Below, piece after piece: positions 1 through 64,000 of a stretch of 64,000 nucleotides of DNA. Position numbers and translations under genes: made by a program. Location of the stretch: positions 62,001-126,000 of the forward strand of contig JAMLGM010000006.1 of assembly GCA_023957975.1 (NCBI GenBank), given 5' to 3'. The notes below the pieces were generated by a model. The model was given only the letters and a program-made list of their open reading frames with translations. It made no database searches and was not told the DNA's origin. Position 1 is the first letter of the stretch; every line of letters begins with the position of its first letter. This stretch comes from Microthrixaceae bacterium (lineage in GTDB: Bacteria > Actinomycetota > Acidimicrobiia > Acidimicrobiales > Microtrichaceae).

Positions 1-609
1 GGGAGTCACCGTCTCCATCGGGCGCTCGCCGAGTTCGAACATCGCGACGAGGTCGAGATCGTGCACCGTGCGTTCCAACTCGATCCCGGCGCGCCCGAGG
101 GGAGGTCGCGCTCCACGATGGAGGCCCTCGTCGAGAAGGGGTACCCGGCGGAACAGATCGCTCCGATGACCGAGCGCATCGAACAGTTGGCACAGGCCGA
201 GGGCCTCTCCCCCTACAACGTGGCGAGTGCCCGCACCGGGTCGACGGCGCTGGTGCAGGAGCTGTTGGCCTTCGCCACCGATGTGGGCCTCGGCGAGGAG
301 GGATGGGCCGCCGCCTATGCCCGTCACTGGGGCCGCAACGAGGACGTCTTCACCCTCGACGGGGTGCTCGAACTCGCCGAGGAGATCGGGCTCGACGTCG
401 ACGAGGCCGAGGCGGTGCTCACCGATCGCCGTTACCGCGACCGGGTACGGATCGAACAGGACGAGTCGCGCCAACTCGGCGCGACCGGCGTGCCGTTCGT
501 CGTCATCGATCGGGCGTATGGCATCGCCGGGGCACAGCCGGCCGAACAGATTCTCGATGTCCTCCAGGCCGCTTGGAGCGAGACCCACCACGGCAAGGCG
601 GAGCGGTGA
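1..609 (+). CDS. DsbA-family (FrnE-like) oxidoreductase, 5' end outside window
   Basis: The open frame enters from the left edge without a start; about 202 residues are visible and the N-terminal CxxC region is missing from view. The C-terminal half has the FrnE/2-hydroxychromene-isomerase-like signature GVPFVVIDRAYGIAGAQP (the cis-proline loop, around residues 165-180 of the visible part), followed by a short helix. Proteins of this family are thioredoxin-fold disulfide oxidoreductases in the cytoplasm. A GTG at position 61 is in frame but lies inside conserved sequence (the visible EFEHRDEVEI segment precedes it), so it is not the true start. The stop overlaps the next gene by 4 nt (GTGA), suggesting translational coupling with the flavin oxidoreductase. 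The family call is strong; the substrate is unknown. Confidence 0.85.
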   Translation, partial: GSHRLHRALAEFEHRDEVEIVHRAFQLDPGAPEGRSRSTMEALVEKGYPAEQIAPMTERIEQLAQAEGLSPYNVASARTGSTALVQELLAFATDVGLGEEGWAAAYARHWGRNEDVFTLDGVLELAEEIGLDVDEAEAVLTDRRYRDRVRIEQDESRQLGATGVPFVVIDRAYGIAGAQPAEQILDVLQAAWSETHHGKAER

Positions 610-1409
610 CCCCGGAAACCGCCGACGCTCCCGTGCCGGCGAACGATCGGCTGCGGTTGTCGATGCTCGACCTGGCGGCGGTCGGGAGTGGCGAAACCAT
701 CGCCGAGAGCTTCGCCGGCAGCGTCGAATTGGCCCGGGCCGCCGAACGTTGCGGCTATGAGCGCGTCTGGTACGCCGAGCATCACAACATCGCCTCGATC
801 GCCTCCTCGGCCACCGCCGTGCTCATCGCGCACGTCGCCGCGCACACCTCGACCATTCGCCTCGGTGCGGGTGGGGTGATGTTGCCGAACCACTCCCCTC
901 TCGTCATCGCTGAACAGTTCGGGACCTTGGCCGAGCTCCACCCGGGCCGTATCGACCTCGGTCTCGGGCGAGCACCGGGCAGCGATCAGGCGACGTTTCG
1001 CGCGCTGCGCCGCGACCCTCGGGCCTCGGAACGCTTCGCGGACGACGTCGTCGAACTCCAGGGGTTCCTCGGCGACGAGTCTCCGATTCCCGGCATCACC
1101 GCCATCCCAGGCAAGGGCACCCATGTCCCCCTCTACATCCTCGGCTCGTCGCTGTACGGCGCCCAACTCGCAGCGGTGTTGGGCTTGCCCTACGGCTTCG
1201 CCTCGCACTTCGCACCCGACCATCTCCACGACGCCGTGCGGATCTACCGCGATCGGTTCCGGCCGAGTGCCTATTGCCCCGAGCCCTATGTGATCGCCGG
1301 GGTCAGCGTCATCGCGGCACCGAGCGAGGAGGAGGCCGCGGAACTGCGCGAGGCAACTCGACGCGCCCGGGTCAAGAGTGAATCATCCCGGGTTTGATGC
1401 ACCCTCGGG

Positions 1410-2381
1410 TTATTGGGTGCCAACGGTTTCGTTGGACCTCTGGGCGGCATAATACGCGGCTTCAGCCTCGACTGGGGGCACGCGTCCGAGACGGTGCATC
1501 AGCCGGTCGTTGTTGAACCAGCCAACCCAGTCCGCAGTGATGTGCTCGACATCAGACACGTTTCGTAGCGGGCCGCGTCGAAACGGCGAATCAGCTCGGA
1601 CACACTCGGTCTTGAACAACCCGATCGTGGTTTCAGCCAGAGCGTTGTCGTATGCGTCACCAACCGTGCCGATAGATGGTCGAAGCCCCGACAGGACCAG
1701 GGTTTCACCGAAGCGCACCGCGGTGTATTGGGACCCGGCATCGGAGTGATGAACCGCCCCCGCAACGCTGTGGCCCTGACGTTGACGCAACGCGACGGCT
1801 TGGCGGATCGCGGCCTCGACAAAGGACGTGTGCTTCGACATCGACGCTTCCCAACCGATGATCGCACCCGCGTACGCGTCGATCACAAACGCCACATACG
1901 CGAAACGGCCATCAACCAGTTTCACGTAGGTGAAATCAGCGACCAGCAGCCGGTTCGGGGCGTCAACACGGAACTGGCGGTCCACAAGGTCAGGAGCCCT
2001 CACCGCAGCCGGATCCGCAACGGTGGTGCGTACTCGGGCTTGGCGTCGAACCCCGTGCCAACCGTTGAGTTTCATCAACCGCTCAACCGTGCACCTTGCG
2101 ACAGGGATCCCTTCGCGACGGAGATGAGCCCACATTTTGAGCGACCCATACACCGCTTCAGGGCGACGCCGCCCCGTGTGGTCAGGCTCGTGATAGCCGG
2201 CGAGGATCTCGGTGATCGTGGCGTCCCACAACGCCCGTTTCGAAGGCGCTCTGGCCGCCCAGGCGTGAAACGTTCTCGGAGCGATCTTGACACCAGACGC
2301 GTTCAGCGCCCGGCAGATCGAAGCGACCCCGAAACGGGTTTTATGGGCTGCGATGAACTCGCAGAGCTCGGACGTTGTTAG
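1410..2381 (-). CDS. IS3 transposase OrfB (catalytic DDE subunit)
   Basis: The frame contains the HTH_21 region (FIAAHKTRFGVASICRAL) and then the rve/integrase core: LVADFTYVKL (first D), HHSDAGSQYT (second D) and DNALAETTIGLFKTE (catalytic E), followed by the WVGWFNNDRLMHRLG C-terminus. An independent start at 2231 would remove the N-terminal domain. The open frame instead continues upstream past 2381 into OrfA in the -1 frame, as expected for a product made by frameshifting near the end of OrfA. The stop TAA is at 1410-1412. No inactivating change was seen. Confidence 0.9.
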   Translation of the reverse strand, partial: LTTSELCEFIAAHKTRFGVASICRALNASGVKIAPRTFHAWAARAPSKRALWDATITEILAGYHEPDHTGRRRPEAVYGSLKMWAHLRREGIPVARCTVERLMKLNGWHGVRRQARVRTTVADPAAVRAPDLVDRQFRVDAPNRLLVADFTYVKLVDGRFAYVAFVIDAYAGAIIGWEASMSKHTSFVEAAIRQAVALRQRQGHSVAGAVHHSDAGSQYTAVRFGETLVLSGLRPSIGTVGDAYDNALAETTIGLFKTECVRADSPFRRGPLRNVSDVEHITADWVGWFNNDRLMHRLGRVPPVEAEAAYYAAQRSNETVGTQ

Positions 2382-2692
2382 CGACGTGAGCGCGGGTCGC
2401 TCTCCCGCACGAAGAAAGACGTCGCAGCTTTCAACACCTCGATCGTTTCTTCGAGCTCACGGTTCTTGCGTTTCAACTCGCGGATCTCTGCGGCGGCTTC
2501 GCTGGTCACGCCTGGCCGTTCACCACCATCGACCTGTGCTTGACGAACCCAGTTCCGCAACGTTTCGGCATGCATCCCCAAACGGGTAGCGACTGCTTTG
2601 ATCGCTTGCCATTCCGACGGGTACTCCCCGACGTGATCGGTCACCAACCGGACCGCTTTCGCTTTCGTTTCCGAATCGAATCTTTTCGGCAT
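2378..2692 (-). CDS. IS3 transposase OrfA (helix-turn-helix subunit)
   Basis: This 104-residue protein starts at MPKRFDSETKAKAVRLV. It has a homeodomain-like HTH (AIKAVATRLGMHAETLRNWVRQ, roughly residues 30-52) and a C-terminal leucine-zipper coiled coil (EIRELKRKNRELEETIEVLK) used for multimerisation. It ends SDPRSRR just where the OrfB frame opens. A likely ribosome-binding site (AGAAAGGA-type purine tract) lies before the ATG; an upstream ATG at 2728 would add 12 residues inside the terminal region and is less likely. It binds the IS ends and contributes the N-terminus of the frameshifted OrfAB. Confidence 0.88.
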   Translation of the reverse strand: MPKRFDSETKAKAVRLVTDHVGEYPSEWQAIKAVATRLGMHAETLRNWVRQAQVDGGERPGVTSEAAAEIRELKRKNRELEETIEVLKAATSFFVRESDPRSRR

Positions 2693-2959
2693 AACACTCA
2701 ACCTTCCAAGAAAGGAGAAGTGCATCAAACCCGGGACGGTTCAAGAGTCTGTTCTCGCGAGGAGATGCGCCGCTCAACGACGACGAGGTGTCCGCCGTAC
2801 TCCAGGGTTCCGGCGCTCGAACGATCGACCACATGATGACCTACTCGGTCGCCGGCACCCCGCAGGTCTGCGTCGAGTATCTACGTCGATTCGCCGATCT
2901 CGCACATGCGGACGAGCTGATGGTCGTGCACCAGACCAACTCGGTAGCCACCCGGATTC

Positions 2960-3283
2960 GCTCGGTCGAGTTGCTCGCCGAGGCGGCCGGCCTCGACGCA
3001 CCCACCGCAGCCGACGACGCGACCGCTACCGCTACCGCTACCCAGGACTGAAACACCGTCCAGGACGCAAACTACGGCCGGTAGCGACAACTGCCCCGGT
3101 CGATCACCGTCGTCTCACCCACGCGAGTGCGAAATACAGCGGCACCGTCGCCCACTCGCCAGATGTCGACGCTCAACGTCTGACCGGGCAGCGCCCTGCT
3201 GGCGAACCCATACGTGCACAGACCGCGCAGGATTAGACGATCGAAGCCACCGAATGCCGCGAAGGTCGGATTGAAATGCAGCA
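2960..3283. repeat. Left copy of duplicated luc/maoC junction
   Basis: This segment carries the last about 90 bp of the flavin oxidoreductase gene and the 3' end of a MaoC-type gene on the other strand. It matches 5972-6353 in the same orientation with scattered differences: an (ACCGCT)3 run and CAGGACTGA in this copy only, and a deletion of about 70 bp corresponding to 6192-6262. The two copies bracket the lower-GC island at 3284-5971. Confidence 0.85.
3072..3283 (-). pseudogene. Remnant of MaoC-family hydratase 3' end
   Basis: The minus strand here matches the C-terminal coding sequence of the intact MaoC gene ending at 6072, including the same stop. It is only about 210 bp long, lacks everything upstream of the second hot-dog motif, and has an internal deletion of about 70 bp that joins the HGLCTYGFAG region to the PGQTLSVDIWRVGDG region. 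It cannot encode a functional protein. It is a by-product of the duplication that frames the 3284-5971 island. Confidence 0.85.
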
Positions 3284-3329
3284 GAGACGCGGACGACAGA
3301 GATGTCAGCCATCCCGCAGACAGTCAAAG

Positions 3330-4016
3330 TTAGATGGCCTCGGATCCGTCCAGGAAACGGCGTAGTTCAGGTTCAACAGCACTCCATGCTTCACGCCAAA
3401 TAGCGAAAAGGTGAACATCCTCGAATGTATTTCCTTCCCTAATCTGATGCCTCATTCTCCCCTCGCGCTGGACAACAGATTCAGGCATAGGTCCGAACTG
3501 AGACAGGTCTCGGTCTCGGACTTGCAGGGTCACCTTTCGGAGATCGAGAACCGTGAAGAGGAATGATAGATATAGTATAGCGGCCTCGATTGAGAGGCCG
3601 GTATCACGAGAAAGGGACCGGCGAAGGGAATAGAACGACATTTCACCAACGCCGTTCCGCTCCGAGTGAGCCGTCAAGGCCAGCAACGTAACCGCACTAC
3701 CGCTAACCGTCTCCTCCGCCACCACAAACCCAGCGACCTGGTTCGTGATATCAGCAATCACCTCCGCCGGATGGATGTACTGACCCGCGGTTGGCAACCG
3801 CCATCCCGTATCCGGGCTGTTCACCAGATCAAGAATTAGCTCCGCATCAGCCATCCTCGGCGCACGCAACCTCACCCGGCCTGATCGAAGACCTCCTTGT
3901 GCATGCGCCTCGCTCAACGAGCCGAGTTCACTGCGTGATAGATAGAATCGATCCACTGCAGAAAGAGGCGAGCTGCCGCCATCATTGGCCTTGGATACAG
4001 CACGCGCTCGATCCAT
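3330..4016 (-). CDS. GNAT-family acetyltransferase (RimJ/RimL-like)
   Basis: Using the ATG at 4016 gives 228 residues. This start has a GGGAGG-type ribosome-binding site directly upstream and lies 19 nt after the preceding gene; earlier starts would overlap that gene. Around residues 45-60 is the strand GRVRLRAPRMADAELILDLV typical of Acetyltransf_3 proteins. The C-terminal half has LDLRKVTLQVRD and EGRMRHQIREGNTFEDVHLFAIWREAW, the usual end of RimL-like N-acetyltransferases. The acetyl-CoA loop is poorly conserved, so activity is uncertain. It is the last gene of the four-gene island cassette and the only one predicted to be cytoplasmic. A protein or small-molecule acetyl acceptor is possible. 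Confidence 0.6.
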   Translation of the reverse strand: MDRARAVSKANDGGSSPLSAVDRFYLSRSELGSLSEAHAQGGLRSGRVRLRAPRMADAELILDLVNSPDTGWRLPTAGQYIHPAEVIADITNQVAGFVVAEETVSGSAVTLLALTAHSERNGVGEMSFYSLRRSLSRDTGLSIEAAILYLSFLFTVLDLRKVTLQVRDRDLSQFGPMPESVVQREGRMRHQIREGNTFEDVHLFAIWREAWSAVEPELRRFLDGSEAI

Positions 4017-4035
4017 TCCCTCCCGAACCACGTCC

Positions 4036-4677
4036 TCACCCAAAGAAAGCACCATTGTTCTTACGGATAAAGTACAGTCGAACGCCAGAACAGGTGTCAT
4101 ATGACATCATCGCGTTCGGCTGATTAGCGTCTTCCGACATTGCTCTTGACTCATTCCAAAGACTATTGACTGAACTCATCTGGTCATTGGTCACCAAGTC
4201 CCAGTTCGATGGTTTGTTCGCACCGTACTGATTGTTGCATATGTCCATTCTCTCATTGCGATTTGCTAAATCAGGGCCTGGTGGATTGCTCGACGTGACC
4301 GGCTGCTCATGTGCCAAAGTCATAAGAAACACCCACCCCCTATCCTTAGTAGTTACCGCGGCTCGCGCATTCCAGGACGCGTGCATGAACGCGTTGTCCC
4401 TACTACCGTCCATCGGCCAACCATCCTCTGCCGGCAGGCGGCCAGGACGAGTCAGTGCATCTTCCTTCGCTGCGGTCGATGAGGCGTAAGTAAGTAGGCA
4501 TTTCGTCGTCGAAGTAGCACACACGGCAACTTCGTAAGTATTCACTACGCCACTAAGCGGATAGGCCGCCGCTTCAGGTGTGCCCAGCGTCGGGAATACA
4601 GCCGCCACGGTGGCCGCAACTGCCGTCGCTTTGATACCATTATTGGCACGTCTCATTGGTCTGCTATTCTTGCTCAC
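4036..4677 (-). CDS. Secreted protein with a DUF6973-like core
   Basis: This is a 213-residue protein with a GTG start preceded by AGGAGG, overlapping the upstream lipoprotein stop by 4 nt. Residues 1-38 form an export signal: a basic start (MSKNSRPMRRANNGIK), a hydrophobic stretch (ATAVAATVAAVFPTLG) and an AAAYP cleavage region. The middle contains DNAFMHASWNARAA followed by a helix ending LAHE, resembling the DUF6973 pattern (a conserved His-x-x-Trp-Asn helix) found in small secreted proteins and polymorphic-toxin contexts. Several cysteines (CATSTTKC, DICNNQ, DTCSG) could form disulfides outside the cell. The function is not known; the domain assignment is by eye. Confidence 0.6.
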   Translation of the reverse strand: MSKNSRPMRRANNGIKATAVAATVAAVFPTLGTPEAAAYPLSGVVNTYEVAVCATSTTKCLLTYASSTAAKEDALTRPGRLPAEDGWPMDGSRDNAFMHASWNARAAVTTKDRGWVFLMTLAHEQPVTSSNPPGPDLANRNERMDICNNQYGANKPSNWDLVTNDQMSSVNSLWNESRAMSEDANQPNAMMSYDTCSGVRLYFIRKNNGAFFG

Positions 4678-5438
4678 GGATTCACCTCCTGGACCGTGAT
4701 CGACGCGACGGCATCAGCTGCCGTGCATTCAGCCGAAGTTGTCAATGAGACTGAGATCCTACTATCTGCAGTCGGCACCCACGAGATGGTTCGGAATCCC
4801 TTGGACGGATTTTGCGAAACCCATACACGCCCACCATCAGCCCCAACGTCATTAATAACCTCCACCCTTTCAGACATTACTTCTGATTTCAGTATCGCTG
4901 GCTCCCCTTTAGATGCCAGAAAGAGTGAAACGGCGGAAGGTACATCGCAGAATATAACTGGCTCGGAATAGATGGGCGTCCAGATGACATCAAATAGTTC
5001 CGACGGAGCAGGGACCGGAATCCCAGAGGCCGCGACCTGTCGACCACCCTCATCAAGGAACCGAGACATTGTCTCAACGCCAACCCCGAAGCTCTTCGCC
5101 ATCGTTTCAAGGGCTTCTTCGTCAGTCGGCAACCCATTTGCTATCTGCTCCAAGCTCTGCGCACGCCATAGACCAAAGGATTCGACCGCGATATCGACGC
5201 GCTGATCATCTGACAGATCCTTGATGCTCGCTCTATCTCGATATACAGGAAGGAGCACGACGCCATCTTCGATCATGTCGACTATTGCATCTTCACGGAC
5301 TTCCTCCGTTGCCAACGCCACCTCAGCAGCCTTTTCGGAAGCTAGCCCTGGTGAGTGGCGGGCCTCTCCGCACCCCGCTCCCAATATCACCAGAAAAGGT
5401 ACGAGAACATAGCCACTTGTAGTCTTCTGAATACCCAT
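4674..5438 (-). CDS. Predicted lipoprotein, island cassette
   Basis: This 254-residue protein has a type II signal peptide: MGIQKTTSGY, then a hydrophobic core, then the lipobox LGAGC at about residues 19-23, so it should be membrane-anchored outside the cell. An AAGGGGG ribosome-binding site precedes the ATG. The mature protein has an acidic helical N-terminal half and a C-terminal half rich in beta strands; no family was recognised. It overlaps the next secreted protein by 4 nt, so the two are probably made together, and a binding or anchoring partnership is possible. Confidence 0.65.
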   Translation of the reverse strand: MGIQKTTSGYVLVPFLVILGAGCGEARHSPGLASEKAAEVALATEEVREDAIVDMIEDGVVLLPVYRDRASIKDLSDDQRVDIAVESFGLWRAQSLEQIANGLPTDEEALETMAKSFGVGVETMSRFLDEGGRQVAASGIPVPAPSELFDVIWTPIYSEPVIFCDVPSAVSLFLASKGEPAILKSEVMSERVEVINDVGADGGRVWVSQNPSKGFRTISWVPTADSRISVSLTTSAECTAADAVASITVQEVNP

Positions 5439-5472
5439 CGATCCCCCTTCAGATTAGGATACTACCAGCGAA

Positions 5473-5853
5473 TCACTTCATTCGCAGCCGGCCGCGATAC
5501 CGACGACGGTAGAGTAGAGACAGCCCCGCTATCACGCACATCCCGAGGCCCAGCGCCACGAGCCAGACCGTCGCCGCCGGTGATGGACCTCGAACCTCGT
5601 CGAAGCCATGTACCGATTCCCTGAATGTGCAAGTCGGCCCAGGTGGCCACGCCGACCATCGGAGTTCACCGTACTGGGAACTTCCTTCAAATGGTTCACA
5701 GACTGTGGAACCAAGGATGCCAACGATCACAGTGTACGCGATTCCAACAAGAAACACCATGATCCAGATCCCCATTGCAATCAAAATAGCCACGCGGAGG
5801 CGCGAGCGATTCGATTCCTTGGGGCCTTGACGCGACAATCGGTCAGTGTTCAT
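5473..5853 (-). CDS. Small two-TM membrane protein, first gene of island cassette
   Basis: This 126-residue protein has TM helix 1 near residues 22-48 (VAILIAMGIWIMVFLVGIAY and onward), an external loop with two cysteines (VCEPF and PTCTF), and TM helix 2 near residues 92-114, ending in the basic tail YRRRYRGRLRMK. It is not a recognised family. It lies 34 nt upstream of the lipoprotein, and all four island genes run in the same direction. A TATACT box near 5962 (minus strand) could be part of the promoter, but this is weak. Confidence 0.6.
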   Translation of the reverse strand: MNTDRLSRQGPKESNRSRLRVAILIAMGIWIMVFLVGIAYTVIVGILGSTVCEPFEGSSQYGELRWSAWPPGPTCTFRESVHGFDEVRGPSPAATVWLVALGLGMCVIAGLSLLYRRRYRGRLRMK

Positions 5854-5971
5854 TCTTACAGTCGCCTTAGAAAGGGTTTCCGTCGCCGAATTGTGTTCAC
5901 AGCATCATTCTTGGTTGCGGATGAGTTCAGCATCAATGGTGAGCGACCGATTTCAATAGTATAGCGAACTT

Positions 5972-6353
5972 GCTCGGTCGAGTTGCTCACCGAGGCCGTC
6001 GGCCTCGGCACACCCACCGCGGCCGACGACGTAACCACCGTCCAGGCCTCAAACACCGTCCAGGACGCAGACTACGGCCGGTAGCGACAACTGCCCCGGT
6101 CGATCACCGTCGTCTCACCCACCCGAGTGCGAAACGCCGCGGCACCGTCGCCCACTCGCCAGATGTCGACGCTCAACGTCTGACCGGGCAGAACCGGCTT
6201 GGAGAATCGACCGTTCATCGACACGAACCGCGACGAATCCCCCTCGCACAACGACTGCAGCAGCGCCCGACCGGCGAACCCGTACGTGCACAGACCGTGC
6301 AGGATCGGACGATCGAAGCCACCGAAGGCCGCGAAGGTCGGATCGGAATGCAG
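5972..6353. repeat. Right copy of duplicated luc/maoC junction
   Basis: This copy contains a degenerate fragment of the flavin-oxidoreductase 3' end (from CTCGGTCGAGTTGCTC) and the intact 3' end of the MaoC gene. It is the direct-orientation partner of 2960-3283. The luciferase-like fragment lacks a start and is not expressed in frame with anything. Confidence 0.85.
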
Positions 6354-6974
6354 CGGATTGCGGTCACCGCAGAGTCGATAGAGCAACGCCTGATTCGCCA
6401 ACGTCTCGTATTCGACCGAGACGTCCGGGTCACGTTCGGGAATCGTCACTTCGGATGTCGATTCCGCGCCACTCCCTGAGGAGCCAGCGGAAGCACCGGC
6501 AGTACCGGCACCGGCCTCTTCGGCGAACCCGCCTTCGCCACGGATGAACGCCCCGGTCAACGCGGTGAAGGCCGGCTCCTCCGACTCGATATCGGTTGCC
6601 ACCGCCTCGATACGCACCAACGCTCCCGACCGCTTGTCCACGATGTCGGCGAGACGTCCCACCACCGAGACCGCGCCGCTCGGCGACAAGGGCCGATGCA
6701 ATTCGATCGACTGCTCGGCATGGACGAGCATCGCCGGGTTGAAGGCGCCGATGTTGCCCAACACGTCCATCCCCGAGATGCTGTGCACCACGGCGAAGGT
6801 CGGCAGCGCCTGTGGCTCGACCCCGGTCGTGTTCTCGGTCGTGAACGCCAACTCCTGCAATGGATCGGGGTACCCCGCGCCGACCGCCAGTGCGTAGAGC
6901 ATGGTGTCGTCCGCGCTCCACCGCACCTCGACCGGCCGGCCGACCGACCCGATCGATTCAAGATTCAACGCCAT
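6072..6974 (-). CDS. Double hot-dog MaoC-family enoyl-CoA hydratase
   Basis: This 300-residue protein has an N-terminal non-catalytic hot-dog domain, a low-complexity Gly/Ala/Ser linker (about residues 152-172), and a C-terminal hydratase-2 domain. The C-terminal domain carries the motif YRLCGDRNPLHSDPTFA followed by GFDRPILHGLCTYGFAG, with the catalytic Asp and His of R-specific enoyl-CoA hydratases. The layout matches peroxisomal-type hydratase-2 and mycobacterial ChsH/Hsd4B-like enzymes that hydrate long-chain or steroid enoyl-CoAs. It lies 85 nt downstream of the FadD19-like ligase on the same strand, so activation and hydration of one substrate is a reasonable inference. A truncated second copy lies at 3072-3283. 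Confidence 0.88.
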   Translation of the reverse strand: MALNLESIGSVGRPVEVRWSADDTMLYALAVGAGYPDPLQELAFTTENTTGVEPQALPTFAVVHSISGMDVLGNIGAFNPAMLVHAEQSIELHRPLSPSGAVSVVGRLADIVDKRSGALVRIEAVATDIESEEPAFTALTGAFIRGEGGFAEEAGAGTAGASAGSSGSGAESTSEVTIPERDPDVSVEYETLANQALLYRLCGDRNPLHSDPTFAAFGGFDRPILHGLCTYGFAGRALLQSLCEGDSSRFVSMNGRFSKPVLPGQTLSVDIWRVGDGAAAFRTRVGETTVIDRGSCRYRP

Positions 6975-7059
6975 AGCGGGCTCCTTTGTCTTTGGTCACT
7001 GCATTCGTTGGGACAGCGATCGTTGCGGCTGCGTTCGTCGGAACCACCGCCGCCGGGCC

Positions 7060-8727
7060 TCACTCCTCGGGGGCCTCGGCAGCGGTCGATGCCGCCCAGC
7101 GATAGTCGGCCTTGCCCGCGGGCGAGCGCAGGACCCGATCGACGAACACCCAGGCGCGGGGCAACTTGTAGCGGGCGATGTGTTCGGCCGCGGTCGCCTT
7201 CAGGTCAGCGATCTCGGCCGTCTTACCGTCGGCCATCTGGACGATGGCACACACCTCGGACCCCCAACGCTGCGACGGACGCCCCACCACCACGGCGTCG
7301 GCAACGTCGGGGTGGGCCACGATCGCCGCCTCGACCTCCTCGACGAAGATCTTCTCGCCCCCGGAGTTGATGGTCTGAGAGTCGCGCCCGAGGAGTTCGA
7401 ACGATCCGTCGGCCAAGTACCGGGCGCGATCGCCGGGCACCGAATAGCGCACACCGTCGATGACCGGGAAGGTGCGTGCCGTCTTCTCCGCGTCGTCGAA
7501 ATAGCCGAGCGGGGCACTGCCGCGTTTGGCCAGCCAGCCGATGCCCTCATGTCCGGGCTCCAAGACCTCGGTGAGATCCGCGGATACCACCATCGATCCC
7601 GCGACGGGGGCGAAGGTCGCCGGTTCGGCCGAGGAGTCCTTCGTCGTCATCGACGTTCCTTGGCCACCGCCCTCCGAACTACCGAGTCCGTCGACGATCA
7701 TGAGGTTCGGCAAGACCTCGAAGTAGCGCTGCTTGATCGGCTGGGTCAGCGCGGCACCACCGGACAACAGGATGAACAGCGAACTGACGTCGTGGTTGCC
7801 GCGTTCGATCTCTTCGAGGATGGGCCGACCGAAGGCGTCACCCACGATCTGGAGGAACTGGATCCCCTCGCGCTCGACGCACTCGCAGATGTCGACCGGA
7901 TCGAGACGTTCGACCACGTTTTGCACGACGATCGTCGAGCCGGTGTTCAAGCCAAGGAAGGCAATCCAGTGGCCCGCACCGTGCATGAACGGCGCGGCGG
8001 GCATCGACACGAGCGAGTTCGCCTCTGCCGCTCCGGCGACCTCGTCGAGGGTCTCCCACGGCTCCCCCGTCGCCTGGTTCAGTCCACCCATCGACGACCG
8101 GAAGATGTCGGCTTGACGCCACAGCACACCCTTGGGCATTCCGGTCGTGCCACCGGTGTAGAGGATGTACAGGTCATCGGGCGACCACTCGCCGGCCCAC
8201 GAGGGCAACTCGTCGGAAGCCGCGGCGAGCGCCTCCTCGTACCAGAGCGCACCCGGCAGCAACTCGTTACCCGAGTCATCGGCGATCTGGAGGAGCAACG
8301 TCAGTTCCGGAAGGTCGTCGCGGACCTCGGCGAGGGTCGGGGCAAAGGCCGAGTGATACACGATCGCCTTCGACTTGGAGTTGTCGAGCAGATACCGCAA
8401 CTCTTCGGCCACGTAGCGATAGTTCACGTTGACCGGAGCGACGCGGGCCTTGAAGGCCCCGATCATCGCCTCCAGGTACTCGTTGCCGTTGTAGGCGTAG
8501 ATGGCGAGGTGGTCCTGGTGGGACTCATGAGAGGCGAGACCCTCACGACCACCCGGTCGAGCACCGAGCCCATGATCGTGCAGGACGTGTGCCAATTGAC
8601 GGGTGCGCCGATTGAGCTCGTCGTAGGTGAATCGGTGCCCCTTCGCCACGATGGCCGTTCGATCCGGCACCCGTTGCGCCACCGCTTCGGCTACCGCCGC
8701 GAGGTTGTGTTGTGGCACGTCGTTCAT
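7060..8727 (-). CDS. FadD19-like acyl/steroid-CoA ligase
   Basis: This 555-residue AMP-forming ligase has an ATG at 8727 preceded by AGGGGG; the frame is open further upstream but without coding character. Core motifs are LYILYTGGTTGMPKGVLW (P-loop), GLGSSEGGG (A5), YSVPGDRARY (A7), LGRDSQTINSGGEKIFVEEVE (A8) and a C-terminal SPAGKADYRW with the adenylation lysine. Sequence order and end closely resemble FadD19-type steroid-24-oyl-CoA synthetases. One oddity is the segment around residues 52-72 (GARPGGREGLASHESHQDH), where orthologs have a shorter, different loop. It sits with the MaoC hydratase and opposite lysX. Confidence 0.87.
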   Translation of the reverse strand: MNDVPQHNLAAVAEAVAQRVPDRTAIVAKGHRFTYDELNRRTRQLAHVLHDHGLGARPGGREGLASHESHQDHLAIYAYNGNEYLEAMIGAFKARVAPVNVNYRYVAEELRYLLDNSKSKAIVYHSAFAPTLAEVRDDLPELTLLLQIADDSGNELLPGALWYEEALAAASDELPSWAGEWSPDDLYILYTGGTTGMPKGVLWRQADIFRSSMGGLNQATGEPWETLDEVAGAAEANSLVSMPAAPFMHGAGHWIAFLGLNTGSTIVVQNVVERLDPVDICECVEREGIQFLQIVGDAFGRPILEEIERGNHDVSSLFILLSGGAALTQPIKQRYFEVLPNLMIVDGLGSSEGGGQGTSMTTKDSSAEPATFAPVAGSMVVSADLTEVLEPGHEGIGWLAKRGSAPLGYFDDAEKTARTFPVIDGVRYSVPGDRARYLADGSFELLGRDSQTINSGGEKIFVEEVEAAIVAHPDVADAVVVGRPSQRWGSEVCAIVQMADGKTAEIADLKATAAEHIARYKLPRAWVFVDRVLRSPAGKADYRWAASTAAEAPEE

Positions 8728-8971
8728 CGATCCCCCTGTGATCACAAATCGGTCGGCCCGGCGGCCGCAAGGTCGACGATGCGACCCGAATGGTGTCGAC
8801 ATGATGGCACTTGTCGCGGCTTGGATGTCGAACGCGAGCAGTACGATTCGACCTGCGATGCCAAGCGCTCGAACACCCCACACGACGAGTCGACCCGGGC
8901 GAGCCCGAGCATCCTCGACGGCGACCGGCGCCCCGGCGGTTCCGTCATGGGGCCGACCGATCGTCACCTGG

Positions 8972-11900
8972 ATGGGTCGCATCGTGGTCCTCGCCGGGCT
9001 CTGGTGCATCATCGCCGTGCCGCTCTCGCTGCCGTCCTCCGGCGTCGCTCCCGCGTTGGTCGACTGGGTGAACCGGGGCTTCGGCCTGCTCAACATCCCG
9101 ACCGACGCCAACTTGTTCACCGGGGCGATGCTCGGGTCGATCGGCAGCGCGCTGGTCGTTCGCAAACGCGCCGCGCTGTGGTTCGTCGCCGTCGGATTCC
9201 AGGGTGGCTGGTTGCTCGCCGCCCTGGCGGTCACCGTGTTGAGAACCGCGGAGGTCGGCGCCGTTCCCAAAGTCCTGCTCGACACCCCTGTCGAAGTCGT
9301 GCTGTTTGCGATCGAGACCGTCGTGGCCGTCGTGTTGCTGTGGGTGTTCTGGAGGGTACGGGGAGCGTTCACGGCGCGCGTCGCCCCACGGGCATTGCGA
9401 CGATCCGTGCTCGCCCTCCTCGTCGGCATCGCCATCTCCGCCGGCATCGGCATCGTGTTGTCGGAACTGGCACCCGGGTCGCTGCACGACCGGTTCGTTC
9501 GCGCCGAATGGGCGATTCGCACCGCGTTCGGCCTCGGCGCCGACCCCGACATCGAATTGATCCGCGGCACCGGCGACCCGTGGGTTGCCACCGCCATCGG
9601 GGCCATGTCGACAGCAGCACTGGTGTACGCGGGCTGGGTGTTTCTGCGCTCGTCGCGGCTCACCGACTTCGTCGACACCGACGACGAGATCGCCGTGCGG
9701 ACGCTGCTGGCCGACTACGGGGAGAACGATTCGCTCGGGTACTTCGCGACACGTCGCGACAAGGCCGTGGTGTTCTCCTCCGACCGTCGCGCCGCGGTGA
9801 CCTATTGCGTCGAAGCCGGCGCGAGTCTGGCGTCCGCCGACCCGATCGGCGACGAGGCGTCCTGGCCCTCGGCCATCGAACAATGGCGACGGGTCGCCGG
9901 GCACCACGGCTGGGAACCGGCGGTGCTCTCCGCATCGAGTCGCGGCGCCGAGGCCTATCGTCGCGCCGGGCTCCGGGTGCTCTCGATCGGCGACGAAGCA
10001 GTCATCGAGGTGTCGGCCTTCGACATTGACGCCGCGGCGTTGCGCCCGGTGAAGCGCGCCGCCGCACGAATCGAGCGCGCCGGGTACCACATCGACCGAC
10101 GCACCCATGCCGACCTCGATGCCGACGACCTACGGAGCCTCGCCGATGCCGCCGAACGCTGGCGCGGTGACGAACCCGAGCGCGGGTTTTCGATGGCCCT
10201 CGGCCGTTTGGGCGACCCGGCGGATGGTCGATGCGTGGTCGTGCGGGCGACCGACGCGACCGGTGACTTGCGGGCGTTTCTCTCGTTCGTGCCGTGGGGG
10301 CGACGCGGGTTGTCCCTCGACCTCATGCGTCGCGACCCCGACGCCGACAACGGTGTGATCGAGGCGATGGTGTGCTCCCTCGTCGACACCGCTCGCCATG
10401 TCGGAATCGACCGAATCTCGCTGAACTTCGCCATGTTTCGCGAGGTGTTCAGCGACAGCGAACGCATCGGCGCCGGTCCCGTCGTGCGGATGACCGCATC
10501 ACTGCTCACTGCGGCATCGAGGTGGTGGCAGTTGGAAACGTTGTATCGATCCAGCGCCAAGTACCAGCCTCGCTGGGAGCCACGCTTCCTGTGTTTCAGC
10601 GAGCCGCTGCAGCTCAATCGTGCCTTGTTGGCCTCGGGAATCGCCGAAGGGTTCATCGCTCTGCCGGGTCGATCGTCCCGGGCGATGCCGCAGCCCGCGT
10701 CAAGTCCGGCGCTCGTGGCGGCCGCCGCAGAGTTGGCTCAGCGGCGTCCGCGCCGGGTCGATCGTCGGCTGCCACCCCAGGCCGAGAGCCGACTCTCCAA
10801 GGCGGCACAACTCAGCGCCGTCGGGTTGGCCCCCTATGCCACCTCGGTGCCCTGGCGACACCCGATCGCCGAGGTTCGGGAACGATTCGTCCACCTCAGC
10901 GACGGAGGGGTGTCAGCCTGGGAGGTGACGGTTGCCGGGCGAATCACCGCACTGCGCAAGATGGGGAAGGCATGCTTCGCGGTCGTCGACGACGGCGAAG
11001 CCTCGATAGGGCTCCTCCTCGCCAGCGATCGCCTCGACGACGCGTTCGGCGACTGGACCCGTTTCGTCGACCTCGGCGATCTCGTCGTGGCCACCGGTCC
11101 GGTCGTCTTCACACGCACCGGCGAGATGACGATCGCGGTCGACCGGTGGTCGATGGTCGCCAAGTGCGTCACCCCACCCGACCCATCCGCTCCCGGCGAC
11201 CCAGGACGCCGGCGACCCGACGGCGGCCCTGTAGGCGGCCTTGTCGAAGGGCTTGTCGCCAGCGCCGCGGTCACGCGTCGACTGTGCGCCTCGCTCGAAT
11301 CTCAGGAGTTCGTTCGCTACGAGGTGAGCGATGCCGAGGACTGGGAATGGACACTGCGATCGTTGAGCGCCCTCGGGGTGCCGCGTTTCTACACGGTCCT
11401 CCACGGCGATGACACACAAGGCGGTCATCCAGAAGGACCTCATGCAGAAGGACGTCGTGGGGAGCGTGCCCGCTCTCGCGATGCCGACGCTCGCGGTACC
11501 AATGCACCCGGAGCCGATTCCCAGGGAGCCGATTCCCAAGGAGCCGATGCGCTGGAGGTGGTCGCAGCCGCGCCCTACGTGGGGACCGAGGCCATCCGCA
11601 CCATCGTCGAAGAGGTCATCGTGCATGTCGCCGACGTCGATCTCCGCGAAGCGACATGGCTGGCCGACGGAGGTGACATCGACAGCGGCGCTGTCGGAGG
11701 TGACATCGGCGGTCCTATCCGAACAGCGGTCGATCGCTTCGACCTGGTTGTCGACGGTCAGCGGCTCGCGACGGTCGAGGCCATCATCACCGATCCGGTC
11801 GAACAGTCCGGCCGCGCCGAGTCGGATGCGTCGGTCGACCGGCTCGTCGAGGTGCTCGAACGCGGTGTCCCGCCAACCTCCACGTTGCGTATAAGCGTCG

Positions 11901-12019
11901 GCGCGCTGATGCGCGCGGAACGAGACGACGGCGGATCGCGAGACGAGCGAGGCGAACGTGAATTGCTAGACGAACGAGACGAGGGCGGAGCGCGATCAGG
12001 CGGGCAGGACCCGCTGTAG
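8972..12019 (+). CDS. lysX: LysX/MprF-like lysyl-phosphatidylglycerol synthase with degenerate LysRS domain
   Basis: The protein is about 1,015 residues from the ATG at 8972; in-frame ATGs at 8801 and 8827 would add up to 57 residues, and no start has a clear ribosome-binding site. An N-terminal block of about five TM helices leads into the DUF2156 transferase domain (DSLGYFATRRDKAVVFSS, GASLASADPIGD, ERGFSMALGRLGDPADG, LSLDLMRR, then SRWWQLETLYRSSAKYQPRW), nearly motif-for-motif mycobacterial LysX. The C-terminal part begins as a LysRS OB-fold (VAGRITALRKMGKACFAV) and ends with FDLVVDGQRLATVEAIITDP and ERGVPPTSTL. The class II catalytic core between (motif 1, and the motif 2 FRNEG block) is missing and replaced by a Gly/Ala/Asp-rich stretch with an exact 15-bp repeat (11510-11548). 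Lysyl transfer to lipid is likely; tRNA charging is not. Confidence 0.85.
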   Translation: MGRIVVLAGLWCIIAVPLSLPSSGVAPALVDWVNRGFGLLNIPTDANLFTGAMLGSIGSALVVRKRAALWFVAVGFQGGWLLAALAVTVLRTAEVGAVPKVLLDTPVEVVLFAIETVVAVVLLWVFWRVRGAFTARVAPRALRRSVLALLVGIAISAGIGIVLSELAPGSLHDRFVRAEWAIRTAFGLGADPDIELIRGTGDPWVATAIGAMSTAALVYAGWVFLRSSRLTDFVDTDDEIAVRTLLADYGENDSLGYFATRRDKAVVFSSDRRAAVTYCVEAGASLASADPIGDEASWPSAIEQWRRVAGHHGWEPAVLSASSRGAEAYRRAGLRVLSIGDEAVIEVSAFDIDAAALRPVKRAAARIERAGYHIDRRTHADLDADDLRSLADAAERWRGDEPERGFSMALGRLGDPADGRCVVVRATDATGDLRAFLSFVPWGRRGLSLDLMRRDPDADNGVIEAMVCSLVDTARHVGIDRISLNFAMFREVFSDSERIGAGPVVRMTASLLTAASRWWQLETLYRSSAKYQPRWEPRFLCFSEPLQLNRALLASGIAEGFIALPGRSSRAMPQPASSPALVAAAAELAQRRPRRVDRRLPPQAESRLSKAAQLSAVGLAPYATSVPWRHPIAEVRERFVHLSDGGVSAWEVTVAGRITALRKMGKACFAVVDDGEASIGLLLASDRLDDAFGDWTRFVDLGDLVVATGPVVFTRTGEMTIAVDRWSMVAKCVTPPDPSAPGDPGRRRPDGGPVGGLVEGLVASAAVTRRLCASLESQEFVRYEVSDAEDWEWTLRSLSALGVPRFYTVLHGDDTQGGHPEGPHAEGRRGERARSRDADARGTNAPGADSQGADSQGADALEVVAAAPYVGTEAIRTIVEEVIVHVADVDLREATWLADGGDIDSGAVGGDIGGPIRTAVDRFDLVVDGQRLATVEAIITDPVEQSGRAESDASVDRLVEVLERGVPPTSTLRISVGALMRAERDDGGSRDERGERELLDERDEGGARSGGQDPL

Positions 12020-12916
12020 GAACTCGAGCTGCGCGGTGATGGTTTCGACGAAGGCGTCACCGGTATAGATGTCGAAATGGCCGCCGCCGAATCGATACAC
12101 CTCACCGAGTGGTGCCTGGCCGGCGTACTTGATGGCGGCGCCCGGCGGTGCCACCGAGTCGTCCATGCACACGTACATGAGCAACGGACAGCGCGTGTCA
12201 CGAGCGAGTCGTCCCGGGCGATAGTTCGTCACCTTCAACGCGATGCGCGCCGGGATCATGTTGCGATGCGTCGTCCCTTCGGGAACGATCGACGCGTACC
12301 CATCGGCGACATCGGCGGCCGTCATCATCGCGAGGTCACCGGGGCGTCCGGCAACCGCGACACGCACCGGTTCCCCACCACGTTTGGCCGAGCGGGCATC
12401 GGCGATCGCCTTGCGCATCAGTGTCAGCGCACCACTGCGATCCGAGGACCTCGCCGAGGCGACACCGTCGGTGAACGGGCATTGGGCGATCACCGCGGCG
12501 ATGCGGCGGTCCTGCGCCGCGGTCGCCACGACATGGCCTCCGGCAAACGACGTGCCCCACAACGCCACACGGTCGGGGTCGACCTCGAATTGCGAGCGGG
12601 CGAACGACACCGCAGCGCGCCAATCGGCGAGTTGGGCGTCGATGTCCAACAGTTCTCGTGGCTCGCCCTCGCTGTCGCCGAAGTAGCGGTAGTCGAAGAC
12701 CAACACGGCATAGCCCGCGGCACAGAACGCCTCGGCATAGGCGTCGAGGCGCATCACCTTGGTCGCTGCGAAGCCGTGTGCCATGACGACCGTCGCGAAA
12801 CCCGAGGCCGGCATCTCGCGGTCGGGGACATAGAGCCACGCATGGCAACGATCCGGCCCCGACCAGAACCACACGTCGCGTCGAGAGGTGGCCTGCGCGG
12901 TGTGAACGGTTGTCAT
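11996..12916 (-). CDS. Alpha/beta hydrolase (S15/dienelactone-hydrolase-like)
   Basis: This 306-residue protein has the oxyanion motif VVMAHGFAATK, the nucleophile elbow LWGTSFAGGH (Ser around residue 122), an acid candidate in MYVCMDDSVAPP, and the catalytic His in GGGHFDIYTG near the end. These fit the X-Pro dipeptidyl-peptidase/acetyl-esterase-like hydrolases used on esters or acyl groups. It starts 6 nt after the stop of the flavoprotein gene at 12923, so the two are co-transcribed. The 3' end overlaps the convergent lysX gene by 24 nt. Confidence 0.85.
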   Translation of the reverse strand: MTTVHTAQATSRRDVWFWSGPDRCHAWLYVPDREMPASGFATVVMAHGFAATKVMRLDAYAEAFCAAGYAVLVFDYRYFGDSEGEPRELLDIDAQLADWRAAVSFARSQFEVDPDRVALWGTSFAGGHVVATAAQDRRIAAVIAQCPFTDGVASARSSDRSGALTLMRKAIADARSAKRGGEPVRVAVAGRPGDLAMMTAADVADGYASIVPEGTTHRNMIPARIALKVTNYRPGRLARDTRCPLLMYVCMDDSVAPPGAAIKYAGQAPLGEVYRFGGGHFDIYTGDAFVETITAQLEFLQRVLPA

Positions 12917-12922
12917 CTGGCC

Positions 12923-14056
12923 TCAGCTTTCGGCGAGTCGGTTGAGTCGTTCGAGCGTCTCGACGAACTCCTCGATCATCTCCAACACGACCCGCTTGGT
13001 GGGCTTCACCTGGTTCATCGACCCGACGATCTGCCCGACGAAGTAGGTCGTGAGGTCATAGGCGCCCGTGCCTGGCTTGGCCGAGCGCCCGATGCGGGCG
13101 AGCGCCGAGCCGACGAGCATGGGTTGCAGCGGCATCGGCAGCGGTCCGGGACCCGAGTCGTCCTCCCAGGCCTCGGTCCACGGGCTGCGCAGCATCCGCG
13201 CCGGCTTGCCGGTGATCGACCGAGACCGGACCGTATCGCCAAGACCCGCCTGGAGATACTTCTCCTTGATGGTGTCGGTGGTCTCGGCCTCCTCGGTGGT
13301 GAGCCAGACCGACCCGCACCATGCACCGTCGGCCCCGAGTGCCATTCCGGCTGCGAGTTGACGGCCTCGGCCGATGCCACCGGCGGCAAGCACCGCCACG
13401 TCACCCACCGCATCGACGACCTCGGGGACGAGCACCATCGTGGCGATTTCGCCCGTATGACCGCCCGCCTCACCACCTTGAGCGACGATGATGTCGGCGC
13501 CTGCGGCGACATGGCGTTCGGCGTGGTGCACCGAACCGGCGAGCGCGGCGACCGGGATGTCGGCGGCATGCGCACGTTCGATGAAGTGGGCCGGGGGCGG
13601 GCCGAGCGCCGAGGCCACGAGCTTGGTCTTGTGCGAGAACAACACGTCGAGCAGTGGGGCCATCGACTTCGGATCGACCCGCATGCCGCCGATCGACACC
13701 GACGCCTGCGAACTCGTCCCCTCCGGCAGTTGCGGGACCCCGTAGCGGTCGAGAAGGTCGTCGAGCCAGGACCGATGGGCCTCGGGGATGAGGTCCTGAA
13801 GCCTGCCGCGGTCGAGGCCGCCCTCGTCGGCCCCGGCGAACTTCTCGGGAACCAGCAGGTCGACGCCGAACGGCTTGGTGCCGACCTCGTTCTCGATCCA
13901 GGTCAGGTCGATGTCGAGCTGCTTCGGCGAGTGTCCGACGGCGCCGAGCACCCCGCAACCACCGGCATTGGTGACCGCCGCTACGACGTCGCGGCAATGA
14001 CTGAATGCAAAGATCGGAACGTCGATTCCGACGAGTTCGGTGGCCTTGGTACGCAT
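12923..14056 (-). CDS. NAD(P)H-dependent flavin oxidoreductase, nitronate-monooxygenase family
   Basis: This 377-residue TIM-barrel flavoprotein starts at MRTKATELVGIDVPIF with a GGGGAGAA ribosome-binding site. FMN-binding motifs are present: AAVTNAGGCGVLGAVG near the N-terminus, AAGADIIVAQGGEAGGHTG, and LAAGGIGRGRQLAAGMALGADGAWCGS. Members oxidise nitronates or reduce CoA-linked intermediates; IpdC-type proteins of steroid ring degradation belong to the same superfamily, which fits the neighbourhood, but the exact substrate cannot be read from sequence. It is coupled to the hydrolase at 11996-12916 and divergent from the enoyl-CoA hydratase at 14232. Confidence 0.85.
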   Translation of the reverse strand: MRTKATELVGIDVPIFAFSHCRDVVAAVTNAGGCGVLGAVGHSPKQLDIDLTWIENEVGTKPFGVDLLVPEKFAGADEGGLDRGRLQDLIPEAHRSWLDDLLDRYGVPQLPEGTSSQASVSIGGMRVDPKSMAPLLDVLFSHKTKLVASALGPPPAHFIERAHAADIPVAALAGSVHHAERHVAAGADIIVAQGGEAGGHTGEIATMVLVPEVVDAVGDVAVLAAGGIGRGRQLAAGMALGADGAWCGSVWLTTEEAETTDTIKEKYLQAGLGDTVRSRSITGKPARMLRSPWTEAWEDDSGPGPLPMPLQPMLVGSALARIGRSAKPGTGAYDLTTYFVGQIVGSMNQVKPTKRVVLEMIEEFVETLERLNRLAES

Positions 14057-14165
14057 GTGGTGTTCTCCCCGATAACGACACTGATGGGTCGCAGTCTCGC
14101 GGCTCATGGTCGGTGGGCGCACCTCTCGACGAACGACGCATAGGCTCGCTCGCGGTGCGCCCCGC

Positions 14166-14215
14166 AGAGGGCCACGCCAACGGGCCACGCCAGAGGGCCA
14201 CGCCAATGGGTCGCA
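14166..14215. repeat. Short tandem repeats upstream of enoyl-CoA hydratase
   Basis: Three or four degenerate 12-14-bp units built on GGGCCACGCCA lie in the divergent spacer between 14056 and 14232. They occupy the leader of the plus-strand gene. No regulator motif was recognised; replication slippage is the simplest origin. Confidence 0.6.
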
Positions 14216-14231
14216 CCGTGAGGGAGGTCGG

Positions 14232-15044
14232 GTGCCGGAAGGTTTCGAGACGAACCAGTTCGAGACGGTCCGGGTGGAGGTCGCCGATCAGGTCGCCGTG
14301 CTGACGATGAGTCGTCCGCAGGCTCGCAACGCGTTGAACTCGCGGCTGACCCGCGAACTGTGGCTGGCCGTCGAGGAGGTCGCCGGTTCCGATGAGGTGG
14401 ACGCCATCGTGTTGACCGGTGCCGATCCGGCGTTCTGCGCCGGGCTCGACCTTCGAGAACTCGCCTCTGGGACGGCGTTTCGCGACGAGGAACCCGACCC
14501 GCGGCCGCCCGGGCTGCCGATGCGCTTCTTTCCCGTCGTCGACAAGCCGATCATCGCTGCGGTCAACGGACCGGCGATCACCGGCGGGTTCGAGGTGGCG
14601 CTGCAATGCACGTTCATCATCGCTTCCGAACGAGCCCGTTTCGCCGACACCCATGCCCGGGTCGGCATCTTGCCCGGGGCGGGACTCACCGCGTTGCTGA
14701 CCGAGGCCGTCGGCGTCCGACGGGCCACCGAACTGTCCCTCACCGGCAACTTCCTCGACGCACAAACCGCCTATGAATTGGGGCTCGTCAACCGGGTCGT
14801 CCCTCACGACGAGCTGATGGCTACGGCGCGTGCGACGGCCGCCGACATCGTGAGCAACGACCAGCGAGCCGTTCGGGCGCTCGTCGCGCACTACCGGGGT
14901 CTGCAGGACCAGGCGACCTTGTCGGATCGGTTCGCGCTCGAAGCCTCGCTCCACCACGACTTCGGTGGGCTCGCCAATCCAGCGGACCGGGTGAACGGCG
15001 TCATCGAGCGAGGTCGAACCCAACAACGAATCGCAACTCCCTAA
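14232..15044 (+). CDS. Enoyl-CoA hydratase/isomerase (crotonase family)
   Basis: This 270-residue protein has a GTG start preceded by GGGAGG. Crotonase landmarks include LTMSRPQARNALNSRLT, the first oxyanion loop DPAFCAGLDLREL, the second oxyanion loop AAVNGPAITGGFEVALQC, and ARVGILPGAG, where the catalytic Glu of bona fide hydratases would sit next to a glycine. No Glu occupies the usual first catalytic position (the TGG segment), so isomerase or hydrolase activity is possible. It is followed after 15 nt by a hot-dog thioesterase, probably one transcription unit. Confidence 0.85.
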   Translation: MPEGFETNQFETVRVEVADQVAVLTMSRPQARNALNSRLTRELWLAVEEVAGSDEVDAIVLTGADPAFCAGLDLRELASGTAFRDEEPDPRPPGLPMRFFPVVDKPIIAAVNGPAITGGFEVALQCTFIIASERARFADTHARVGILPGAGLTALLTEAVGVRRATELSLTGNFLDAQTAYELGLVNRVVPHDELMATARATAADIVSNDQRAVRALVAHYRGLQDQATLSDRFALEASLHHDFGGLANPADRVNGVIERGRTQQRIATP

Positions 15045-15059
15045 CCGACTGGAGACACC

Positions 15060-15461
15060 ATGACCGACGAACTACTCACCGCGATGGGCGAATTCGGCTT
15101 CAACGAGGCCCTCGGGATGGAGTTCCTCGAGGCGTCCGGCGATCGGGTCGTCGCCACCGTCGAGATCGGCCCGCAGCATCATCAGCCCTACGGCATCACC
15201 CACGGCGGCGTGTGGTGCTCGGTCATCGAAACCTGCGCAAGTGTCGGCGGCGCCATGTGGTACGGATCGCAGGGTCAGGTCGTCGGCGTGTCGAACCACA
15301 CCGACTTCCTCAAAGCCGTCCGCGACGGCGTGGTGACCGCCACGGCGACACCAATCCATCGAGGCCGGTTGCAACAGTTGTGGCTGGTCGAGATCCGCAC
15401 TGATGACGATCGGCTCGTCGCCCGCGGGCAGGTACGCCTGCAAAATCTCCCCGCCTCCTGA
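15060..15461 (+). CDS. PaaI-type hot-dog acyl-CoA thioesterase
   Basis: This 133-residue single hot-dog domain has the PaaI/4-hydroxybenzoyl-CoA thioesterase signature HHQPYGITHGGVWCSVIET (His-Gly-Gly and the following catalytic acidic position) and GVSNHTDFLKAV. It likely hydrolyses dead-end or product acyl-CoA thioesters from the adjoining degradation steps. A GGAGACACC leader precedes the ATG. A long palindrome begins 3 nt after the stop and probably ends transcription. Confidence 0.85.
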   Translation: MTDELLTAMGEFGFNEALGMEFLEASGDRVVATVEIGPQHHQPYGITHGGVWCSVIETCASVGGAMWYGSQGQVVGVSNHTDFLKAVRDGVVTATATPIHRGRLQQLWLVEIRTDDDRLVARGQVRLQNLPAS

Positions 15462-15464
15462 CCG

Positions 15465-15514
15465 GTTCTCCGATAACCAGTGGTCGTGATCACGACCACT
15501 GGTTATCGGAGAAC
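15465..15514. terminator. Perfect 50-bp palindrome between convergent genes
   Basis: Two uninterrupted 25-bp arms (GTTCTCCGATAACCAGTGGT on the left, continuing CGTGA) meet at a central GTGATCAC with no loop. It lies between the stops of the thioesterase (15461) and the MaoC gene (15518) and could terminate both. There is no T-tract. The same 50 bp recur exactly at 19662-19711. Confidence 0.75.
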
Positions 15515-15517
15515 AGG

Positions 15518-16552
15518 TCAGCGTGGCATGAACGCCCAGAGGTCCAGATCGAGCAGCACGTTCGAGGCGTACTTACCGTCCTCACCCTTGAGTGTCATCG
15601 AAGTGTCGCGACCCTTTGTCGCCACCAGGCGCAGTCGAATGGCACCGACGCCAGGCGCCGAGGTGTCCGCCTTGTCGAGCACCTCGGACCATGCGTACAC
15701 GGTGTCATCGGCGAAGGCCGGATTGGTGTGGGCACCGGCGTTGATCGCGGCGATGAGTTGCGCGTTCGCCAAGCCGTTGTAGCTGAGCGCCCGAGCCATC
15801 GAGATGATGTGGCCGCCGTAGATGAGGCGGCGACCGTCGGGGCGGGCCTCGGTGTTGAAATGCACCTTGGCGGTGTTTTGCCACAGGCGAGTCGCCAACA
15901 TGTGTTCGGGGTCGGTGAGGGTCACGCCGTCGACGTGATCGATCTTCTCTCCGACCTCGTAGTCGTCGAAGCGGTGAGGTTCACCGGCCGCGGAGAAGTC
16001 GTACCTGGTGAAGTCGAGGCCGTCCGGGATCAGCAGGTCCTCGGGCGACACCGCCTTCGCCAACTCGGGCACGACGGTCTCGGGGGCCGCGGCGGAATGG
16101 TCGCGCTTGTTCACCATCACCCAACGCGCCCAGTCGATCGCCACCTCGCCGCGCTGATTCGTCGCCGTCGAACGCACATAGACCACACCGGTCTTGCCGT
16201 TGGAGTTCTCCTTGAGGCCGATGACCTCCGAACTCGAACGCAACGTGTCGCCCACCAGCACCGGGCGGTGGAACCGCAATTCCGCGTAGCCGAGGTTGGC
16301 GACGGCGTTCAGCGACACGTCCGGCACGGTCTTGCCGAAGGCGACGTGGAACCCGACGAGTTCCTCGACCGGATGCGCAGCGAGGCCGACCCCCGCAGCG
16401 AAGGTCGCCGCCGACGGCAGCGCGAATCGCGTCGGATACAGCGACGTGTACAGCGCGCGGTCACCCTCGGTGATGGTGCGGGGCACGGCGTGGTCGATGA
16501 CCTGCCCGAGAGTGAAGTCCTCGAAGAAGTTGCCCGGGTTCGTCTTGGTCAT
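15518..16552 (-). CDS. mch: Mesaconyl-CoA (2-methylfumaryl-CoA) hydratase, double MaoC
   Basis: This 344-residue protein starts KTNPGNFFEDFTLGQVIDHA, and much of its length follows the known mesaconyl-CoA hydratases: PRTITEGDRALYTSLYPTRF, VFGKTVPDVSLNAVANLGYA (here VAFGKTVPDV...), TGVVYVRSTATNQ, YEVGEKIDHVDGVTLTDPEHM, NTAKVHFNTEARPDGRRLIY and GGHIISMARALSYNGLANA. The family interconverts mesaconyl-CoA and beta-methylmalyl-CoA in the ethylmalonyl-CoA pathway or 3-hydroxypropionate bicycle, and also in C5-dicarboxylate assimilation. No crotonyl-CoA carboxylase/reductase or malyl-CoA lyase gene is in the window, so the pathway cannot be settled here. Confidence 0.88.
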   Translation of the reverse strand: MTKTNPGNFFEDFTLGQVIDHAVPRTITEGDRALYTSLYPTRFALPSAATFAAGVGLAAHPVEELVGFHVAFGKTVPDVSLNAVANLGYAELRFHRPVLVGDTLRSSSEVIGLKENSNGKTGVVYVRSTATNQRGEVAIDWARWVMVNKRDHSAAAPETVVPELAKAVSPEDLLIPDGLDFTRYDFSAAGEPHRFDDYEVGEKIDHVDGVTLTDPEHMLATRLWQNTAKVHFNTEARPDGRRLIYGGHIISMARALSYNGLANAQLIAAINAGAHTNPAFADDTVYAWSEVLDKADTSAPGVGAIRLRLVATKGRDTSMTLKGEDGKYASNVLLDLDLWAFMPR

Positions 16553-16601
16553 GAATCCTCGATCCGATCGGCGATGTCGGCCACGAGGATACAAACGGCG
16601 C

Positions 16602-17936
16602 CTATCTGCCCACCAACGCACGCCGGTCGGTGTAGCTCGCAGCATCGCTTCGATACTCGGCATGTCCGTAGTCGCGCAGGCGACGGTTGAGCCGACGAAC
16701 GATGTAGCGATCGATCGCCGGTTGCAGACGTGCCACGCCGTTGAGCCGCGACACGATCCGGTGCCGACCGAAGATGAACGGGGCGCCGAGTGCGACACGC
16801 ACTTTGTCGGCACCCGTCAACGACACACCCATTTCGGCCGCACGGTTGGCGTCGTTGCCGAGAAAGGCGCGAATGAAGAAGGCCGTCGAGAAGCTCCGCT
16901 CGAAGGACTCGGCGACGCGGCTCTTGAGCGTCGTGTCCGGGCGCAGATAGGCGGCGAGCGTCCCACGCACCAATTCGCCACAAGTGGAGTCGTCGTAGCC
17001 GCGGCGCAGGGTCGCGGCACGGGCGAGAAACACTCGCATCAGCCCTTCGGGGTCGTCGGGCAACAACACCTCGGGCAGGCCGAGCAGGTAACAGCGGTAC
17101 CGCGCCATCTCCACCATCGCCCGTTCGTCGTCGGTGTAGCCGCGTTTCGCATGAACCGCCTCGACCGCCATGAGAAAGGAAGTGATGAGCCCCGCCGGCA
17201 TCTGGTCGACCTGGGGAATCGGCACGCCATAGACCGACTGATCCCAGTTCCGCTCCGGGCGCAAGGCGTTGTATCGCACCATCGAGTGCATGAGACGCAC
17301 CATCGCGGCGGCCTCAAAGCCCGGACCATTGCGATCCATTCCACCCGGCAGCACCGTCGACGCGAAGAACGCTGCGGTCTCGTTGACGCGCTTGGCGGAA
17401 CGCTTGTCACTCAACGAACCCGTCACCGCCATCGGAAGCGCCGCATAGGAGTTCAAGAAGGTGGCGAGGAACGCCCCGCGAACCCCGAACGGGGCGAGCA
17501 GCGCGGCGGAGATTCGTTCCAGACGGGCGCCCTCTGCGACGAGTTCGAGGTCGATCCACGCCGGCACGGTCTCGAGTTCGGTGATGAAACGGCGCAGTTC
17601 GTCCGGAGGGTCCTCGACGTCGTCGATGCTGCCCTGGCACGCGGTGCGCAACATCGTGATGAGGCCGTGCATCCCATGGGTCGGAATCAGCGCGACATAG
17701 GCGTCGCACACCGCATCGCCGAGCATCGTCGCTGCGGCCATCAGATCCATGAGACCCTGGTCCGCCAAGAAGTCGGCCCGATTCACTCGCGGCACGGTGT
17801 CGAGCTCGGTCTCGTCCTCCGGTCGAAGCGCCAGCCGCTCCGGAATCGCGTTGAAGTCGAAAGCGCCGTACATCCCCGGCAAATCGATCCCCTGCCGCTC
17901 CACCCGGTCGCGAAGCTCCTCCAGTGCAACACCCAT
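16602..17936 (-). CDS. MpaB/DUF2236-family oxygenase
   Basis: This 444-residue protein starts at the ATG at 17936. The DUF2236 (MpaB-like, ER-bound oxygenase/latex-clearing-protein related) pattern is seen in FDFNAIPERLALRPEDE, GMHGLITMLRTACQGS and VRLMHSMVRYNALRPERNWD, with the conserved His of the heme-coordinating helix, plus PIPQVDQMPAGLITSFLMAVE and the C-terminal FGRHRIVSRLNGVARL. Relatives bind b-type heme and oxidise terpenoid side chains or cleave polyisoprene. It is monocistronic, 49 nt upstream of the mesaconyl-CoA hydratase, and divergent from the DUF808 gene. Confidence 0.8.
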   Translation of the reverse strand: MGVALEELRDRVERQGIDLPGMYGAFDFNAIPERLALRPEDETELDTVPRVNRADFLADQGLMDLMAAATMLGDAVCDAYVALIPTHGMHGLITMLRTACQGSIDDVEDPPDELRRFITELETVPAWIDLELVAEGARLERISAALLAPFGVRGAFLATFLNSYAALPMAVTGSLSDKRSAKRVNETAAFFASTVLPGGMDRNGPGFEAAAMVRLMHSMVRYNALRPERNWDQSVYGVPIPQVDQMPAGLITSFLMAVEAVHAKRGYTDDERAMVEMARYRCYLLGLPEVLLPDDPEGLMRVFLARAATLRRGYDDSTCGELVRGTLAAYLRPDTTLKSRVAESFERSFSTAFFIRAFLGNDANRAAEMGVSLTGADKVRVALGAPFIFGRHRIVSRLNGVARLQPAIDRYIVRRLNRRLRDYGHAEYRSDAASYTDRRALVGR

Positions 17937-18024
17937 ACCTACGCCCCCGGTTGTGGCACCTGCGCTGGGCACCGCGTGGGTATCGTATCGCTCACCGTCA
18001 ACCTTCGAACCTGAGGACGTGAAC

Positions 18025-18966
18025 GTGGCCGGTGGCCTGGTAGCCCTACTCGACGACATCGCCGCACTCGCCAAACTCGCCGCGGCAACCCTCGACGATG
18101 CCAGCGCCGCCGCGCTGAAGGCGAGCTCGAAGACCGTCGGAATCGTCGTCGACGATGCAGCGGTCACGCCGACCTATGTGCAAGGACTCGCCGCCGAGCG
18201 AGAACTCCCGATCATCAAGAAGATCGCGGCGGGGTCGCTTCGAAACAAGCTGGTCTTCATCCTGCCGGCGGCGCTGCTGCTCAGCGCGGTGGCCCCGAAA
18301 CTCATCGAGGTCATCCTGATCTTCGGCGGCGGCTACCTGGCCTATGAGGGCGCACACAAGATCCACGCCCGAATCACCGGCCATGGCCACGACCACGACG
18401 ACGACCTACCGGCCGCGATGTCCGGCGAAGAGGCCGAGAAGAAGACGATCTCGAGCGCGGTCCGAACCGACCTGATCCTGTCGACCGAGATCATGGTGCT
18501 GGCCCTCAAGGAGGTCATCGACGACCCGTTCATCAATCGCCTGCTGGTCCTTGTCATCGTCGCGTTTCTGATGACGGCGATCGTGTACGGCGCTGTCGCC
18601 CTCATCGTGAAGATGGACGATGTCGGGCTGCGAATGGCCACCGTAGACAACGGGCGGTCGGAACGAATCGGCCGAGCGCTCGTCGCCGCCATGCCCAAGG
18701 TGCTGTCGACGCTGACGGTCGTGGGAACCGCAGCGATGCTCTGGGTCGGCGGTCACATCTTGTTGTCGAGCGCTGCCGCTCTCGGATGGCACGGGCCCTA
18801 CGACCTCGTGCACCGCATCGAGCAACCTTTCCACGACGTCTCCGGCGTGGGAGGGGTGCTCGGGTGGGTCGCGAACACCCTGTGTTCGGCGATCGTGGGT
18901 CTCATGGTCGGGTTGGCGTTGCTGTTCGCCGGCGGGCTCGTCCAACGCAAACGGGGTGCCCACTAG
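18025..18966 (+). CDS. DUF808 (YedI-like) inner-membrane protein
   Basis: This 313-residue protein has the start chosen at GTG 18025 (AGGLVALLDDIAALAKLAA), matching the beginning of YedI-type proteins, with GAGGAC upstream; GTG 18019 would add two residues. The family layout is an amphipathic N-terminus, VDDAAVTPTYVQGL and ERELPIIKKIAAGSLRNK, and about five TM helices (around residues 75-110, 165-195, 230-250 and 275-305). A His/Asp-rich loop (GHGHDHDDD) is notable and might bind metal. The function of the family is unknown. The stop codon lies in the loop of the terminator hairpin at 18950-18979. Confidence 0.85.
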   Translation: MAGGLVALLDDIAALAKLAAATLDDASAAALKASSKTVGIVVDDAAVTPTYVQGLAAERELPIIKKIAAGSLRNKLVFILPAALLLSAVAPKLIEVILIFGGGYLAYEGAHKIHARITGHGHDHDDDLPAAMSGEEAEKKTISSAVRTDLILSTEIMVLALKEVIDDPFINRLLVLVIVAFLMTAIVYGAVALIVKMDDVGLRMATVDNGRSERIGRALVAAMPKVLSTLTVVGTAAMLWVGGHILLSSAAALGWHGPYDLVHRIEQPFHDVSGVGGVLGWVANTLCSAIVGLMVGLALLFAGGLVQRKRGAH

Positions 18967-18979
18967 CGGGCACCCCGTT
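18950..18979 (+). terminator. Hairpin terminator enclosing a stop codon
   Basis: Perfect 12-bp arms AACGGGGTGCCC and GGGCACCCCGTT enclose the loop ACTAGC, which contains the TAG stop of the DUF808 gene. The left arm is therefore coding sequence. There is no downstream T-run. Confidence 0.75.
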
Positions 18980-19054
18980 GAGGTGAGCTCACGGTTGAGG
19001 TGACTGCGGTGCCCGCTTAGCGATCGTCACTCCGCGGGCCTCAACGCAGTGGAA

Positions 19055-19582
19055 TCACATCGGGATCGGGGTGAGCGGCCGGCAGGTGATCGTCCAAGTG
19101 GTCGTGTTCGGCCAGGCCGAGCTGCTGCTCAGGAAAACCTTGCCACCGGTATCGGCGGTGGAGCCGATCTGGTTGGTGTACCACGGGGTTTCATCGGAGG
19201 TGCCGGCGATCGCCAGCTTGCACTCATATCCCGTCGGAGCCTTGAAGCCGTCGGCGACGTGCGGAGCGACGCCGAGCAGGGCGACCGTTTCGGTCGCACC
19301 CAGGCTGCATCCCTGGAACCCGAAGTTCCACCAACCGTCGGAGCCGAGGTTCACCTCCTGGTTGTCGTCGCCCAGAAGGCCCGAGAAGCATCCCACCGTC
19401 TTGTCCGCGGTGCCGGACACCTCGAAGGGCTCGAGCGGCTGTGGCGCCTCGGTGGTTGGGGTCGTGGGCGGGGTCGTGGGCGGGGCCGTGGTCGACGAAC
19501 CGCCGCCGGTTGAAGGGGTACAGGCAGCAGCGGTCAGCAGAGCACCAACAGCGGCTGCGGTCATGAGGGGAGTCAAACGCAT
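19055..19582 (-). CDS. Putative secreted lipoprotein
   Basis: This 175-residue protein has an N-terminus of MRLTPLMTAAAVGALLTAAAC, a typical lipobox with the lipidated Cys at residue 21. It is followed by a Ser/Thr/Pro-rich tether (PPTTPPTTPTT) and a compact C-terminal domain with four or more cysteines (GCFSG, QGCSLG, YECKL, TCRPL) and many aromatics. No family was recognised. An upstream in-frame extension through the palindrome is not believed, because its codons are fixed by the palindrome. It is the only gene between the palindrome at 19656 and the DUF808 terminator. Confidence 0.7.
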   Translation of the reverse strand: MRLTPLMTAAAVGALLTAAACTPSTGGGSSTTAPPTTPPTTPTTEAPQPLEPFEVSGTADKTVGCFSGLLGDDNQEVNLGSDGWWNFGFQGCSLGATETVALLGVAPHVADGFKAPTGYECKLAIAGTSDETPWYTNQIGSTADTGGKVFLSSSSAWPNTTTWTITCRPLTPIPM

Positions 19583-19655
19583 GGGGGCAATTCTAAACAC
19601 CAGTGCAAGTGGATCACCCAGCCCAGGTAGAACTACCCAACACAGCATCGGCTCA

Positions 19656-19717
19656 CCGCCTGTTCTCCGATAACCAGTGGTCGTGATCACGACCACTGGT
19701 TATCGGAGAACAGGCGG
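19656..19717. terminator. Perfect 62-bp palindrome, second copy of the 15-kb palindrome core
   Basis: The 31-bp arms with no loop extend the 50-bp core found at 15465-15514 by six base pairs on each side (CCGCCT / AGGCGG). It lies 22 nt after the stop of the OYE-type gene and upstream of the lipoprotein gene, both on the minus strand, so it should act as that gene's terminator. There is no T-tract. Confidence 0.75.
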
Positions 19718-19738
19718 GGCGGTGGTTCAGGCGGTGGT

Positions 19739-21160
19739 TCAGGGGTCGCGCAGGCGGCGCTTGATCGCTGCAAGCTCGATGCGTTCGGGCCGCTCGTTAT
19801 AGAAATCGTCGAGCGGGTAGCACCCCGACACGAGCCCGGAGCGCGGGGCGGTCGTGCAGTCGGAAAACGTGCGGCAGATCAGTCGCCGGTCACGTTCGGC
19901 GCCGGCGAGTGTGTCGGCGGCGAGGTGCGGGTAGCTGAGCATCATCCGACCCAGGCCGATCAGGTCCGCCCCACCGGAACGGACCACGGCCTCGGCGACC
20001 TCGGGCAACCAGTCCTGTAGGTAGGAATAGCCTGAACCCACAATCGTCATGTCCGGCGATGCACTCCGAAGTGCTGCCGTTGCAGCGATCTGTCTGGCCA
20101 CCCCGACCAGGGGATCCTCGGGTGGGCGGTATCCGTCCGATGGGGGAAAGTACGCCGGTCGTTGGATGTGTGGGTTGTAATACGGGCTGCCTGCGGTCGT
20201 GCACACGAGCCCGACACCGAGTTGTCGCGCCAGTTCGAGAAATCGCGTGGGCTCGGCGAGGTCGACATCGAGACCGTCGTCGGTCGCGCCGAATGGCCGG
20301 GGGGTGCCGACCGCGCAGACGGGTTCACCGACGTTGTCCGCCCCCGCTCGAAACGCCACCAGGTCGAACACCGACAGCCGAACGGCAACCGCCAGGCCGG
20401 GGGCACGGTCGCGCATGCCTTCCACGACGCTGCGCCAGAACCGGGTGCGGCCCTCGAAGTCCCCGCCGTATCGGCCCGGTCGATCGACGGCCCCGAGCAA
20501 CTCGTGCAACAGGTACCCGTGGCAGCACTTGACGTCGACGAAGTCGAATCCCGCCTGCGCCGCCAGCACTCCCGCGGCCACGAACGATTCGACCAACTCG
20601 TCGAGTTCATCGTCGCTGAACATGACCGCGTCCGCCCCGCCGAGTTCTGTCACCCCGCTTCGATCGTCAAGCACAACATGGCGCTGCGCGGTACGAGGTC
20701 GAGGCGCACCCTCCGGGCGCGACCAGCGCCCCGAATGGGTGAGTTGCAGGCCGACGACCTGACTCGGGTCGATCACCGACCGCAACGCCGCGAACTCCTC
20801 GACCGACTCGTGGCGGATCACGAGTTGGTTCGGATTGGCCCGACCCTCGGGCACCACCGCGGTCGCTTCGCCCCACACCAACCCACATCCACTCGCGGCG
20901 AAGCGTTCCCACCGGCGGCGCACCAGTTCGGTCGGGCGACCGTCGGTGGTGCCGTCCCACCCTTCCATCGGAAGCGCGACGAATCGATTCGGTGTGGTGA
21001 TGGTGCCGGCCGCGATGTCGCTGAACGAGACGGAGTCGGCGAGGGGGCCGTCGGGGTGAACCTCATCGACAACGGGGAGGTCGAGTTGGAGCTCGTCGAG
21101 ACGACCGCGTAGTTGCTGCGGGGTACGCATCGTCTTGACCTGCGGATAGCGGCGACTCAT
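19739..21160 (-). CDS. Old-yellow-enzyme family NADH:flavin oxidoreductase
   Basis: This 473-residue flavoprotein has TIM-barrel OYE landmarks: TTPNRFVALPMEGWDG, GLVWGEATAVVPEGRANPNQL, VVGLQLTHSGRWSRPEG (FMN-contacting), FDFVDVKCCHGYLLHELLGA and YGGDFEGRTRFW, and SGGADLIGLGRMMLSYP near the C-terminus. In place of the canonical HGYL-His/Asn pair it has CCHGYLLHE, which is typical of the larger 2,4-dienoyl-CoA-reductase-like branch, although the FeS/NAD domain is absent. Its start overlaps the upstream stop by 4 nt. It probably reduces an enone or dienoyl-CoA in the same pathway. Confidence 0.85.
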   Translation of the reverse strand: MSRRYPQVKTMRTPQQLRGRLDELQLDLPVVDEVHPDGPLADSVSFSDIAAGTITTPNRFVALPMEGWDGTTDGRPTELVRRRWERFAASGCGLVWGEATAVVPEGRANPNQLVIRHESVEEFAALRSVIDPSQVVGLQLTHSGRWSRPEGAPRPRTAQRHVVLDDRSGVTELGGADAVMFSDDELDELVESFVAAGVLAAQAGFDFVDVKCCHGYLLHELLGAVDRPGRYGGDFEGRTRFWRSVVEGMRDRAPGLAVAVRLSVFDLVAFRAGADNVGEPVCAVGTPRPFGATDDGLDVDLAEPTRFLELARQLGVGLVCTTAGSPYYNPHIQRPAYFPPSDGYRPPEDPLVGVARQIAATAALRSASPDMTIVGSGYSYLQDWLPEVAEAVVRSGGADLIGLGRMMLSYPHLAADTLAGAERDRRLICRTFSDCTTAPRSGLVSGCYPLDDFYNERPERIELAAIKRRLRDP

Positions 21161-22152
21161 GGTGTCGCTCCGCCCGCTTCGACCTCGGAGGACAACTCGT
21201 CCACGAGCGCGTCAACGCGGCGCGCGATGTCGGCGAGCACGTCGCGATCGGCATCCGGTCGCCTGGGCGCCCCGTCGGGGACTTCGCTGCTCGAGGTCCA
21301 ACCGCGCAGTTCGAGGAACATGGCGGCATCATGGCGATAGGCGGGGACGGGGTCGCGGAAGGCGAACATGCCGAGATACTGCAACAGGTCGTTGACCTCC
21401 CAGAACCGTGCGTCACCGTCACGCCACAGTCGATCACGGATGGCGAACAGGTCGGGGGCGAACGTCGACAGGCCCAGGAGGTAATCCGAGCCGTACACCA
21501 CCATGTCGATCGCCAAGTCGTTACCCGTGAACACATGGAACCCGGGCCGGACCCGATCTCGAAGTTCGAGGCGTTGCCACTCACGCGTGCGCGACAGCGA
21601 GGAGTGCTTCGCCCCGATACAGGACCGCACGCCGAGTAGTCCTTCGTACGCGTCGAGGCCGAGGATGCGGCCATAGGGCACGAACATCTCGCCGAGCTCG
21701 AAACCGATGAACCGGTCGAGTTCGTCGCCGAGTTCGGTCATGGCTGCGACCCAGCTGTCATCGTCGAGACCGCCGAGCCCGTGGTTCGGGAAGATGACCG
21801 GGGTGCCGCCGTGTGCTGCGACCTCGTTTGCCGCCTTGGCCAGCGCCGCACGGTCGTACGCGTCCCCGGCGCGGTCACCAACGAACGCACCGGCGACGAA
21901 CGCATCTTGGCGGTCGGGCGCGTCGGTGACCCGTCTGGCGAGTTCCAACACGCGTCGCCGATCGGCACTCGACAGAAGCTGGACATAGCCGGTGTCCATG
22001 TTGACGGCGGGAGTCAGGCCGGCCGCGGCAGTTCTCGCGATGTGGGCCTCGAGCGCGGCCCAGTCGATCGATCGGTCGTCGAGCAGCGGCACGAGGATGG
22101 CCGACATGGCGACGACTTCTCGTCCCAGACGTTGGGGTGGGGTACTCACCAT
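21157..22152 (-). CDS. DapA-family (DHDPS/NAL-type) aldolase
   Basis: This is about 331 residues from the ATG at 22152; an in-frame start at 22251 would cross the putative operator and is not favoured. A TIM-barrel with AAGLTPAVNMDTGYVQLLS, GTPVIFPNHGLGG and GVRSCIGAKHSSLSRTREW is seen; the Lys in GAKHSS is placed like the Schiff-base lysine of DapA-type lyases. Most class I signature residues of DapA itself (the GTTGE loop) are replaced, so a different 2-oxo-acid or hydroxy-acid substrate is expected. It is translationally coupled to the OYE-type gene, suggesting a joint role. Confidence 0.75.
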   Translation of the reverse strand: MVSTPPQRLGREVVAMSAILVPLLDDRSIDWAALEAHIARTAAAGLTPAVNMDTGYVQLLSSADRRRVLELARRVTDAPDRQDAFVAGAFVGDRAGDAYDRAALAKAANEVAAHGGTPVIFPNHGLGGLDDDSWVAAMTELGDELDRFIGFELGEMFVPYGRILGLDAYEGLLGVRSCIGAKHSSLSRTREWQRLELRDRVRPGFHVFTGNDLAIDMVVYGSDYLLGLSTFAPDLFAIRDRLWRDGDARFWEVNDLLQYLGMFAFRDPVPAYRHDAAMFLELRGWTSSSEVPDGAPRRPDADRDVLADIARRVDALVDELSSEVEAGGATP

Positions 22153-22210
22153 GGTTGGCAGCCTGTCACGGAACCGCCGCCTTCGTCGCGTCATTCGTGG
22201 CCACTCAAGC

Positions 22211-22226
22211 AAGTGAACGCTAACTT
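22211..22226. promoter_or_regulatory. Putative TetR-type operator, divergent spacer
   Basis: The 16-bp site AAGTGAACGCTAACTT is an imperfect dyad and differs from AAGCGAACGCTCACTT at 35087 in only two positions. It lies between the divergent starts at 22152 and 22234 and may control both. Confidence 0.45.
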
Positions 22227-22233
22227 TCAGTAC

Positions 22234-23853
22234 GTGCGACCACTCCCCCACCTCACGCCGACGAACACCCCCTTTTGGACCTCCGGGGCCGACGGGGTGT
22301 TACGAGTGCAGGGTTGCCTCGACTGCCGACGCCTCGTCCATCCGCCCGTACCGCGCTGTCCACACTGCGGCAGCCTCAACCACGAACCCACCGAGGTGTC
22401 CGGACGCGGAGTCGTTGCCGGGCACACGACGAACCTGCAGCAGTGGCTTCCCGGATTCGCACCGCCCTACGTGATCGCCAATGTCGCCCTCGACGATGAC
22501 CCCGAGGTCCACCTCACGACCAACATCGTCGACTGCGACCCCGACGAGGTCGCCATCGGATCGGTCGTGCAGGTTCGCTTCGAGCAGATCGACGACGTGT
22601 GGGTTCCGCTGTTCACGCTCACCGGCGAGACCGTCGCCAACCCGGTCGCCGAACCCGAGACCCCCAGGGTTCGCGCCCCGCTCACCAAAGACCGCTTCGA
22701 GCGCCGCAGTGTGTTGTCGGGCGTCGGCAAGTCGCGCATCGGTCGACGCCTTCTGGTGGATCCGCTGTCGCTGACCGTCGACGCCTGCCTCGCTGCGGTG
22801 GCCGACGCCGGGCTGACCCTCGACGACATCGACGGGCTCGCCACCTACCCCGGCGCGGTCGGCATGGGGATGAGCGAGGGCGGTGTCTCCGCGGTGGAAG
22901 AGGCGCTTCGGGTCCACCCGACATGGATCAACGGTGGCGGCGACATCCCCGGCCCGGGCGGTGCGATCATCGCCGCCGCGTTGGCGATCAACGCCGGGCT
23001 GTGCCGCCACGTGCTGACGTTTCGCACCGTGTGGGAGACCACCTTCGGGGTCATCGGCAATCGCCCCTCGGGCATGGGACGCGTCGAGGGTCCGAACATG
23101 GAGTGGCGTGCGCCGTTCGGAGCGATGTCGGCCGCGAACTGGATCGGCCTCAACGCCTCGCAATACCTGCACCGCTACGGCGCCACCCGCGAAATGCTCG
23201 GCTGGATCGCTCTCAACGCACGCGCGAACGCTGCCCTCAACCCCGACGCGATCTATCGCGACCCGATGACGATGGACGACTATCTGTCGGCCCGCATGAT
23301 CACCACCCCGTTCGGTCTGTACGACTGCGACGTTCCGTGTGATGGAGCGATCGCGGTGGTCGTTTCGGCCGCCGACACGGTCGATGACCTCGCTCAACCG
23401 GCAATTCGGCTCGATGCCGTCGGCACCCAGATCACCGAACGGGTGTCGTGGGATCAGGGCACCCTCACCCACGAACCGCAGGTCCTCGGCCAGGCGGCTC
23501 ACCTGTGGACCCGTACCGATCTCACACCGGCGGACGTCGACGTCGCCTTGCTCTACGACGGGTTCACCTTCAACGCGATCTCCTGGCTTGAGGGCCTCGG
23601 GTTCTGTGGCTACGGCGAAGCTCAGGATTGGCTCGACGGGGGGCGTCGCATCGCCCTCGACGGCGACCTTCCGCTCAACCCGCACGGCGGCCAACTCTCC
23701 GAGGGCCGCACCCACGGATTCGGTTTCATCCACGAGGCCGTCACCCAGCTTCGCGGCGACGCCGGCGATCGACAGGTTGCAGACGCCCGCGTCGCGGTCG
23801 TGTCGACCGGCGGCGGCACCCCGTCGGGTGCCTTCCTGTTACGCCGAGACTGA
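22234..23853 (+). CDS. DUF35 zinc-ribbon/OB-fold fused to Ltp2-like thiolase
   Basis: This is about 539 residues from GTG 22234; GTG 22213 is also possible but lies inside the putative operator. Residues about 20-130 hold a DUF35 rubredoxin-like zinc ribbon (CLDCRRLVHPPVPRCPHC) and OB-fold. A thiolase-fold domain follows (DPLSLTVDACLAAVADAGL, DIDGLATYPG, YDGFTFNAISWLEGLGFCG, LPLNPHGGQLSEGRTHGFG). It lacks the nucleophilic Cys of classic thiolases, as do the non-specific lipid-transfer proteins Ltp2, which act as retro-aldolases with a separate DUF35 partner in steroid side-chain cleavage. Here both parts are one polypeptide. The palindrome at 23877 follows the stop. Confidence 0.85.
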   Translation: MRPLPHLTPTNTPFWTSGADGVLRVQGCLDCRRLVHPPVPRCPHCGSLNHEPTEVSGRGVVAGHTTNLQQWLPGFAPPYVIANVALDDDPEVHLTTNIVDCDPDEVAIGSVVQVRFEQIDDVWVPLFTLTGETVANPVAEPETPRVRAPLTKDRFERRSVLSGVGKSRIGRRLLVDPLSLTVDACLAAVADAGLTLDDIDGLATYPGAVGMGMSEGGVSAVEEALRVHPTWINGGGDIPGPGGAIIAAALAINAGLCRHVLTFRTVWETTFGVIGNRPSGMGRVEGPNMEWRAPFGAMSAANWIGLNASQYLHRYGATREMLGWIALNARANAALNPDAIYRDPMTMDDYLSARMITTPFGLYDCDVPCDGAIAVVVSAADTVDDLAQPAIRLDAVGTQITERVSWDQGTLTHEPQVLGQAAHLWTRTDLTPADVDVALLYDGFTFNAISWLEGLGFCGYGEAQDWLDGGRRIALDGDLPLNPHGGQLSEGRTHGFGFIHEAVTQLRGDAGDRQVADARVAVVSTGGGTPSGAFLLRRD

Positions 23854-23876
23854 CCGCCTCACCCGCGCCGCCCTCG

Positions 23877-23930
23877 CCGTTCTGTAGGTACTTTCGGTGG
23901 TCATAGCCACCGAAAGTACCTACAGAACGG
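23877..23930. terminator. Long hairpin between convergent genes
   Basis: Perfect 24-bp arms (CCGTTCTGTAGGTACTTTCG on the left, ending GTGG) enclose the 6-nt loop TCATAG. It lies between stops at 23853 and 23950. The sequence is unrelated to the 15/19-kb palindromes apart from the GTTCT ends, but the placement and absence of a T-tract are the same. Confidence 0.75.
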
Positions 23931-23949
23931 ACTATTGCCCGGGAACGGA

Positions 23950-24855
23950 CTATTGCGGGGAAACCTCGCCGCCGACCGAATACGGGTCGCGGGTCTGCAC
24001 CGGCGGTGCGGTTCGCCAGTCCTGAATACCGTCCTCGGGCAAGGCGACCGGGAACCCGTTCTCATGCACCTGCGCCCAGTGCGAGTGGTTGAGTTCGTGC
24101 AAGGTGAAACAGGCGTTGAGCGCGTTGTAGAAGCCCATGTTGTCCACGCTTTGGTTCACCGCCTCCTTGATGAGCAGCGCCGACATCGTCGGTTGTTCGG
24201 CGATACGACGGGCGAACTCGACGGTGCGCTCGGAGAGTTCGTCGAGCGGGAACACCTTCGACACCATGCCGATCTGCACGGCCTCCTCGACCGACAACGA
24301 GTCGCCGGTCAACAACAGTTCCTTGGCCCGGCGCGGCCCGAGTTCCCACGGGTGGGCGAAGTACTCGACCCCACACATGCCAAGGCGCGTACCGACGACA
24401 TCGGCGAACACGGTGTCGTCGGCGGCGACGATCAGGTCACACGCCCACATCAACATGAGACCGGCGGCGAACACCGGCCCGTGCACCTGAGCGACGGTGA
24501 TCTTGCGCAGGTTGCGCCACCGCCGGGTGTTGTTGAAGTAGTGATGCCACTCCTGCAGCATCAGCCGTTCGGCGCCCTGCCGGGTACCGCCGTTGACCTT
24601 CCACGACGGATGGGTGGCGTACTCCTCCTGGGAGACCTTCGAGCCGAGGTCGTGGCCCGCGGTGAACATCGGACCCAGCCCCCCGAAGATCACGACTCGA
24701 ACCTCGTCGTCGGCCTCTGCCCGAAGGAACGCCTCATCGAGCTCGACGAGCATCCCCCGGTTCTGGGCATTGCGGGCTTCGGGACGGTTCAACATGATGC
24801 GAGCGATCCGCCCGTCGTCGAGTGTCTCGTAGGTGATGAACTGATACTCGCTCAT
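23950..24855 (-). CDS. Enoyl-CoA hydratase/isomerase family protein
   Basis: This 301-residue crotonase-fold protein has IARIMLNRPEARNAQNRGM, the oxyanion loop PMFTAGHDLGSK, the second loop AQVHGPVFAAGLMLMWACD, and RLGMCGVEYFAHPWELG. The C-terminal extension after residue 240 is longer than in simple crotonases, with HELNHSHWAQVHENGFP. It resembles actinobacterial proteins annotated as enoyl-CoA hydratases in steroid or fatty-acid clusters, but the usual catalytic Glu pair is not evident. It is the last gene of the CaiB-SDR-small protein-Ech unit. Confidence 0.83.
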   Translation of the reverse strand: MSEYQFITYETLDDGRIARIMLNRPEARNAQNRGMLVELDEAFLRAEADDEVRVVIFGGLGPMFTAGHDLGSKVSQEEYATHPSWKVNGGTRQGAERLMLQEWHHYFNNTRRWRNLRKITVAQVHGPVFAAGLMLMWACDLIVAADDTVFADVVGTRLGMCGVEYFAHPWELGPRRAKELLLTGDSLSVEEAVQIGMVSKVFPLDELSERTVEFARRIAEQPTMSALLIKEAVNQSVDNMGFYNALNACFTLHELNHSHWAQVHENGFPVALPEDGIQDWRTAPPVQTRDPYSVGGEVSPQ

Positions 24856-24907
24856 GGCTCTCCTCGGTGGGGCAACGCTTCAGCCGTGGGCTGCGTGGGC
24901 GGCATCA

Positions 24908-25249
24908 TCATCGTTCGATGAGGAGGCGCACCCGTGGCGGCGGGTCGGTTTGCAATGCATCGCTGCGGTCGAGTTCACCGCGGGCCGAGGCCGCCCGGTA
25001 CTTCGCGAAGGCCGCGGCGATGTCGTCGGCTTCGAGTTCGTACACGGCGACAAAGGGGCCCTCGGCGGCTCCCTCCGCGGCTCCCACCCCGGCTCCCACC
25101 CCACCGACCGGTTCGAATCGGCGCGCCGAGACGAACAGGTCGAAGGAGAGGAGCTGAGGAATGTGGACCTCGTCGTACCAGCGGTGATACTCCTCGACCC
25201 GATCGGGAGACGACGGCGCCGACTCGACGATCAACAGCCCCCTGGTCAC
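24908..25249 (-). CDS. Small EthD/dimeric alpha-beta-barrel-like protein
   Basis: This 113-residue protein has the pattern LLIVESAPSSPDRVEEYHRWYDEVHIPQLLS near the start, then SARRFEP and FVAVYELEADDI, typical of ferredoxin-like dimeric barrels in the EthD/DUF4286 group that accompany degradative clusters. Between the two motifs is an expanded Gly/Ala/Glu linker encoded by 12-bp tandem repeats (25066-25102). Its start overlaps the SDR stop by 4 nt. A role as a stabilising or isomerase-like accessory is plausible but not shown. Confidence 0.65.
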   Translation of the reverse strand: MTRGLLIVESAPSSPDRVEEYHRWYDEVHIPQLLSFDLFVSARRFEPVGGVGAGVGAAEGAAEGPFVAVYELEADDIAAAFAKYRAASARGELDRSDALQTDPPPRVRLLIER

Positions 25250-26082
25250 ATCTCGACCGGGCGGCCGTTCAGCAATTTGGCGAGGAAGGTCGCCGGCGGG
25301 AACGACTCGGTGAGTCCCGAACTCATGTACCCGACATCGGTGACCAGCGTGATGCCGGAGATGGCCACGGCCGCGTCGCTGACGAGGAACAACAGCGGAT
25401 AGGCCTGCTCAAGCGGTGTCGAGGCCTCGATGCCGAGTTCTTGGCGGTAGTCCTCGCCGAAGGCCAACCAGGTGTCGGCGTTCGCCTTGGCGAGGGGGGT
25501 TTCGGTTGGCCCGGGACAGATGGCGTTGATCCGGATGCCCTGCTTCATGAAGGTGAACGCCTCGCGGGCCACGTACGCACACACCGCCTGCTTGGTGTGG
25601 TAGTAGTCGGCTTTTTCGTTTTGGGCGAACCACTCGGCGCCGCCCTCGAAGTCCGGCGTGTCGAGGAGACCGTTCAGCACTTCCAGATTCGCTTCCCAGC
25701 CGAGGCCGGCCGCGGAGGAGATGAACCCGATCGATGACCCGCGACCGAGCAGGCCGCCGTCGACCAACTTGTCGATGAGGTAGCGGTGCCCGAGGAAGTT
25801 CACCTTCTCGATGTTGGGGGTGCCATCCGCGACGCCCGCGCACGACAACAGGGCATCGATCGGAGCGCCGAGTTCGCCGACGAGCGCGTCGATCGACGCG
25901 GTCTCGGCCAGGTTCACGTGAACGGTTTGCACGCCGCTCTGGGTGATCTCGGCGAAGTCGGCGACGATCACCTCGGCTCCGGCATCGACCGCGAGTTGCG
26001 CCGCGGCCGCGCCCATACCGGTGGCGCCGCCCACGACGAGCACGCGCTTGCCATCGAATCGGAATGCTTGAAAGGTCGACAT
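25246..26082 (-). CDS. Short-chain dehydrogenase/reductase
   Basis: This 278-residue Rossmann protein has the cofactor motif VVGGATGMGAAAA, IDALLSCAGVAD in place of the NNAG motif, catalytic SSAAG and YYHTKQAV (Tyr-x-x-x-Lys), and PGPTETPL. The Asp in IVADFAE after the second strand suggests NAD(H). Family members oxidise hydroxyl groups of steroids and other alcohols. It lies in one unit with the CaiB transferase and the enoyl-CoA hydratase. Confidence 0.87.
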   Translation of the reverse strand: MSTFQAFRFDGKRVLVVGGATGMGAAAAQLAVDAGAEVIVADFAEITQSGVQTVHVNLAETASIDALVGELGAPIDALLSCAGVADGTPNIEKVNFLGHRYLIDKLVDGGLLGRGSSIGFISSAAGLGWEANLEVLNGLLDTPDFEGGAEWFAQNEKADYYHTKQAVCAYVAREAFTFMKQGIRINAICPGPTETPLAKANADTWLAFGEDYRQELGIEASTPLEQAYPLLFLVSDAAVAISGITLVTDVGYMSSGLTESFPPATFLAKLLNGRPVEM

Positions 26083-26154
26083 GTTCTGCCTCGCTGGTAG
26101 TTGGGAACTAGGGATTGGTGGCTGTTGAGATGATTCGAGGTCGGTGGATGACGC

Positions 26155-27402
26155 TCAGGCGACGACGCCTTTGACCTTCAGATCGACGATGCGGTCCCAG
26201 TCGAGACCGATGCCTTCGAGAATCTCGTCGCCGTGTTCGTTGAATTCGGGGGCGCGGCACGAAGGGGCCGGGGTCTCGTCGAACTGGACCGGGGCCGACA
26301 CGAGCTGAAACGCCACACCACCAGAGGTCGTGAGGTCCTGCAGGTAGCCGTTGGCGAGAGTCTGAGGATCGACCGCCGCTTCGAGGGTGTTTTGCACCAC
26401 CGCCCACTGTCCGTCGAAGCTCTCGAGGCGCTGGCGCCACTCCTCGAGCGTGGCGGTGGCGAAGACCTCTTCGAGCAGTGCTGCGGCGGCCTGACTGTTG
26501 GCGAGCAGCGATGGCTGGTCGGCGAATCGCTCGTCGTTGGCGAGGTCCTCGCGGCCGATTGCCACGCACAGGGTCGGCCAGTACTTGGCCCCCTGCAGGC
26601 ACGTGAACGCCAGCGTGCGTCCGTCGCCGGTGTCGTAGTTGCGCGACAGCGGGTTGGCCCCGATGCGATCGGCGGGCGGAGCCTGCCACGGCACACCGAG
26701 CGACAGCGACAGCGCCATGGCCTGGCCCATCGCCCACAGGCCGGTGCCGAGCAGCGACACGTCGACCACCGCTGCGTGGCCGGTGCGCTCGCGCTGATAC
26801 AGCGCCCCCATGACCCCGCCGGCGATGGTCATGGCGCCGATCGAGTCTCCGAATCCCGGCGCCGGGGGGATCGGGGTGAGGTCGTATTCGGGTCGTTGTG
26901 CGCCGATGGCGATGCCGGCGCGCGCCCAGAAGGCGAGGGAATCGTATGACCCCTTGTCGGCGTCGGGCCCACGCTCACCCTGACCGGTGCCCCGCACGTA
27001 GATGACCGACGGGTTGTGCGCGCGGATGTCGTCGACGTCGATCTTCAGCCGCTCGCGAACTCCGGGCAACTTGTTGGTGATGAACACGTCCGCGGTGGCC
27101 GCCAACCGATAGAGCACCTCAAGGCCCTCCGGTTGAGTGAGGTCGAGGCCGAGGCTCTTCTTGCCGCGGTTGGAGTGCTCCAACAACGCGTGCACCTCGC
27201 CGCCGAGTTCGGCCACTCCGGTCGACGCCAGGCCGCGCATGGCATCACCGCGGGTGACGTGTTCGATCTTGATGACCTCCGCACCCCAATCCGCCAGCAG
27301 CGCCGAGGCCGCCGGAACGAAGGTGTGCTCGGCAACCTCGAGCACGCGGACGCCCTCGAGCACCCGTGCGCCGTGCGCTGCGCCATCGTGCGCCTGTGGC
27401 AT
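26155..27402 (-). CDS. CaiB/BaiF-family CoA transferase (type III)
   Basis: This 415-residue protein has a start at MPQAHDGAAH with an AGGGGG ribosome-binding site. Family III motifs are LADWGAEVIKIEHVTRGDAMR, KSLGLDLTQPEGLEVLYRLA, ADVFITNKLPG, YVRGTGQGERGPDADKGSYD (catalytic Asp in the GxYD segment) and NPLSRNYDTGDGR. It transfers CoA between an activated acyl donor and a carboxylic acid, starting degradation without ATP. It is the first gene of a four-gene minus-strand unit. Confidence 0.87.
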   Translation of the reverse strand: MPQAHDGAAHGARVLEGVRVLEVAEHTFVPAASALLADWGAEVIKIEHVTRGDAMRGLASTGVAELGGEVHALLEHSNRGKKSLGLDLTQPEGLEVLYRLAATADVFITNKLPGVRERLKIDVDDIRAHNPSVIYVRGTGQGERGPDADKGSYDSLAFWARAGIAIGAQRPEYDLTPIPPAPGFGDSIGAMTIAGGVMGALYQRERTGHAAVVDVSLLGTGLWAMGQAMALSLSLGVPWQAPPADRIGANPLSRNYDTGDGRTLAFTCLQGAKYWPTLCVAIGREDLANDERFADQPSLLANSQAAAALLEEVFATATLEEWRQRLESFDGQWAVVQNTLEAAVDPQTLANGYLQDLTTSGGVAFQLVSAPVQFDETPAPSCRAPEFNEHGDEILEGIGLDWDRIVDLKVKGVVA

Positions 27403-27520
27403 GTCGAAATCCCCCTGTGAGTTCCCCTGCGTTGGGCCCCGATGCCAACGCGTCAACGCCATATCCACTGTAGCGGAAACGCCATTACCGGTTTTTGCAA
27501 ACTTTACTCTCAGCCGAGCA

Positions 27521-27588
27521 TTTCAACCCTGCCGTTTCAACCCTGCCGTTTCAACCCTGACCGTTCACCCCTGCCGTTTCAGCCCTGA
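27521..27588. repeat. Five tandem 14-bp units after an acyl-CoA ligase gene
   Basis: The units TTTCAACCCTGCCG (twice exactly), TTTCAACCCTGACCG, TTCACCCCTGCCG and TTTCAGCCCTGA follow one another. The last overlaps the stop codon of the ligase gene ending at 27579, so the array appears to have grown from the 3' end of that gene into the spacer upstream of the CaiB gene. Confidence 0.85.
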
Positions 27589-29093
27589 GGATCGGCGAGT
27601 TGTTCACGCAGCGTGCGCCTCAGCAGCTTTCCGGTCTCGTTGAAGGGCAGCTCCTCCACCACCGAGATGCGTTCGGGGGTCTTGGTCGAACGCAGTCGGC
27701 CCCGTACAAACTCGCGCAACTCCTCGGCATCGACCTCGGCCCCGGGCACGGCCACCACCGCGGCCACGACCTTTTCGCCCCATTCGACATCGGGCACGCC
27801 GACGACCGCGGCCTCGGCGACCGCGTCGTGTTCGAGCAAGGTAGCCTCGATCTCGCCCGGTGAAAGGTTCTCGCCGCCTCGAACGATGACGTCGTCGAGT
27901 CGACCTTCGACGAACAGGAACCCTTCGGTGTCGAGGTGGCCGGCGTCGCGAGTGTGAAACCACCCATCGCCGCCGCCATCGCGGCCCAGGTACTCCCCCG
28001 AGACCTGTTCGCCTCGCACCCAGACCTCGCCGGTGTGCCCCACCGGCACCTCGTTGCCGTCCTCGTCGCGTATCGACACCTCGACCGAGGCAAGCGGCCG
28101 CCCCACCGAGTTCAGACGGGCGCGCACCTGCGGGTCGTCTGAGGCGAACGCGACCCGATGATCATCGGGGCCGAGCAGCGCGATGGTGCTCGAGGTTTCG
28201 GTCAACCCGTACGCATTCACAAAGTCCACCCCGGGCAACAGCGACAGCGCCCGTTCGATCACCGCCGCGGGCATCGGCCCGCCGCCATAGGAGAGGGTGC
28301 GCAGCGAATCGAGTGTCAGCCCCTCGGCCTCCATGACATCGAGGATGCGGCCGAGCATGGTCGGCACCACCATCGCATGGGTGATCGCCTCCCGGCGCGC
28401 CGTGGCGACCCACTGCACGGGATCGAACGACTCGAGATACACCACACGTCGGCCCCCGTACACCGAGGTCACCGCGGCGGAAATCCCTGCGATGTGATAC
28501 GGCGGAACGCTCACCAGCGCCGCCTCCTCGGGGCTCGAGCCGCCGAGTTCCACCGTCGTCACAACGTATGCACCGAGGTTGAGGTGTCGCAGCACCGCGG
28601 CCTTGGGATCGCCCGTGGTTCCGCTCGTGTACAACAACACGGCGATCGCAGACGGATCGGTGTCGAGGGCATCGTCGAGGCGCTCTCCTCCACCCTCGCC
28701 GTCACCGGCGGCGATGGCCAACAACTCGCTGCGCTCCAGGAACTCGATCCCCTCGATCTCGCCGATCCGTTGGGCCACCCCCTCGCCCACCACCACCAGC
28801 GCTGGCGCGGTACGGGCCACGAGGGCCCGCAGTTGGTCGTCGGTGAGGCGGTAGTTGATCGGCACGAACGGCTTGGCCGCCAGCACCGAGCCGAACAGGG
28901 TGAGCGGAACCGCCTCGGAGTTCAGGTCGACCATGGCCACGCGTTCGGCCCCGGCCGACGCGGCGAACCGCGCCCCGACCCGCCCGGCCCGCTCGGCGAA
29001 GTCGGCCATCGTGGTGCCGCCCTCCAGCGAGCCGAACGCGACGCGGTCCCCCGACATCGCGGCGGCCATTTTCAACACGAGTTCGAGGTGCAT
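27579..29093 (-). CDS. AMP-forming acyl-CoA synthetase
   Basis: This 504-residue ligase has A3 AVLLYTSGTTGDPKAAVLRH, A5 NAYGLTETSS, A7 WFHTRDAGHLD, A8 FVEGRLDDVIVRGGENLSPGEIE and a C-terminal lysine in FNETGKLLRRTL, so all adenylation and thioester domains are complete. It is somewhat short at the N-terminus, as in FadD/menE-like ligases of degradation clusters. The start lies 12 nt after the small protein at 29106. The substrate is unknown; its operon partners (P450, ALDH, amidohydrolase) suggest a cyclic or branched acid. Confidence 0.87.
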   Translation of the reverse strand: MHLELVLKMAAAMSGDRVAFGSLEGGTTMADFAERAGRVGARFAASAGAERVAMVDLNSEAVPLTLFGSVLAAKPFVPINYRLTDDQLRALVARTAPALVVVGEGVAQRIGEIEGIEFLERSELLAIAAGDGEGGGERLDDALDTDPSAIAVLLYTSGTTGDPKAAVLRHLNLGAYVVTTVELGGSSPEEAALVSVPPYHIAGISAAVTSVYGGRRVVYLESFDPVQWVATARREAITHAMVVPTMLGRILDVMEAEGLTLDSLRTLSYGGGPMPAAVIERALSLLPGVDFVNAYGLTETSSTIALLGPDDHRVAFASDDPQVRARLNSVGRPLASVEVSIRDEDGNEVPVGHTGEVWVRGEQVSGEYLGRDGGGDGWFHTRDAGHLDTEGFLFVEGRLDDVIVRGGENLSPGEIEATLLEHDAVAEAAVVGVPDVEWGEKVVAAVVAVPGAEVDAEELREFVRGRLRSTKTPERISVVEELPFNETGKLLRRTLREQLADPQG

Positions 29094-29105
29094 CGGGCCT
29101 GCCGT

Positions 29106-29417
29106 TCAGTCCGAGGACGGCAGGGGTTTGGCCCCCTGGAGTTCGAGCGGAACCTCGCCGAGCGACAAGGTGCCGAGCCCGCCTGCCGAGCACAGCACTT
29201 CGACACCCTCGGAATCGGTGTAGCGCTTGCCGAGCACCGTGCCGTTGTTGAGCCCACCAGCGGGGCTACCGCTCGGTTCGCCGGCGTCGGCGAGTGGCAC
29301 CATCGGTGCCCCACCGCAGCGAAGGTCGATCTCACCTGCGGGGGCCTTGACCACGACGACCGCCGTCGCACAGACCGTCGAGCGCAGCCGATCCCCTGGC
29401 TTCACTTCGATCCCCAT
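29106..29417 (-). CDS. Small protein of unknown function in P450/ligase operon
   Basis: This 103-residue protein has an AAGGAC ribosome-binding site, with ATG at 29417. It has three cysteines, in STVCATAV, DLRCGGAPM and VLCSAGG, and a predicted mostly beta structure, with neither a signal peptide nor TM segments. Spacing is 12 nt to the ligase and 67 nt after the P450, so it is clearly part of the operon. No family was recognised. The Cys-rich beta character could suit a metal-binding or carrier accessory, but that is speculation. Confidence 0.65.
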   Translation of the reverse strand: MGIEVKPGDRLRSTVCATAVVVVKAPAGEIDLRCGGAPMVPLADAGEPSGSPAGGLNNGTVLGKRYTDSEGVEVLCSAGGLGTLSLGEVPLELQGAKPLPSSD

Positions 29418-29484
29418 TTTGTGTCCTTTCGTAAACGGGCCGCCCACGACGACCCCTCGCAGATGCTTACTCGACGATCGCGCC

Positions 29485-30702
29485 TCACGAGGCCGTCCGA
29501 TCGATGACGATGGGCAGCGACTCCCAGCCGCGAACCGTCGAGGTGCGACCCCGTTTGGCGACCGAGTCGTCGACATGGAAGTTCGGGAACCGGGCCAGCA
29601 GTTCCTGCATCGCCACGCGTCCTTCGAGACGGGCGAGCGCGGCACCGAGGCAGAAATGGATGCCGTGTCCGAACGCCAGGTGATGGGCGACGTTTCGACG
29701 CACATCGAAGCGGTCGAGGTCGTCGAAAACCCGCTCGTCGCGGTTGCCCGAACCGTTGAGCAGCAGCATCGCGGAGCCTGCGGGAACGGTCGTGCCGTGA
29801 TACTCGACGTCGCGGGTGACGTAGCGGGCCTGCACCGGCGACGGTGACTCGTAGCGCAGCACCTCCTCGATCATGTTGGGCACGATCGAGGGGTCCGACA
29901 CGACGATCTCACGCTCACCCGGGTGGTCGGACAACAACCGCGTCGACCACCCGATGAGGCGATTGGTCGTCTCGTTCCCGGCTGCGGCGACGAGGTTGAT
30001 GTAGTTGAGCGCCTCTTCGCGGGTCAGGCGGCGATGAACGCCGTCGAGGTCCTCGTATTCGGCGGTGATGAGGTCGGTCATCACATCGTCGGAGGGGTTC
30101 TTGTACCGGTAGTCGATGTACTCCTCGAACTGCTCGGTCATCGACATCGCGCCGAAGCCTTCGGAGATGGTCGGCATCTCCCCCTCGGCGAGCTTCAGGC
30201 CGCCGTCGATCTGATCGCGCAACGCCACCTGGTCGCTTTCGGGAATGCCGAGCAACATCCCGATCGTGCGCATCGGCACCTGCGCCCCGAGATCGGCGAT
30301 CACATCGAGTCCGTCGGCACCGACGAGCGGGTCGAGGCTGCGAGCGCAGAACGCCCGCACCTCCGGCTCGATCGCGGCCATGCGACGCGGCGTGAAGACC
30401 CGCGACAACAGCCCGCGATGCAACGTGTGGTTCGGCGGATCCTCGAAGATGATCGTGCCGGGCGGCATCTCGATGTCGGCCTTGATCAACTCGAGCAGGG
30501 TCCCCTTGGCCGAACTCAGCGTCTGCCAGTCCTTGAGCGCCGCCTCGACGTCGCGGAACCGGCTCAGCGCGTAGAAGTTGAACTTCTCGTTGTAATAGAG
30601 CGGATGGTCGTCGCGCAGCGCCTTCCAGATCGGATACGGGTCGTCGTCGATGCCAAAGTCGTAGGGGTCGTAATAGACCTCGGGTGCGGCCGTGTCGCTC
30701 AT
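29485..30702 (-). CDS. Cytochrome P450 monooxygenase
   Basis: This 405-residue bacterial class I P450 has an I-helix AAAGNETTNRLI (oxygen-activating acid/alcohol pair replaced by Asn-Glu-Thr-Thr), ExxR in EEVLRYESP, and the heme loop FGHGIHFCLGAALAR with the proximal Cys near residue 351. The start at 30702 forms an ATGA overlap with the ALDH stop; an ATG four codons upstream is less likely. Sequence style is that of actinobacterial steroid/terpenoid P450s, but no CYP number is assigned. The redox partners are not in the window. Confidence 0.9.
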   Translation of the reverse strand: MSDTAAPEVYYDPYDFGIDDDPYPIWKALRDDHPLYYNEKFNFYALSRFRDVEAALKDWQTLSSAKGTLLELIKADIEMPPGTIIFEDPPNHTLHRGLLSRVFTPRRMAAIEPEVRAFCARSLDPLVGADGLDVIADLGAQVPMRTIGMLLGIPESDQVALRDQIDGGLKLAEGEMPTISEGFGAMSMTEQFEEYIDYRYKNPSDDVMTDLITAEYEDLDGVHRRLTREEALNYINLVAAAGNETTNRLIGWSTRLLSDHPGEREIVVSDPSIVPNMIEEVLRYESPSPVQARYVTRDVEYHGTTVPAGSAMLLLNGSGNRDERVFDDLDRFDVRRNVAHHLAFGHGIHFCLGAALARLEGRVAMQELLARFPNFHVDDSVAKRGRTSTVRGWESLPIVIDRTAS

Positions 30703-32186
30703 GAGGCCGGCCAAGCGTAGGACTTGAGTTCGAGATACTGCGCGAACCCGGCGTCACCGTTCTGGCGGCCGACCCCGGAGTATTTGAACCCGCCAAAGGG
30801 CAGGTCCGCTCCGTACGGGGCACCGCCGTTGATGCTCACCATGCCGGTGCGCAGCCGATCCGCCACCGCCTTGGCCCGCTCGAAGCTGCCCGCCATCACC
30901 CCACCGCCGAGTCCATAACGGCTGTCGTTGGCAATGCGCACCGCATCGTCTTCGTCCTCATAAGGGGTCACGACGAGCACCGGACCGAAGATCTCCTCCT
31001 GTGCGATCGTCATCGAATTGTCGACGTCGACGAACAGGGTCGGCTCGACGAAGAATCCGTTGTCGAACTCGGGGCCGGTCGGGATGCCGCCGCCCAGCAC
31101 CAACTTGGCGCCTTCCTCCTGGCCTTTTTGGATGTAGCCCATCACCCGGTCGCGCTGTTTCGCCGAGATCTGCGGACCCTGCAACACATCGGGCCGCTGC
31201 GGGTCGCCATAGGGCACGTTCTTCATCATGTCGATGAGCGCGTTGACCCCCTCGTCGTAATGCGACTTCGGCAACAGCATGCGGGTCGGGATCGCACACC
31301 CCTGCCCGGCGTGGGTACACACGGCGAGGCCCATGAACGAGGCGGCGAGCAGATCGGCATCGTCCAACACCACCGTCGCCGACTTTCCACCGAGTTCGAG
31401 GAAGAGCCGCTTCATGGTCCGCGAGCCTCTTTCCATGATCCCCTGCCCGACCGCGGTGGAGCCGGTGAACGAGATCATGTCGACCAGCGGCGACAGCGTG
31501 AGTTGCTCGCCGCGAAGGTGATCCGAGGAGGTCACGATATTGACCACACCCGCAGGAATGTCGGTGCGCTCGGCGATAAGCCGTCCGAGCAGCGTCGCGT
31601 TGAACGGTGTGTCCGGGGCGGGCTTCAGCACCACGGTGTTGCCGGTGGCCAGTGCGTAGGCGAGCTTGATGATCGCGACCTCGAAGGGGAAGTTCCAGGG
31701 GGTGATGGCGCCGACGACACCGGCGGCCATCGACACGACGCTGCGGCGATCGAGGGAACCCTAGATGCTGATCGCCTCGCCGAGGTCGCGCTCCCATTCC
31801 CAGGTGCTGATCATCGAGATGGGATGGCGCAACGAGTGGTTCAGCGGAACGTCGAGTTGCGCGCTGTGGGTCAACATCCGCGGCGCGCCCACTTCCTGGA
31901 TGAGCAACTCGCGAAGCTCCTCGCACTCGGCATCGAGCGCGTCCTGGAACTGATTGAGGCAGTGGATGCGGAACTCGTGATTCGTCGACCAGTCGGTCTC
32001 GTCGAAGGCGCGCCGGGCTGCGGCGAGGGCGGCCTCCATGTCCTGCGCGGTTCCGTCGGCCACCTTGCCGACGAGCCCACCCGTGGCGGGATTGAACACG
32101 TCGAAGGTGGACCCGTTACTGGCGTCGACGAGCTTGCCGTCGATCAACATTCGGGATTCGGGATGGATGGTTGGCAGGTCGGTCAT
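30699..32186 (-). pseudogene. Aldehyde dehydrogenase with in-frame amber codon
   Basis: The frame runs 495 codons from MTDLPTIHPESRM to the stop at 30699. At codon 142 (31761-31763) it contains TAG, between EAISI and GSLDRRSVVS. Flanking residues fit one continuous ALDH: GAITPWNFPF and LKPAPDTPFNATL, SFTGSTAVGQ, LFLELGGKSA (catalytic Glu), THAGQGCAIPTRM (nucleophilic Cys), EEIFGPVLVV and LPFGGFKYSGVGRQ. No other damage is visible. Unless the codon is read through or is a sequencing error, only 141 residues are made. The downstream part has an in-frame ATG at 31736 that would miss part of the Rossmann domain. Confidence 0.88.
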
Positions 32187-32270
32187 GGGTTCCCCTGGGT
32201 ATTCGGTCGATAGGTGAAGGGTTGAGCGGTCGATATGTGTCGGTGGGACGGCGGTGGGTCGTGGCTGGGT

Positions 32271-33734
32271 CTACCCACCGCGAGCCTCCACCAGTGCTCG
32301 GCGGTTGACCTTCGTTGCGGCGCTGCGAGGAATCGCCGCGACGATCTCGACGGTCTTGGGCACCTTGTAGGCGGCGAGGCGCGACCTGGCGAAGGCCACG
32401 ACATCGTCGGACCCCGGCGCCTCGACTCCCTCGGCCGCTTCGATGATCGCGTGCACGCGTCGACCCCATTGCGCATCGCTCAGCCCGACCACCACGACAT
32501 CGGCGATCGCCGGGTGTTCGATCAACGCAGATTCGACTTCGGCCGGATACACGTTGGCGCCGCCGGTCACGATGAGGTCGGTGCGACGGTCGGCAAGGTG
32601 GAGGTACCCGTCGGCATCGAGATGGCCGAGGTCGCCAGCGGATGAGAACCCGTCCGCGGTGGTCGGTAGCGCCGGGGTGTCGCCGAGATACTGCGCCGAA
32701 CCGCCCGGGGTTCGCAGGTAGATCTCGCCGACGACCCCCGGCTCGACCGGGCGTCGTTCGGCGTCGAGCACCCGCACTTCGGTGCCGCGAATCCCGCGAC
32801 CGACACTGCCCGGATGCTCGAGCCATTCGTCGCCACGAATCGCCGTGAGGCCCAGGCCCTCGCTCATGCCGTAGGCCATCACGAAGCGTTGCGCACCGAC
32901 GAGGTCGATCCAGCGCCGGGTGAGGCTCGGCGGCAGCGGGGCGGCGCCTTGAAGGACCCAGTCGAGGCTCGACAGGTCGCGTGGGGTGCGCTGTTGAGCG
33001 TCGGCCATGCGGGCGAGCATGGTCGGAGTGGCCACGAAGTTGGTGATGTCCAGGCGTTCGATCGTGTCGAGCGCCGTCGCTGCGTCGAAGCGGCGCAGCA
33101 CCACGATCTCGTCGCCGGCCAAGAGGTTGAGGGTCGAGGTGAAGGCGGTCGAGTGATACATGGGCGCCAGCACCAACACCCGCTGCGGCCGCGCCACCTC
33201 GCGCCAGTGCCCCATGATGCACGAGCCGTAGGCCTCGGCCCATCGGCTGGGCCGATCGGCCACGATGACCTTCGGGGTGCCCGTCGAGCCGCCGCTGCAG
33301 ATCCCCCACGCCGCGGCGCCGACGGGTTCGCTGGCCAACGCAGTGCGATGTGGCGCCGACCGCGTGTCGAAGGGCTGTGGAGCGAGGGACACGGCCGTGC
33401 CGTCGGCGACGTGCAACGCCGGCGACACGGCCGCGAGCACGCGGGACCGTTCCCAATCGGGCAGGTCCCACCGAACCGGAACCGGAGTCGCTCCCAGCTT
33501 CCACGCCGCGAAGACCGAAACGAGCAGTTCGGGTGAGTTCTGAAGCGAGATGGCGACCAGATCGTCGAGGCTGACTCCCCGGCTGGCGAACTCCGTTGCG
33601 CATGCCTCGGCGGTCGTGTTCAGTTCGGCGAGCGTGAAGTTGTGATCCGGCGAGCCGTCGGGGTCGACATGACGCGCGACGACGCGGTCGGGATCACTCC
33701 CGGCCAGTTCGCTGAGTCGGCCCCCGTAACTCAT
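32271..33734 (-). CDS. AMP-forming acyl-CoA ligase (second of operon)
   Basis: This 487-residue protein starts at MSYGGRLSELAGSDPDR. Motifs are GICSGGSTGTPKVIVAD (P-loop), MAYGMSEGLGLT (A5), FSSAGDLGHLD (A7), ADRRTDLIVTGGANVYPAEVE (A8) and PRSAATKVNRRAL, where the usual catalytic Lys region PxGK is replaced by SAATKVN but the Lys is kept. It is short at the N-terminus compared with 540-residue FadDs. It sits between the amidohydrolase and the broken ALDH. Confidence 0.85.
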   Translation of the reverse strand: MSYGGRLSELAGSDPDRVVARHVDPDGSPDHNFTLAELNTTAEACATEFASRGVSLDDLVAISLQNSPELLVSVFAAWKLGATPVPVRWDLPDWERSRVLAAVSPALHVADGTAVSLAPQPFDTRSAPHRTALASEPVGAAAWGICSGGSTGTPKVIVADRPSRWAEAYGSCIMGHWREVARPQRVLVLAPMYHSTAFTSTLNLLAGDEIVVLRRFDAATALDTIERLDITNFVATPTMLARMADAQQRTPRDLSSLDWVLQGAAPLPPSLTRRWIDLVGAQRFVMAYGMSEGLGLTAIRGDEWLEHPGSVGRGIRGTEVRVLDAERRPVEPGVVGEIYLRTPGGSAQYLGDTPALPTTADGFSSAGDLGHLDADGYLHLADRRTDLIVTGGANVYPAEVESALIEHPAIADVVVVGLSDAQWGRRVHAIIEAAEGVEAPGSDDVVAFARSRLAAYKVPKTVEIVAAIPRSAATKVNRRALVEARGG

Positions 33735-33761
33735 CGCCTCGCTGTCGTCCCGTCTCGTCTC

Positions 33762-33798
33762 GTCGTGCCCTGCGTCGTACCCGTGTCGTGCCCTGCGT
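33762..33798. repeat. Two 14-bp direct repeats in a gene spacer
   Basis: GTCGTGCCCTGCGT occurs at 33762-33775 and again at 33785-33798, separated by 9 bp, in the 79-bp gap between the ligase start and the amidohydrolase stop. A run of CGTCTCGTCTCGTCG precedes them. Confidence 0.7.
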
Positions 33799-33813
33799 GC
33801 CTCGGCCGGACCC

Positions 33814-35007
33814 CTACCGGGCCACCGCGACGTCGTCGACCCGCATGAGCCGAGCGAGGTTGCCGCCCATGACCAGACGCATCGTCTCCGCGTCGACATG
33901 TGCCATGTCGTCGATGTAGGTACTCGGGACTTCCAGCCCTTCGGGGTGCGGATAGTCGGAACCGAACAGCACCTGGGTCGGGCCGATGAGATCCGCGAGT
34001 TTGCCGAGATCCTCCTCCCAGAACGGGCTGATGTGCACCTGCCGCTTGAAGACCTCGACCGGGTTCTCCATGAACTCCTGGGGCATCTTCTTGTAGACGT
34101 CGGCAAGGTTCTCAAGCAGCGGCCGCACCCAGGTGCTGCCGTTCTCGATGAATCCGACCTTGAGGCCCGGGTGGCGAGAGAGCGTGTTGTGACAGATGAG
34201 CGACGCCGCCGCATCCTCGACGGGCCGCCACGTCGACATCATGCGGAAGGCATTCGGCTGGAACGGCAACATTTCGGTCTGCTTGCCCGCCCATTCCCCG
34301 GTGAAGCGCGAGTAGCCGCTGTCGGAGGAGTGGAAGGCCACGAACACATCGTGTTCCACCACCTTTTCCCAGAACGGGTCGAACTCGGGCAGCCCGAAGG
34401 ACCGCGGGCCATGCAGGCCGGGCACGGGGGCGGGACGAATCAACACGACGCGCGCACCGCGCTCGACGACCCACTCGAGTTCCTCGATCGCCCGTTCCAC
34501 GATCGGCAGAGTGATCACCGGCGTGGTGAAGATGCGTCCCTCGTAGTCGAACTGCCAGGTCTCATACAGCCACTCGTTGAGCGCGTGAATCGCCGCGTGG
34601 GTGAGTTCGACGTCATCTTTCATCCGCTCCTCGAGCAGGCTGGCGAGCGTCGGGAACATCAAGGTGCGATCGAGGCCCTGTTCGTCCATCAACTCCAGGC
34701 GCGGGGCAGGTGCACGAAACGCCGGGATCGCCTTCATCGGCTCGCCGTAAATCTCGCGGCGCGACTTCCCGTCGGGATTTCCGACCCGGTAGTACTCCTC
34801 TTGAGCGCCGGGCCGGGCGACGACCTCGAAGGTCGGGTTGGGGATGTACTCACTGATCTGGCCGCGCACGACGATCTTGGTGCGGCCGCGAACCTGCACG
34901 TAGTCGATGGCACCCTTGTACCGATCCGGCAGGAACTTCGTGAACGCTTCCTCGGTCTCGTACAGGTGGTTGTCGGCATCAAAGATGGGAAAGTCTCGTG
35001 CGGGCAT
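33814..35007 (-). CDS. Amidohydrolase-2 family metal-dependent hydrolase
   Basis: This 397-residue protein has a GAGGGGG ribosome-binding site before the ATG at 35007. The N-terminal metal site reads FDADNHLYE, the DxDNH variant used in many actinobacterial members. There is FVAFHSSDSGY in the barrel and the terminal FGSDYPHPEG, with the catalytic Asp and following His. Related enzymes are decarboxylases or hydrolases of cyclic acids. It is the first gene of a six-gene minus-strand operon (this, ligase, ALDH, P450, small protein, ligase) reading from the operator at 35087. Confidence 0.85.
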   Translation of the reverse strand: MPARDFPIFDADNHLYETEEAFTKFLPDRYKGAIDYVQVRGRTKIVVRGQISEYIPNPTFEVVARPGAQEEYYRVGNPDGKSRREIYGEPMKAIPAFRAPAPRLELMDEQGLDRTLMFPTLASLLEERMKDDVELTHAAIHALNEWLYETWQFDYEGRIFTTPVITLPIVERAIEELEWVVERGARVVLIRPAPVPGLHGPRSFGLPEFDPFWEKVVEHDVFVAFHSSDSGYSRFTGEWAGKQTEMLPFQPNAFRMMSTWRPVEDAAASLICHNTLSRHPGLKVGFIENGSTWVRPLLENLADVYKKMPQEFMENPVEVFKRQVHISPFWEEDLGKLADLIGPTQVLFGSDYPHPEGLEVPSTYIDDMAHVDAETMRLVMGGNLARLMRVDDVAVAR

Positions 35008-35086
35008 GTTGTCCCCCTCCTCGTCGATCCGCGATACCCCAACCCCGGATCGATGGCATGTCATCGGCGTTCCGCACGCTACATGT

Positions 35087-35102
35087 AAGCGAACGCTCAC
35101 TT
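35087..35102. promoter_or_regulatory. Putative TetR-type operator, divergent spacer
   Basis: AAGCGAACGCTCACTT is an imperfect dyad within a longer GTAAGCGAACGCTCAC symmetric block. It lies 80-95 nt upstream of the amidohydrolase start (35007) and 84-99 nt upstream of the hydratase start (35186). Confidence 0.5.
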
Positions 35103-35145
35103 CAATAGGGTACGGTTGCGCATCTGATCAACCTTCAAAATCGAC

Positions 35146-35163
35146 TTTGACGCCACTGTCAAA
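35146..35163. promoter_or_regulatory. TTTGAC-N6-GTCAAA inverted repeat
   Basis: TTTGACGCCACTGTCAAA has exact 6-bp arms with a 6-bp spacer, 23 nt before the ATG at 35186. It may be a second regulator site for the hydratase gene. It contains a TTGAC resembling a -35 box, but no matching -10 was seen. Confidence 0.35.
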
Positions 35164-35185
35164 AGTGGGTCGCAAAGGACTGTAC

Positions 35186-35953
35186 ATGAGTTACGACGTG
35201 TCCGCGGTACTCCAGGTCGACCACGACGGACCGGTGCGAATCTTGCGCCTGAACCGGCCAGACCACCTCAACGCCACCAACCACGAACTGCACGAACAGC
35301 TCACCAAGGTGTTCCCGCAGATACATGAGGACTTCGACGCCCGCGCCGTCGTACTCACCGGTAATGGACGGGCGTTCTCCGCCGGTGGCGACATGGCCTA
35401 TATCGACGAACAGATCCGCGACCCCGACTACCGCAAGTTGTCGCTGCTGCACGGCAAGCTCATCGCCGCCGCGATGGCCTCGTGTCGCGTGCCGATCATC
35501 GCTGCGGTCAACGGGCCGGCGGTCGGGCTGGGCTGCTCACTGGTCGCCATGTCCGACATCGTCTACATGGCGCGCAGCGCCTATCTCGCCGACCCGCACG
35601 TGAGCGTGGGCCTCGTCGCCGCCGACGGCGGTGCCATCTCGTGGCCGCTCATGATGAGCCTGCACCTGGCCAAGGAGTACGCACTCACGGGCGATCGGAT
35701 CACGGCCGAACGAGCCGAACGCATCGGGCTCGCCAACCACGTGGTGGCCGACGACGAGGTCCTCGACGCCGCGCTCGCGTGCGCACACCGCATCGCTAAA
35801 CAACCTCGGGGTGCGGTCGAGGACACCCGGCGCATGCTCAACCATCACCTCGACCGGGCACTCAACGGATCGATCGATTTCGCCCTGAACGCGGAGTTCC
35901 GCTCCTTCGACTCGCCCGAACTACGCGCCACCGTCGACCGCTTCCTCGACTGA
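35186..35953 (+). CDS. Enoyl-CoA hydratase/isomerase
   Basis: This 255-residue crotonase starts at MSYDVSAVLQVDHD with AAAGGAC before the ATG. Motifs are ILRLNRPDHLNATN, NGRAFSAGGDMAYI, AAVNGPAVGLGCSLV and VSVGLVAADGGAISWP, where an Asp sits in place of the usual second catalytic Glu. Such variants are common in enoyl-CoA hydratase-like hydrolases and isomerases. It is transcribed alone, divergently from the amidohydrolase operon, and is probably controlled by the same sites. Confidence 0.87.
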   Translation: MSYDVSAVLQVDHDGPVRILRLNRPDHLNATNHELHEQLTKVFPQIHEDFDARAVVLTGNGRAFSAGGDMAYIDEQIRDPDYRKLSLLHGKLIAAAMASCRVPIIAAVNGPAVGLGCSLVAMSDIVYMARSAYLADPHVSVGLVAADGGAISWPLMMSLHLAKEYALTGDRITAERAERIGLANHVVADDEVLDAALACAHRIAKQPRGAVEDTRRMLNHHLDRALNGSIDFALNAEFRSFDSPELRATVDRFLD

Positions 35954-35988
35954 CCCCTCCGGCCACGCCGTCACCCAGACTCGCGGCA

Positions 35989-36016
35989 AACCCCCGCCGG
36001 GGGAACGCGGCGGGTT
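35989..36016. terminator. Possible bidirectional terminator hairpin
   Basis: AACCCCCGCCG and CGGCGGGTT form a 9-bp GC-rich stem with a 2-nt bulge and an 8-nt loop between the convergent stops at 35953 and 36031. There is no T-run. Confidence 0.4.
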
Positions 36017-36030
36017 GGCCAGTTGGCGGC

Positions 36031-37512
36031 TCAGTCGGTGGTCGGGAAGCCGAGGTCGATCGCGCTCGACGCCGGGTCCGGCCAACGCGTGGTGACGACC
36101 TTGGGCCGGGTGTAGAAGCGGATGCCGTCGGGGCCGTAGATCGCGCTGTCGCCGAAGATCGACGCCTTCCATCCGCCGAAGCTGTGCCAGGCGACCGGCA
36201 CGGGGATCGGCACGTTGATGCCGACCATGCCGGCTTGCACCTTGCGTTCGAACTCGCGAGCCGCTCCCCCGTCGCGGGTGAACACCGCCGTGCCGTTGCC
36301 ATACGGGTTATCGTTGACGAGCGTGAGCGCCTCATCGAAGGTGTCGACGCGCACCACGCTGAGAACGGGGCCGAAGATCTCGTCGTCATAGGCCTTCATC
36401 CCGGGCGTCACGTGATCGAGCAATGCACACCCGTGATAGAAGCCATCCGCGGGGATGCCGTCGGTTCCGTCGACCACGATCGTGGCCCCCTCCGCCGGTG
36501 CGCCGTCGACGTATCCGCGCACCCGGTCGCGATGCGCCTCGGTGATGAGCGGCCCCATCATCGACGACGAGTCGAGACCCGACCCGATCTTCACGTCGGG
36601 GATGCGCTTGACGATGGCCTCCACCAGCGGATCGGCGACGGCACCGACCGCCACGATCACCGAGATCGCCATGCAGCGTTCGCCCGCCGCGCCGTACCCG
36701 GCGGAAATTGCTGCATCCGCCGCCGCGTCGACATCGGCATCGGGCAACACGACCATGTGGTTCTTCGCCCCGCCGAGTGCCTGAACCCGCTTGGCGTGCT
36801 TGGCCCCGACCTCGTAGATCGAGCGCGCCACCGGGGTGCTGCCGACGAAGGACACCGCGGCGACATCGGGCGATGCGAGCAGTTCATTCACCGCCGTGGC
36901 GTCTCCGTGCAAGACGTTGACCACCCCGTCGGGGAACCCGGCCTCGGTCACCAACTCGGCGATGCGCATCGACGCGGAAGGGTCTCGCTCGGAGGGCTTC
37001 AACACCACCGTGTTTCCACAGGCGATGGCGTTGGCCAGCATCCACAGCGGCACCATGACCGGGAAGTTGAACGGGGTGATCGCCGCGATGACACCGACCG
37101 GCTCGTATGCGGTGTGGACGTCGATACCGCTCGACACCTCCGGGTTGCGCCCGCCCTTGAGCAACGAAGGAATCCCACACGCGAACTCGATGCATTCGAG
37201 GCCCCGTTCGACCTCGCCTCGGGCATCGTCGAGCACCTTGCCGTGCTCGCCCACGACGATTCGGGCGAGGTCATCCGCGTTGCGGGTCAGGAGTTCGCGA
37301 AGGTTGAACATCAGCTTCGCCCGCTTCGACAGCGTGGAATAGCGCCAATTCTCAAAGGCTCCCGCGGCGACGCCCACCGCCTCGGACACCAAGGCCGAAT
37401 CGGCGAGCGACACCTCGGCGCGCTGAACCCCGGTCGCCGGGTTGAACACGGGTGACACTCGGCCGTCCCGGCTCAACAACTTGCCCCCGATCCAATGGTC
37501 GATGCGCTCCAT
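36031..37512 (-). CDS. mmsA: CoA-acylating methylmalonate-semialdehyde dehydrogenase
   Basis: This 493-residue ALDH starts MERIDHWIGGKLLSRDGR. The MmsA-specific order is present: FNPATGVQRAEV, VVGEHGKVLDDARGEVERG, AITPFNFPVMVPLWMLANAI, VNVLHGDATAVNELL, FVGSTPVARSIYEVGAKHAKR, QALGGAKNHMVVLPDAD (the Glu of other ALDHs is absent, as in MmsA) and YGAAGERCMAISV (catalytic Cys). It converts methylmalonate or malonate semialdehyde plus CoA to propionyl-CoA or acetyl-CoA, the end of valine, propionate or steroid-side-chain routes. The upstream leader carries four 14-bp repeats and an inverted repeat. Confidence 0.92.
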   Translation of the reverse strand: MERIDHWIGGKLLSRDGRVSPVFNPATGVQRAEVSLADSALVSEAVGVAAGAFENWRYSTLSKRAKLMFNLRELLTRNADDLARIVVGEHGKVLDDARGEVERGLECIEFACGIPSLLKGGRNPEVSSGIDVHTAYEPVGVIAAITPFNFPVMVPLWMLANAIACGNTVVLKPSERDPSASMRIAELVTEAGFPDGVVNVLHGDATAVNELLASPDVAAVSFVGSTPVARSIYEVGAKHAKRVQALGGAKNHMVVLPDADVDAAADAAISAGYGAAGERCMAISVIVAVGAVADPLVEAIVKRIPDVKIGSGLDSSSMMGPLITEAHRDRVRGYVDGAPAEGATIVVDGTDGIPADGFYHGCALLDHVTPGMKAYDDEIFGPVLSVVRVDTFDEALTLVNDNPYGNGTAVFTRDGGAAREFERKVQAGMVGINVPIPVPVAWHSFGGWKASIFGDSAIYGPDGIRFYTRPKVVTTRWPDPASSAIDLGFPTTD

Positions 37513-37521
37513 CGGCTCTCC

Positions 37522-37577
37522 TCTGCTCTGCAGACTCCGCTCTGCGGACACTGCTCTGTGAACTCTGCTCTGTGGAC
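37522..37577. repeat. Four tandem 14-bp units in the mmsA leader
   Basis: TCTGCTCTGCAGAC, TCCGCTCTGCGGAC, ACTGCTCTGTGAAC and TCTGCTCTGTGGAC follow head to tail, 10 to 65 nt upstream of the ATG. The first two units are themselves small dyads (CTGCAG, CCGCTCTGCGG). The array separates the start codon from the operator-like site at 37588. Confidence 0.85.
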
Positions 37578-37587
37578 TCTACGAACG

Positions 37588-37615
37588 GAGGGAGTAAGTA
37601 AACGCTCCCTCACTT
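37588..37615. promoter_or_regulatory. Operator-like inverted repeat between mmsA and chimeric gene
   Basis: Exact 7-bp arms GAGGGAG (37588-37594) and CTCCCTC (37605-37611) flank TAAGTAAACG. The overlapping AAGTAAACGCT...CACTT resembles the sites at 22211 and 35087, with a 4-5-bp longer right side. It lies in the divergent 128-bp spacer. Confidence 0.45.
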
Positions 37616-37640
37616 GTATCTGCACGCTACCCTCGCCCAC

Positions 37641-38138
37641 ATGGACCGCACAACGGTGAACGGCCTGGGGTTGGCCTACGAGGTGATCGGCGAGCGAGGA
37701 CGCCCGTGGATCATCACCCCGGGCGGACGTTTCAGCAAAGACTACGGCGGCAAGATGCCCTCGGAGGTGTTTCGCGATCACATCCTGGCCTGCTACATCT
37801 CCGACCCTTCGGGGCTGTTGCTGCGCGACCGGATCGGCATCGACAACATCGCCTGGGAGTGCGACTACCCCCACACCGACACCACCTGGCCGAACTCACC
37901 GGAGTTCACGTGGGGCGAACTGCAAGACGCCGGTTGCCGCGACGACGAGATCCACAAGATCACCTGGGAGAACGCCTGCCGGTTCTTCGACTGGGACCCC
38001 TTCAAACACACCGCTCGCGAAGACGCCACCGTCGGGGCGCTTCGGGCACGCGCCGATGCCGCCGGCGTCGACGTGACCCGCATGCCCAAGGCGCAGTGGC
38101 GCGAGCGCAACGAGGCCGCCGGCATCGGCGTGTTCTGA
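37641..38138 (+). CDS. Chimeric ORF: alpha/beta-hydrolase N-terminus joined to amidohydrolase-2 C-terminus
   Basis: This is 165 residues from the ATG at 37641. Residues 1-37 (MDRTTVNGLGLAYEVIGERG and following WIITPGGRFSKDYGG) are the first strands of an alpha/beta hydrolase. From KMPSEVFRDHILACYISDP onward the sequence is the last third of an amidohydrolase-2 protein (IDNIAWECDYPHTDTTWPNSP, KITWENACRFFDWDPF). The catalytic Ser, the hydrolase core and the N-terminal amidohydrolase metal site are all missing, so neither activity is expected. The join is in frame, pointing to a deletion between two once-adjacent genes. The SDR follows after 7 nt. Confidence 0.8.
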   Translation: MDRTTVNGLGLAYEVIGERGRPWIITPGGRFSKDYGGKMPSEVFRDHILACYISDPSGLLLRDRIGIDNIAWECDYPHTDTTWPNSPEFTWGELQDAGCRDDEIHKITWENACRFFDWDPFKHTAREDATVGALRARADAAGVDVTRMPKAQWRERNEAAGIGVF

Positions 38139-38145
38139 TTCGCGG

Positions 38146-39093
38146 ATGTCCACTACCAACACCTGGACCACCGCGGAGATCGCCGACCAACGCGGCCGGG
38201 TCTTCGTCGTGACCGGCGCGAACTCGGGCCTCGGGTTCGAAACCGCCCGCACACTCGCTCGCACCGGCGCCACGGTGGTGATGGCCTGCCGCAGCCCCGA
38301 ACGCGCCGCGACGGCACTCGACGACCTCCGCAACACGGTGCCCGACGCCGACGTCGAGGTACAACAACTCGACCTGGCGTCACTCGAATCGGTGCGCACC
38401 GCAGCCGCCGCGCTGCGCCAGCGATTCGGGGCGATCGACGCCCTCATCAACAACGCCGGGGTGATGTACACCGAACGCGAACTGACCCGTGACGGCATCG
38501 AGTTGCAGTTCGGCACCAATCACCTCGGACACTTCGCACTCACCCTCGAGTTGATCGACTCGTTGGAAGCCGCCCCGCGGGCACGGGTGGTCACCATCGG
38601 CAGTCTCGGGCACCGACTTCCGTACGCGTTCGACCTCGACGATCTGACCGCAACCGGCAAGTACAGCCGCTTTGGCGCCTACGCGCGTTCGAAGGTCGCG
38701 AACCTGTTGTTCTCCTACGAGCTGGATCGACGTCTGCAGGCGGCTGGATCGACGGTCATCTCGTTGGCGGCCCATCCCGGTGCGTCCGATACCGAGATTG
38801 CCGAGCATCTCCCGGGGATGAAGTGGCAGCGCAAGTACCTGCACCGGCTCGCGCAACCGGCCTCGCTCGGATGCCTTCCGGCCGTGCGCGCCGCCACCGA
38901 CCCGGAGGCCGTCGGCGGGCAGTACTACGGGCCAGATCGATTCCTTGAGGCCCGCGGCAATCCAACGTTGGTGCGATCGAGTGGCCGCACCCACGACCGC
39001 GAACTCGCCCACAGGTTGTGGACGATCTCCGAGGAGCTGTCAGGTTCGCGCTTCCCGACCGCCGACGTACAGGCGCCGGCCGACCTCGGTTAG
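38146..39093 (+). CDS. Short-chain dehydrogenase (retinol-dehydrogenase-like)
   Basis: This 315-residue SDR has VTGANSGLGFETAR (cofactor loop), MACRSPERA (the Arg implies NADP preference), INNAGVMYTERELT, FGTNHLGHFALTL, the Ser in TIGSLGH, and catalytic YARSKVANLLF. It is longer than classical SDRs and resembles actinobacterial oxidoreductases that act on alkyl or steroidal alcohols. It overlaps the convergent membrane-protein gene by 4 nt at the stop codons. Confidence 0.88.
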   Translation: MSTTNTWTTAEIADQRGRVFVVTGANSGLGFETARTLARTGATVVMACRSPERAATALDDLRNTVPDADVEVQQLDLASLESVRTAAAALRQRFGAIDALINNAGVMYTERELTRDGIELQFGTNHLGHFALTLELIDSLEAAPRARVVTIGSLGHRLPYAFDLDDLTATGKYSRFGAYARSKVANLLFSYELDRRLQAAGSTVISLAAHPGASDTEIAEHLPGMKWQRKYLHRLAQPASLGCLPAVRAATDPEAVGGQYYGPDRFLEARGNPTLVRSSGRTHDRELAHRLWTISEELSGSRFPTADVQAPADLG

Positions 39094-39728
39094 TTCTGGT
39101 CCACCGACATCCACGCGGCGCGCAGCTCGTCCTCGGTCGAGGCGATAGCGCTCTGCGTCATGATTCCGGCAATCGTCAACACCGCGTACAACAGCCACCA
39201 GCCCCACGAGTCGTTGATCGTCTCGGTGATCACGGCCCGCGAGAAGTCCTCGGTGTCGAGGGTCGACCCGAACAACATGAGGCCGCCGACAATCGCCGTC
39301 GCTCCGCCGATCGCACTGACCACCACCAGCACGACTCGGGGCAGGTTCGACACGATGCCGGCAAAGGCGAATGCGACGCCGACCAAGATGCCGACGATGG
39401 CGATTGCCCAGTTCCAGGGGACCCCCAGTGCGGTCATGAGCGCTCCACCCAACATGAACCCGATCGAGCTCATCGCCATCACGATCGCCACGGAGTAGTA
39501 CAGGTATGCGAACGTCGCGAAGACGACCGCGAGCACGAGCCCCAGAATCCACCCCAGCGGTGTCGCCAACACCGCATCGCCGGTGATGGCGGAGATGAGC
39601 CCGGTGCCCGCGCTGAACCCGGCGAAGAACCCCCACACGGGGATGATGAGTCGGAACCACTGATAGCCGGCGAAACAAAAGGCCGCCCCGGCGATGATGG
39701 CCACCAAGCCCAACGCGATATCTGCCAT
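39090..39728 (-). CDS. DUF4203/TMEM198-like multi-TM protein
   Basis: This 212-residue protein starts at MADIALGLVAIIAG with GGAGAA upstream. About seven hydrophobic helices are seen, with a Gly-rich glycine-zipper style (GFFAGFSAGTGLIS, GFMLGGALMTALG, IVGILVGVAFAFAGIV). The pattern fits DUF4203, a family of unknown function with seven TM helices. It ends DELRAAWMSVDQN in the cytoplasm. It is a separate transcription unit. Confidence 0.75.
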   Translation of the reverse strand: MADIALGLVAIIAGAAFCFAGYQWFRLIIPVWGFFAGFSAGTGLISAITGDAVLATPLGWILGLVLAVVFATFAYLYYSVAIVMAMSSIGFMLGGALMTALGVPWNWAIAIVGILVGVAFAFAGIVSNLPRVVLVVVSAIGGATAIVGGLMLFGSTLDTEDFSRAVITETINDSWGWWLLYAVLTIAGIMTQSAIASTEDELRAAWMSVDQN

Positions 39729-39808
39729 GACCCGTTCTCCGTTCGCTTGGCCCGTACCCGCCAAACGCTACCTCGCCGGGCAGCCGCTTAGACGGATCGG
39801 CCAAGCGA

Positions 39809-40660
39809 TCAATCCACCCTCACCCCGCCGAGAACGTGGGCCATCTTCGGGTCACGGTGATCGAAGAACTGCGATACACCCGTGTCGAGCTCAGCGATCC
39901 GCGCCATCTCGCCAGCGGTCAACTCGAAGTCGAACACGTCGAAATTCTCCTCCATCCGCTGCCGTCGAACCGATTTCGGGATCACGAGTACCTCGCGTTG
40001 GATGAGCCATCGGGTGACCACCTGAGCCACCGACTTGTCGTAGCCCGCACCGATCGAGGAAAGGGTCGGGTCTTCGAAGAGGTTGTTCTTGCCTTCGGCG
40101 AACGGCCCCCACGATTCGATCCGGACGCCGTGATCGGCCATCCACCGCTGTTCGTCGGCCCGTTGGAAATACGGGTTCAACTCGACCTGGTTGACCGACG
40201 GCACGACCTCGTTGTGATCGATGAGATCGATGAGGCGATCCGGGTGAAAGTTCGACACCCCGATCGAGCGGACGAGCCCCTCTCGCTGCAGCGCTTCCAT
40301 CGCCCGCCACGAGCTGTAGTAGTCGCCGTAGGGCTGATGGATCAGATACAGATCGACATAGCCCAAGCCGAGACGTTCGAGCGACGACTCAAACGCGCGC
40401 CGCGCGCCCTGTTCGCCTCCGTCGACGATCCACAGTTTCGTCGTCACGAACAGCTTGTCGCGGGCGATACCGCTGCGCGCGATCGCTCGGCCGACCCCCT
40501 CCTCGTTGCCGTAGGCGGCAGCGGTGTCGATGTGGCGATAGCCGACCTCGAGCGCATCGGTGACGACGCGTTCGGTCTCCTCCGGGACGACCTGATAGAC
40601 GCCGAATCCCAGGGTCGGAATCGTAACGCCGTCATTCAGCGTGACCTGCGGGTTGTTCAT
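39809..40660 (-). CDS. Aldo/keto reductase
   Basis: This 283-residue TIM-barrel has [16 protein letters not shown], catalytic [18 protein letters not shown] (Asp and Tyr), VTTKLWIVD (Lys), [12 protein letters not shown] (His), [11 protein letters not shown], and [17 protein letters not shown] for the NADPH 2'-phosphate. It is close to the 2,5-diketo-gluconate-reductase-like AKR5 branch. It is monocistronic. The physiological aldehyde or ketone is unknown. Confidence 0.9.
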
Positions 40661-40727
40661 CTGCGCCCCTCCTCGTCTCGAGCTCACGCTACAACTCGCC
40701 GCTTGCGCCGTGACGCCCGGTTTCGAT

Positions 40728-41105
40728 TCAGATACCGGCCCCGCCAAGAAGAAATTCCCGCAGGACGACGGCCCCGGAGTGCTCGATATCGCGGGTCGCA
40801 GTGACCAACGCCAACTCCCCGGTTTGGGCGGCGGTTCTGAGGCGCTCGACCGCAGCTCCGGCATCGCCGTGGCGCAGTTCGTCCTGGTATCGGGAGGAGA
40901 ACTCCTCGAATCGGTCGACCGCGTGGTCGTACCACTTCCGCAACTCGGTGCTCGGCGCCACGTCCTTGCACCACTCGTCGAGGGCGGCCCGTTCCTTGGA
41001 GACGCCCCGGGGCCACAGGCGGTCGACGAGCACCCGCCGACGGCCGGGCTCGGGTGGGTCATAAGCGCGCTCGATGTGCACATGGTCCTTGAGGTCACGT
41101 CGCAT
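40728..41105 (-). CDS. DUF488-family protein
   Basis: This 125-residue protein is a complete DUF488 domain: [62 protein letters not shown] and [20 protein letters not shown]. The conserved Arg, Trp and Asp suggest an enzymatic or nucleic-acid-linked role, but none is established. It overlaps the upstream membrane-protein gene by 11 nt. Confidence 0.87.
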
Positions 41106-42153
41106 GGGTCACCCCCCTCTTCCCCCAGCCTCGTGCCGCGGTGGCAACCACGGCTATCGCAAGGCTCGCGGCGCCGACCCACAAGGCGGCTGTAGCGAGC
41201 GGGGCCGCGAGTTCCTCCGCCACGATGCGTATCGCCCGGACCGCCCCGGGGGTGAGGCCGGCATCGTCCAACCGGTCGATCCCGGCCTGGGTCGACCCCC
41301 ACAGCAGCACCATCATCACCGCGGTGGCGGCAGCCAGGGCGCCGAGTGTTCTCAACCGTCGCCGGGATAGCGCCAACGCCGACACCGTCGCCCCCACCGC
41401 GATCAGCGGAGCATAGAGCCCGACACGCTGGGCAAGGGAGACCACGAACTCGATGACCGCAAGGACTCCACCGACCGACCCCTCCCGGGCGATCGTGTAC
41501 TCGGCGAAATTTCTCGGCAGCGTCACCCCGAGCGCTTCGGACACCGCTGCACGCTGCGCGTCCGCCCCGTCGATCTGAGCGAGATCGGGCAGTTCGACCG
41601 ACGGCAGCACTCCGACCGTCTGCGCCGCTGCGAATGCGTCGACCACCAACGGCACGAGGTTGACCCGAAACGGCTCATCGGCGGAGATCTCCCCGAGGCC
41701 GCCGCCGTCGACGACCGTCTCGACGATGACCCGATGGAGCCGACCTGCCGCAGACGTTGCGAGGGAGTTGGCGATATCGGACCCGATCACGGGCGCCGCT
41801 ATTCGCGCAGCCGCCACATCGGCAGCCCACTCCTGTGCGGTCGAGCGGAGCCGCCGAACCACCGGATTCGACGTCGAGTCCGCGTCGTCGATTCCCAACA
41901 CCTCCATCGCCGCGCTCACCGCCCGGTCGGCCGCAGCGGTCGCCAGGTCCGACACGACCTCCTCATCGTTTAGTGCCGCTGCCACCGCGTCGCTGGTGCG
42001 CGCCGGCGAATCGATGATCGAGTTCACCCACGAACCCACCACCGACAACGCGATCGCTCCCACCGCGACAGCGCAGACCAGGGCAACCACGACCGAGCGA
42101 ACGACGCCGCCGGGACCCAATCGATCAGAGGCGTGGGAATCGGCGGCTGACAT
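41095..42153 (-). CDS. Predicted membrane protein with large external domain
   Basis: This is a 352-residue protein. TM1 is near residues 18-42 ([20 protein letters not shown] and following). An extracytoplasmic domain of about 190 residues is alanine-rich and helical. Three further TM helices lie near residues 240-260, 270-290 and 320-340, with a basic end. The layout resembles uncharacterised actinobacterial membrane proteins with a helical extracytoplasmic domain. No enzymatic motif was seen. It is coupled with DUF488 by overlap and is divergent from the AI-2E exporter gene. Confidence 0.65.
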
Positions 42154-42180
42154 GGGTCGACACTAGCCCCAGGGTGCTGA

Positions 42181-42210
42181 CTCTGTGGACGGCAGTTCTG
42201 TGGACGGCAG
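42181..42210. repeat. Two tandem 15-bp units in a divergent spacer
   Basis: CTCTGTGGACGGCAG and TTCTGTGGACGGCAG follow head to tail, 33 nt before the start at 42244. The TCTGTGGAC portion is also found in the mmsA leader repeats at 37569-37577. Confidence 0.75.
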
Positions 42211-42243
42211 CGGGTGCATACCCAGGCCCCCTAACCTGCCCTC

Positions 42244-43377
42244 ATGGCCGACACGAGCGCGGATTGCACGACGACGAGCCCACCCGCCGCCCCACGACCC
42301 CGCTTCGAGAGTCCGACACTCAACAGTGTTGGACGCAGCGCCTGGGCAGTGGTCGGAATCACCCTCGTCGCAGCGGGGGCGATCTACGGGCTCGCCGCGA
42401 TCAGCACGCTGGTACTTCCCCTGGTGTTTGCCGCCGTCTTTGCGATCCTCGCCCAGCCGATGCAGCGCTGGCTGCTCGACCGCCGGATCCCACCGGGGCT
42501 CGCTGCCGGACTCATCGTGTTCGCCATCGCCGCGACCATCATCGGCGTGATAGCGCTCACCGCCCGGGGCCTCATCGAGCAGTACGACCGGATCGCGGAT
42601 GAGGTCGAATCCGCTCTGACGCATTTCGACATCGACAACGCCGATATCGAGGCGATCCGCAACCAACTGCAGAACCTCGGAAGCGGGCTGGGGTCCGGGG
42701 CCGCAGGATCGGTTGCAGCAGGGTTCAGCGCCGTCGGCCGGACCCTGGTCGGGGTGTTGTTGGGCGGGCTGATCTTCTACTACTTCCTCAAGGACGGCTC
42801 GAGAATCCGCCGAGGCGCGGTCAACCGCGCCGCGGCAGATCAGCAGGCCCACCTCAATGCGTTCATCGAGGACACGTTCTTCGTCTTTCGCCGCTACTGG
42901 CTCGGGCGGGCCATCATCTCGGCCGTCGTCGCTGCCGTGGTCGGAATCGGTGCCGCAATCCTGAACCTTCCGTTGATCACCACGATCGTCGTCGTCACCT
43001 TCGTCGGCGGGTTCATCCCGTATCTGGGAGCGCTGATCGGGGGCGCGCTCACCGTCGTCGTCGCGCTGGGTTCGAACGGCATCGTGTCGGCGATCGTCAT
43101 GCTCGGTGTGGTCATGGTCGCCAACATCGTCATCGAGAATCTCGTCGAACCCGCCGTCACCGGCAAGACGCTTCAGATCCACCCGCTCGTCGTCCTGTTG
43201 TCCACCACCCTCGGCGCGACCGTGGCCGGCATTCCCGGCATGATCATGGCCGTTCCCATCGTGGTGATCGCTCAGCGGGCCGTTCCTGTGTATCGCACCG
43301 TCGTTCTCGGCCACCCTTTCGTGGACGTGCCGCTCGATCTGGACCCACTCGACGACGAACCCCAGAAGCGACCATGA
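42244..43377 (+). CDS. AI-2E family transporter (UPF0118)
   Basis: This 377-residue protein has paired N-terminal TM helices (VVGITLVAAGAIYGLAA, LVLPLVFAAVFAILAQPMQRWL), a helical amphipathic middle (LIEQYDRIADEVESAL), and the C-terminal TM bundle with FIPYLGALIGGALTVVVAL and GKTLQIHPLVVLLSTTLGA, the family signature. Members export small solutes, and some act as Na+/H+ antiporters. It overlaps the SLC13-type gene by 4 nt (ATGA), suggesting joint expression. Confidence 0.87.
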   Translation: MADTSADCTTTSPPAAPRPRFESPTLNSVGRSAWAVVGITLVAAGAIYGLAAISTLVLPLVFAAVFAILAQPMQRWLLDRRIPPGLAAGLIVFAIAATIIGVIALTARGLIEQYDRIADEVESALTHFDIDNADIEAIRNQLQNLGSGLGSGAAGSVAAGFSAVGRTLVGVLLGGLIFYYFLKDGSRIRRGAVNRAAADQQAHLNAFIEDTFFVFRRYWLGRAIISAVVAAVVGIGAAILNLPLITTIVVVTFVGGFIPYLGALIGGALTVVVALGSNGIVSAIVMLGVVMVANIVIENLVEPAVTGKTLQIHPLVVLLSTTLGATVAGIPGMIMAVPIVVIAQRAVPVYRTVVLGHPFVDVPLDLDPLDDEPQKRP

Positions 43378-45188
43378 CCGACGCGGCTGTCGCGCTGCTC
43401 GTCCTCGGCGGGGTCATCGCGTTGTTCATGGCGAACCGGTTCCCCGTGGGCTCCGTCGCCGTCGCCACCTCGCTCACGCTGTGGGCCACGGGCCTGTTGA
43501 CCTTCGACGAGGCCGTCGCCGGGTTCGGCGACCCCGTGGTGATCTTCATCGCCACCCTGTTCATCGTCAGCGAAGCCATCGACGCCAACGGCCTCACCAC
43601 CTGGGCTGGGCAACGGGTCGTCGCGATCGCCGGCGACAACATGTCGCGGGTGCTGGTGTCGATCATGGCGTTGTGCGCTGTGCTCACAGCGCTGATCAGT
43701 CTCAACGGATCGGTGGCAGCGCTGTTGCCGATGGCGGTCATGTTGGCCATGAAGCTGAAGGTTCCACCGTCACGTCTATTGATGCCGATGGTGTACGCCG
43801 GTAGCGCCGGTTCGATGCTGGTTCTGATGGGCAGCCCGGTCAACGTCATCGTGTCCGATGCCGCCAGCGAGGTCGGCGAAGGCGCCTTCGGGTTCTTCGA
43901 GTTCGCCGTCCTCGGCGTACCCCTCCTGATCGCCACGATGCTCATCGGCGCCCTGCTGACACGCCGTCTTGTGCCGGATCGTCAGCCCGTCAGCGCCCCA
44001 CCCGACCTCAGCCGGCACGCCCACGCGCTCGCCTCCCACTATCAACTCAGCGAGGGTTTCTACCGGCTTCGAGTTCGCGACAAGTCGCCGCTGATCGGCC
44101 GCAAGGTCGCCTCGTTGCGTTTCGACGATCACCCCACGATCGACCTCATCGCCACACAAGGGGCCGACGGCCTTGCCCGCGCTGTGGAACATGTTCTCGA
44201 ACCCGACGACGTGCTGGTCGTCTCGGGGACCACCGAACACGTCAGCACGTTGGCGGTCGCCGATGGGCTTGCGGTCGCACTCAGCCCCGCGTCGCCGGAC
44301 TCCCCAGACACCCTCATCGGCCGCGAGGCCGGCGTGGCCGAGGTTGTGGTGCCGCCGAGGTCACCGCTGATCGACGAGACGATGTTCCCTGGCATGGTCC
44401 GAGGCGACGACCTCGTGATCCTGGCGATCCAGCGGTACGGCCGAGACTTCGGCGACAAGCCGGTCAAGATCGCTGCGGGCGACTCGATCCTCGTGTGGGG
44501 TTCTTGGGATTCGGTCGACGGCCTCGTCACCGACCGCGACGTCTTGATCGTCGACAGCCCGGACCTCATGCGCCGCCAGGCAGGACCGCTCGGCAAGGCC
44601 GCGACCCGCACCGCAATCATCGTCGGCGCCATGGTGCTGTCGCTCGCCTTCGGTCTCGTTCCCCCTGCCGGCGCCGGCTTGATCGCAGCACTGGCCCTCG
44701 TGTTGAGCGGTTCGATCTCCTCGGCACAGGCCTACCGCGCGGTGTCGTGGGAAACCGTCGTGCTGGTCGGCGGACTCATTCCGATGTCGGCGGCCATCCA
44801 ATCAAGTGGTGCCGCTGACAGCATCGCCGAGCGTGTCATCGACCTCGTGGGTTCGGGTTCGCCGATGCTGTTGATGCTCGCCCTCTTCGCGCTCACCGCG
44901 GTGCTCGGCCTCGTCATCAGCAACACCGCCACCGTGCTCATCGTCTTGCCAGTGGCCTTGTCCGTCGCGGCCGAGACCGGGTACGCCGCCAAGCCCGTGC
45001 TCATGTTGATCGCCGTCGCGAGTTCCGCTGCGGTCCTGACCCCGGTTCAGACCCCGGGCAACATGATGGTGATGGCCCCGGCGGGTTACCGGTTCAGCGA
45101 CTATTGGCGCCTCGGCGCACCGGTTCTGCTCGCATGGCTGGCGATCGCATTGGTCGTGATCCCGATCATGTGGCCGTTCGCGCCCTGA
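43374..45188 (+). CDS. SLC13-family anion transporter with TrkA-C domains
   Basis: This 604-residue protein has N-terminal TM helices with FGDPVVIFIATLFIVSEAID and LISLNGSVAALLPMAVMLAM, then MGSPVNVIVSDAA. Two TrkA-C-like regulatory domains follow (about residues 215-395; LRVRDKSPLIGRKVASLRF and VVVPPRSPLIDETMF). The C-terminal TM half has VGGLIPMSAAIQSSGAAD, ISNTATVLIVLPVAL and TPVQTPGNMMVMAPAGYRFSD. This matches divalent-anion:Na+ (sulfate or dicarboxylate) permeases of the SLC13/CitMHS type. Confidence 0.88.
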   Translation: MTDAAVALLVLGGVIALFMANRFPVGSVAVATSLTLWATGLLTFDEAVAGFGDPVVIFIATLFIVSEAIDANGLTTWAGQRVVAIAGDNMSRVLVSIMALCAVLTALISLNGSVAALLPMAVMLAMKLKVPPSRLLMPMVYAGSAGSMLVLMGSPVNVIVSDAASEVGEGAFGFFEFAVLGVPLLIATMLIGALLTRRLVPDRQPVSAPPDLSRHAHALASHYQLSEGFYRLRVRDKSPLIGRKVASLRFDDHPTIDLIATQGADGLARAVEHVLEPDDVLVVSGTTEHVSTLAVADGLAVALSPASPDSPDTLIGREAGVAEVVVPPRSPLIDETMFPGMVRGDDLVILAIQRYGRDFGDKPVKIAAGDSILVWGSWDSVDGLVTDRDVLIVDSPDLMRRQAGPLGKAATRTAIIVGAMVLSLAFGLVPPAGAGLIAALALVLSGSISSAQAYRAVSWETVVLVGGLIPMSAAIQSSGAADSIAERVIDLVGSGSPMLLMLALFALTAVLGLVISNTATVLIVLPVALSVAAETGYAAKPVLMLIAVASSAAVLTPVQTPGNMMVMAPAGYRFSDYWRLGAPVLLAWLAIALVVIPIMWPFAP

Positions 45189-45241
45189 GCGACCCCGCCG
45201 ACCGCAGCGGTCCGGCCGGCGGTCTTGAACAGACTCATGAT
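45101..45241 (-). CDS. Possible small ORF antisense to transporter end
   Basis: This 46-codon frame (MSLFKTAGRTAAVGGVAQGA...) has a GGAGAA ribosome-binding site 8 nt before the ATG. The N-terminus resembles the short glycine/alanine-rich actinobacterial proteins that begin with a -LxKTAxRTAxVxG- pattern. It overlaps the 3' end of the transporter gene on the other strand by 88 nt, so coding bias cannot be trusted. It may be only a shadow of that gene. Confidence 0.3.
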   Translation of the reverse strand: MMSLFKTAGRTAAVGGVAQGANGHMIGITTNAIASHASRTGAPRRQ

Positions 45242-45302
45242 GGGTTCTCCGGTGATGGACTCGGTTGGAACCGATGACCATGTGGCGGGTGCGTAGCGGG
45301 GG

Positions 45303-46100
45303 TCATCGGGATGCCCACGACGCCGCGGCGATCGCGGCACCGCCGAGCGCCGTCGCGGCTAGAACGATATGTTCGAACCAGGGGCTCGTCGCCACCTCGA
45401 TGTCGAGCAGTGGAACGACCACCGACGTCCACACTGCGACGGCCACCGTGAACGCCAGCACCGTCCGGGCGACAACCGTCGGGATGGCGGACGCCAATCG
45501 AATGCGTCGACGTTGCCACCACAACCCGGCGATGATCGCCCAACCCGCGAGCAGGATGGTGAGATTGATCGCCACACCGGCCGGCAGCGCTCCCTCGCAG
45601 GTGGTACGGCCTGCGGCGATGCGGTAGCGCTCGAGGTCGAGGGAGCTGGCGAACTGCGAGGACAGCGCAATCACCGGGCCCACGACCGCAGTAGCGATGA
45701 GGATCAGCCCTCTCGTTCGCACGAAGAGCGCACGTGCCGCGCTGTAGGCCCCCAGGATGCTGCGTAACGCAAACAGCAACAACAACGCCGACATCGACAG
45801 CGCGGCACCGTTGAGCATCATCTCGTGTGTGAGGCGGCCTCGGTCGACGTCGGCGCCTGTCTCGCCCGCGAGCCGCGCGTAGGTGAGGCTCAAGATGAGC
45901 AACGTGAAGAAGGCAGCGGTGAACACCTCTGCCCCGGCCGACAGATCGTTGCTGTCGCAGTCATCGTCGGTGTGGTCGAGCGGAATCAGAATCGCCAGCA
46001 GCGCAAACCCGCTCAGGAGCCCGGCAACCGCGGAATACCAGCCAGCGGTCGCCGCTGCGTTCAGGCTGGCCGCGCTCAGTCCACAGCTGAGGTCGGTCAT
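45303..46100 (-). CDS. Multi-TM membrane protein of unknown function
   Basis: This 265-residue protein has seven predicted TM helices (for example AGLLSGFALLAILIPL, VFTAAFFTLLILSLTYA, MSALLLLFALRSILGAY and VGPVIALSSQF). A short acidic external loop DHTDDDCDSNDL follows the first helix. No family was recognised, nor any catalytic motif. It is 27 nt downstream of the PF10081 hydrolase gene, so it may be co-transcribed with it. Confidence 0.65.
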   Translation of the reverse strand: MTDLSCGLSAASLNAAATAGWYSAVAGLLSGFALLAILIPLDHTDDDCDSNDLSAGAEVFTAAFFTLLILSLTYARLAGETGADVDRGRLTHEMMLNGAALSMSALLLLFALRSILGAYSAARALFVRTRGLILIATAVVGPVIALSSQFASSLDLERYRIAAGRTTCEGALPAGVAINLTILLAGWAIIAGLWWQRRRIRLASAIPTVVARTVLAFTVAVAVWTSVVVPLLDIEVATSPWFEHIVLAATALGGAAIAAASWASR

Positions 46101-46127
46101 GTCGAAGCGCCCACGTCGACCGTCGCC

Positions 46128-47858
46128 CTATCCCAGGTTGTCGCGCAGCAGGTCGCGCAGCCGGGCCGTGTCGGCCTCAACCCAGCCCTCGGGCGGCCGA
46201 ACCGCCAACCAGCCGTCGACAACGTTCTCGCCGAAGATGTGGCCGTGCCCGGCAGGGACCTCGCCAGCACCGGGCAGGTCCCCGACGATCTGCCAGAACG
46301 CCACGACCGGACGCCACCCGAACGCCGGTGACCGGTCGACAGCATACGGCCGCTCGTTCCAATCCGGCTCCAGCGCCCACAGACCCCAGTTCCACCACGT
46401 CACGGGATCCGATGCGTTCTGGAGGTACACGATTCGCGGCGGATCATCCGCGCTCGGTGGCCCGGGAAGATCGGCGGGCTCCTGGGCGAAAAACACCCCG
46501 GGCACCGACGGCTTCGGCTGCCACTCGGGCGAACCCTCGACCCGATGGCGGGTCAGTTCCTGACGCAACGGGTTGTCGTAGGTCGGGCCGATGAGCAACG
46601 CCCCGTCGCTGAGCGTCTGGATCTCTTCGACGGTCTCGAGCCCGCGCTCCAACCCGAAGGAGCCCAGGCTTTCTCCGAATCCCAGAACCGTCGGGCGGAC
46701 GTCGGGGTCCATCTCGTCGAGATGCTCCATCACGGCGTCCCACATGGCCCGGGTGGTGTCGCCCGGTGGCTTGTCGTCGATCAGCACGGTGATCCAACTC
46801 GGCAGGTAGGAATACTGCATCGCCACCAGCGCCGTGTCGCCGCCGTACAGATACTCGATGGCATCCGCCGCATAGGGGTTGATGTATCCGGTACCCGTAG
46901 CGGTGAACAACACCAGGACCTCGCGCTCGAACGCTCCGGTTCGCTCGAGCTCCTCAACCGCGAGGCGGGCCCGTTCGGCCAGCGAATCGTCGGCGGCCAA
47001 CCCGACGTACACCCGGATCGGCTCCTCGCAGCAGTCGTCACCACCGAAGCTTTCCAACTCGGCGAGCCGAGGTCCGGACCCGATGAAATTGCGGCCTTGG
47101 AATCCCAACTCGTCCCAGTCCACCACCGAACCCGGCCCTCCGGAGCGTTCGGCATTCGTCGGTTGATACATGCCCTCGCGTGTCGAGTGGTCGATCGTGG
47201 AGAACATGGACTGCATGGTCGACACGGCGAGCCGGGCCAGAACCCCCTGGGCGAACCCGACGATCAGCAACAACATGATGAACGATCCGACCGCCATCGA
47301 CACCCGTGGCGGGACGACCCGGTTCAGTGGACGGATCAACGCCCGGGTTCCCGAGCGCACCAAGCGGGAGATGAACAACACCAGCACCGCCACCACGGCG
47401 GCTACCACGACCACATACGCCCGCGTCAGCGCCGGGTCCGGCTCCAGGCCGACCTTGGTGCGCAGTTCGTCCTGCCATCCGCGCGATTTCCAAAGCATCG
47501 TCGCCAAACCGATGACCGAGATCGCACCCAAGGCCATCCAGGCGCGCCGCTTGACCAGCGGTGACGGCTCGCGTCGTACGACCCATCGCCGCAACGCTGC
47601 GCTGAGGCCCGACCCGATACCATACCCGCACACCGCGGCAATGCCGGTGACCACGCTCTGGGTGACCCACCCGCGCGGCAACAACGACGGGCTGAGCGAC
47701 CACAACGCGAACCACAGACCGACGACCAGCCCGCCAAAGGTCAGGCGCGGACGAACCAACCACCGCACCCAGCCCCCGAAGGAATGCTGGGCGCGGTGGC
47801 TCCCGTTGCTGTTGCTCGACGTGTCCTCGGTCTCGAACTCGTTCTCAGTCACACCCAC
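46128..47858 (-). CDS. Membrane-bound alpha/beta-hydrolase (PF10081 type)
   Basis: This 576-residue protein has an N-terminal half with five TM helices (FGGLVVGLWFALWSLSPSLLP, SVVTGIAAVCGYGIG, AWMALGAISVIGLATM, AYVVVVAAVVAVLVLFI, MAVGSFIMLLLIVGFA). A soluble C-terminal domain follows, with GRNFIGSGPRLAELE, VLFTATGTGYINP, the nucleophile elbow VLGFGESLGSFG (Ser), RIVYLQNASDPVTWWN and GHGHIFGENVVDGW (His). It matches the Abhydrolase_9/DUF2319 proteins of actinobacteria, thought to act on cell-envelope lipids. Confidence 0.85.
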   Translation of the reverse strand: MGVTENEFETEDTSSNSNGSHRAQHSFGGWVRWLVRPRLTFGGLVVGLWFALWSLSPSLLPRGWVTQSVVTGIAAVCGYGIGSGLSAALRRWVVRREPSPLVKRRAWMALGAISVIGLATMLWKSRGWQDELRTKVGLEPDPALTRAYVVVVAAVVAVLVLFISRLVRSGTRALIRPLNRVVPPRVSMAVGSFIMLLLIVGFAQGVLARLAVSTMQSMFSTIDHSTREGMYQPTNAERSGGPGSVVDWDELGFQGRNFIGSGPRLAELESFGGDDCCEEPIRVYVGLAADDSLAERARLAVEELERTGAFEREVLVLFTATGTGYINPYAADAIEYLYGGDTALVAMQYSYLPSWITVLIDDKPPGDTTRAMWDAVMEHLDEMDPDVRPTVLGFGESLGSFGLERGLETVEEIQTLSDGALLIGPTYDNPLRQELTRHRVEGSPEWQPKPSVPGVFFAQEPADLPGPPSADDPPRIVYLQNASDPVTWWNWGLWALEPDWNERPYAVDRSPAFGWRPVVAFWQIVGDLPGAGEVPAGHGHIFGENVVDGWLAVRPPEGWVEADTARLRDLLRDNLG

Positions 47859-47876
47859 TCCTCTGTGATCAGTAGA

Positions 47877-49544
47877 TCACAAGGAGATGGGGGCTCCAGG
47901 ACCGAGCGGGATCCCAAAGACCCAGAACACGCCGAACAACAGGATCCACGCCACCGAAATAATGACCACGTACGGCAACATCAACGCCACGATGGTGCCC
48001 ATGCCGGCCTTGCGCTGATAGCGCTGAGCGACCGTCACGATGAACGGCAAATACACCATGAGCGGGGTCATGACGTTGACCGGGCCGTCCCCAACTCGGT
48101 ACGCCGCCAGCACCGTCTGAGGCGCAACGCCGAGCCTCATGAAGATCGGGATGAACACTGGGGCAAAGATCGCCCACTTCGGCACGACCCCGGGAAGGAT
48201 GAAGTCCAACAGGAGAATCACGAGGATCATGGCGATGAGCAACGGCAACGCACCGACGTTCGCCGACTCGAGCACGCCGGCCAACACCACCGCGAGGACC
48301 CGGGGGATGTTCGTGTAGTTGAAGTAGGCGATGAACTGGGAAATCATCAGCAACATGAAGATCAGGCCGGACAGCCCGGCGAAGGTCTTTGTCACCGCCG
48401 CGATCACGTCGTCGCTTGCCGTGATCGTCTTGGCGCCGATGCCGTAGGCGATGCCACAGGCGAGGAACACCAGGGTGATCAGGAAGATCAGGCTCGCCAT
48501 GAACGGCGTGTTGCCGATGATGGCGTCGGTGACGGGGTGGCGCAGGGGCGCACCCGGGGGTGCGACCAGCACGACGATCGCGAGAAGCATCGCGACCATG
48601 GCCCGGAAGGCGAACTTGAGCCCGCGGCGCTCGGCCTCTTCGTCGACCTCGTCGCCGGATGCTGCGCCGCCGCCGACGTAGGCCGGGTCGCCCTCAGCCG
48701 CGTCGTAGGCGCCGAGGCGACGTTCCACGATCCGCTGGGTCACCAGCACCGCCACCGCTGCGAGCAGGAAGGACGACACGATGCCGAAATACAGGTTGGC
48801 CGTCACGTCGAGGTGTTCGCCGGACGAACCGATCGCCTCGTTGGTGATTTCGGTCAGCATCGAGTCGACCGGGGTGATGAGCAGGTTCACCCCGAAGATG
48901 CACCCGACTCCGGCGTAGGCCGCGGCGAGACCCGCCAGCGGGTGTCGCCCGAGCGAATGGAATGCCGCGGCAGATAGAGGTATCAGAATCAGGTAGCCCG
49001 CATCGGATGCGACGCTGGAGAGCACACCGATGAAGATGAGGCTGAAGGCAATCGCTCCTGACGGCGCCACCGAGACCAGTCGACGGATGAGCGCATCCAT
49101 CATCCCCGCCTGCTCGGCGACCCCGACGCCCGCCATCGCCACGAACGTCACGGCGACGACCGCGAACCCGGCGAAGTTGTTAACAAAGGTGCTGAGGATG
49201 TAGCGGATCCCATCGATCGACAACAGGTTCCGAACCGGGTAGGTGACTTCCTGAACCGTGTAGTCGGGAAGTTCGGCTTCCTGCCCGGTCAGGAGATCCC
49301 ACGCGACGATCGAGCCGCCGAGTTGGCCCTGGAGATCGTGGAGTTCGGCTTTGGGGACCGGCGTCACGACTTCCTCGGTGACCGACACATCGAAGATGGA
49401 CAGCACCATCGACAACACCGCCACACCGGCGATGAGGTACAGGAACATGATCACCGGGTGCGGGACCTTGTTGCCGATCGTCTCGATCTTGTCGAGGAAG
49501 CCCGAGGACTCGCCTTCGGGGGCCACTGCCGCTGTGTCGTTCAT
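47877..49544 (-). CDS. AbgT-family transporter
   Basis: This 555-residue protein follows the AbgT/MtrF family from start to end: IGNKVPHPVIMFLYLI, FVNNFAGFAVVAVTFVAMAGVG, SDAGYLILIPLSAAAFHSLG, NLLITPVDSMLTEI, SQFIAYFNYTNIPRVLAV, DFILPGVVPKWAIFAPVFIP and YRVGDGPVNVMTPLMVYLPF. The E. coli member imports p-aminobenzoyl-glutamate; other members are sulfonamide exporters. It lies 51 nt after the leucyl aminopeptidase gene, fitting uptake followed by peptide-bond hydrolysis, though this pairing is inferred. A small hairpin (TGTGATC-AGTA-GATCACA) overlaps its stop. Confidence 0.92.
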   Translation of the reverse strand: MNDTAAVAPEGESSGFLDKIETIGNKVPHPVIMFLYLIAGVAVLSMVLSIFDVSVTEEVVTPVPKAELHDLQGQLGGSIVAWDLLTGQEAELPDYTVQEVTYPVRNLLSIDGIRYILSTFVNNFAGFAVVAVTFVAMAGVGVAEQAGMMDALIRRLVSVAPSGAIAFSLIFIGVLSSVASDAGYLILIPLSAAAFHSLGRHPLAGLAAAYAGVGCIFGVNLLITPVDSMLTEITNEAIGSSGEHLDVTANLYFGIVSSFLLAAVAVLVTQRIVERRLGAYDAAEGDPAYVGGGAASGDEVDEEAERRGLKFAFRAMVAMLLAIVVLVAPPGAPLRHPVTDAIIGNTPFMASLIFLITLVFLACGIAYGIGAKTITASDDVIAAVTKTFAGLSGLIFMLLMISQFIAYFNYTNIPRVLAVVLAGVLESANVGALPLLIAMILVILLLDFILPGVVPKWAIFAPVFIPIFMRLGVAPQTVLAAYRVGDGPVNVMTPLMVYLPFIVTVAQRYQRKAGMGTIVALMLPYVVIISVAWILLFGVFWVFGIPLGPGAPISL

Positions 49545-49595
49545 TGCTGGGCTCCTGTGCCTGACAGTGTTAGGGCCTGATCACCAACGTCTCGG

Positions 49596-51062
49596 TCAGC
49601 CCACCAGATCGCGGAGGTACTGGGCGACGAGGCGCACACCGGCCCCGGTCGCCCCGGCCGCCTGGTACGGCTTGACCGGCTTGTCGAGCCAACCCGTCGC
49701 TGCGATGTCGAGGTGGGCAAAGGGAACGTCGCCGGCGAAATGAGCGAGGAAAGCCCCTGCGGTGATCGAACCGCCGGCCGGCCCCGCGAGGTTTTTCACA
49801 TCCGCGATCTCGCTCTTGACCATCTCGCGGTATTCCTCCCACAGCGGGAGCTGCCAGGCGCGGTCGCCGGCGGACTCGCCGGCGGCGAGCAACGCGTCGG
49901 CAAGGCTCTGATCGGTCGACATGAGCCCGGTCGCGTGGTGGGCCAGCGCAATGATCGCGGCGCCGGTGAGCGTGGACAGTTCCACGATCGCCGCGGGGTT
50001 GTAGCGCTGTGCGTAATGCAGACCGTCGCTCAGGATCACCCGGCCTTCGGCGTCGGTGTTGAGCACCTCGATGGTCGACCCCGACAGGGTCGTGACGACG
50101 TCGCCCGGGCGGAAGGACCGGCCGCTCGGCATGTTCTCGGCCGACGGAACGAGCCCGACGAGGTGGACCGGCAACTGCAGTTCGGCGGCGACCTTCATCG
50201 CCCCGTAGACCGCCGCTCCGCCGCCCATGTCGTTCTTCATGTTGGTCATGAAGTCGCCGACCTTGATGTTGAGACCACCCGAGTCGAAGGTCAGACCCTT
50301 GCCGACGAGGCACACGGTCGGGACCCCTTCGAGGTCGGCGCCGTATTCCATGATGATGAAGCGCGGCGGGCTGTCCGAACCCTTGCCCACGGCGAGGACT
50401 CCCCCGAATCCCTGCGCTTCGAGTTCGTTCTCGTCGAGCACCGTCACCGAGATGGACGGCACCTGCTCGCCGAGTTCGACGGCCCGCTGGGCAAGTTGTG
50501 GCGGAGTCTTCTCAGCCCCCGGGGTGTTGACGAGGTCGCGTGCGAACACGACGCCGTTGCCGACGATCGTGCCGGTTGCAACACCGCCGCTCACCGCGTC
50601 GAGTTCAGTTGCGCCGACGAGCACCTCCACCGCCTCGATTTCGTGGGACTCGGCGTCGCTCAGGTTGGTGCGATAGCGAAGGAAGCGGTAGTTGCCTAAC
50701 AGGAGACCGACGGCCACCGCCTCGCCGAGTTCGGCCCCGGCGACCACGAGCCCTTCAGGAAGCCCCATCGCGACCGTGGCCTCGCCGAAGCCTCGCGCGA
50801 CACGAATCGCCGAGGCGGCCGCCTGGCGGATGCGTTCACCATCGACCTTGTCGGCCTCGCCCAACCCCACCAGCACGAGCCGTGTCGGAAGGCCCTCGGT
50901 GCGGGGGTAGACGACGACGGTCTGGTTCGGCTTGCCCGTAAAGTCGGCTGCCTCCACCGAAGACGCTAGGGAATCGGGAAGGTCGGTATCGCCGAGCCAA
51001 CCCAAAATGCCCACCGATGCGGCAGATTCCAGTACCGACCCGACGCTCACCTCGATCTTCAT
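49596..51062 (-). CDS. pepA: Leucyl aminopeptidase (M17)
   Basis: This 488-residue M17 metallopeptidase has a variable N-terminal domain (residues 1-165) and a catalytic domain with NTPGAEKTPPQLA, VGKGLTFDSGGLNIK (metal-binding Lys and Asp, around residue 260), MKNDMGGGAAV, EVLNTDAEGRVIL (metal Asp/Glu and the bicarbonate-site Arg, around residue 335) and the C-terminal DIAATGW. It cleaves N-terminal residues from peptides as a cytosolic homohexamer with two divalent metals. The start overlaps the CPBP gene stop by 4 nt. Confidence 0.92.
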   Translation of the reverse strand: MKIEVSVGSVLESAASVGILGWLGDTDLPDSLASSVEAADFTGKPNQTVVVYPRTEGLPTRLVLVGLGEADKVDGERIRQAAASAIRVARGFGEATVAMGLPEGLVVAGAELGEAVAVGLLLGNYRFLRYRTNLSDAESHEIEAVEVLVGATELDAVSGGVATGTIVGNGVVFARDLVNTPGAEKTPPQLAQRAVELGEQVPSISVTVLDENELEAQGFGGVLAVGKGSDSPPRFIIMEYGADLEGVPTVCLVGKGLTFDSGGLNIKVGDFMTNMKNDMGGGAAVYGAMKVAAELQLPVHLVGLVPSAENMPSGRSFRPGDVVTTLSGSTIEVLNTDAEGRVILSDGLHYAQRYNPAAIVELSTLTGAAIIALAHHATGLMSTDQSLADALLAAGESAGDRAWQLPLWEEYREMVKSEIADVKNLAGPAGGSITAGAFLAHFAGDVPFAHLDIAATGWLDKPVKPYQAAGATGAGVRLVAQYLRDLVG

Positions 51063-51727
51063 GTCATTCCTCCAAAACGGGATCCCGCGCAGTACGCGAC
51101 AGCGTAGCCAACACTGTTGAGAGCGAGGTGCGCAAACGCGGGCGAAATCACACTTTTTGTCGTTCGGCGGAGCCCGGCGAAGGCGAAACCCGCTGCGGTC
51201 GTCGCGAGCACCGTGCCGGCCACGAGCCACGGACCTGCCACCTCAACGCCCGCCGTGTCCGGCGACGTCACCGCCCCGCCGGTTGCCGCCGGGTAGAGGT
51301 GCCACATTCCGAACAGCACCGCGTTAACCACCAGCGCAGTCCGCGATTCCCACAGCCGCTCCCCTAAACCGAACAGCACTCCCCGGAACGCGAACTCCTC
51401 GACCGCCACGGTGCCGAGCGGGATGACCACGAAAATGCGCCACGCCGCCTCGGCGCCGCTGCCGGCGACCCGCTCGTCGGTGACGAGCCCAAGCGCCCCG
51501 CCGAGTATCACCAAGATCGCAATGCCAACAAAGACGATCGCCCCGACCCGTAGTCCACGACGCGCTGTTCCGCGACCCAAGCCGAGTTCGTCACGGGTCA
51601 ACCCGGCGCGCCACACCACGAGACCGAGCGCAGCCATCACGACGACCTGCCACACCCCGTTGGGAGCGTGATCACGCGTCAGGTTGACGACGGCCAGAAC
51701 GACGACGACGGCGACAAACGCTGGCAT
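51059..51727 (-). CDS. CPBP (CAAX-like) intramembrane protease
   Basis: This 222-residue membrane protein has the three CPBP glutamate-protease/ABI motifs: VAVEEFAFRGVLFG (Glu-Glu-x-x-x-Arg), VLFGMWHLYPA (Phe-x-x-x-His) and FAHLALNSVGYA (His/Asn). About six TM helices are present. Family members cleave or process membrane-bound peptides, including bacteriocin-linked substrates; the target here is unknown. It overlaps pepA by 4 nt and is divergent from the beta-helix protein gene. Confidence 0.88.
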   Translation of the reverse strand: MPAFVAVVVVLAVVNLTRDHAPNGVWQVVVMAALGLVVWRAGLTRDELGLGRGTARRGLRVGAIVFVGIAILVILGGALGLVTDERVAGSGAEAAWRIFVVIPLGTVAVEEFAFRGVLFGLGERLWESRTALVVNAVLFGMWHLYPAATGGAVTSPDTAGVEVAGPWLVAGTVLATTAAGFAFAGLRRTTKSVISPAFAHLALNSVGYAVAYCAGSRFGGMT

Positions 51728-51752
51728 GCCAGCGGGACACTACCCGGCCGCG

Positions 51753-51802
51753 CTGCCGGCGGTCGCCAGCAGTCGCCGGCACGGCTGTCGGGCTACGGGT
51801 GC
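51753..51802. repeat. Left direct repeat of the surface-protein segment
   Basis: CTGCCGGCGGTCGCC and GGCACGGCTGTCGGGCTACG GGTGC, with a 10-bp internal duplication AGCAGTCGCC between them. Apart from that insertion and one base it equals 56266-56305 in the same orientation. Confidence 0.8.
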
Positions 51803-51886
51803 CGCGGGCCCTTCCGGTCGGAAGCTCAACAACTCGGCGCGCCTACCGACAGGGTTCGCACGCGAGCGGACTTCTGGAGGGGTGCG

Positions 51887-54664
51887 ATGAAGTTTGAACG
51901 ATTCACAATGGCGGCTGCCATCGTGACAACGACGCTCTTGGCGTCAGCGTTGTCGGTCATGTCATCACCAGCGGCAGGTGCGGCCGTTGCCACGCCGGTG
52001 ATAACCGAGGTCGCCTTGTTGGCCTCGGGTACCGATTCCGGTCCCGGGAACGCGAACCCGAACTTCCACCGTGTTCGTGTGCGGTGGGCGCCGGTCGACG
52101 CAACCGTGGCGAGCTATCAGATCTGGTGGAAACCGTCGGGCGGGTCGTAGTCATGGACTGGAAACAGTGGCACCTACAAGCCAACGATCTCCTCATCCAC
52201 GCTGGTTGACGGCCAGTACGGCTATCAGACCGAAAAGAAGCGGGTGACGGGATCGGGGTCGCAGTACGCCGATCTCGGCACGAACGCGTACGGCATCGTA
52301 GAGGTGCCCGACGCGGCGGGGATCGATCTGTACGAGTTCACCGTCATCGCGCAGACCGCCGCGGACAGTTGCTGGCCAGGGTCGGGCAAGTCGACCTGTA
52401 TCCATTCGACGGCTTCGCCGGCGTTTCAGCTGGAGATGCCACCGGTACCGACCATCGCTCAACACAGCAGTGGGCATCCGATGCGTCCGTGGCGGCTGCG
52501 TGCACAGTGGTCGTCGTCGGTTACTCAGGGAACTTGGACGTTGAAGCGGTCGCTCGTCGGTGTCGGTGGTGGACCGGTCACGATGGATCGTGTCGCTGTG
52601 ACCGGGGCGGCAGCGGAGTCCAGCCAGTTGGACTACAACTCGGTCGGGGCGAACTACTACCTCGAACGCGAATACGTCACGGGTGGGGTGAAGTTCATCA
52701 CCGCGGCGGTGTCGACGGGCATTCAAGCGGCAGTGCCTGCCTACGAGTGGGACCCGAACCGGGCGCGGGAATACGCGGGGGCGGTCTTGCCGATCATGAC
52801 GCCGAACCCGACCGGTGGCGACGTGTTGTGGGTCGACCAGAACGCTGCACCTGGCGGCAACGGCACCGACAACTACCCGTACCAGACGATCTCCGCAGCG
52901 GTGGCCGCGTCCTCGAACGGCTCGACGGTCGTGGTCCGTTCCGGCACCTACCGCGAGTCAATACGAGTGCCCTACAACCGCGACAATCTCACGATCCGAG
53001 CAGCACAACACGCCACAGTGATCGTGTCAGGCGCCGACGAACTCCCCGCTCACCAAGGTGCGGGAGGCTGGACCAGGTACGGGTCCAGCGGCCTCTACGG
53101 CTTCACCGTCTCATCGTCGCCCCTATTTGGCACTGACGATGTGGGAGAAATGGTCCCTGACCAGATGGATCCAAACTATGAGGAGGCAAACGACCTCGAG
53201 CAGCTCATCGTCGACGGGGAACAGGTCGACCAGATCGACTGGTGCGATTGGTCCGGTGAACGCAACGCGCCTCATTGCAACAAGGCACCATTCCAGAATC
53301 TGGGGCGGCCCACGTACACTGTGGGGACCTTGGGAAATCGATTCTTCTATGATCGAACCGCGAAGAAAATCTGGACTGAAAACCCGAATATCGTCGCCGG
53401 CACAGCATCAAGTGTCGAATGGACCACGCGCGAGTATGGAATACTCGTTGATTCATATACGGAAGGTGTCGCACTTGAAGGCTTAGTCTTCGAGCATCAA
53501 GGTCCCATCCTCTCGAATATCGCCGGTGCAGTTCAACTTTACGGAGATGACGTGACGCTGGTCGACATCATCGTCCGCGACAGCTCAGGAACTGGTATCA
53601 ATTTCAACAGATCGTCACCTACACCTGACCCCGTATTGAGGATGGACCGGGTTACAGCGGTTAAGAACGGCGCACTCGGCCTCCAGATCGGAGGCAAAAA
53701 GAGTGATGTCAGTACGGATGGAGAAATAGAGCTGAACTACGTCCGGGTTGACCAAAATAATGTGGTCGGCTATTCGTGGAATAGCTGCAGCTCCAACTGT
53801 ATCCTCGCCGGGGCCAAGCTGGTTGCCGTGACAGACACGAGTATTCGAAACTCCTCATTCTCCGGGAACCGTGGACACGGCCTATGGTGTGATCTCTACT
53901 GTGTCAATTTCAACATCTACGGCAGCGACATTTCGGACAACTACGGCAGCGGCATCTTCTACGAGATATCTGTCGGTGCTCGAATCGAGTCCAACACGAT
54001 CACCGGCAACGGCTCGGCAACGAACCTGTCAAGCGAGGTGAAAGCGGCAGGTATCAAGATTGCCGGGTCCCGAGACTACGCGGCCCGGAGCCTCGGCCCC
54101 GTTGCGATCCACCGCAACACCATCGCCGACAACCAGTCCGCCAACATTCTCATAGTTGATGACTATCGTTCTGCCGATCCGCCACCATCGGGGTTGTTCC
54201 CAACCACCAGTGGCGCACCACGCGTCACGATGACCGCAAACGTGATTGCCGAGAGCAGCCGCACCGGCGGCAGTTACTACAACAAGACACAGATCAACGT
54301 CATGGACCACAGTCTGTACACCGCGACGCCCAATTCTGCATGGGTTGCGGGCAGCGGCAACAATGCCTTCCTGCACGTCGCCGCCACGAACACTCAACGC
54401 TACCGATGGGACGGATTCGACCGATCGGATGCTGGAGACTACTCAACCGCATCGAGTTCCGAGTCCGGCTGGTCGACACGCACTGCAACACCGAGTGGCG
54501 GTTGGGCGAGCCAGTTCACTGACGCAGCCAATGGCAACTTCCGGCCCGTGCTTGGATGGACTCCCGGAGGATGGAGCGGGACGCAAGCGCTCAGTGCCCA
54601 AGCCCAAACTGCAATGGGCATCACCGATACTTCAACCTCCTTTGGAGCCCGGTACGCGCCGTGA
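51887..54664 (+). pseudogene. Secreted right-handed beta-helix protein with in-frame amber codon
   Basis: From the ATG at 51887 (GGAGG upstream) the frame is 925 codons long. It has a signal peptide (MKFERFTMAAAIVTTTLLAS and onward, with cleavage near AAGAA), an FN3-like segment, then a DUF1565/beta-helix region (GTDNYPYQTISAAVAASSNG, RSGTYRESIRV, IRNSSFSGNRGHGLWCD, IESNTITGNGSA, AIHRNTIADNQSAN). Codon 88 (52148-52150) is TAG, between KPSGGS and SWTGNSGTYKP, with coding continuing in the same frame. Start sites after the stop would lose the signal. The interval from about 53.1 to 54.0 kb is visibly less GC-rich than its flanks. The likely original product is an extracellular polysaccharide-binding or degrading protein. 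Confidence 0.8.
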
Positions 54665-54714
54665 TAGCGATCTATCGCAACTGTGCGGCACACGACCGAG
54701 CCACACAGTGGGTA

Positions 54715-56100
54715 TCAAGGTCGGAATGGAGTCGACGTGTCTAACTCGACTTCTGCACTTTGGCCATCCTCGTCCCAAAGGTGGAAGACAGTAACACGGG
54801 CCTGAACAATGGACCCGGTAGGCACAGTCAACAACACTGACCGGGTTTCAGACAGATACTGCCCATTGCCGTTGCTAGCTCCGGGAACTCGGACCTCAAA
54901 CCCACGAACAAGGTCCGGGTCGACGGCAGCATCCAGACTCCAGGTCAACTCGAATTTGTCCGGCGCAACCCGCGTGGCGCGTAGGTCGCGAACCGGCACA
55001 ACCTGCCTCTCGAAATCCGTAGGACGTTCGTATGGCCGCGTTGCGTCCAACACGAGGTCGCCCCACGGGTACTTCACTCCGTCGTAGTAGACACTGACCT
55101 GGTACGTGACAACAGCACCAAGTGGGATCGCTGGTGTCATCGCGCCGACGTGTTCCTCGACAGTAAACACCCGTTGATCACCCATCGCCGGGTGATCAGT
55201 TGACAGCGATACGGTCACAGGCTTGTTCGGGTCGCTATCCCCGTGACGATCCCATTTCACCGAGAACCACTGGGAAGACGCGTCCTGTTCGAACTTCACT
55301 GCTCGAAGGTCCGTGATCGGGAACGTCGCTGCCGGTTCGTCCACGGTCGGCTCATCGTCGGCAGCGGTGGTGATGCTGAGTGGTTGGCCGTAGTTGCCGG
55401 CTCGGTCGATGGAGCGGACCAGATAGGTCGGTGTTGCGCCGAGTTGGACTGTTTCCTCGAACACGGTCGTGCCTGCCGGCACCCATCCGAGGTAGTGGTC
55501 GTCGTCGTTGCGGTGGATGAGGTATCCCGACAGTCCGACGGCTGGGCTTCCGCTCGTGCCCACATCGGCGACCGGCATCCATTCGATCCGTACGCGACCC
55601 GTGGGTGGGTCGACCGTTCCCGATACCGCTTCGGGAACCGGGGGTGGGGTCGTGTCGGGTGCGTGGTTCACCACACCTTTCAGCACTGCTGGAGAACTGA
55701 AGTTGTTGGCGCGGTCGACCGCGCGTACTTCGTAGCGGTACCACCCGGGCGCGAGGTTGGTGTCGGTGAAGTTCAATGTGTTGGCGGGGACCCATCGGAT
55801 GAACACCCAGTCGCGGTGGATCAGGTAGCCCGACATTCCTGACGCGTTCGCGCCTTCGTCGGTTGCCGCGTCCCACGTCAATCGCACGTCGCCGCCGTCG
55901 AGCACCTCGAAGCCCAGACCCGTCACCGGCGACGGCGCCGTCACGTCGCGACTCACCGGCCCACCGGACTCATGCGAGGCCACCGACTCGCTCTCCGCAA
56001 TCGACTCGACGGCACCCGCCACACCAAACCCACCAACCAATGCCACTACTACACCGGCACCCAGCAACCGCAAACTACGCGACATCACACGATCGTCCAT
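54715..56100 (-). CDS. Secreted multi-FN3 domain protein
   Basis: This 461-residue protein has an N-terminal signal peptide (MSRSLRLLGAGVVVALVGGF at residue 6 onward). Four beta-sandwich repeats follow, of which the first two are clear fibronectin III domains (DVTAPSPVTGLGFEVLDGGD, VRLTWDAATD...SGYLIHRD; DTTPPPVPEAVSGTVDPPTG, VRIEWMPVAD...SGYLIHRN). The later two are degenerate (ITDLRAVKFEQDASSQWFSV, VRDLRATRVAPDKFELTWSL). No catalytic module. It is likely an adhesin or matrix protein, convergent with the beta-helix gene and inside the same direct repeats. There is no clear ribosome-binding site; ATG 56085 is an alternative start. Confidence 0.75.
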   Translation of the reverse strand: MDDRVMSRSLRLLGAGVVVALVGGFGVAGAVESIAESESVASHESGGPVSRDVTAPSPVTGLGFEVLDGGDVRLTWDAATDEGANASGMSGYLIHRDWVFIRWVPANTLNFTDTNLAPGWYRYEVRAVDRANNFSSPAVLKGVVNHAPDTTPPPVPEAVSGTVDPPTGRVRIEWMPVADVGTSGSPAVGLSGYLIHRNDDDHYLGWVPAGTTVFEETVQLGATPTYLVRSIDRAGNYGQPLSITTAADDEPTVDEPAATFPITDLRAVKFEQDASSQWFSVKWDRHGDSDPNKPVTVSLSTDHPAMGDQRVFTVEEHVGAMTPAIPLGAVVTYQVSVYYDGVKYPWGDLVLDATRPYERPTDFERQVVPVRDLRATRVAPDKFELTWSLDAAVDPDLVRGFEVRVPGASNGNGQYLSETRSVLLTVPTGSIVQARVTVFHLWDEDGQSAEVELDTSTPFRP

Positions 56101-56265
56101 TCAACAATTCAACCCGACGCCGCCACCCTGACACCCACTGCCCCCTCACGCAACCCCCGCCCCGGCCAACGGGCACAACTACCCACACATGGCACCACCC
56201 TCGGTGCAGGACTCCCCACACAAAGCGCGCGGCAACCACCGTGCGGCACCCGTAACCGGACGACA

Positions 56266-56305
56266 CTGCCGGCGGTCGCCGGCACGACTGTCGGGCTACG
56301 GGTGC
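56266..56305. repeat. Right direct repeat of the surface-protein segment
   Basis: A 40-bp sequence, 39/40 identical to the left copy at 51753 once its 10-bp insertion is ignored. The last 10 bp overlap the stop codon and end of the esterase gene (56296), which suggests the repeat began at the 3' end of that gene. Confidence 0.8.
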
Positions 56306-57174
56306 TTGTCGAACCAGGCGAGCACTTCGGCCGGTGAGGAACTGATCCAGCGATGCAAAGCCGTCGGGTCGACGACACGACGAGTCTCGATCCCCTTCTG
56401 GCGGAGCATGTCGCGATACGCATCCATCGTCGCCAACGGCACCACCGGGTCGAGCCCCCCGTGGAGGAACAGCGTCGGCGGGTGGTCATCGCGAATCGGC
56501 CCGACATCGCAGAGCGGTCCGAGACACGTCGCATACGAGCCTGCCGCCACCGCCAGCGCCTTGAAGCGGCCGGGATACGACACCGCCATCCGACTCGTCA
56601 TGTAGCCGCCACTCGAGATCCCGGTCGCGTACATCCGCTCGGTCGACGCATCGCCGAACATACCGGAGTCGAGGGCATCGAACAGCCGCAACATGAGGGC
56701 ATGGTCATTCGAGCTCAGATAGTCGGGCACCAGCGGATTGTTTGTGTCCCAGAAGGTGACCCCCGCCAGATGCGTCGCCGGGGTCAACACGGCATAGCCG
56801 TTGTCGAGCAGGCGCTGTACGACCTGGGTCTGCGAGTACGCACCGAATGGCTCCGCCGGCGACGCCGTCCAGGTGAGCGCCGGGGTGGCCACCGACCCCT
56901 GGAACATGATGACGGTCGGCCAGCCGCCCTCGGGAGCATCGCCACGAGGAACCTGCCACAGGATCTGACGGGCCTCACCAGCGGCGGTCAAGGTCGCCGT
57001 GCGATACGGGCACGAGAGCGTGATCGCGTCGGTGGAGCACCTCGAACTCGCCGGCACGGCGGCAGGCGAACACGCTGCCGCCGACGTGGTGAGCAGGCCG
57101 GCGCCCAGCAGCGCGGCGAGCCTGCGTCGGCGCAACCCCGCCCCGAGCCGCGCGATCAGACCAACGTTCATCAT
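56296..57174 (-). CDS. Lipid-anchored PHB-depolymerase/esterase-like hydrolase
   Basis: This 292-residue protein has a signal and lipobox (LAALLGAGLLTTSAAAC, Cys near residue 35) and the esterase-PHB/LpqC pattern: TVIMFQGSVATPALTWTASP, nucleophile ATGISSGGYMTSRMAVSYPG, FKALAVAAGSYATCLGPLCD, the acid in TLFLHGGLDPVVPLATM, and the His in TALHRWISSSP. It probably acts on extracellular polyesters or ester-linked sugars. The stop codon is a TAG. Confidence 0.83.
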   Translation of the reverse strand: MMNVGLIARLGAGLRRRRLAALLGAGLLTTSAAACSPAAVPASSRCSTDAITLSCPYRTATLTAAGEARQILWQVPRGDAPEGGWPTVIMFQGSVATPALTWTASPAEPFGAYSQTQVVQRLLDNGYAVLTPATHLAGVTFWDTNNPLVPDYLSSNDHALMLRLFDALDSGMFGDASTERMYATGISSGGYMTSRMAVSYPGRFKALAVAAGSYATCLGPLCDVGPIRDDHPPTLFLHGGLDPVVPLATMDAYRDMLRQKGIETRRVVDPTALHRWISSSPAEVLAWFDKHP

Positions 57175-57252
57175 CTCCCCCCTCGTTTCATCATTCCCCG
57201 CAACCGTAAGACATATCAGCCCGACTGTCTCGCGATGACCGATTGAACTTGA

Positions 57253-58061
57253 CTACCCCCGATAGTCCGAGGTCTCGGCCAGGTCGGCAGCACTCTTCAT
57301 GAGGTTCAACACGTACGGACCCAACGCCTTGGCCGCCGGACTGTCACCGCCGTATTTCACGCTTTGTTCCAACACGATGGCGAGCTTCCAGCGGGCGAGC
57401 ACCGTGTAATAGTCCATGTCGTCGACCTGACGCCCCGACACCTCGGCGTAATGCTCGATCAGCCGTGATGCTCCGGGCATCCCCGACAGATCGACGTAGT
57501 AGCTCTTCGCCTCCTCGAGGAGGTGTCCACTTTTAGTCGCCGTGCATGATGCCGGGCACGAAGTCGATCGGCTTGTGCTCCTGCAGCCACCTCGTCGCCT
57601 CAGCCAACCCGGGGACCTCACGGGTCTTGACCCGATCGAAGAAGCGCAACCAGCGCTCGACCTGACGGTCGTGGTATCCGTCTGGTCGACCGAGATCGCC
57701 CAGGCCGCGCGCCTCCCAGTCGACGGCCCCCATCAGCGCAACGCCCTCGACGAGTTGGTACGCCAGTTCGGGTCGCTTCGTCGGGTCGCTGTGGAACGGT
57801 TCGGGCCAACTCGGTGCCGTCCAATGCCTCGATGATTCGCCACTCGCGTTTGATGCCCTCATCACGAGCGTCGGGAGCCTTGGGCGGCGGGATGCGCAGC
57901 GCAGCGTGCAGACCGTCGCGCCGCACTTCGTAGATGACGTTCTGGATTCCGCCCGACACTTCGGTCAGTTCGATCGGAGCTCCGGCAGTGCCGAGGCCCC
58001 GCTCGTCACACCATGCGCCGAACCGGTCGCGGTCGAGCGTTTCGGATGTCTGCTCGCTCAT
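57253..58061 (-). pseudogene. Decayed APH-family phosphotransferase
   Basis: Three collinear pieces match one aminoglycoside-phosphotransferase-like protein (the ACAD11-associated type). The first is SEQTSETLDRDRFGAWCDER to IIEALDGTEL; after a frame change comes WPEPFHSDPTKRPELAYQLV to IDFVPGIMHGD; then, after a TAA, YYVDLSGMPGASRLIEHYAE to ADLAETSDY. Segments between the pieces are deleted, including the Mg-binding residues after HGD, so the kinase cannot work. It overlaps the acyl-CoA dehydrogenase stop by 4 nt, as in the intact two-gene modules of other actinobacteria. Confidence 0.85.
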
Positions 58062-59116
58062 GAGTTACCCACCTCGTGCTCCAGAATCTCGGCGTACGTA
58101 GCCCTGACCTCGGCGAGGCGAGTCGGGATGTGTTGGGATGGCCACTCGCCCTCCGCAGGTCGACGGTCGCGCAGCACCTGACGCGCCACCGTCACCTTGT
58201 GGACCTCGGTCGGTCCGTCCGCGAGTCCCATCACCGGACCCGCGAGCAACACCGATGCCAAGGGCATCTCGTTCGACACCCCGAGCGCCACGTGCAGCAC
58301 CATCAGCCGGAACTGCAGAAGCTGTGCGTAGGTGTCGGCAATGTAGCCCTGCACGAACTGCTTGTCGGCCAACAACCCTCCAGCGACCTCGCGGCTCAGG
58401 GCCCGTTCGCACATCATCTCCAGCGCCTTGTTGCATTGGCCCACCGTGCGCATCGCGTGGTGAATTCGTCCGCCTCCCAGGCGGGTCTGGGCGATGACGA
58501 AAGCCTGCCCTTCGCCGCCCAGCACGGCACCTGCGGGCACGCGCACGTCCTCGTAGTGGATGTAGGCGTGGGTGCCTTCGTCGAGGGGTTCAGTACCGAG
58601 GCCGGTGTTGCGCACGATATTGACCCCCGGGGTCTCGGCTGGGACCAGAAACATCGACATGCCCTGGTACGCGCTCACGTCGGGGTCGGTCACGGCCATG
58701 ACGATGAGGAATGACGCCGTCTTGGCATTGGACGAAAACCACTTGCGGCCGTTGATGACCCATTCGTCGCCGTCGCGAACCGCACGGGTCGTGAACAGGG
58801 TCGGATCTGCTCCCCCGCCCGGTTCGGTCATCGAATAACAAGAGAAGACCTCACCGTTGAGTAGCGGTTCCAGGTAACGCCGCTTCTGCTCATCGGTGCC
58901 GTAGTGCGCCAGGATTTCGGCATTACCGGTGTCGGGAGCCTGGGTCCCGAACACGATCGGCGCCCAACTCGACCGGCCGATGATTTCGTTCATCAGCGCC
59001 AACTTCACCTGTCCATATCCTTGGCCGCCCAGGTCTGGCCCCAGGTGGCACGCCCACAGCCCCCGGTCGCGCACCTGCTGCTTCGGCGCCTCGACACCGC
59101 CCGACCGCTGGCGCAA
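58058..59116 (-). pseudogene. Acyl-CoA dehydrogenase (ACAD11-like) with N-terminal and internal deletions
   Basis: Conserved parts are LGPDLGGQGYGQVKLALMNE, FGTQAPDTGNAEILAHYGT, CYSMTEPGGGADPT (FAD-contacting), FSSNAKTASFLIVMAV and RLGGGRIHHAMRTVGQCNKA. The N-terminal helical start (about 30 residues) is missing: the frame runs into unrelated sequence before TTG 59116. About 35-40 residues between VLHVA and LGVSNEMPLA, which in homologs hold the substrate-proximal helices, are also absent. The reading frame is intact but the fold is incomplete, so it is called degenerate. It is coupled to the broken APH gene. Confidence 0.75.
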
Positions 59117-59125
59117 CGCGCCCGC

Positions 59126-59603
59126 GACGCAGCGTTGCGGCTGAGCATCGAGTTGACCTACACCGTCTCGGTCTCCGAACGCGTCGGCACCATGGTGGTG
59201 CCGACGTTCTTCGGTACGGCCAACGACCGCGACGAGCGACTCACTCCGCTCACCGCCGCCCCCTTCGTCGCCCCGTTCGGACCTGCCTTTGCCGCCTGGT
59301 CAACCGAGGAAGACCAGCGGGCCTGGATCGAACACGGCGGCGACGAAGACTCCGACCTCAACGCACGCTACGAACGCATCCTCGCAGAGACTCCGAAGCG
59401 GGGTTACAGCATCGAGCGCATGTCCTCCGCCCTGCGCCAAGCGGCACAGGTTCTCGTCGCGAACGAGCAGGACCGGTGGTCGCGCCCGACACGGCGCGGT
59501 CGCACTCAACATCGGAGTGCACCCCTTTGCCGACTTGGACGATGCGGCGATCGAAGACATCGGCGATCGCCTGCGCGACATCACTGCGCAGGCGGGTCAC
59601 TGA
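59126..59603 (+). pseudogene. Fragment of an IclR-family regulator
   Basis: The first part (IELTYTVSVSERVGTMVVPT, APFVAPFGPAFAAW, NARYERILAETPKRGYSIER) matches the effector-binding domain of IclR regulators. Near 59480 the frame shifts and continues as GAVALNIGVHPFADLDDAAI to the stop at 59603. The N-terminal HTH is missing, cut off exactly where the neighbouring dehydrogenase also loses its start, so one deletion probably removed both 5' ends. Confidence 0.7.
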
Positions 59604-59639
59604 TTCGGCGAGCGGGGAGTCGCTGGGCCGCCACCGCGG

Positions 59640-60101
59640 TCACAGGCCGTAGATCACACCGCCTCGAAGGGTGTCGCCGAACAGGAGATACATGATTTGG
59701 TTCGGCAACGGAGCTGGAATGAACGTCACCTGATACGACACCGCGCCCGTCACCTCGACCTCGATGCACTTGCCCGGATCCGGGGCGAACGCACCGTCCA
59801 GGGTCAGCTTCTGCCCGGCCGAGAGGTTGTCGAATGAACGCTCCGCTTCTCGAAAGTCGGAGAACTCGCCAGGGAAATACCCGCCGCTCAGCACCCGAAG
59901 CGACGACCCTTCCGATGCCGAGGAGATGGCGATCACCGCCTGGCCCGGCAAAAGCGCCCCCGAGGGAACGCACGCACGTGACGTCTGGTTCGCCGGCGGG
60001 GTCACCACGCATCCGGCCATGAGCGCGCCGACGACGAGCACCACCGCCACCAACGAGATGCGAGCGGTTCGATTCGAACGGGTGGTAGTCGACATCATCA
60101 T
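59640..60101 (-). CDS. Putative lipoprotein
   Basis: This is 153 residues from the ATG at 60101 (GGGGGCC upstream; the neighbouring ATGs and GTG are alternatives). The signal has RISLVAVVLVVGALMAGC, with the lipidated Cys near residue 31. The mature domain is small and strand-rich with two further cysteines (ACVPSG, KCIEVEV), and is not recognised. It is a separate minus-strand unit next to the hydrolase gene ending at 60219. Confidence 0.65.
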   Translation of the reverse strand: MMMSTTTRSNRTARISLVAVVLVVGALMAGCVVTPPANQTSRACVPSGALLPGQAVIAISSASEGSSLRVLSGGYFPGEFSDFREAERSFDNLSAGQKLTLDGAFAPDPGKCIEVEVTGAVSYQVTFIPAPLPNQIMYLLFGDTLRGGVIYGL

Positions 60102-60218
60102 GGCCCCCACAAGATCGGTATCACCCGAGTCTCCTCCCGGCAGATTTGGCGGACAAGGGGCACAACGTCCCCATCGGCTCGCCGCGGTCGCAGGGGTCGC
60201 CGCGGCCGGTCACCGCGG

Positions 60219-61817
60219 TCAGAACAGCGAGCGGTTGGCCTCGGCCTCCTCGATGAGCGCGTCGGCCTCGGACTGCAACAAGAAGCCGGACCCCACCGCG
60301 ACGGCGGCCGATTCCCGGAACCGCCGCACGTACTCGTCCGCCGATCCGTACAGCTCGAGCAGCGTCGCCTGATCAAACGGTTCGGTGCTTCCGAACAACG
60401 AGCACAGCTCATCGGACCCGCCCTCGGTGGCCACGGGGTCGCCGTCGATCCGGGCGATCGGCACGTCGATCAGCGGATTGCGCACGCCGCCGAGTGCGTT
60501 ACCCCGGGGGTCGCGAGCCAACGCCACCTCATCGCCCGGCTCCAGTTCGAGCAAGGCACCGGTCGGGGGAGCCTCGCCGCCGGCGGTCCACGCCACGAGG
60601 TGGTGGAACCCGGCCGTCAGCACTTCCATGTGGGGACCCGTGTTGATCGGCCCACACCCGAGGATCGCACCGATGCCCGGGTCGCGAGGGCCTCCGAGCA
60701 ACGCGCGCAACAGGTGAGCATCGGCATGTGCCGTGCCGGCGACCTCCCAGGTCCGGATCCGGGCGCTGTCGGGCTGGCGAACCTCGGAATAGCGCAGTGC
60801 GGTCAGGTCGGTTTCGGTCACGAACAGCAACACCGGAACGTCAAGATCATCGCGAATGGTCGTGCGGAACTGCGACCCTTGCCCGCCTTCGCGCAACTCA
60901 CGCACGAACGCGTAATCGCCGTCGAGCGGGGCCGCCAACGAGGCTCGGCTGTGGATGAGAAAGCCGTCGAACACGGGGCTCAGCGGATGCACTGCGTTGA
61001 CCAGGGTCGACATGAACATCGCCGACTGAGACTCCCCCGCGGCGATCACCTGGGTGGGGACCAGGTCGCCGAGAAGCGACTGCGGCGAGGCCTGAGCCAC
61101 CCGGCCGACCTGGCTGAACATGTCGAAGGAGTAGGCGTCACCCGGGTGGGCAAGGGTTCCGTAGCGTTCAGGATCGGTGTTCTTGATACCGCTGGGGTCG
61201 GCGTCGACTCCCGCCGCTGCCGCCTGTTGATCGTCGACCTCGACCGACAGAATGGTCTCGCCGCCCTCAATGCCCTGACGCTGCGCACTCACGCCGATGT
61301 ATGCGTGACCTTCCCGGGCGATTTCTGTCGCAAGATAGGTCCAGTCGGGTGCAGCCTCGATGGCGCTGACGTTGAACCACTCGACCACCACGGTGCCGCT
61401 GAACGCCGCCGGATCGAGCGGTCGCCGCACGATCACCCGAGTCCGATAGGGGGCCTCGGCGTCGGGCTCGGCGACCCACCGGCCGTCCTCGGACATGTCG
61501 ATGGCCGAAAAACTGGTCGCGGTGCCGCCGACGAAGTACTCCTCCATCAGGTAGCCCTCGGGCAGCGCCGCCGCCGGTTGAGGCACCGCGATGTCGGCGG
61601 GGCCGCCGGCGACCAGGCTGACCTCGTCGGGCGAATGTGGGTTGAAGGGTGCGCTTGACATCGTGGTCGTCGTCCGTTCCGAATCGCCGCTTGCCGAGCC
61701 TTCGCCGTTCGACGAGTCCGACGACGAAGAGCATCCCGCGCCCAGCAGCGACAGCATCGCGATCGATGCCACCGCCCCGGTGAACACGGAGCGTTTGAGT
61801 CTTTTCGAGTCCCCCAT
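60219..61817 (-). CDS. Lipid-anchored alpha/beta hydrolase domain protein (PF20091-like)
   Basis: This 532-residue protein starts at MGDSKRLKRSVFTGAVAS, with lipobox LLGAGC near residue 29 and a Ser-rich tether. The domain has SGTVVVEWFNVSAIEAAPDW, YIGVSAQRQGIEG, QVIAAGESQSAMFMSTLVNA (nucleophile Ser in GESQS), VPVLLFVTETDLTALRYSEV (acid), RIRTWEVAGTAHADAHL (His) and GPHMEVLTAGFHHLVAWTAG. This is the pattern of the alpha/beta-hydrolase-domain family found in actinobacteria and fungi, with unknown substrates. It is divergent from the TetR gene, which may regulate it. Confidence 0.82.
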   Translation of the reverse strand: MGDSKRLKRSVFTGAVASIAMLSLLGAGCSSSSDSSNGEGSASGDSERTTTTMSSAPFNPHSPDEVSLVAGGPADIAVPQPAAALPEGYLMEEYFVGGTATSFSAIDMSEDGRWVAEPDAEAPYRTRVIVRRPLDPAAFSGTVVVEWFNVSAIEAAPDWTYLATEIAREGHAYIGVSAQRQGIEGGETILSVEVDDQQAAAAGVDADPSGIKNTDPERYGTLAHPGDAYSFDMFSQVGRVAQASPQSLLGDLVPTQVIAAGESQSAMFMSTLVNAVHPLSPVFDGFLIHSRASLAAPLDGDYAFVRELREGGQGSQFRTTIRDDLDVPVLLFVTETDLTALRYSEVRQPDSARIRTWEVAGTAHADAHLLRALLGGPRDPGIGAILGCGPINTGPHMEVLTAGFHHLVAWTAGGEAPPTGALLELEPGDEVALARDPRGNALGGVRNPLIDVPIARIDGDPVATEGGSDELCSLFGSTEPFDQATLLELYGSADEYVRRFRESAAVAVGSGFLLQSEADALIEEAEANRSLF

Positions 61818-61938
61818 AGCGCGGGCGAACCTAGCAGGTGCGGACCACGCCGGTCCCGAAACCGGCGATACGATGGGCCGCAGCATCAACACCCGACTCC
61901 GCTGATTCGCGGGGAATCACCGTGCGGGAAGGGACACC

Positions 61939-62592
61939 GTGGGCCGAATCCAACCTCTGGATCGCGAGCAGATTCTCGACGTGACGGTTCGCCTCTCGCG
62001 TTCGACCGACCGCAACGCGCTGAGCTACCGGACCATCGCCGCCGAACTCGAGATCGACCCCGCCTCGCTGTATCGCTATTTCGCCAATAAGAAGGAACTC
62101 ATCAACGCGACGGTCGACCGCCTGTGGGAAGGCGTCGTGGCACAGATCGACCCGTCGTTGCCATGGCGCCGCGGCCTCGAGGCCGGCGCAGATCTGGTGT
62201 TTCGCATGGTCGACGCTCACCCGGCGGTCATGGTTGAGGTCGCCCAACGCTCCACCGGCGGCCCGGGCGAGTACGGACTGATCGAACTCATCCTCGACGC
62301 GATCGAACGGTCGGGGTTGACCGGCGACGCGGTGGTCCGTGCCTACGCCGTGTTCTCAGGTGTCGCGTTGTCGCTCGCTGCGAACCAGGCGGCCTTCCGA
62401 CTCGCGGGCGAAGACCCGGATCCGGAGCCGACGAAGGCGTGGGTGTCGGAGCATCTCGTCCCCGACCCCACGCGGTTCCCGCACGTGTTGCACTATGCAG
62501 TGCCGCTCATGGCGGTGACGATTCGCGAGGTGTACGACCTGGCGATCGCCAATGTGCTCGACAACATCGAGCACCTCGTCGCTCAGGGCTGA
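61939..62592 (+). CDS. TetR-family transcriptional regulator
   Basis: This 217-residue protein has a GTG start. The N-terminal TetR HTH is clear: REQILDVTVRLSRSTDRNAL, SYRTIAAELEIDPASLYRYF, ANKKELINATVDRLW. A helical ligand domain follows (TetR_C-like) with LPWRRGLEAGADLVFRMVDA and QAAFRLAGEDPDPEP. The two-gene divergent arrangement suggests control of the hydrolase gene at 60219 across a 121-bp spacer. It is too far from the 22-37-kb operators to link by position alone. Confidence 0.88.
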   Translation: MGRIQPLDREQILDVTVRLSRSTDRNALSYRTIAAELEIDPASLYRYFANKKELINATVDRLWEGVVAQIDPSLPWRRGLEAGADLVFRMVDAHPAVMVEVAQRSTGGPGEYGLIELILDAIERSGLTGDAVVRAYAVFSGVALSLAANQAAFRLAGEDPDPEPTKAWVSEHLVPDPTRFPHVLHYAVPLMAVTIREVYDLAIANVLDNIEHLVAQG

Positions 62593-62594
62593 GA

Positions 62595-62984
62595 TCAGCC
62601 CAACGCCTTCGCCTTGAGACGGGCGAACTCCGCCTGGTCGATGACGCCGGCATCGAGGAGTTCCTTGGCCCGTGCGATCTCGCCCGCCGGAGACCTACCC
62701 GATACGGACTGAACGTACTCGGCGAACTCCGACTCTGCGTCCGTGGCAGCCTTCGCGCTACGTCGGGCCATCCCGTCGCCACGGGAGATGAGATACACCA
62801 GCGCCGTCACCAGCGGAAACGCCAACAACAGCACGATCCAGATCGCTTTCGACACCCCACCGAGTTCACGGTCGCGAAACACATCGCTCAACACGGCGAA
62901 CAGCAACATGAAGTAGCTGATCATGAAGAACACCACGATCGTGGTCCACAACAGATCGCCCAGACCAATTTCAGCGAGCATCAT
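62595..62984 (-). CDS. Small membrane protein with PLDc_N-like helices and SHOCT domain
   Basis: This 129-residue protein has AGGAGG before the first of two adjacent ATGs. Two TM helices ([40 protein letters not shown]) form a PLDc_N-like hairpin. The tail ends in a SHOCT domain ([27 protein letters not shown]). SHOCT proteins oligomerise or bind nucleic acid, and such fusions are common in actinobacteria without a known role. It is convergent with the TetR gene, 2 nt apart. Confidence 0.83.
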
Positions 62985-63089
62985 TTTCGGCCTCCTGTCG
63001 GCACCGCGTCGTGCCGCCTCGGCCCCGAACGCGGGCCAAGTCAACTCCGCGATCAACGTGAAGTCAACACCGTTGATAGCGTCGGGTTC

Positions 63090-63887
63090 ATGTCGTCGCC
63101 GTTCGCGCCCCCGCGCCCCGAGATCACCTGGGTCGGGCATGCGACGACGCTGATCGAACTCGACGGGGTCCGCATCCTCACCGACCCGGCACTCACACCG
63201 AGGCTCGCCCACCTACGGCGCCACCATCAGGTCGAGACCGATGGCCTCGCCCCCGACGTCGTGCTCATCTCCCACATCCACATGGACCACCTGCACATGG
63301 CCTCGCTGCGCCTGCTGCTGCACGGCCGCGAGCGTCCACTGTCGGTCGTGGTGCCCCACGGCGCGCGACGACTGTTGCCGAGCGACGAACGGATCTCCGT
63401 CACCGAAACCCGGGTGGGCCACACCCACCGGTTCGCCTCGGTGACCGTCGAGACGGTCAAGGCGGTGCATTCCCACTCGCGAGGTCCACACCGCCGCGTG
63501 CGAGCGGAGGCGGTCGGCTTTGTCGTCCGCGGGGCCGACACGTCGGTCTACTTCGCCGGAGACACCGACCTGTTCGACGAGATGGCGCACCTGAACGCCG
63601 ATGTTTCGCTCGTGCCCATCGGCGGCTGGGGACGCACGGTCGGGCCCGGGCACCTCGACGCCCACAGCGCGGTGGATGCCGTGCGCCTCCTCGGCGATGC
63701 CACCGTCGTGCCGATCCACTGGGGCACCTACAGCCCGCTTGCGCTTCGGGCGGGTCCGCCGCAGTGGCTCACCCGCCCCGTGGAGACCTTCGCCTCGAAC
63801 CTCACCGAGGCCGGCCTCAGCGGGCGGGTTCACCTGTTGGAACCCGGCGGGACGATGAACCCCGAGGTCGCTACAGATCCAACGTGA
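63090..63887 (+). CDS. MBL-fold metal-dependent hydrolase (UlaG-like)
   Basis: This 265-residue metallo-beta-lactamase fold has [39 protein letters not shown] (the HxHxDH metal ligands), [33 protein letters not shown] and [12 protein letters not shown] (final His). It is close to the UlaG/N-acyl-PE-phospholipase-D-like branch. The substrate is unknown. Confidence 0.9.
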
Positions 63888-64000
63888 CTTCGCCGTCCTC
63901 GATTCGAAACCGGTCGGGCTTCGCACTCAGGTGAACCGTCCAGGCGCCACGGAGGCGAAGGTCGGCGGTGACGGTTCGATATCTGCCGGTATCGACCGCT
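63871..64000 (-). CDS. C-terminal end of a gene continuing past the right edge
   Basis: The minus strand is open for 43 codons from the edge to a TAG at 63871-63873, reading YRTVTADLRLRGAWTVHLSA and then [16 protein letters not shown]. It overlaps the MBL gene end by 17 nt. The beta-strand-rich end is not recognisable as a family; the start lies outside the window. Confidence 0.5.
   Translation of the reverse strand, partial: AVDTGRYRTVTADLRLRGAWTVHLSAKPDRFRIEDGEVTLDL

Follow-up and report, generated by a model that had tools for sequence, protein, structure and literature searches.

A LysX-derived protein from a Microthrixaceae bacterium that has lost the lysyl-tRNA synthetase motifs and keeps its transferase domain and OB fold

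The LysX proteins of Mycobacterium tuberculosis and Corynebacterium pseudotuberculosis carry, in this order, a membrane region, a GNAT-like lysyl transferase, an OB fold and a lysyl-tRNA synthetase (LysRS), an active domain that provides charged tRNA to the lipid step. Without the LysRS half, the MprF half of M. tuberculosis LysX makes no lysyl-phosphatidylglycerol (lysyl-PG), although LysS is present, and the need for a dedicated LysRS was left unexplained (PMC2713425). In C. pseudotuberculosis no LysRS had to be added, since the LysRS domain itself provided the Lys-tRNA, and lysyl-diacylglycerol was the chief product (PMC10580965). A gene in the 64,000-nucleotide stretch of Microthrixaceae DNA analysed here (the window) shares the LysX order of domains, but the protein lacks the class II LysRS motifs. 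Does such a protein still work as a lipid transferase that merely holds its tRNA, or is its synthetase half decaying?

The open reading frame, at positions 8972-12019 of the forward strand, comprises 1015 codons and no internal stop, so that the frame is indeed open over its full length, as the first-pass annotation of this DNA had stated. Pfam searches place its domains in the order found in LysX (membrane region, LPG_synthase_C, OB fold), and the features are as follows, with GC1/2/3 giving the G+C content by codon position.

8972..9640, forward strand: N-terminal membrane region, residues 1-223 (PF16995 tRNA-synt_2_TM, 2e-22)
9698..10597, forward strand: LPG_synthase_C / GNAT-like aminoacyl transferase domain, residues 243-542 (PF09924, 2.4e-84)
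10778..11182, forward strand: OB-fold domain of the anticodon-binding type, residues 603-737 (PF01336 at residues 652-727, 5.6e-10; pLDDT ~95)
11009..11011, forward strand: codon of Gly680, which is Gln in all 29 aligned LysX and LysRS sequences (alignment)
11183..11242, forward strand: residues 738-757, a low-complexity linker that replaces the segment LPDKxxGLxDPExRxRxRYLDL (GC1/2/3 0.95/0.80/0.60, non-coding-like)
11243..11419, forward strand: remnant of the motif 1 helix and strand and the next segment, residues 758-816, with the motif 1 Pro and HGGANARPF deleted (alignment, composition, model)
11420..11554, forward strand: low-complexity stretch with 15-bp tandem repeats in the place of the motif 2 loop, residues 817-861 (TRF)
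11555..11641, forward strand: remnant helix PYxxxxxxxxIVEEVIVHVADV, residues 862-890 (GC1/2/3 0.79/0.34/0.86, coding-like; pLDDT ~70)
11642..11722, forward strand: repeat-containing linker, residues 891-917 (direct repeat 11663-11681/11690-11708)
11723..11911, forward strand: last strands and motif 3 remnant (DRFDLVVDGQRLATVEAIITDPVEQ ... PPTSTLRISVGA), residues 918-980, with the Mg/Lys-site Glu and the motif 3 Arg replaced (LysX profile, alignment)
11912..12019, forward strand: charged repetitive tail and stop; its last 24 nt overlap a convergent hydrolase gene ending at 11996

The overlapping gene (11996-12916, reverse strand) encodes an alpha/beta hydrolase resembling UilS lactonase, and shares positions 11996-12019 with the charged tail. 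Further out, both flanks (6072-8733 and 12923-16813) carry genes of acyl-CoA metabolism, namely MaoC-like dehydratases, an acyl-CoA synthetase, a FabK/nitronate monooxygenase-like protein and an enoyl-CoA hydratase, among which the LysX gene stands alone.

The membrane part, the transferase domain and the OB fold resemble those of intact LysX. The membrane region is 25% identical to that of LysX, a normal value for this part. The PF09924 match covers model positions 1-298 of 298 with 283 bits, above the gathering score; the transferase domain keeps 116 of the 136 positions conserved in LysX and is 51-59% identical to that of intact LysX of the same type. As for the NCBIfam model of bifunctional LysX (NF002821), the whole protein scores 729 bits, below the curated cut-off of 742, and the alignment ends at model position 747 of 1102. 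The membrane region, the LPG_synthase_C domain and the OB-fold anticodon-binding domain expected of a bifunctional LysX are all there, while the class II LysRS core (motifs 1-3 and the lysine pocket) was looked for and is absent. Because that core is a defining feature, the sequence places the protein outside bifunctional LysX, as a member of the LPG synthase family derived from LysX.

The loss in the synthetase half is extensive. Residues 738-1015, searched alone, gave no Pfam match at E<=1, whereas PF00152 (tRNA-synt_2) is matched at 1.9e-79 by the corresponding part of an intact LysX (L033) and at 2.9e-87 by the other LysRS of the genome studied here. To compare motifs, we aligned the protein with 14 LysX and another 15 LysRS sequences; VETPxLQxxHGGANARPF, RIAPELYLK, FRNEG and HNPEFT all proved to have no counterpart in the 1015-residue protein; motif 3, GLGIGVDR in LysX, reads TLRISVGA, with loss of the catalytic Arg. 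Placed on the protein by mapping on the motifs, the lost residues include the counterparts of Gly216, Glu240, Arg262, Glu264, Asn271, Glu278, Tyr280, Glu421, Glu428 and Arg480 of E. coli LysU. The only stretch of the catalytic part still detected by a LysX profile is residues 918-980, at 10.9 bits. Slippage repeats occupy the gaps left by the lost motifs. Among them TRF reported two arrays of 15-bp units, one at 11425-11453 with 1.9 copies and one at 11510-11548 with 2.6 copies (95%); further repeats lie at 11193-11227, 11663-11708 and 11918-11995. These results bear out what the first-pass annotation had said of motif 1, the motif 2 loop and the lysine pocket, all of which are gone, and of the low-complexity stretch with 15-bp repeats. 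Its claim that the last strands are kept holds for the strands themselves and not for the catalytic Arg of motif 3. Since every class II motif has disappeared, LysRS catalysis must be lost, and the domain is, judging from these alignments, devoid of any aminoacylation chemistry. A hidden frameshift was considered and rejected, as a LysX catalytic profile run against all six frames gave signal in the annotated frame only; between 11402 and 11450 another frame has a better codon-usage score, yet it matches nothing.

An AlphaFold model of the C-terminal 420 residues, built with 30 alignment rows, gave pLDDT values of ~95 for the OB fold, ~65-85 for the remnants and below 50 for the linkers, with a pTM of 0.48. 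The linkers between the remnant helices and strands are probably disordered. A full-length model built from 15 rows was of low quality (pTM 0.45, with even well-conserved parts of the transferase below 50), and its confidence in the remnant was left unused. The structures nearest to the C-terminal model are mycobacterial LysRS (5vl1; VIA Z 23, rmsd ~11 A): the individual parts superpose but are arranged differently relative to one another, so that the predicted relative placement of the domains is unreliable and the structural likeness to LysRS shows ancestry, not activity.

The OB fold has fared differently from the catalytic part. As the earlier reading had it, the domain is retained, and of the columns that do not vary among the 29 relatives only one has changed, Gln680 having become Gly; this invariant Gln corresponds to Gln96 of E. 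coli LysRS, an anticodon contact. For a domain-by-domain baseline we took 375 intact LysX pairs whose transferases are 50-60% identical. The OB identity of the 1015-residue protein, 0.355, lies at the low end of normal (0.42 +/- 0.05 in these pairs), while the identity of its catalytic part is 0.231 against 0.59 (minimum 0.52) in the same pairs. Shared drift should have lowered both equally, and the OB fold, near normal beside a collapsed catalytic part, is therefore probably still under selection, as far as this comparison of rates can tell.

The genome encodes exactly one other class II LysRS, at 90200-91591 of contig C1 (genome G000), with all its motifs intact; a search of the genome for a class I LysRS gave nothing. 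The housekeeping LysRS on which the first-pass annotation supposed the protein to rely is thus present. The same annotation had proposed looking for the shortened domain in relatives; it did not turn up in our samples of the family, order and class, and LysX of this type was found in no other genome of the family (33), of the 397 sampled in the order or of the 296 in the class. A search of contigs with the single 1015-residue protein gave nothing but one distant LysRS. In the tree of the transferase domain the protein sits among LysX with intact LysRS, adjoining family f68 (support 97/99 and 100/99), whose members are its nearest LysX by that domain (55-58% identity over it). The close match to mycobacterial LysX claimed earlier needs correction on this point, the nearest LysX by the transferase domain being those of f68 and not mycobacterial. 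Nesting among LysX with intact LysRS means that the ancestor had a working LysRS and that the loss is derived; transfer is the probable origin of the gene in this genome.

Class II searches had suggested that LysX is the only LysRS in some f68 genomes. This idea was dropped, as all 18 such genomes have a class I LysRS (PF01921; L116 and L117); the f68 genomes tested that have none (G198 and G1104) have a separate class II LysRS besides LysX. Within the family of the bacterium itself we observed permuted fusions, with a class II LysRS of intact motifs at the N-terminus and the membrane region and LPG synthase at the C-terminus (L059:1559-4921, L060:1570-4944 and L061:1946-7000). In two further genomes, LysRS-like and LPG synthase frames adjoin as separate, overlapping frames (L063 in G003, 2784-6387; L064 in G007, 1377-4758), and the LysRS-like protein of L063 has an odd motif 3, GYGHSERNF.

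Given these results, we think it fairly likely that the protein is a LysX-derived, membrane-anchored aminoacyl-tRNA:lipid transferase that has lost its LysRS chemistry, is supplied with Lys-tRNA by the other LysRS and has retained the OB fold for docking or tethering of tRNA, the rest being remnant. The transferase, recognised here at the domain level, would take Lys-tRNA made by the cell's single other LysRS. The OB fold would, as its most likely role, dock or tether the tRNA at the membrane beside the transferase, and its anticodon specificity may be relaxed, the invariant Gln being Gly. What remains of the catalytic domain would be a small number of helices and strands, connected by linkers expanded by slippage. 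The product, by analogy with LysX, would be lysylated phosphatidylglycerol or diacylglycerol; given the main product in C. pseudotuberculosis, it may not be lysyl-PG.

The explanation that competes best with this one is plain decay, in which the LysRS half is no longer needed and its catalytic domain drifts neutrally, the OB fold surviving through a shorter period of drift or burial against the transferase, and no tRNA is docked. We consider it rather unlikely as an account of the whole protein, though several observations fit it: the slippage repeats, the non-coding-like GC of the linkers and the loss of the invariant OB Gln. The form is, moreover, known from one genome only, so that no direct dN/dS can be computed and fixation in a species group is not demonstrable. 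Hydrophobic-pattern retention looked at first like a sign of selection, with 0.81 against 0.53-0.59 on chosen segments, but the excess vanished once simulated decays were realigned, and over the whole remnant retention is 0.64 against 0.63-0.64 in neutral simulations realigned in the same way, with no excess. Against decay stand the near-normal divergence of the OB fold beside the collapsed catalytic part, and a frame free of stops for 278 codons and preserved through several length changes. In simulations, however, a neutral stretch of 168 codons with this G+C, diverged as far as is observed, escapes a stop in 5-15% of cases, and the open frame is accordingly weak evidence for selection. Composition adds a little more: the non-repeat catalytic segments have a GC of 0.74/0.48/0.78 at the three codon positions, and their GC3-GC2 of 0.30 compares with 0.28 in the transferase and 0.33 in the OB fold, the repeat linkers being non-coding-like. 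Neutral simulations at the observed divergence gave 0.15-0.20 (sd 0.05), or ~0.24 if started from an already diverged LysX, in which case the excess is small; the composition of the non-repeat remnant is thus modest evidence for selection. On balance the ~280 residues after the OB fold tilt towards a tolerated remnant. The earlier suggestion that this is not simple decay is accordingly upheld by the contrast between the OB fold and the catalytic part, and is doubtful for the catalytic remnant, for which one of two tests, that of the hydrophobic pattern, fits neutrality.

Remodelling of the domain towards a new catalytic or ligand-binding function, instead of its emptying, is very improbable: three remnant segments have coding-like composition and moderate pLDDT, and the linkers could be tolerated insertions, but residues 738-1015 have no Pfam match, the ATP, Mg and amino-acid sites are all gone and the remnant model is weak (pTM 0.48). 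Least credible of all is a sequencing or assembly artefact hiding an intact domain behind an erroneous low-complexity stretch, since, although the assembly has 28 contigs, only one copy is available and repeats are error-prone, the loss extends over ~280 codons by substitutions and length changes with a stop-free frame kept, and coding-like segments alternate with the repeats.

A parallel to the proposed loss of LysRS chemistry comes from another lineage. In a first sample of the phylum the active site was altered in one LysX, L047 of genome G109, and a search of 148 genomes of its genus (g104) revealed the same altered LysX in at least 16 species (L066-L081). Here FRNEG has become FRNTR, FRNTH or FRNAR, HNPEFT has become xLPEF/Y, and HGGANATPF has become PGTGTARSM or PGGAAARSL-like, in frames that are open throughout. 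Close pairs show a catalytic-domain omega of 0.05-0.20, equal to or below that of the transferase domain; by this measure the altered site is under purifying selection. Most g104 proteins keep equivalents of Glu240, Glu278, Glu428 and the motif 3 Arg, which makes "impaired or re-specified" a safer description than "dead". In each of the six g104 genomes tested there is a separate LysRS gene whose frame is of normal length; three genomes (G714, G787 and G829) encode a second LysX-length relative, 47-48% identical. The g104 proteins thus resemble the 1015-residue protein in having lost conserved residues of the LysRS active site in a genome that also has an ordinary LysRS gene, and differ from it in keeping a full-length LysRS fold and the motif 3 Arg. 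The two do not group closely in the tree, so that erosion of the LysRS site arose at least twice. Together with the rates in the OB fold, this parallel speaks for the earlier proposal of a selected, tRNA-binding-only version; the part of it that concerns binding of tRNA-Lys fits poorly with a Gly in place of the invariant anticodon-contact Gln. More tentatively still, LysX may repeatedly have been turned into a "pseudo-synthetase" lipid transferase, whose LysRS half served as a tRNA-docking module after the loss of catalysis, reduced here to an OB fold whose anticodon readout has changed, and arising independently in the 16 or more g104 species.

Among known systems, MprF and the standalone LPG synthases (PF09924; for example MprF of Staphylococcus aureus, and Streptomyces-like proteins of 578-625 residues, L045, L046, L052 and L053) are similar in that the protein described here would likewise use Lys-tRNA from the housekeeping LysRS. 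They have, in contrast, no OB fold or LysRS remnant, and in a broader tree the standalone synthases branch outside the clade formed by LysX and the 1015-residue protein. The stand-alone tRNA-binding proteins Trbp111 and Arc1p offer a functional analogy, since their OB fold binds tRNA without aminoacylation (PMC11286949), although it belongs to another OB family and is joined to no membrane transferase. The literature searched, in which few subscription papers were covered, contained no account of LysX proteins whose LysRS is non-catalytic or degenerate.

The inactivity of the M. tuberculosis MprF half without its LysRS half suggests that a LysX lacking LysRS activity might be inactive here too. 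That construct, however, is described as yielding the MprF domain only, presumably also without the OB fold, and so does not decide between catalysis and docking. With a natural LysX that has lost catalysis and kept the OB fold, the making of Lys-tRNA on the spot can be told apart from the holding of tRNA close to the transferase. The question of why M. tuberculosis LysX needs a dedicated LysRS thereby becomes directly testable, and the g104 clade provides a second, graded case in many species.
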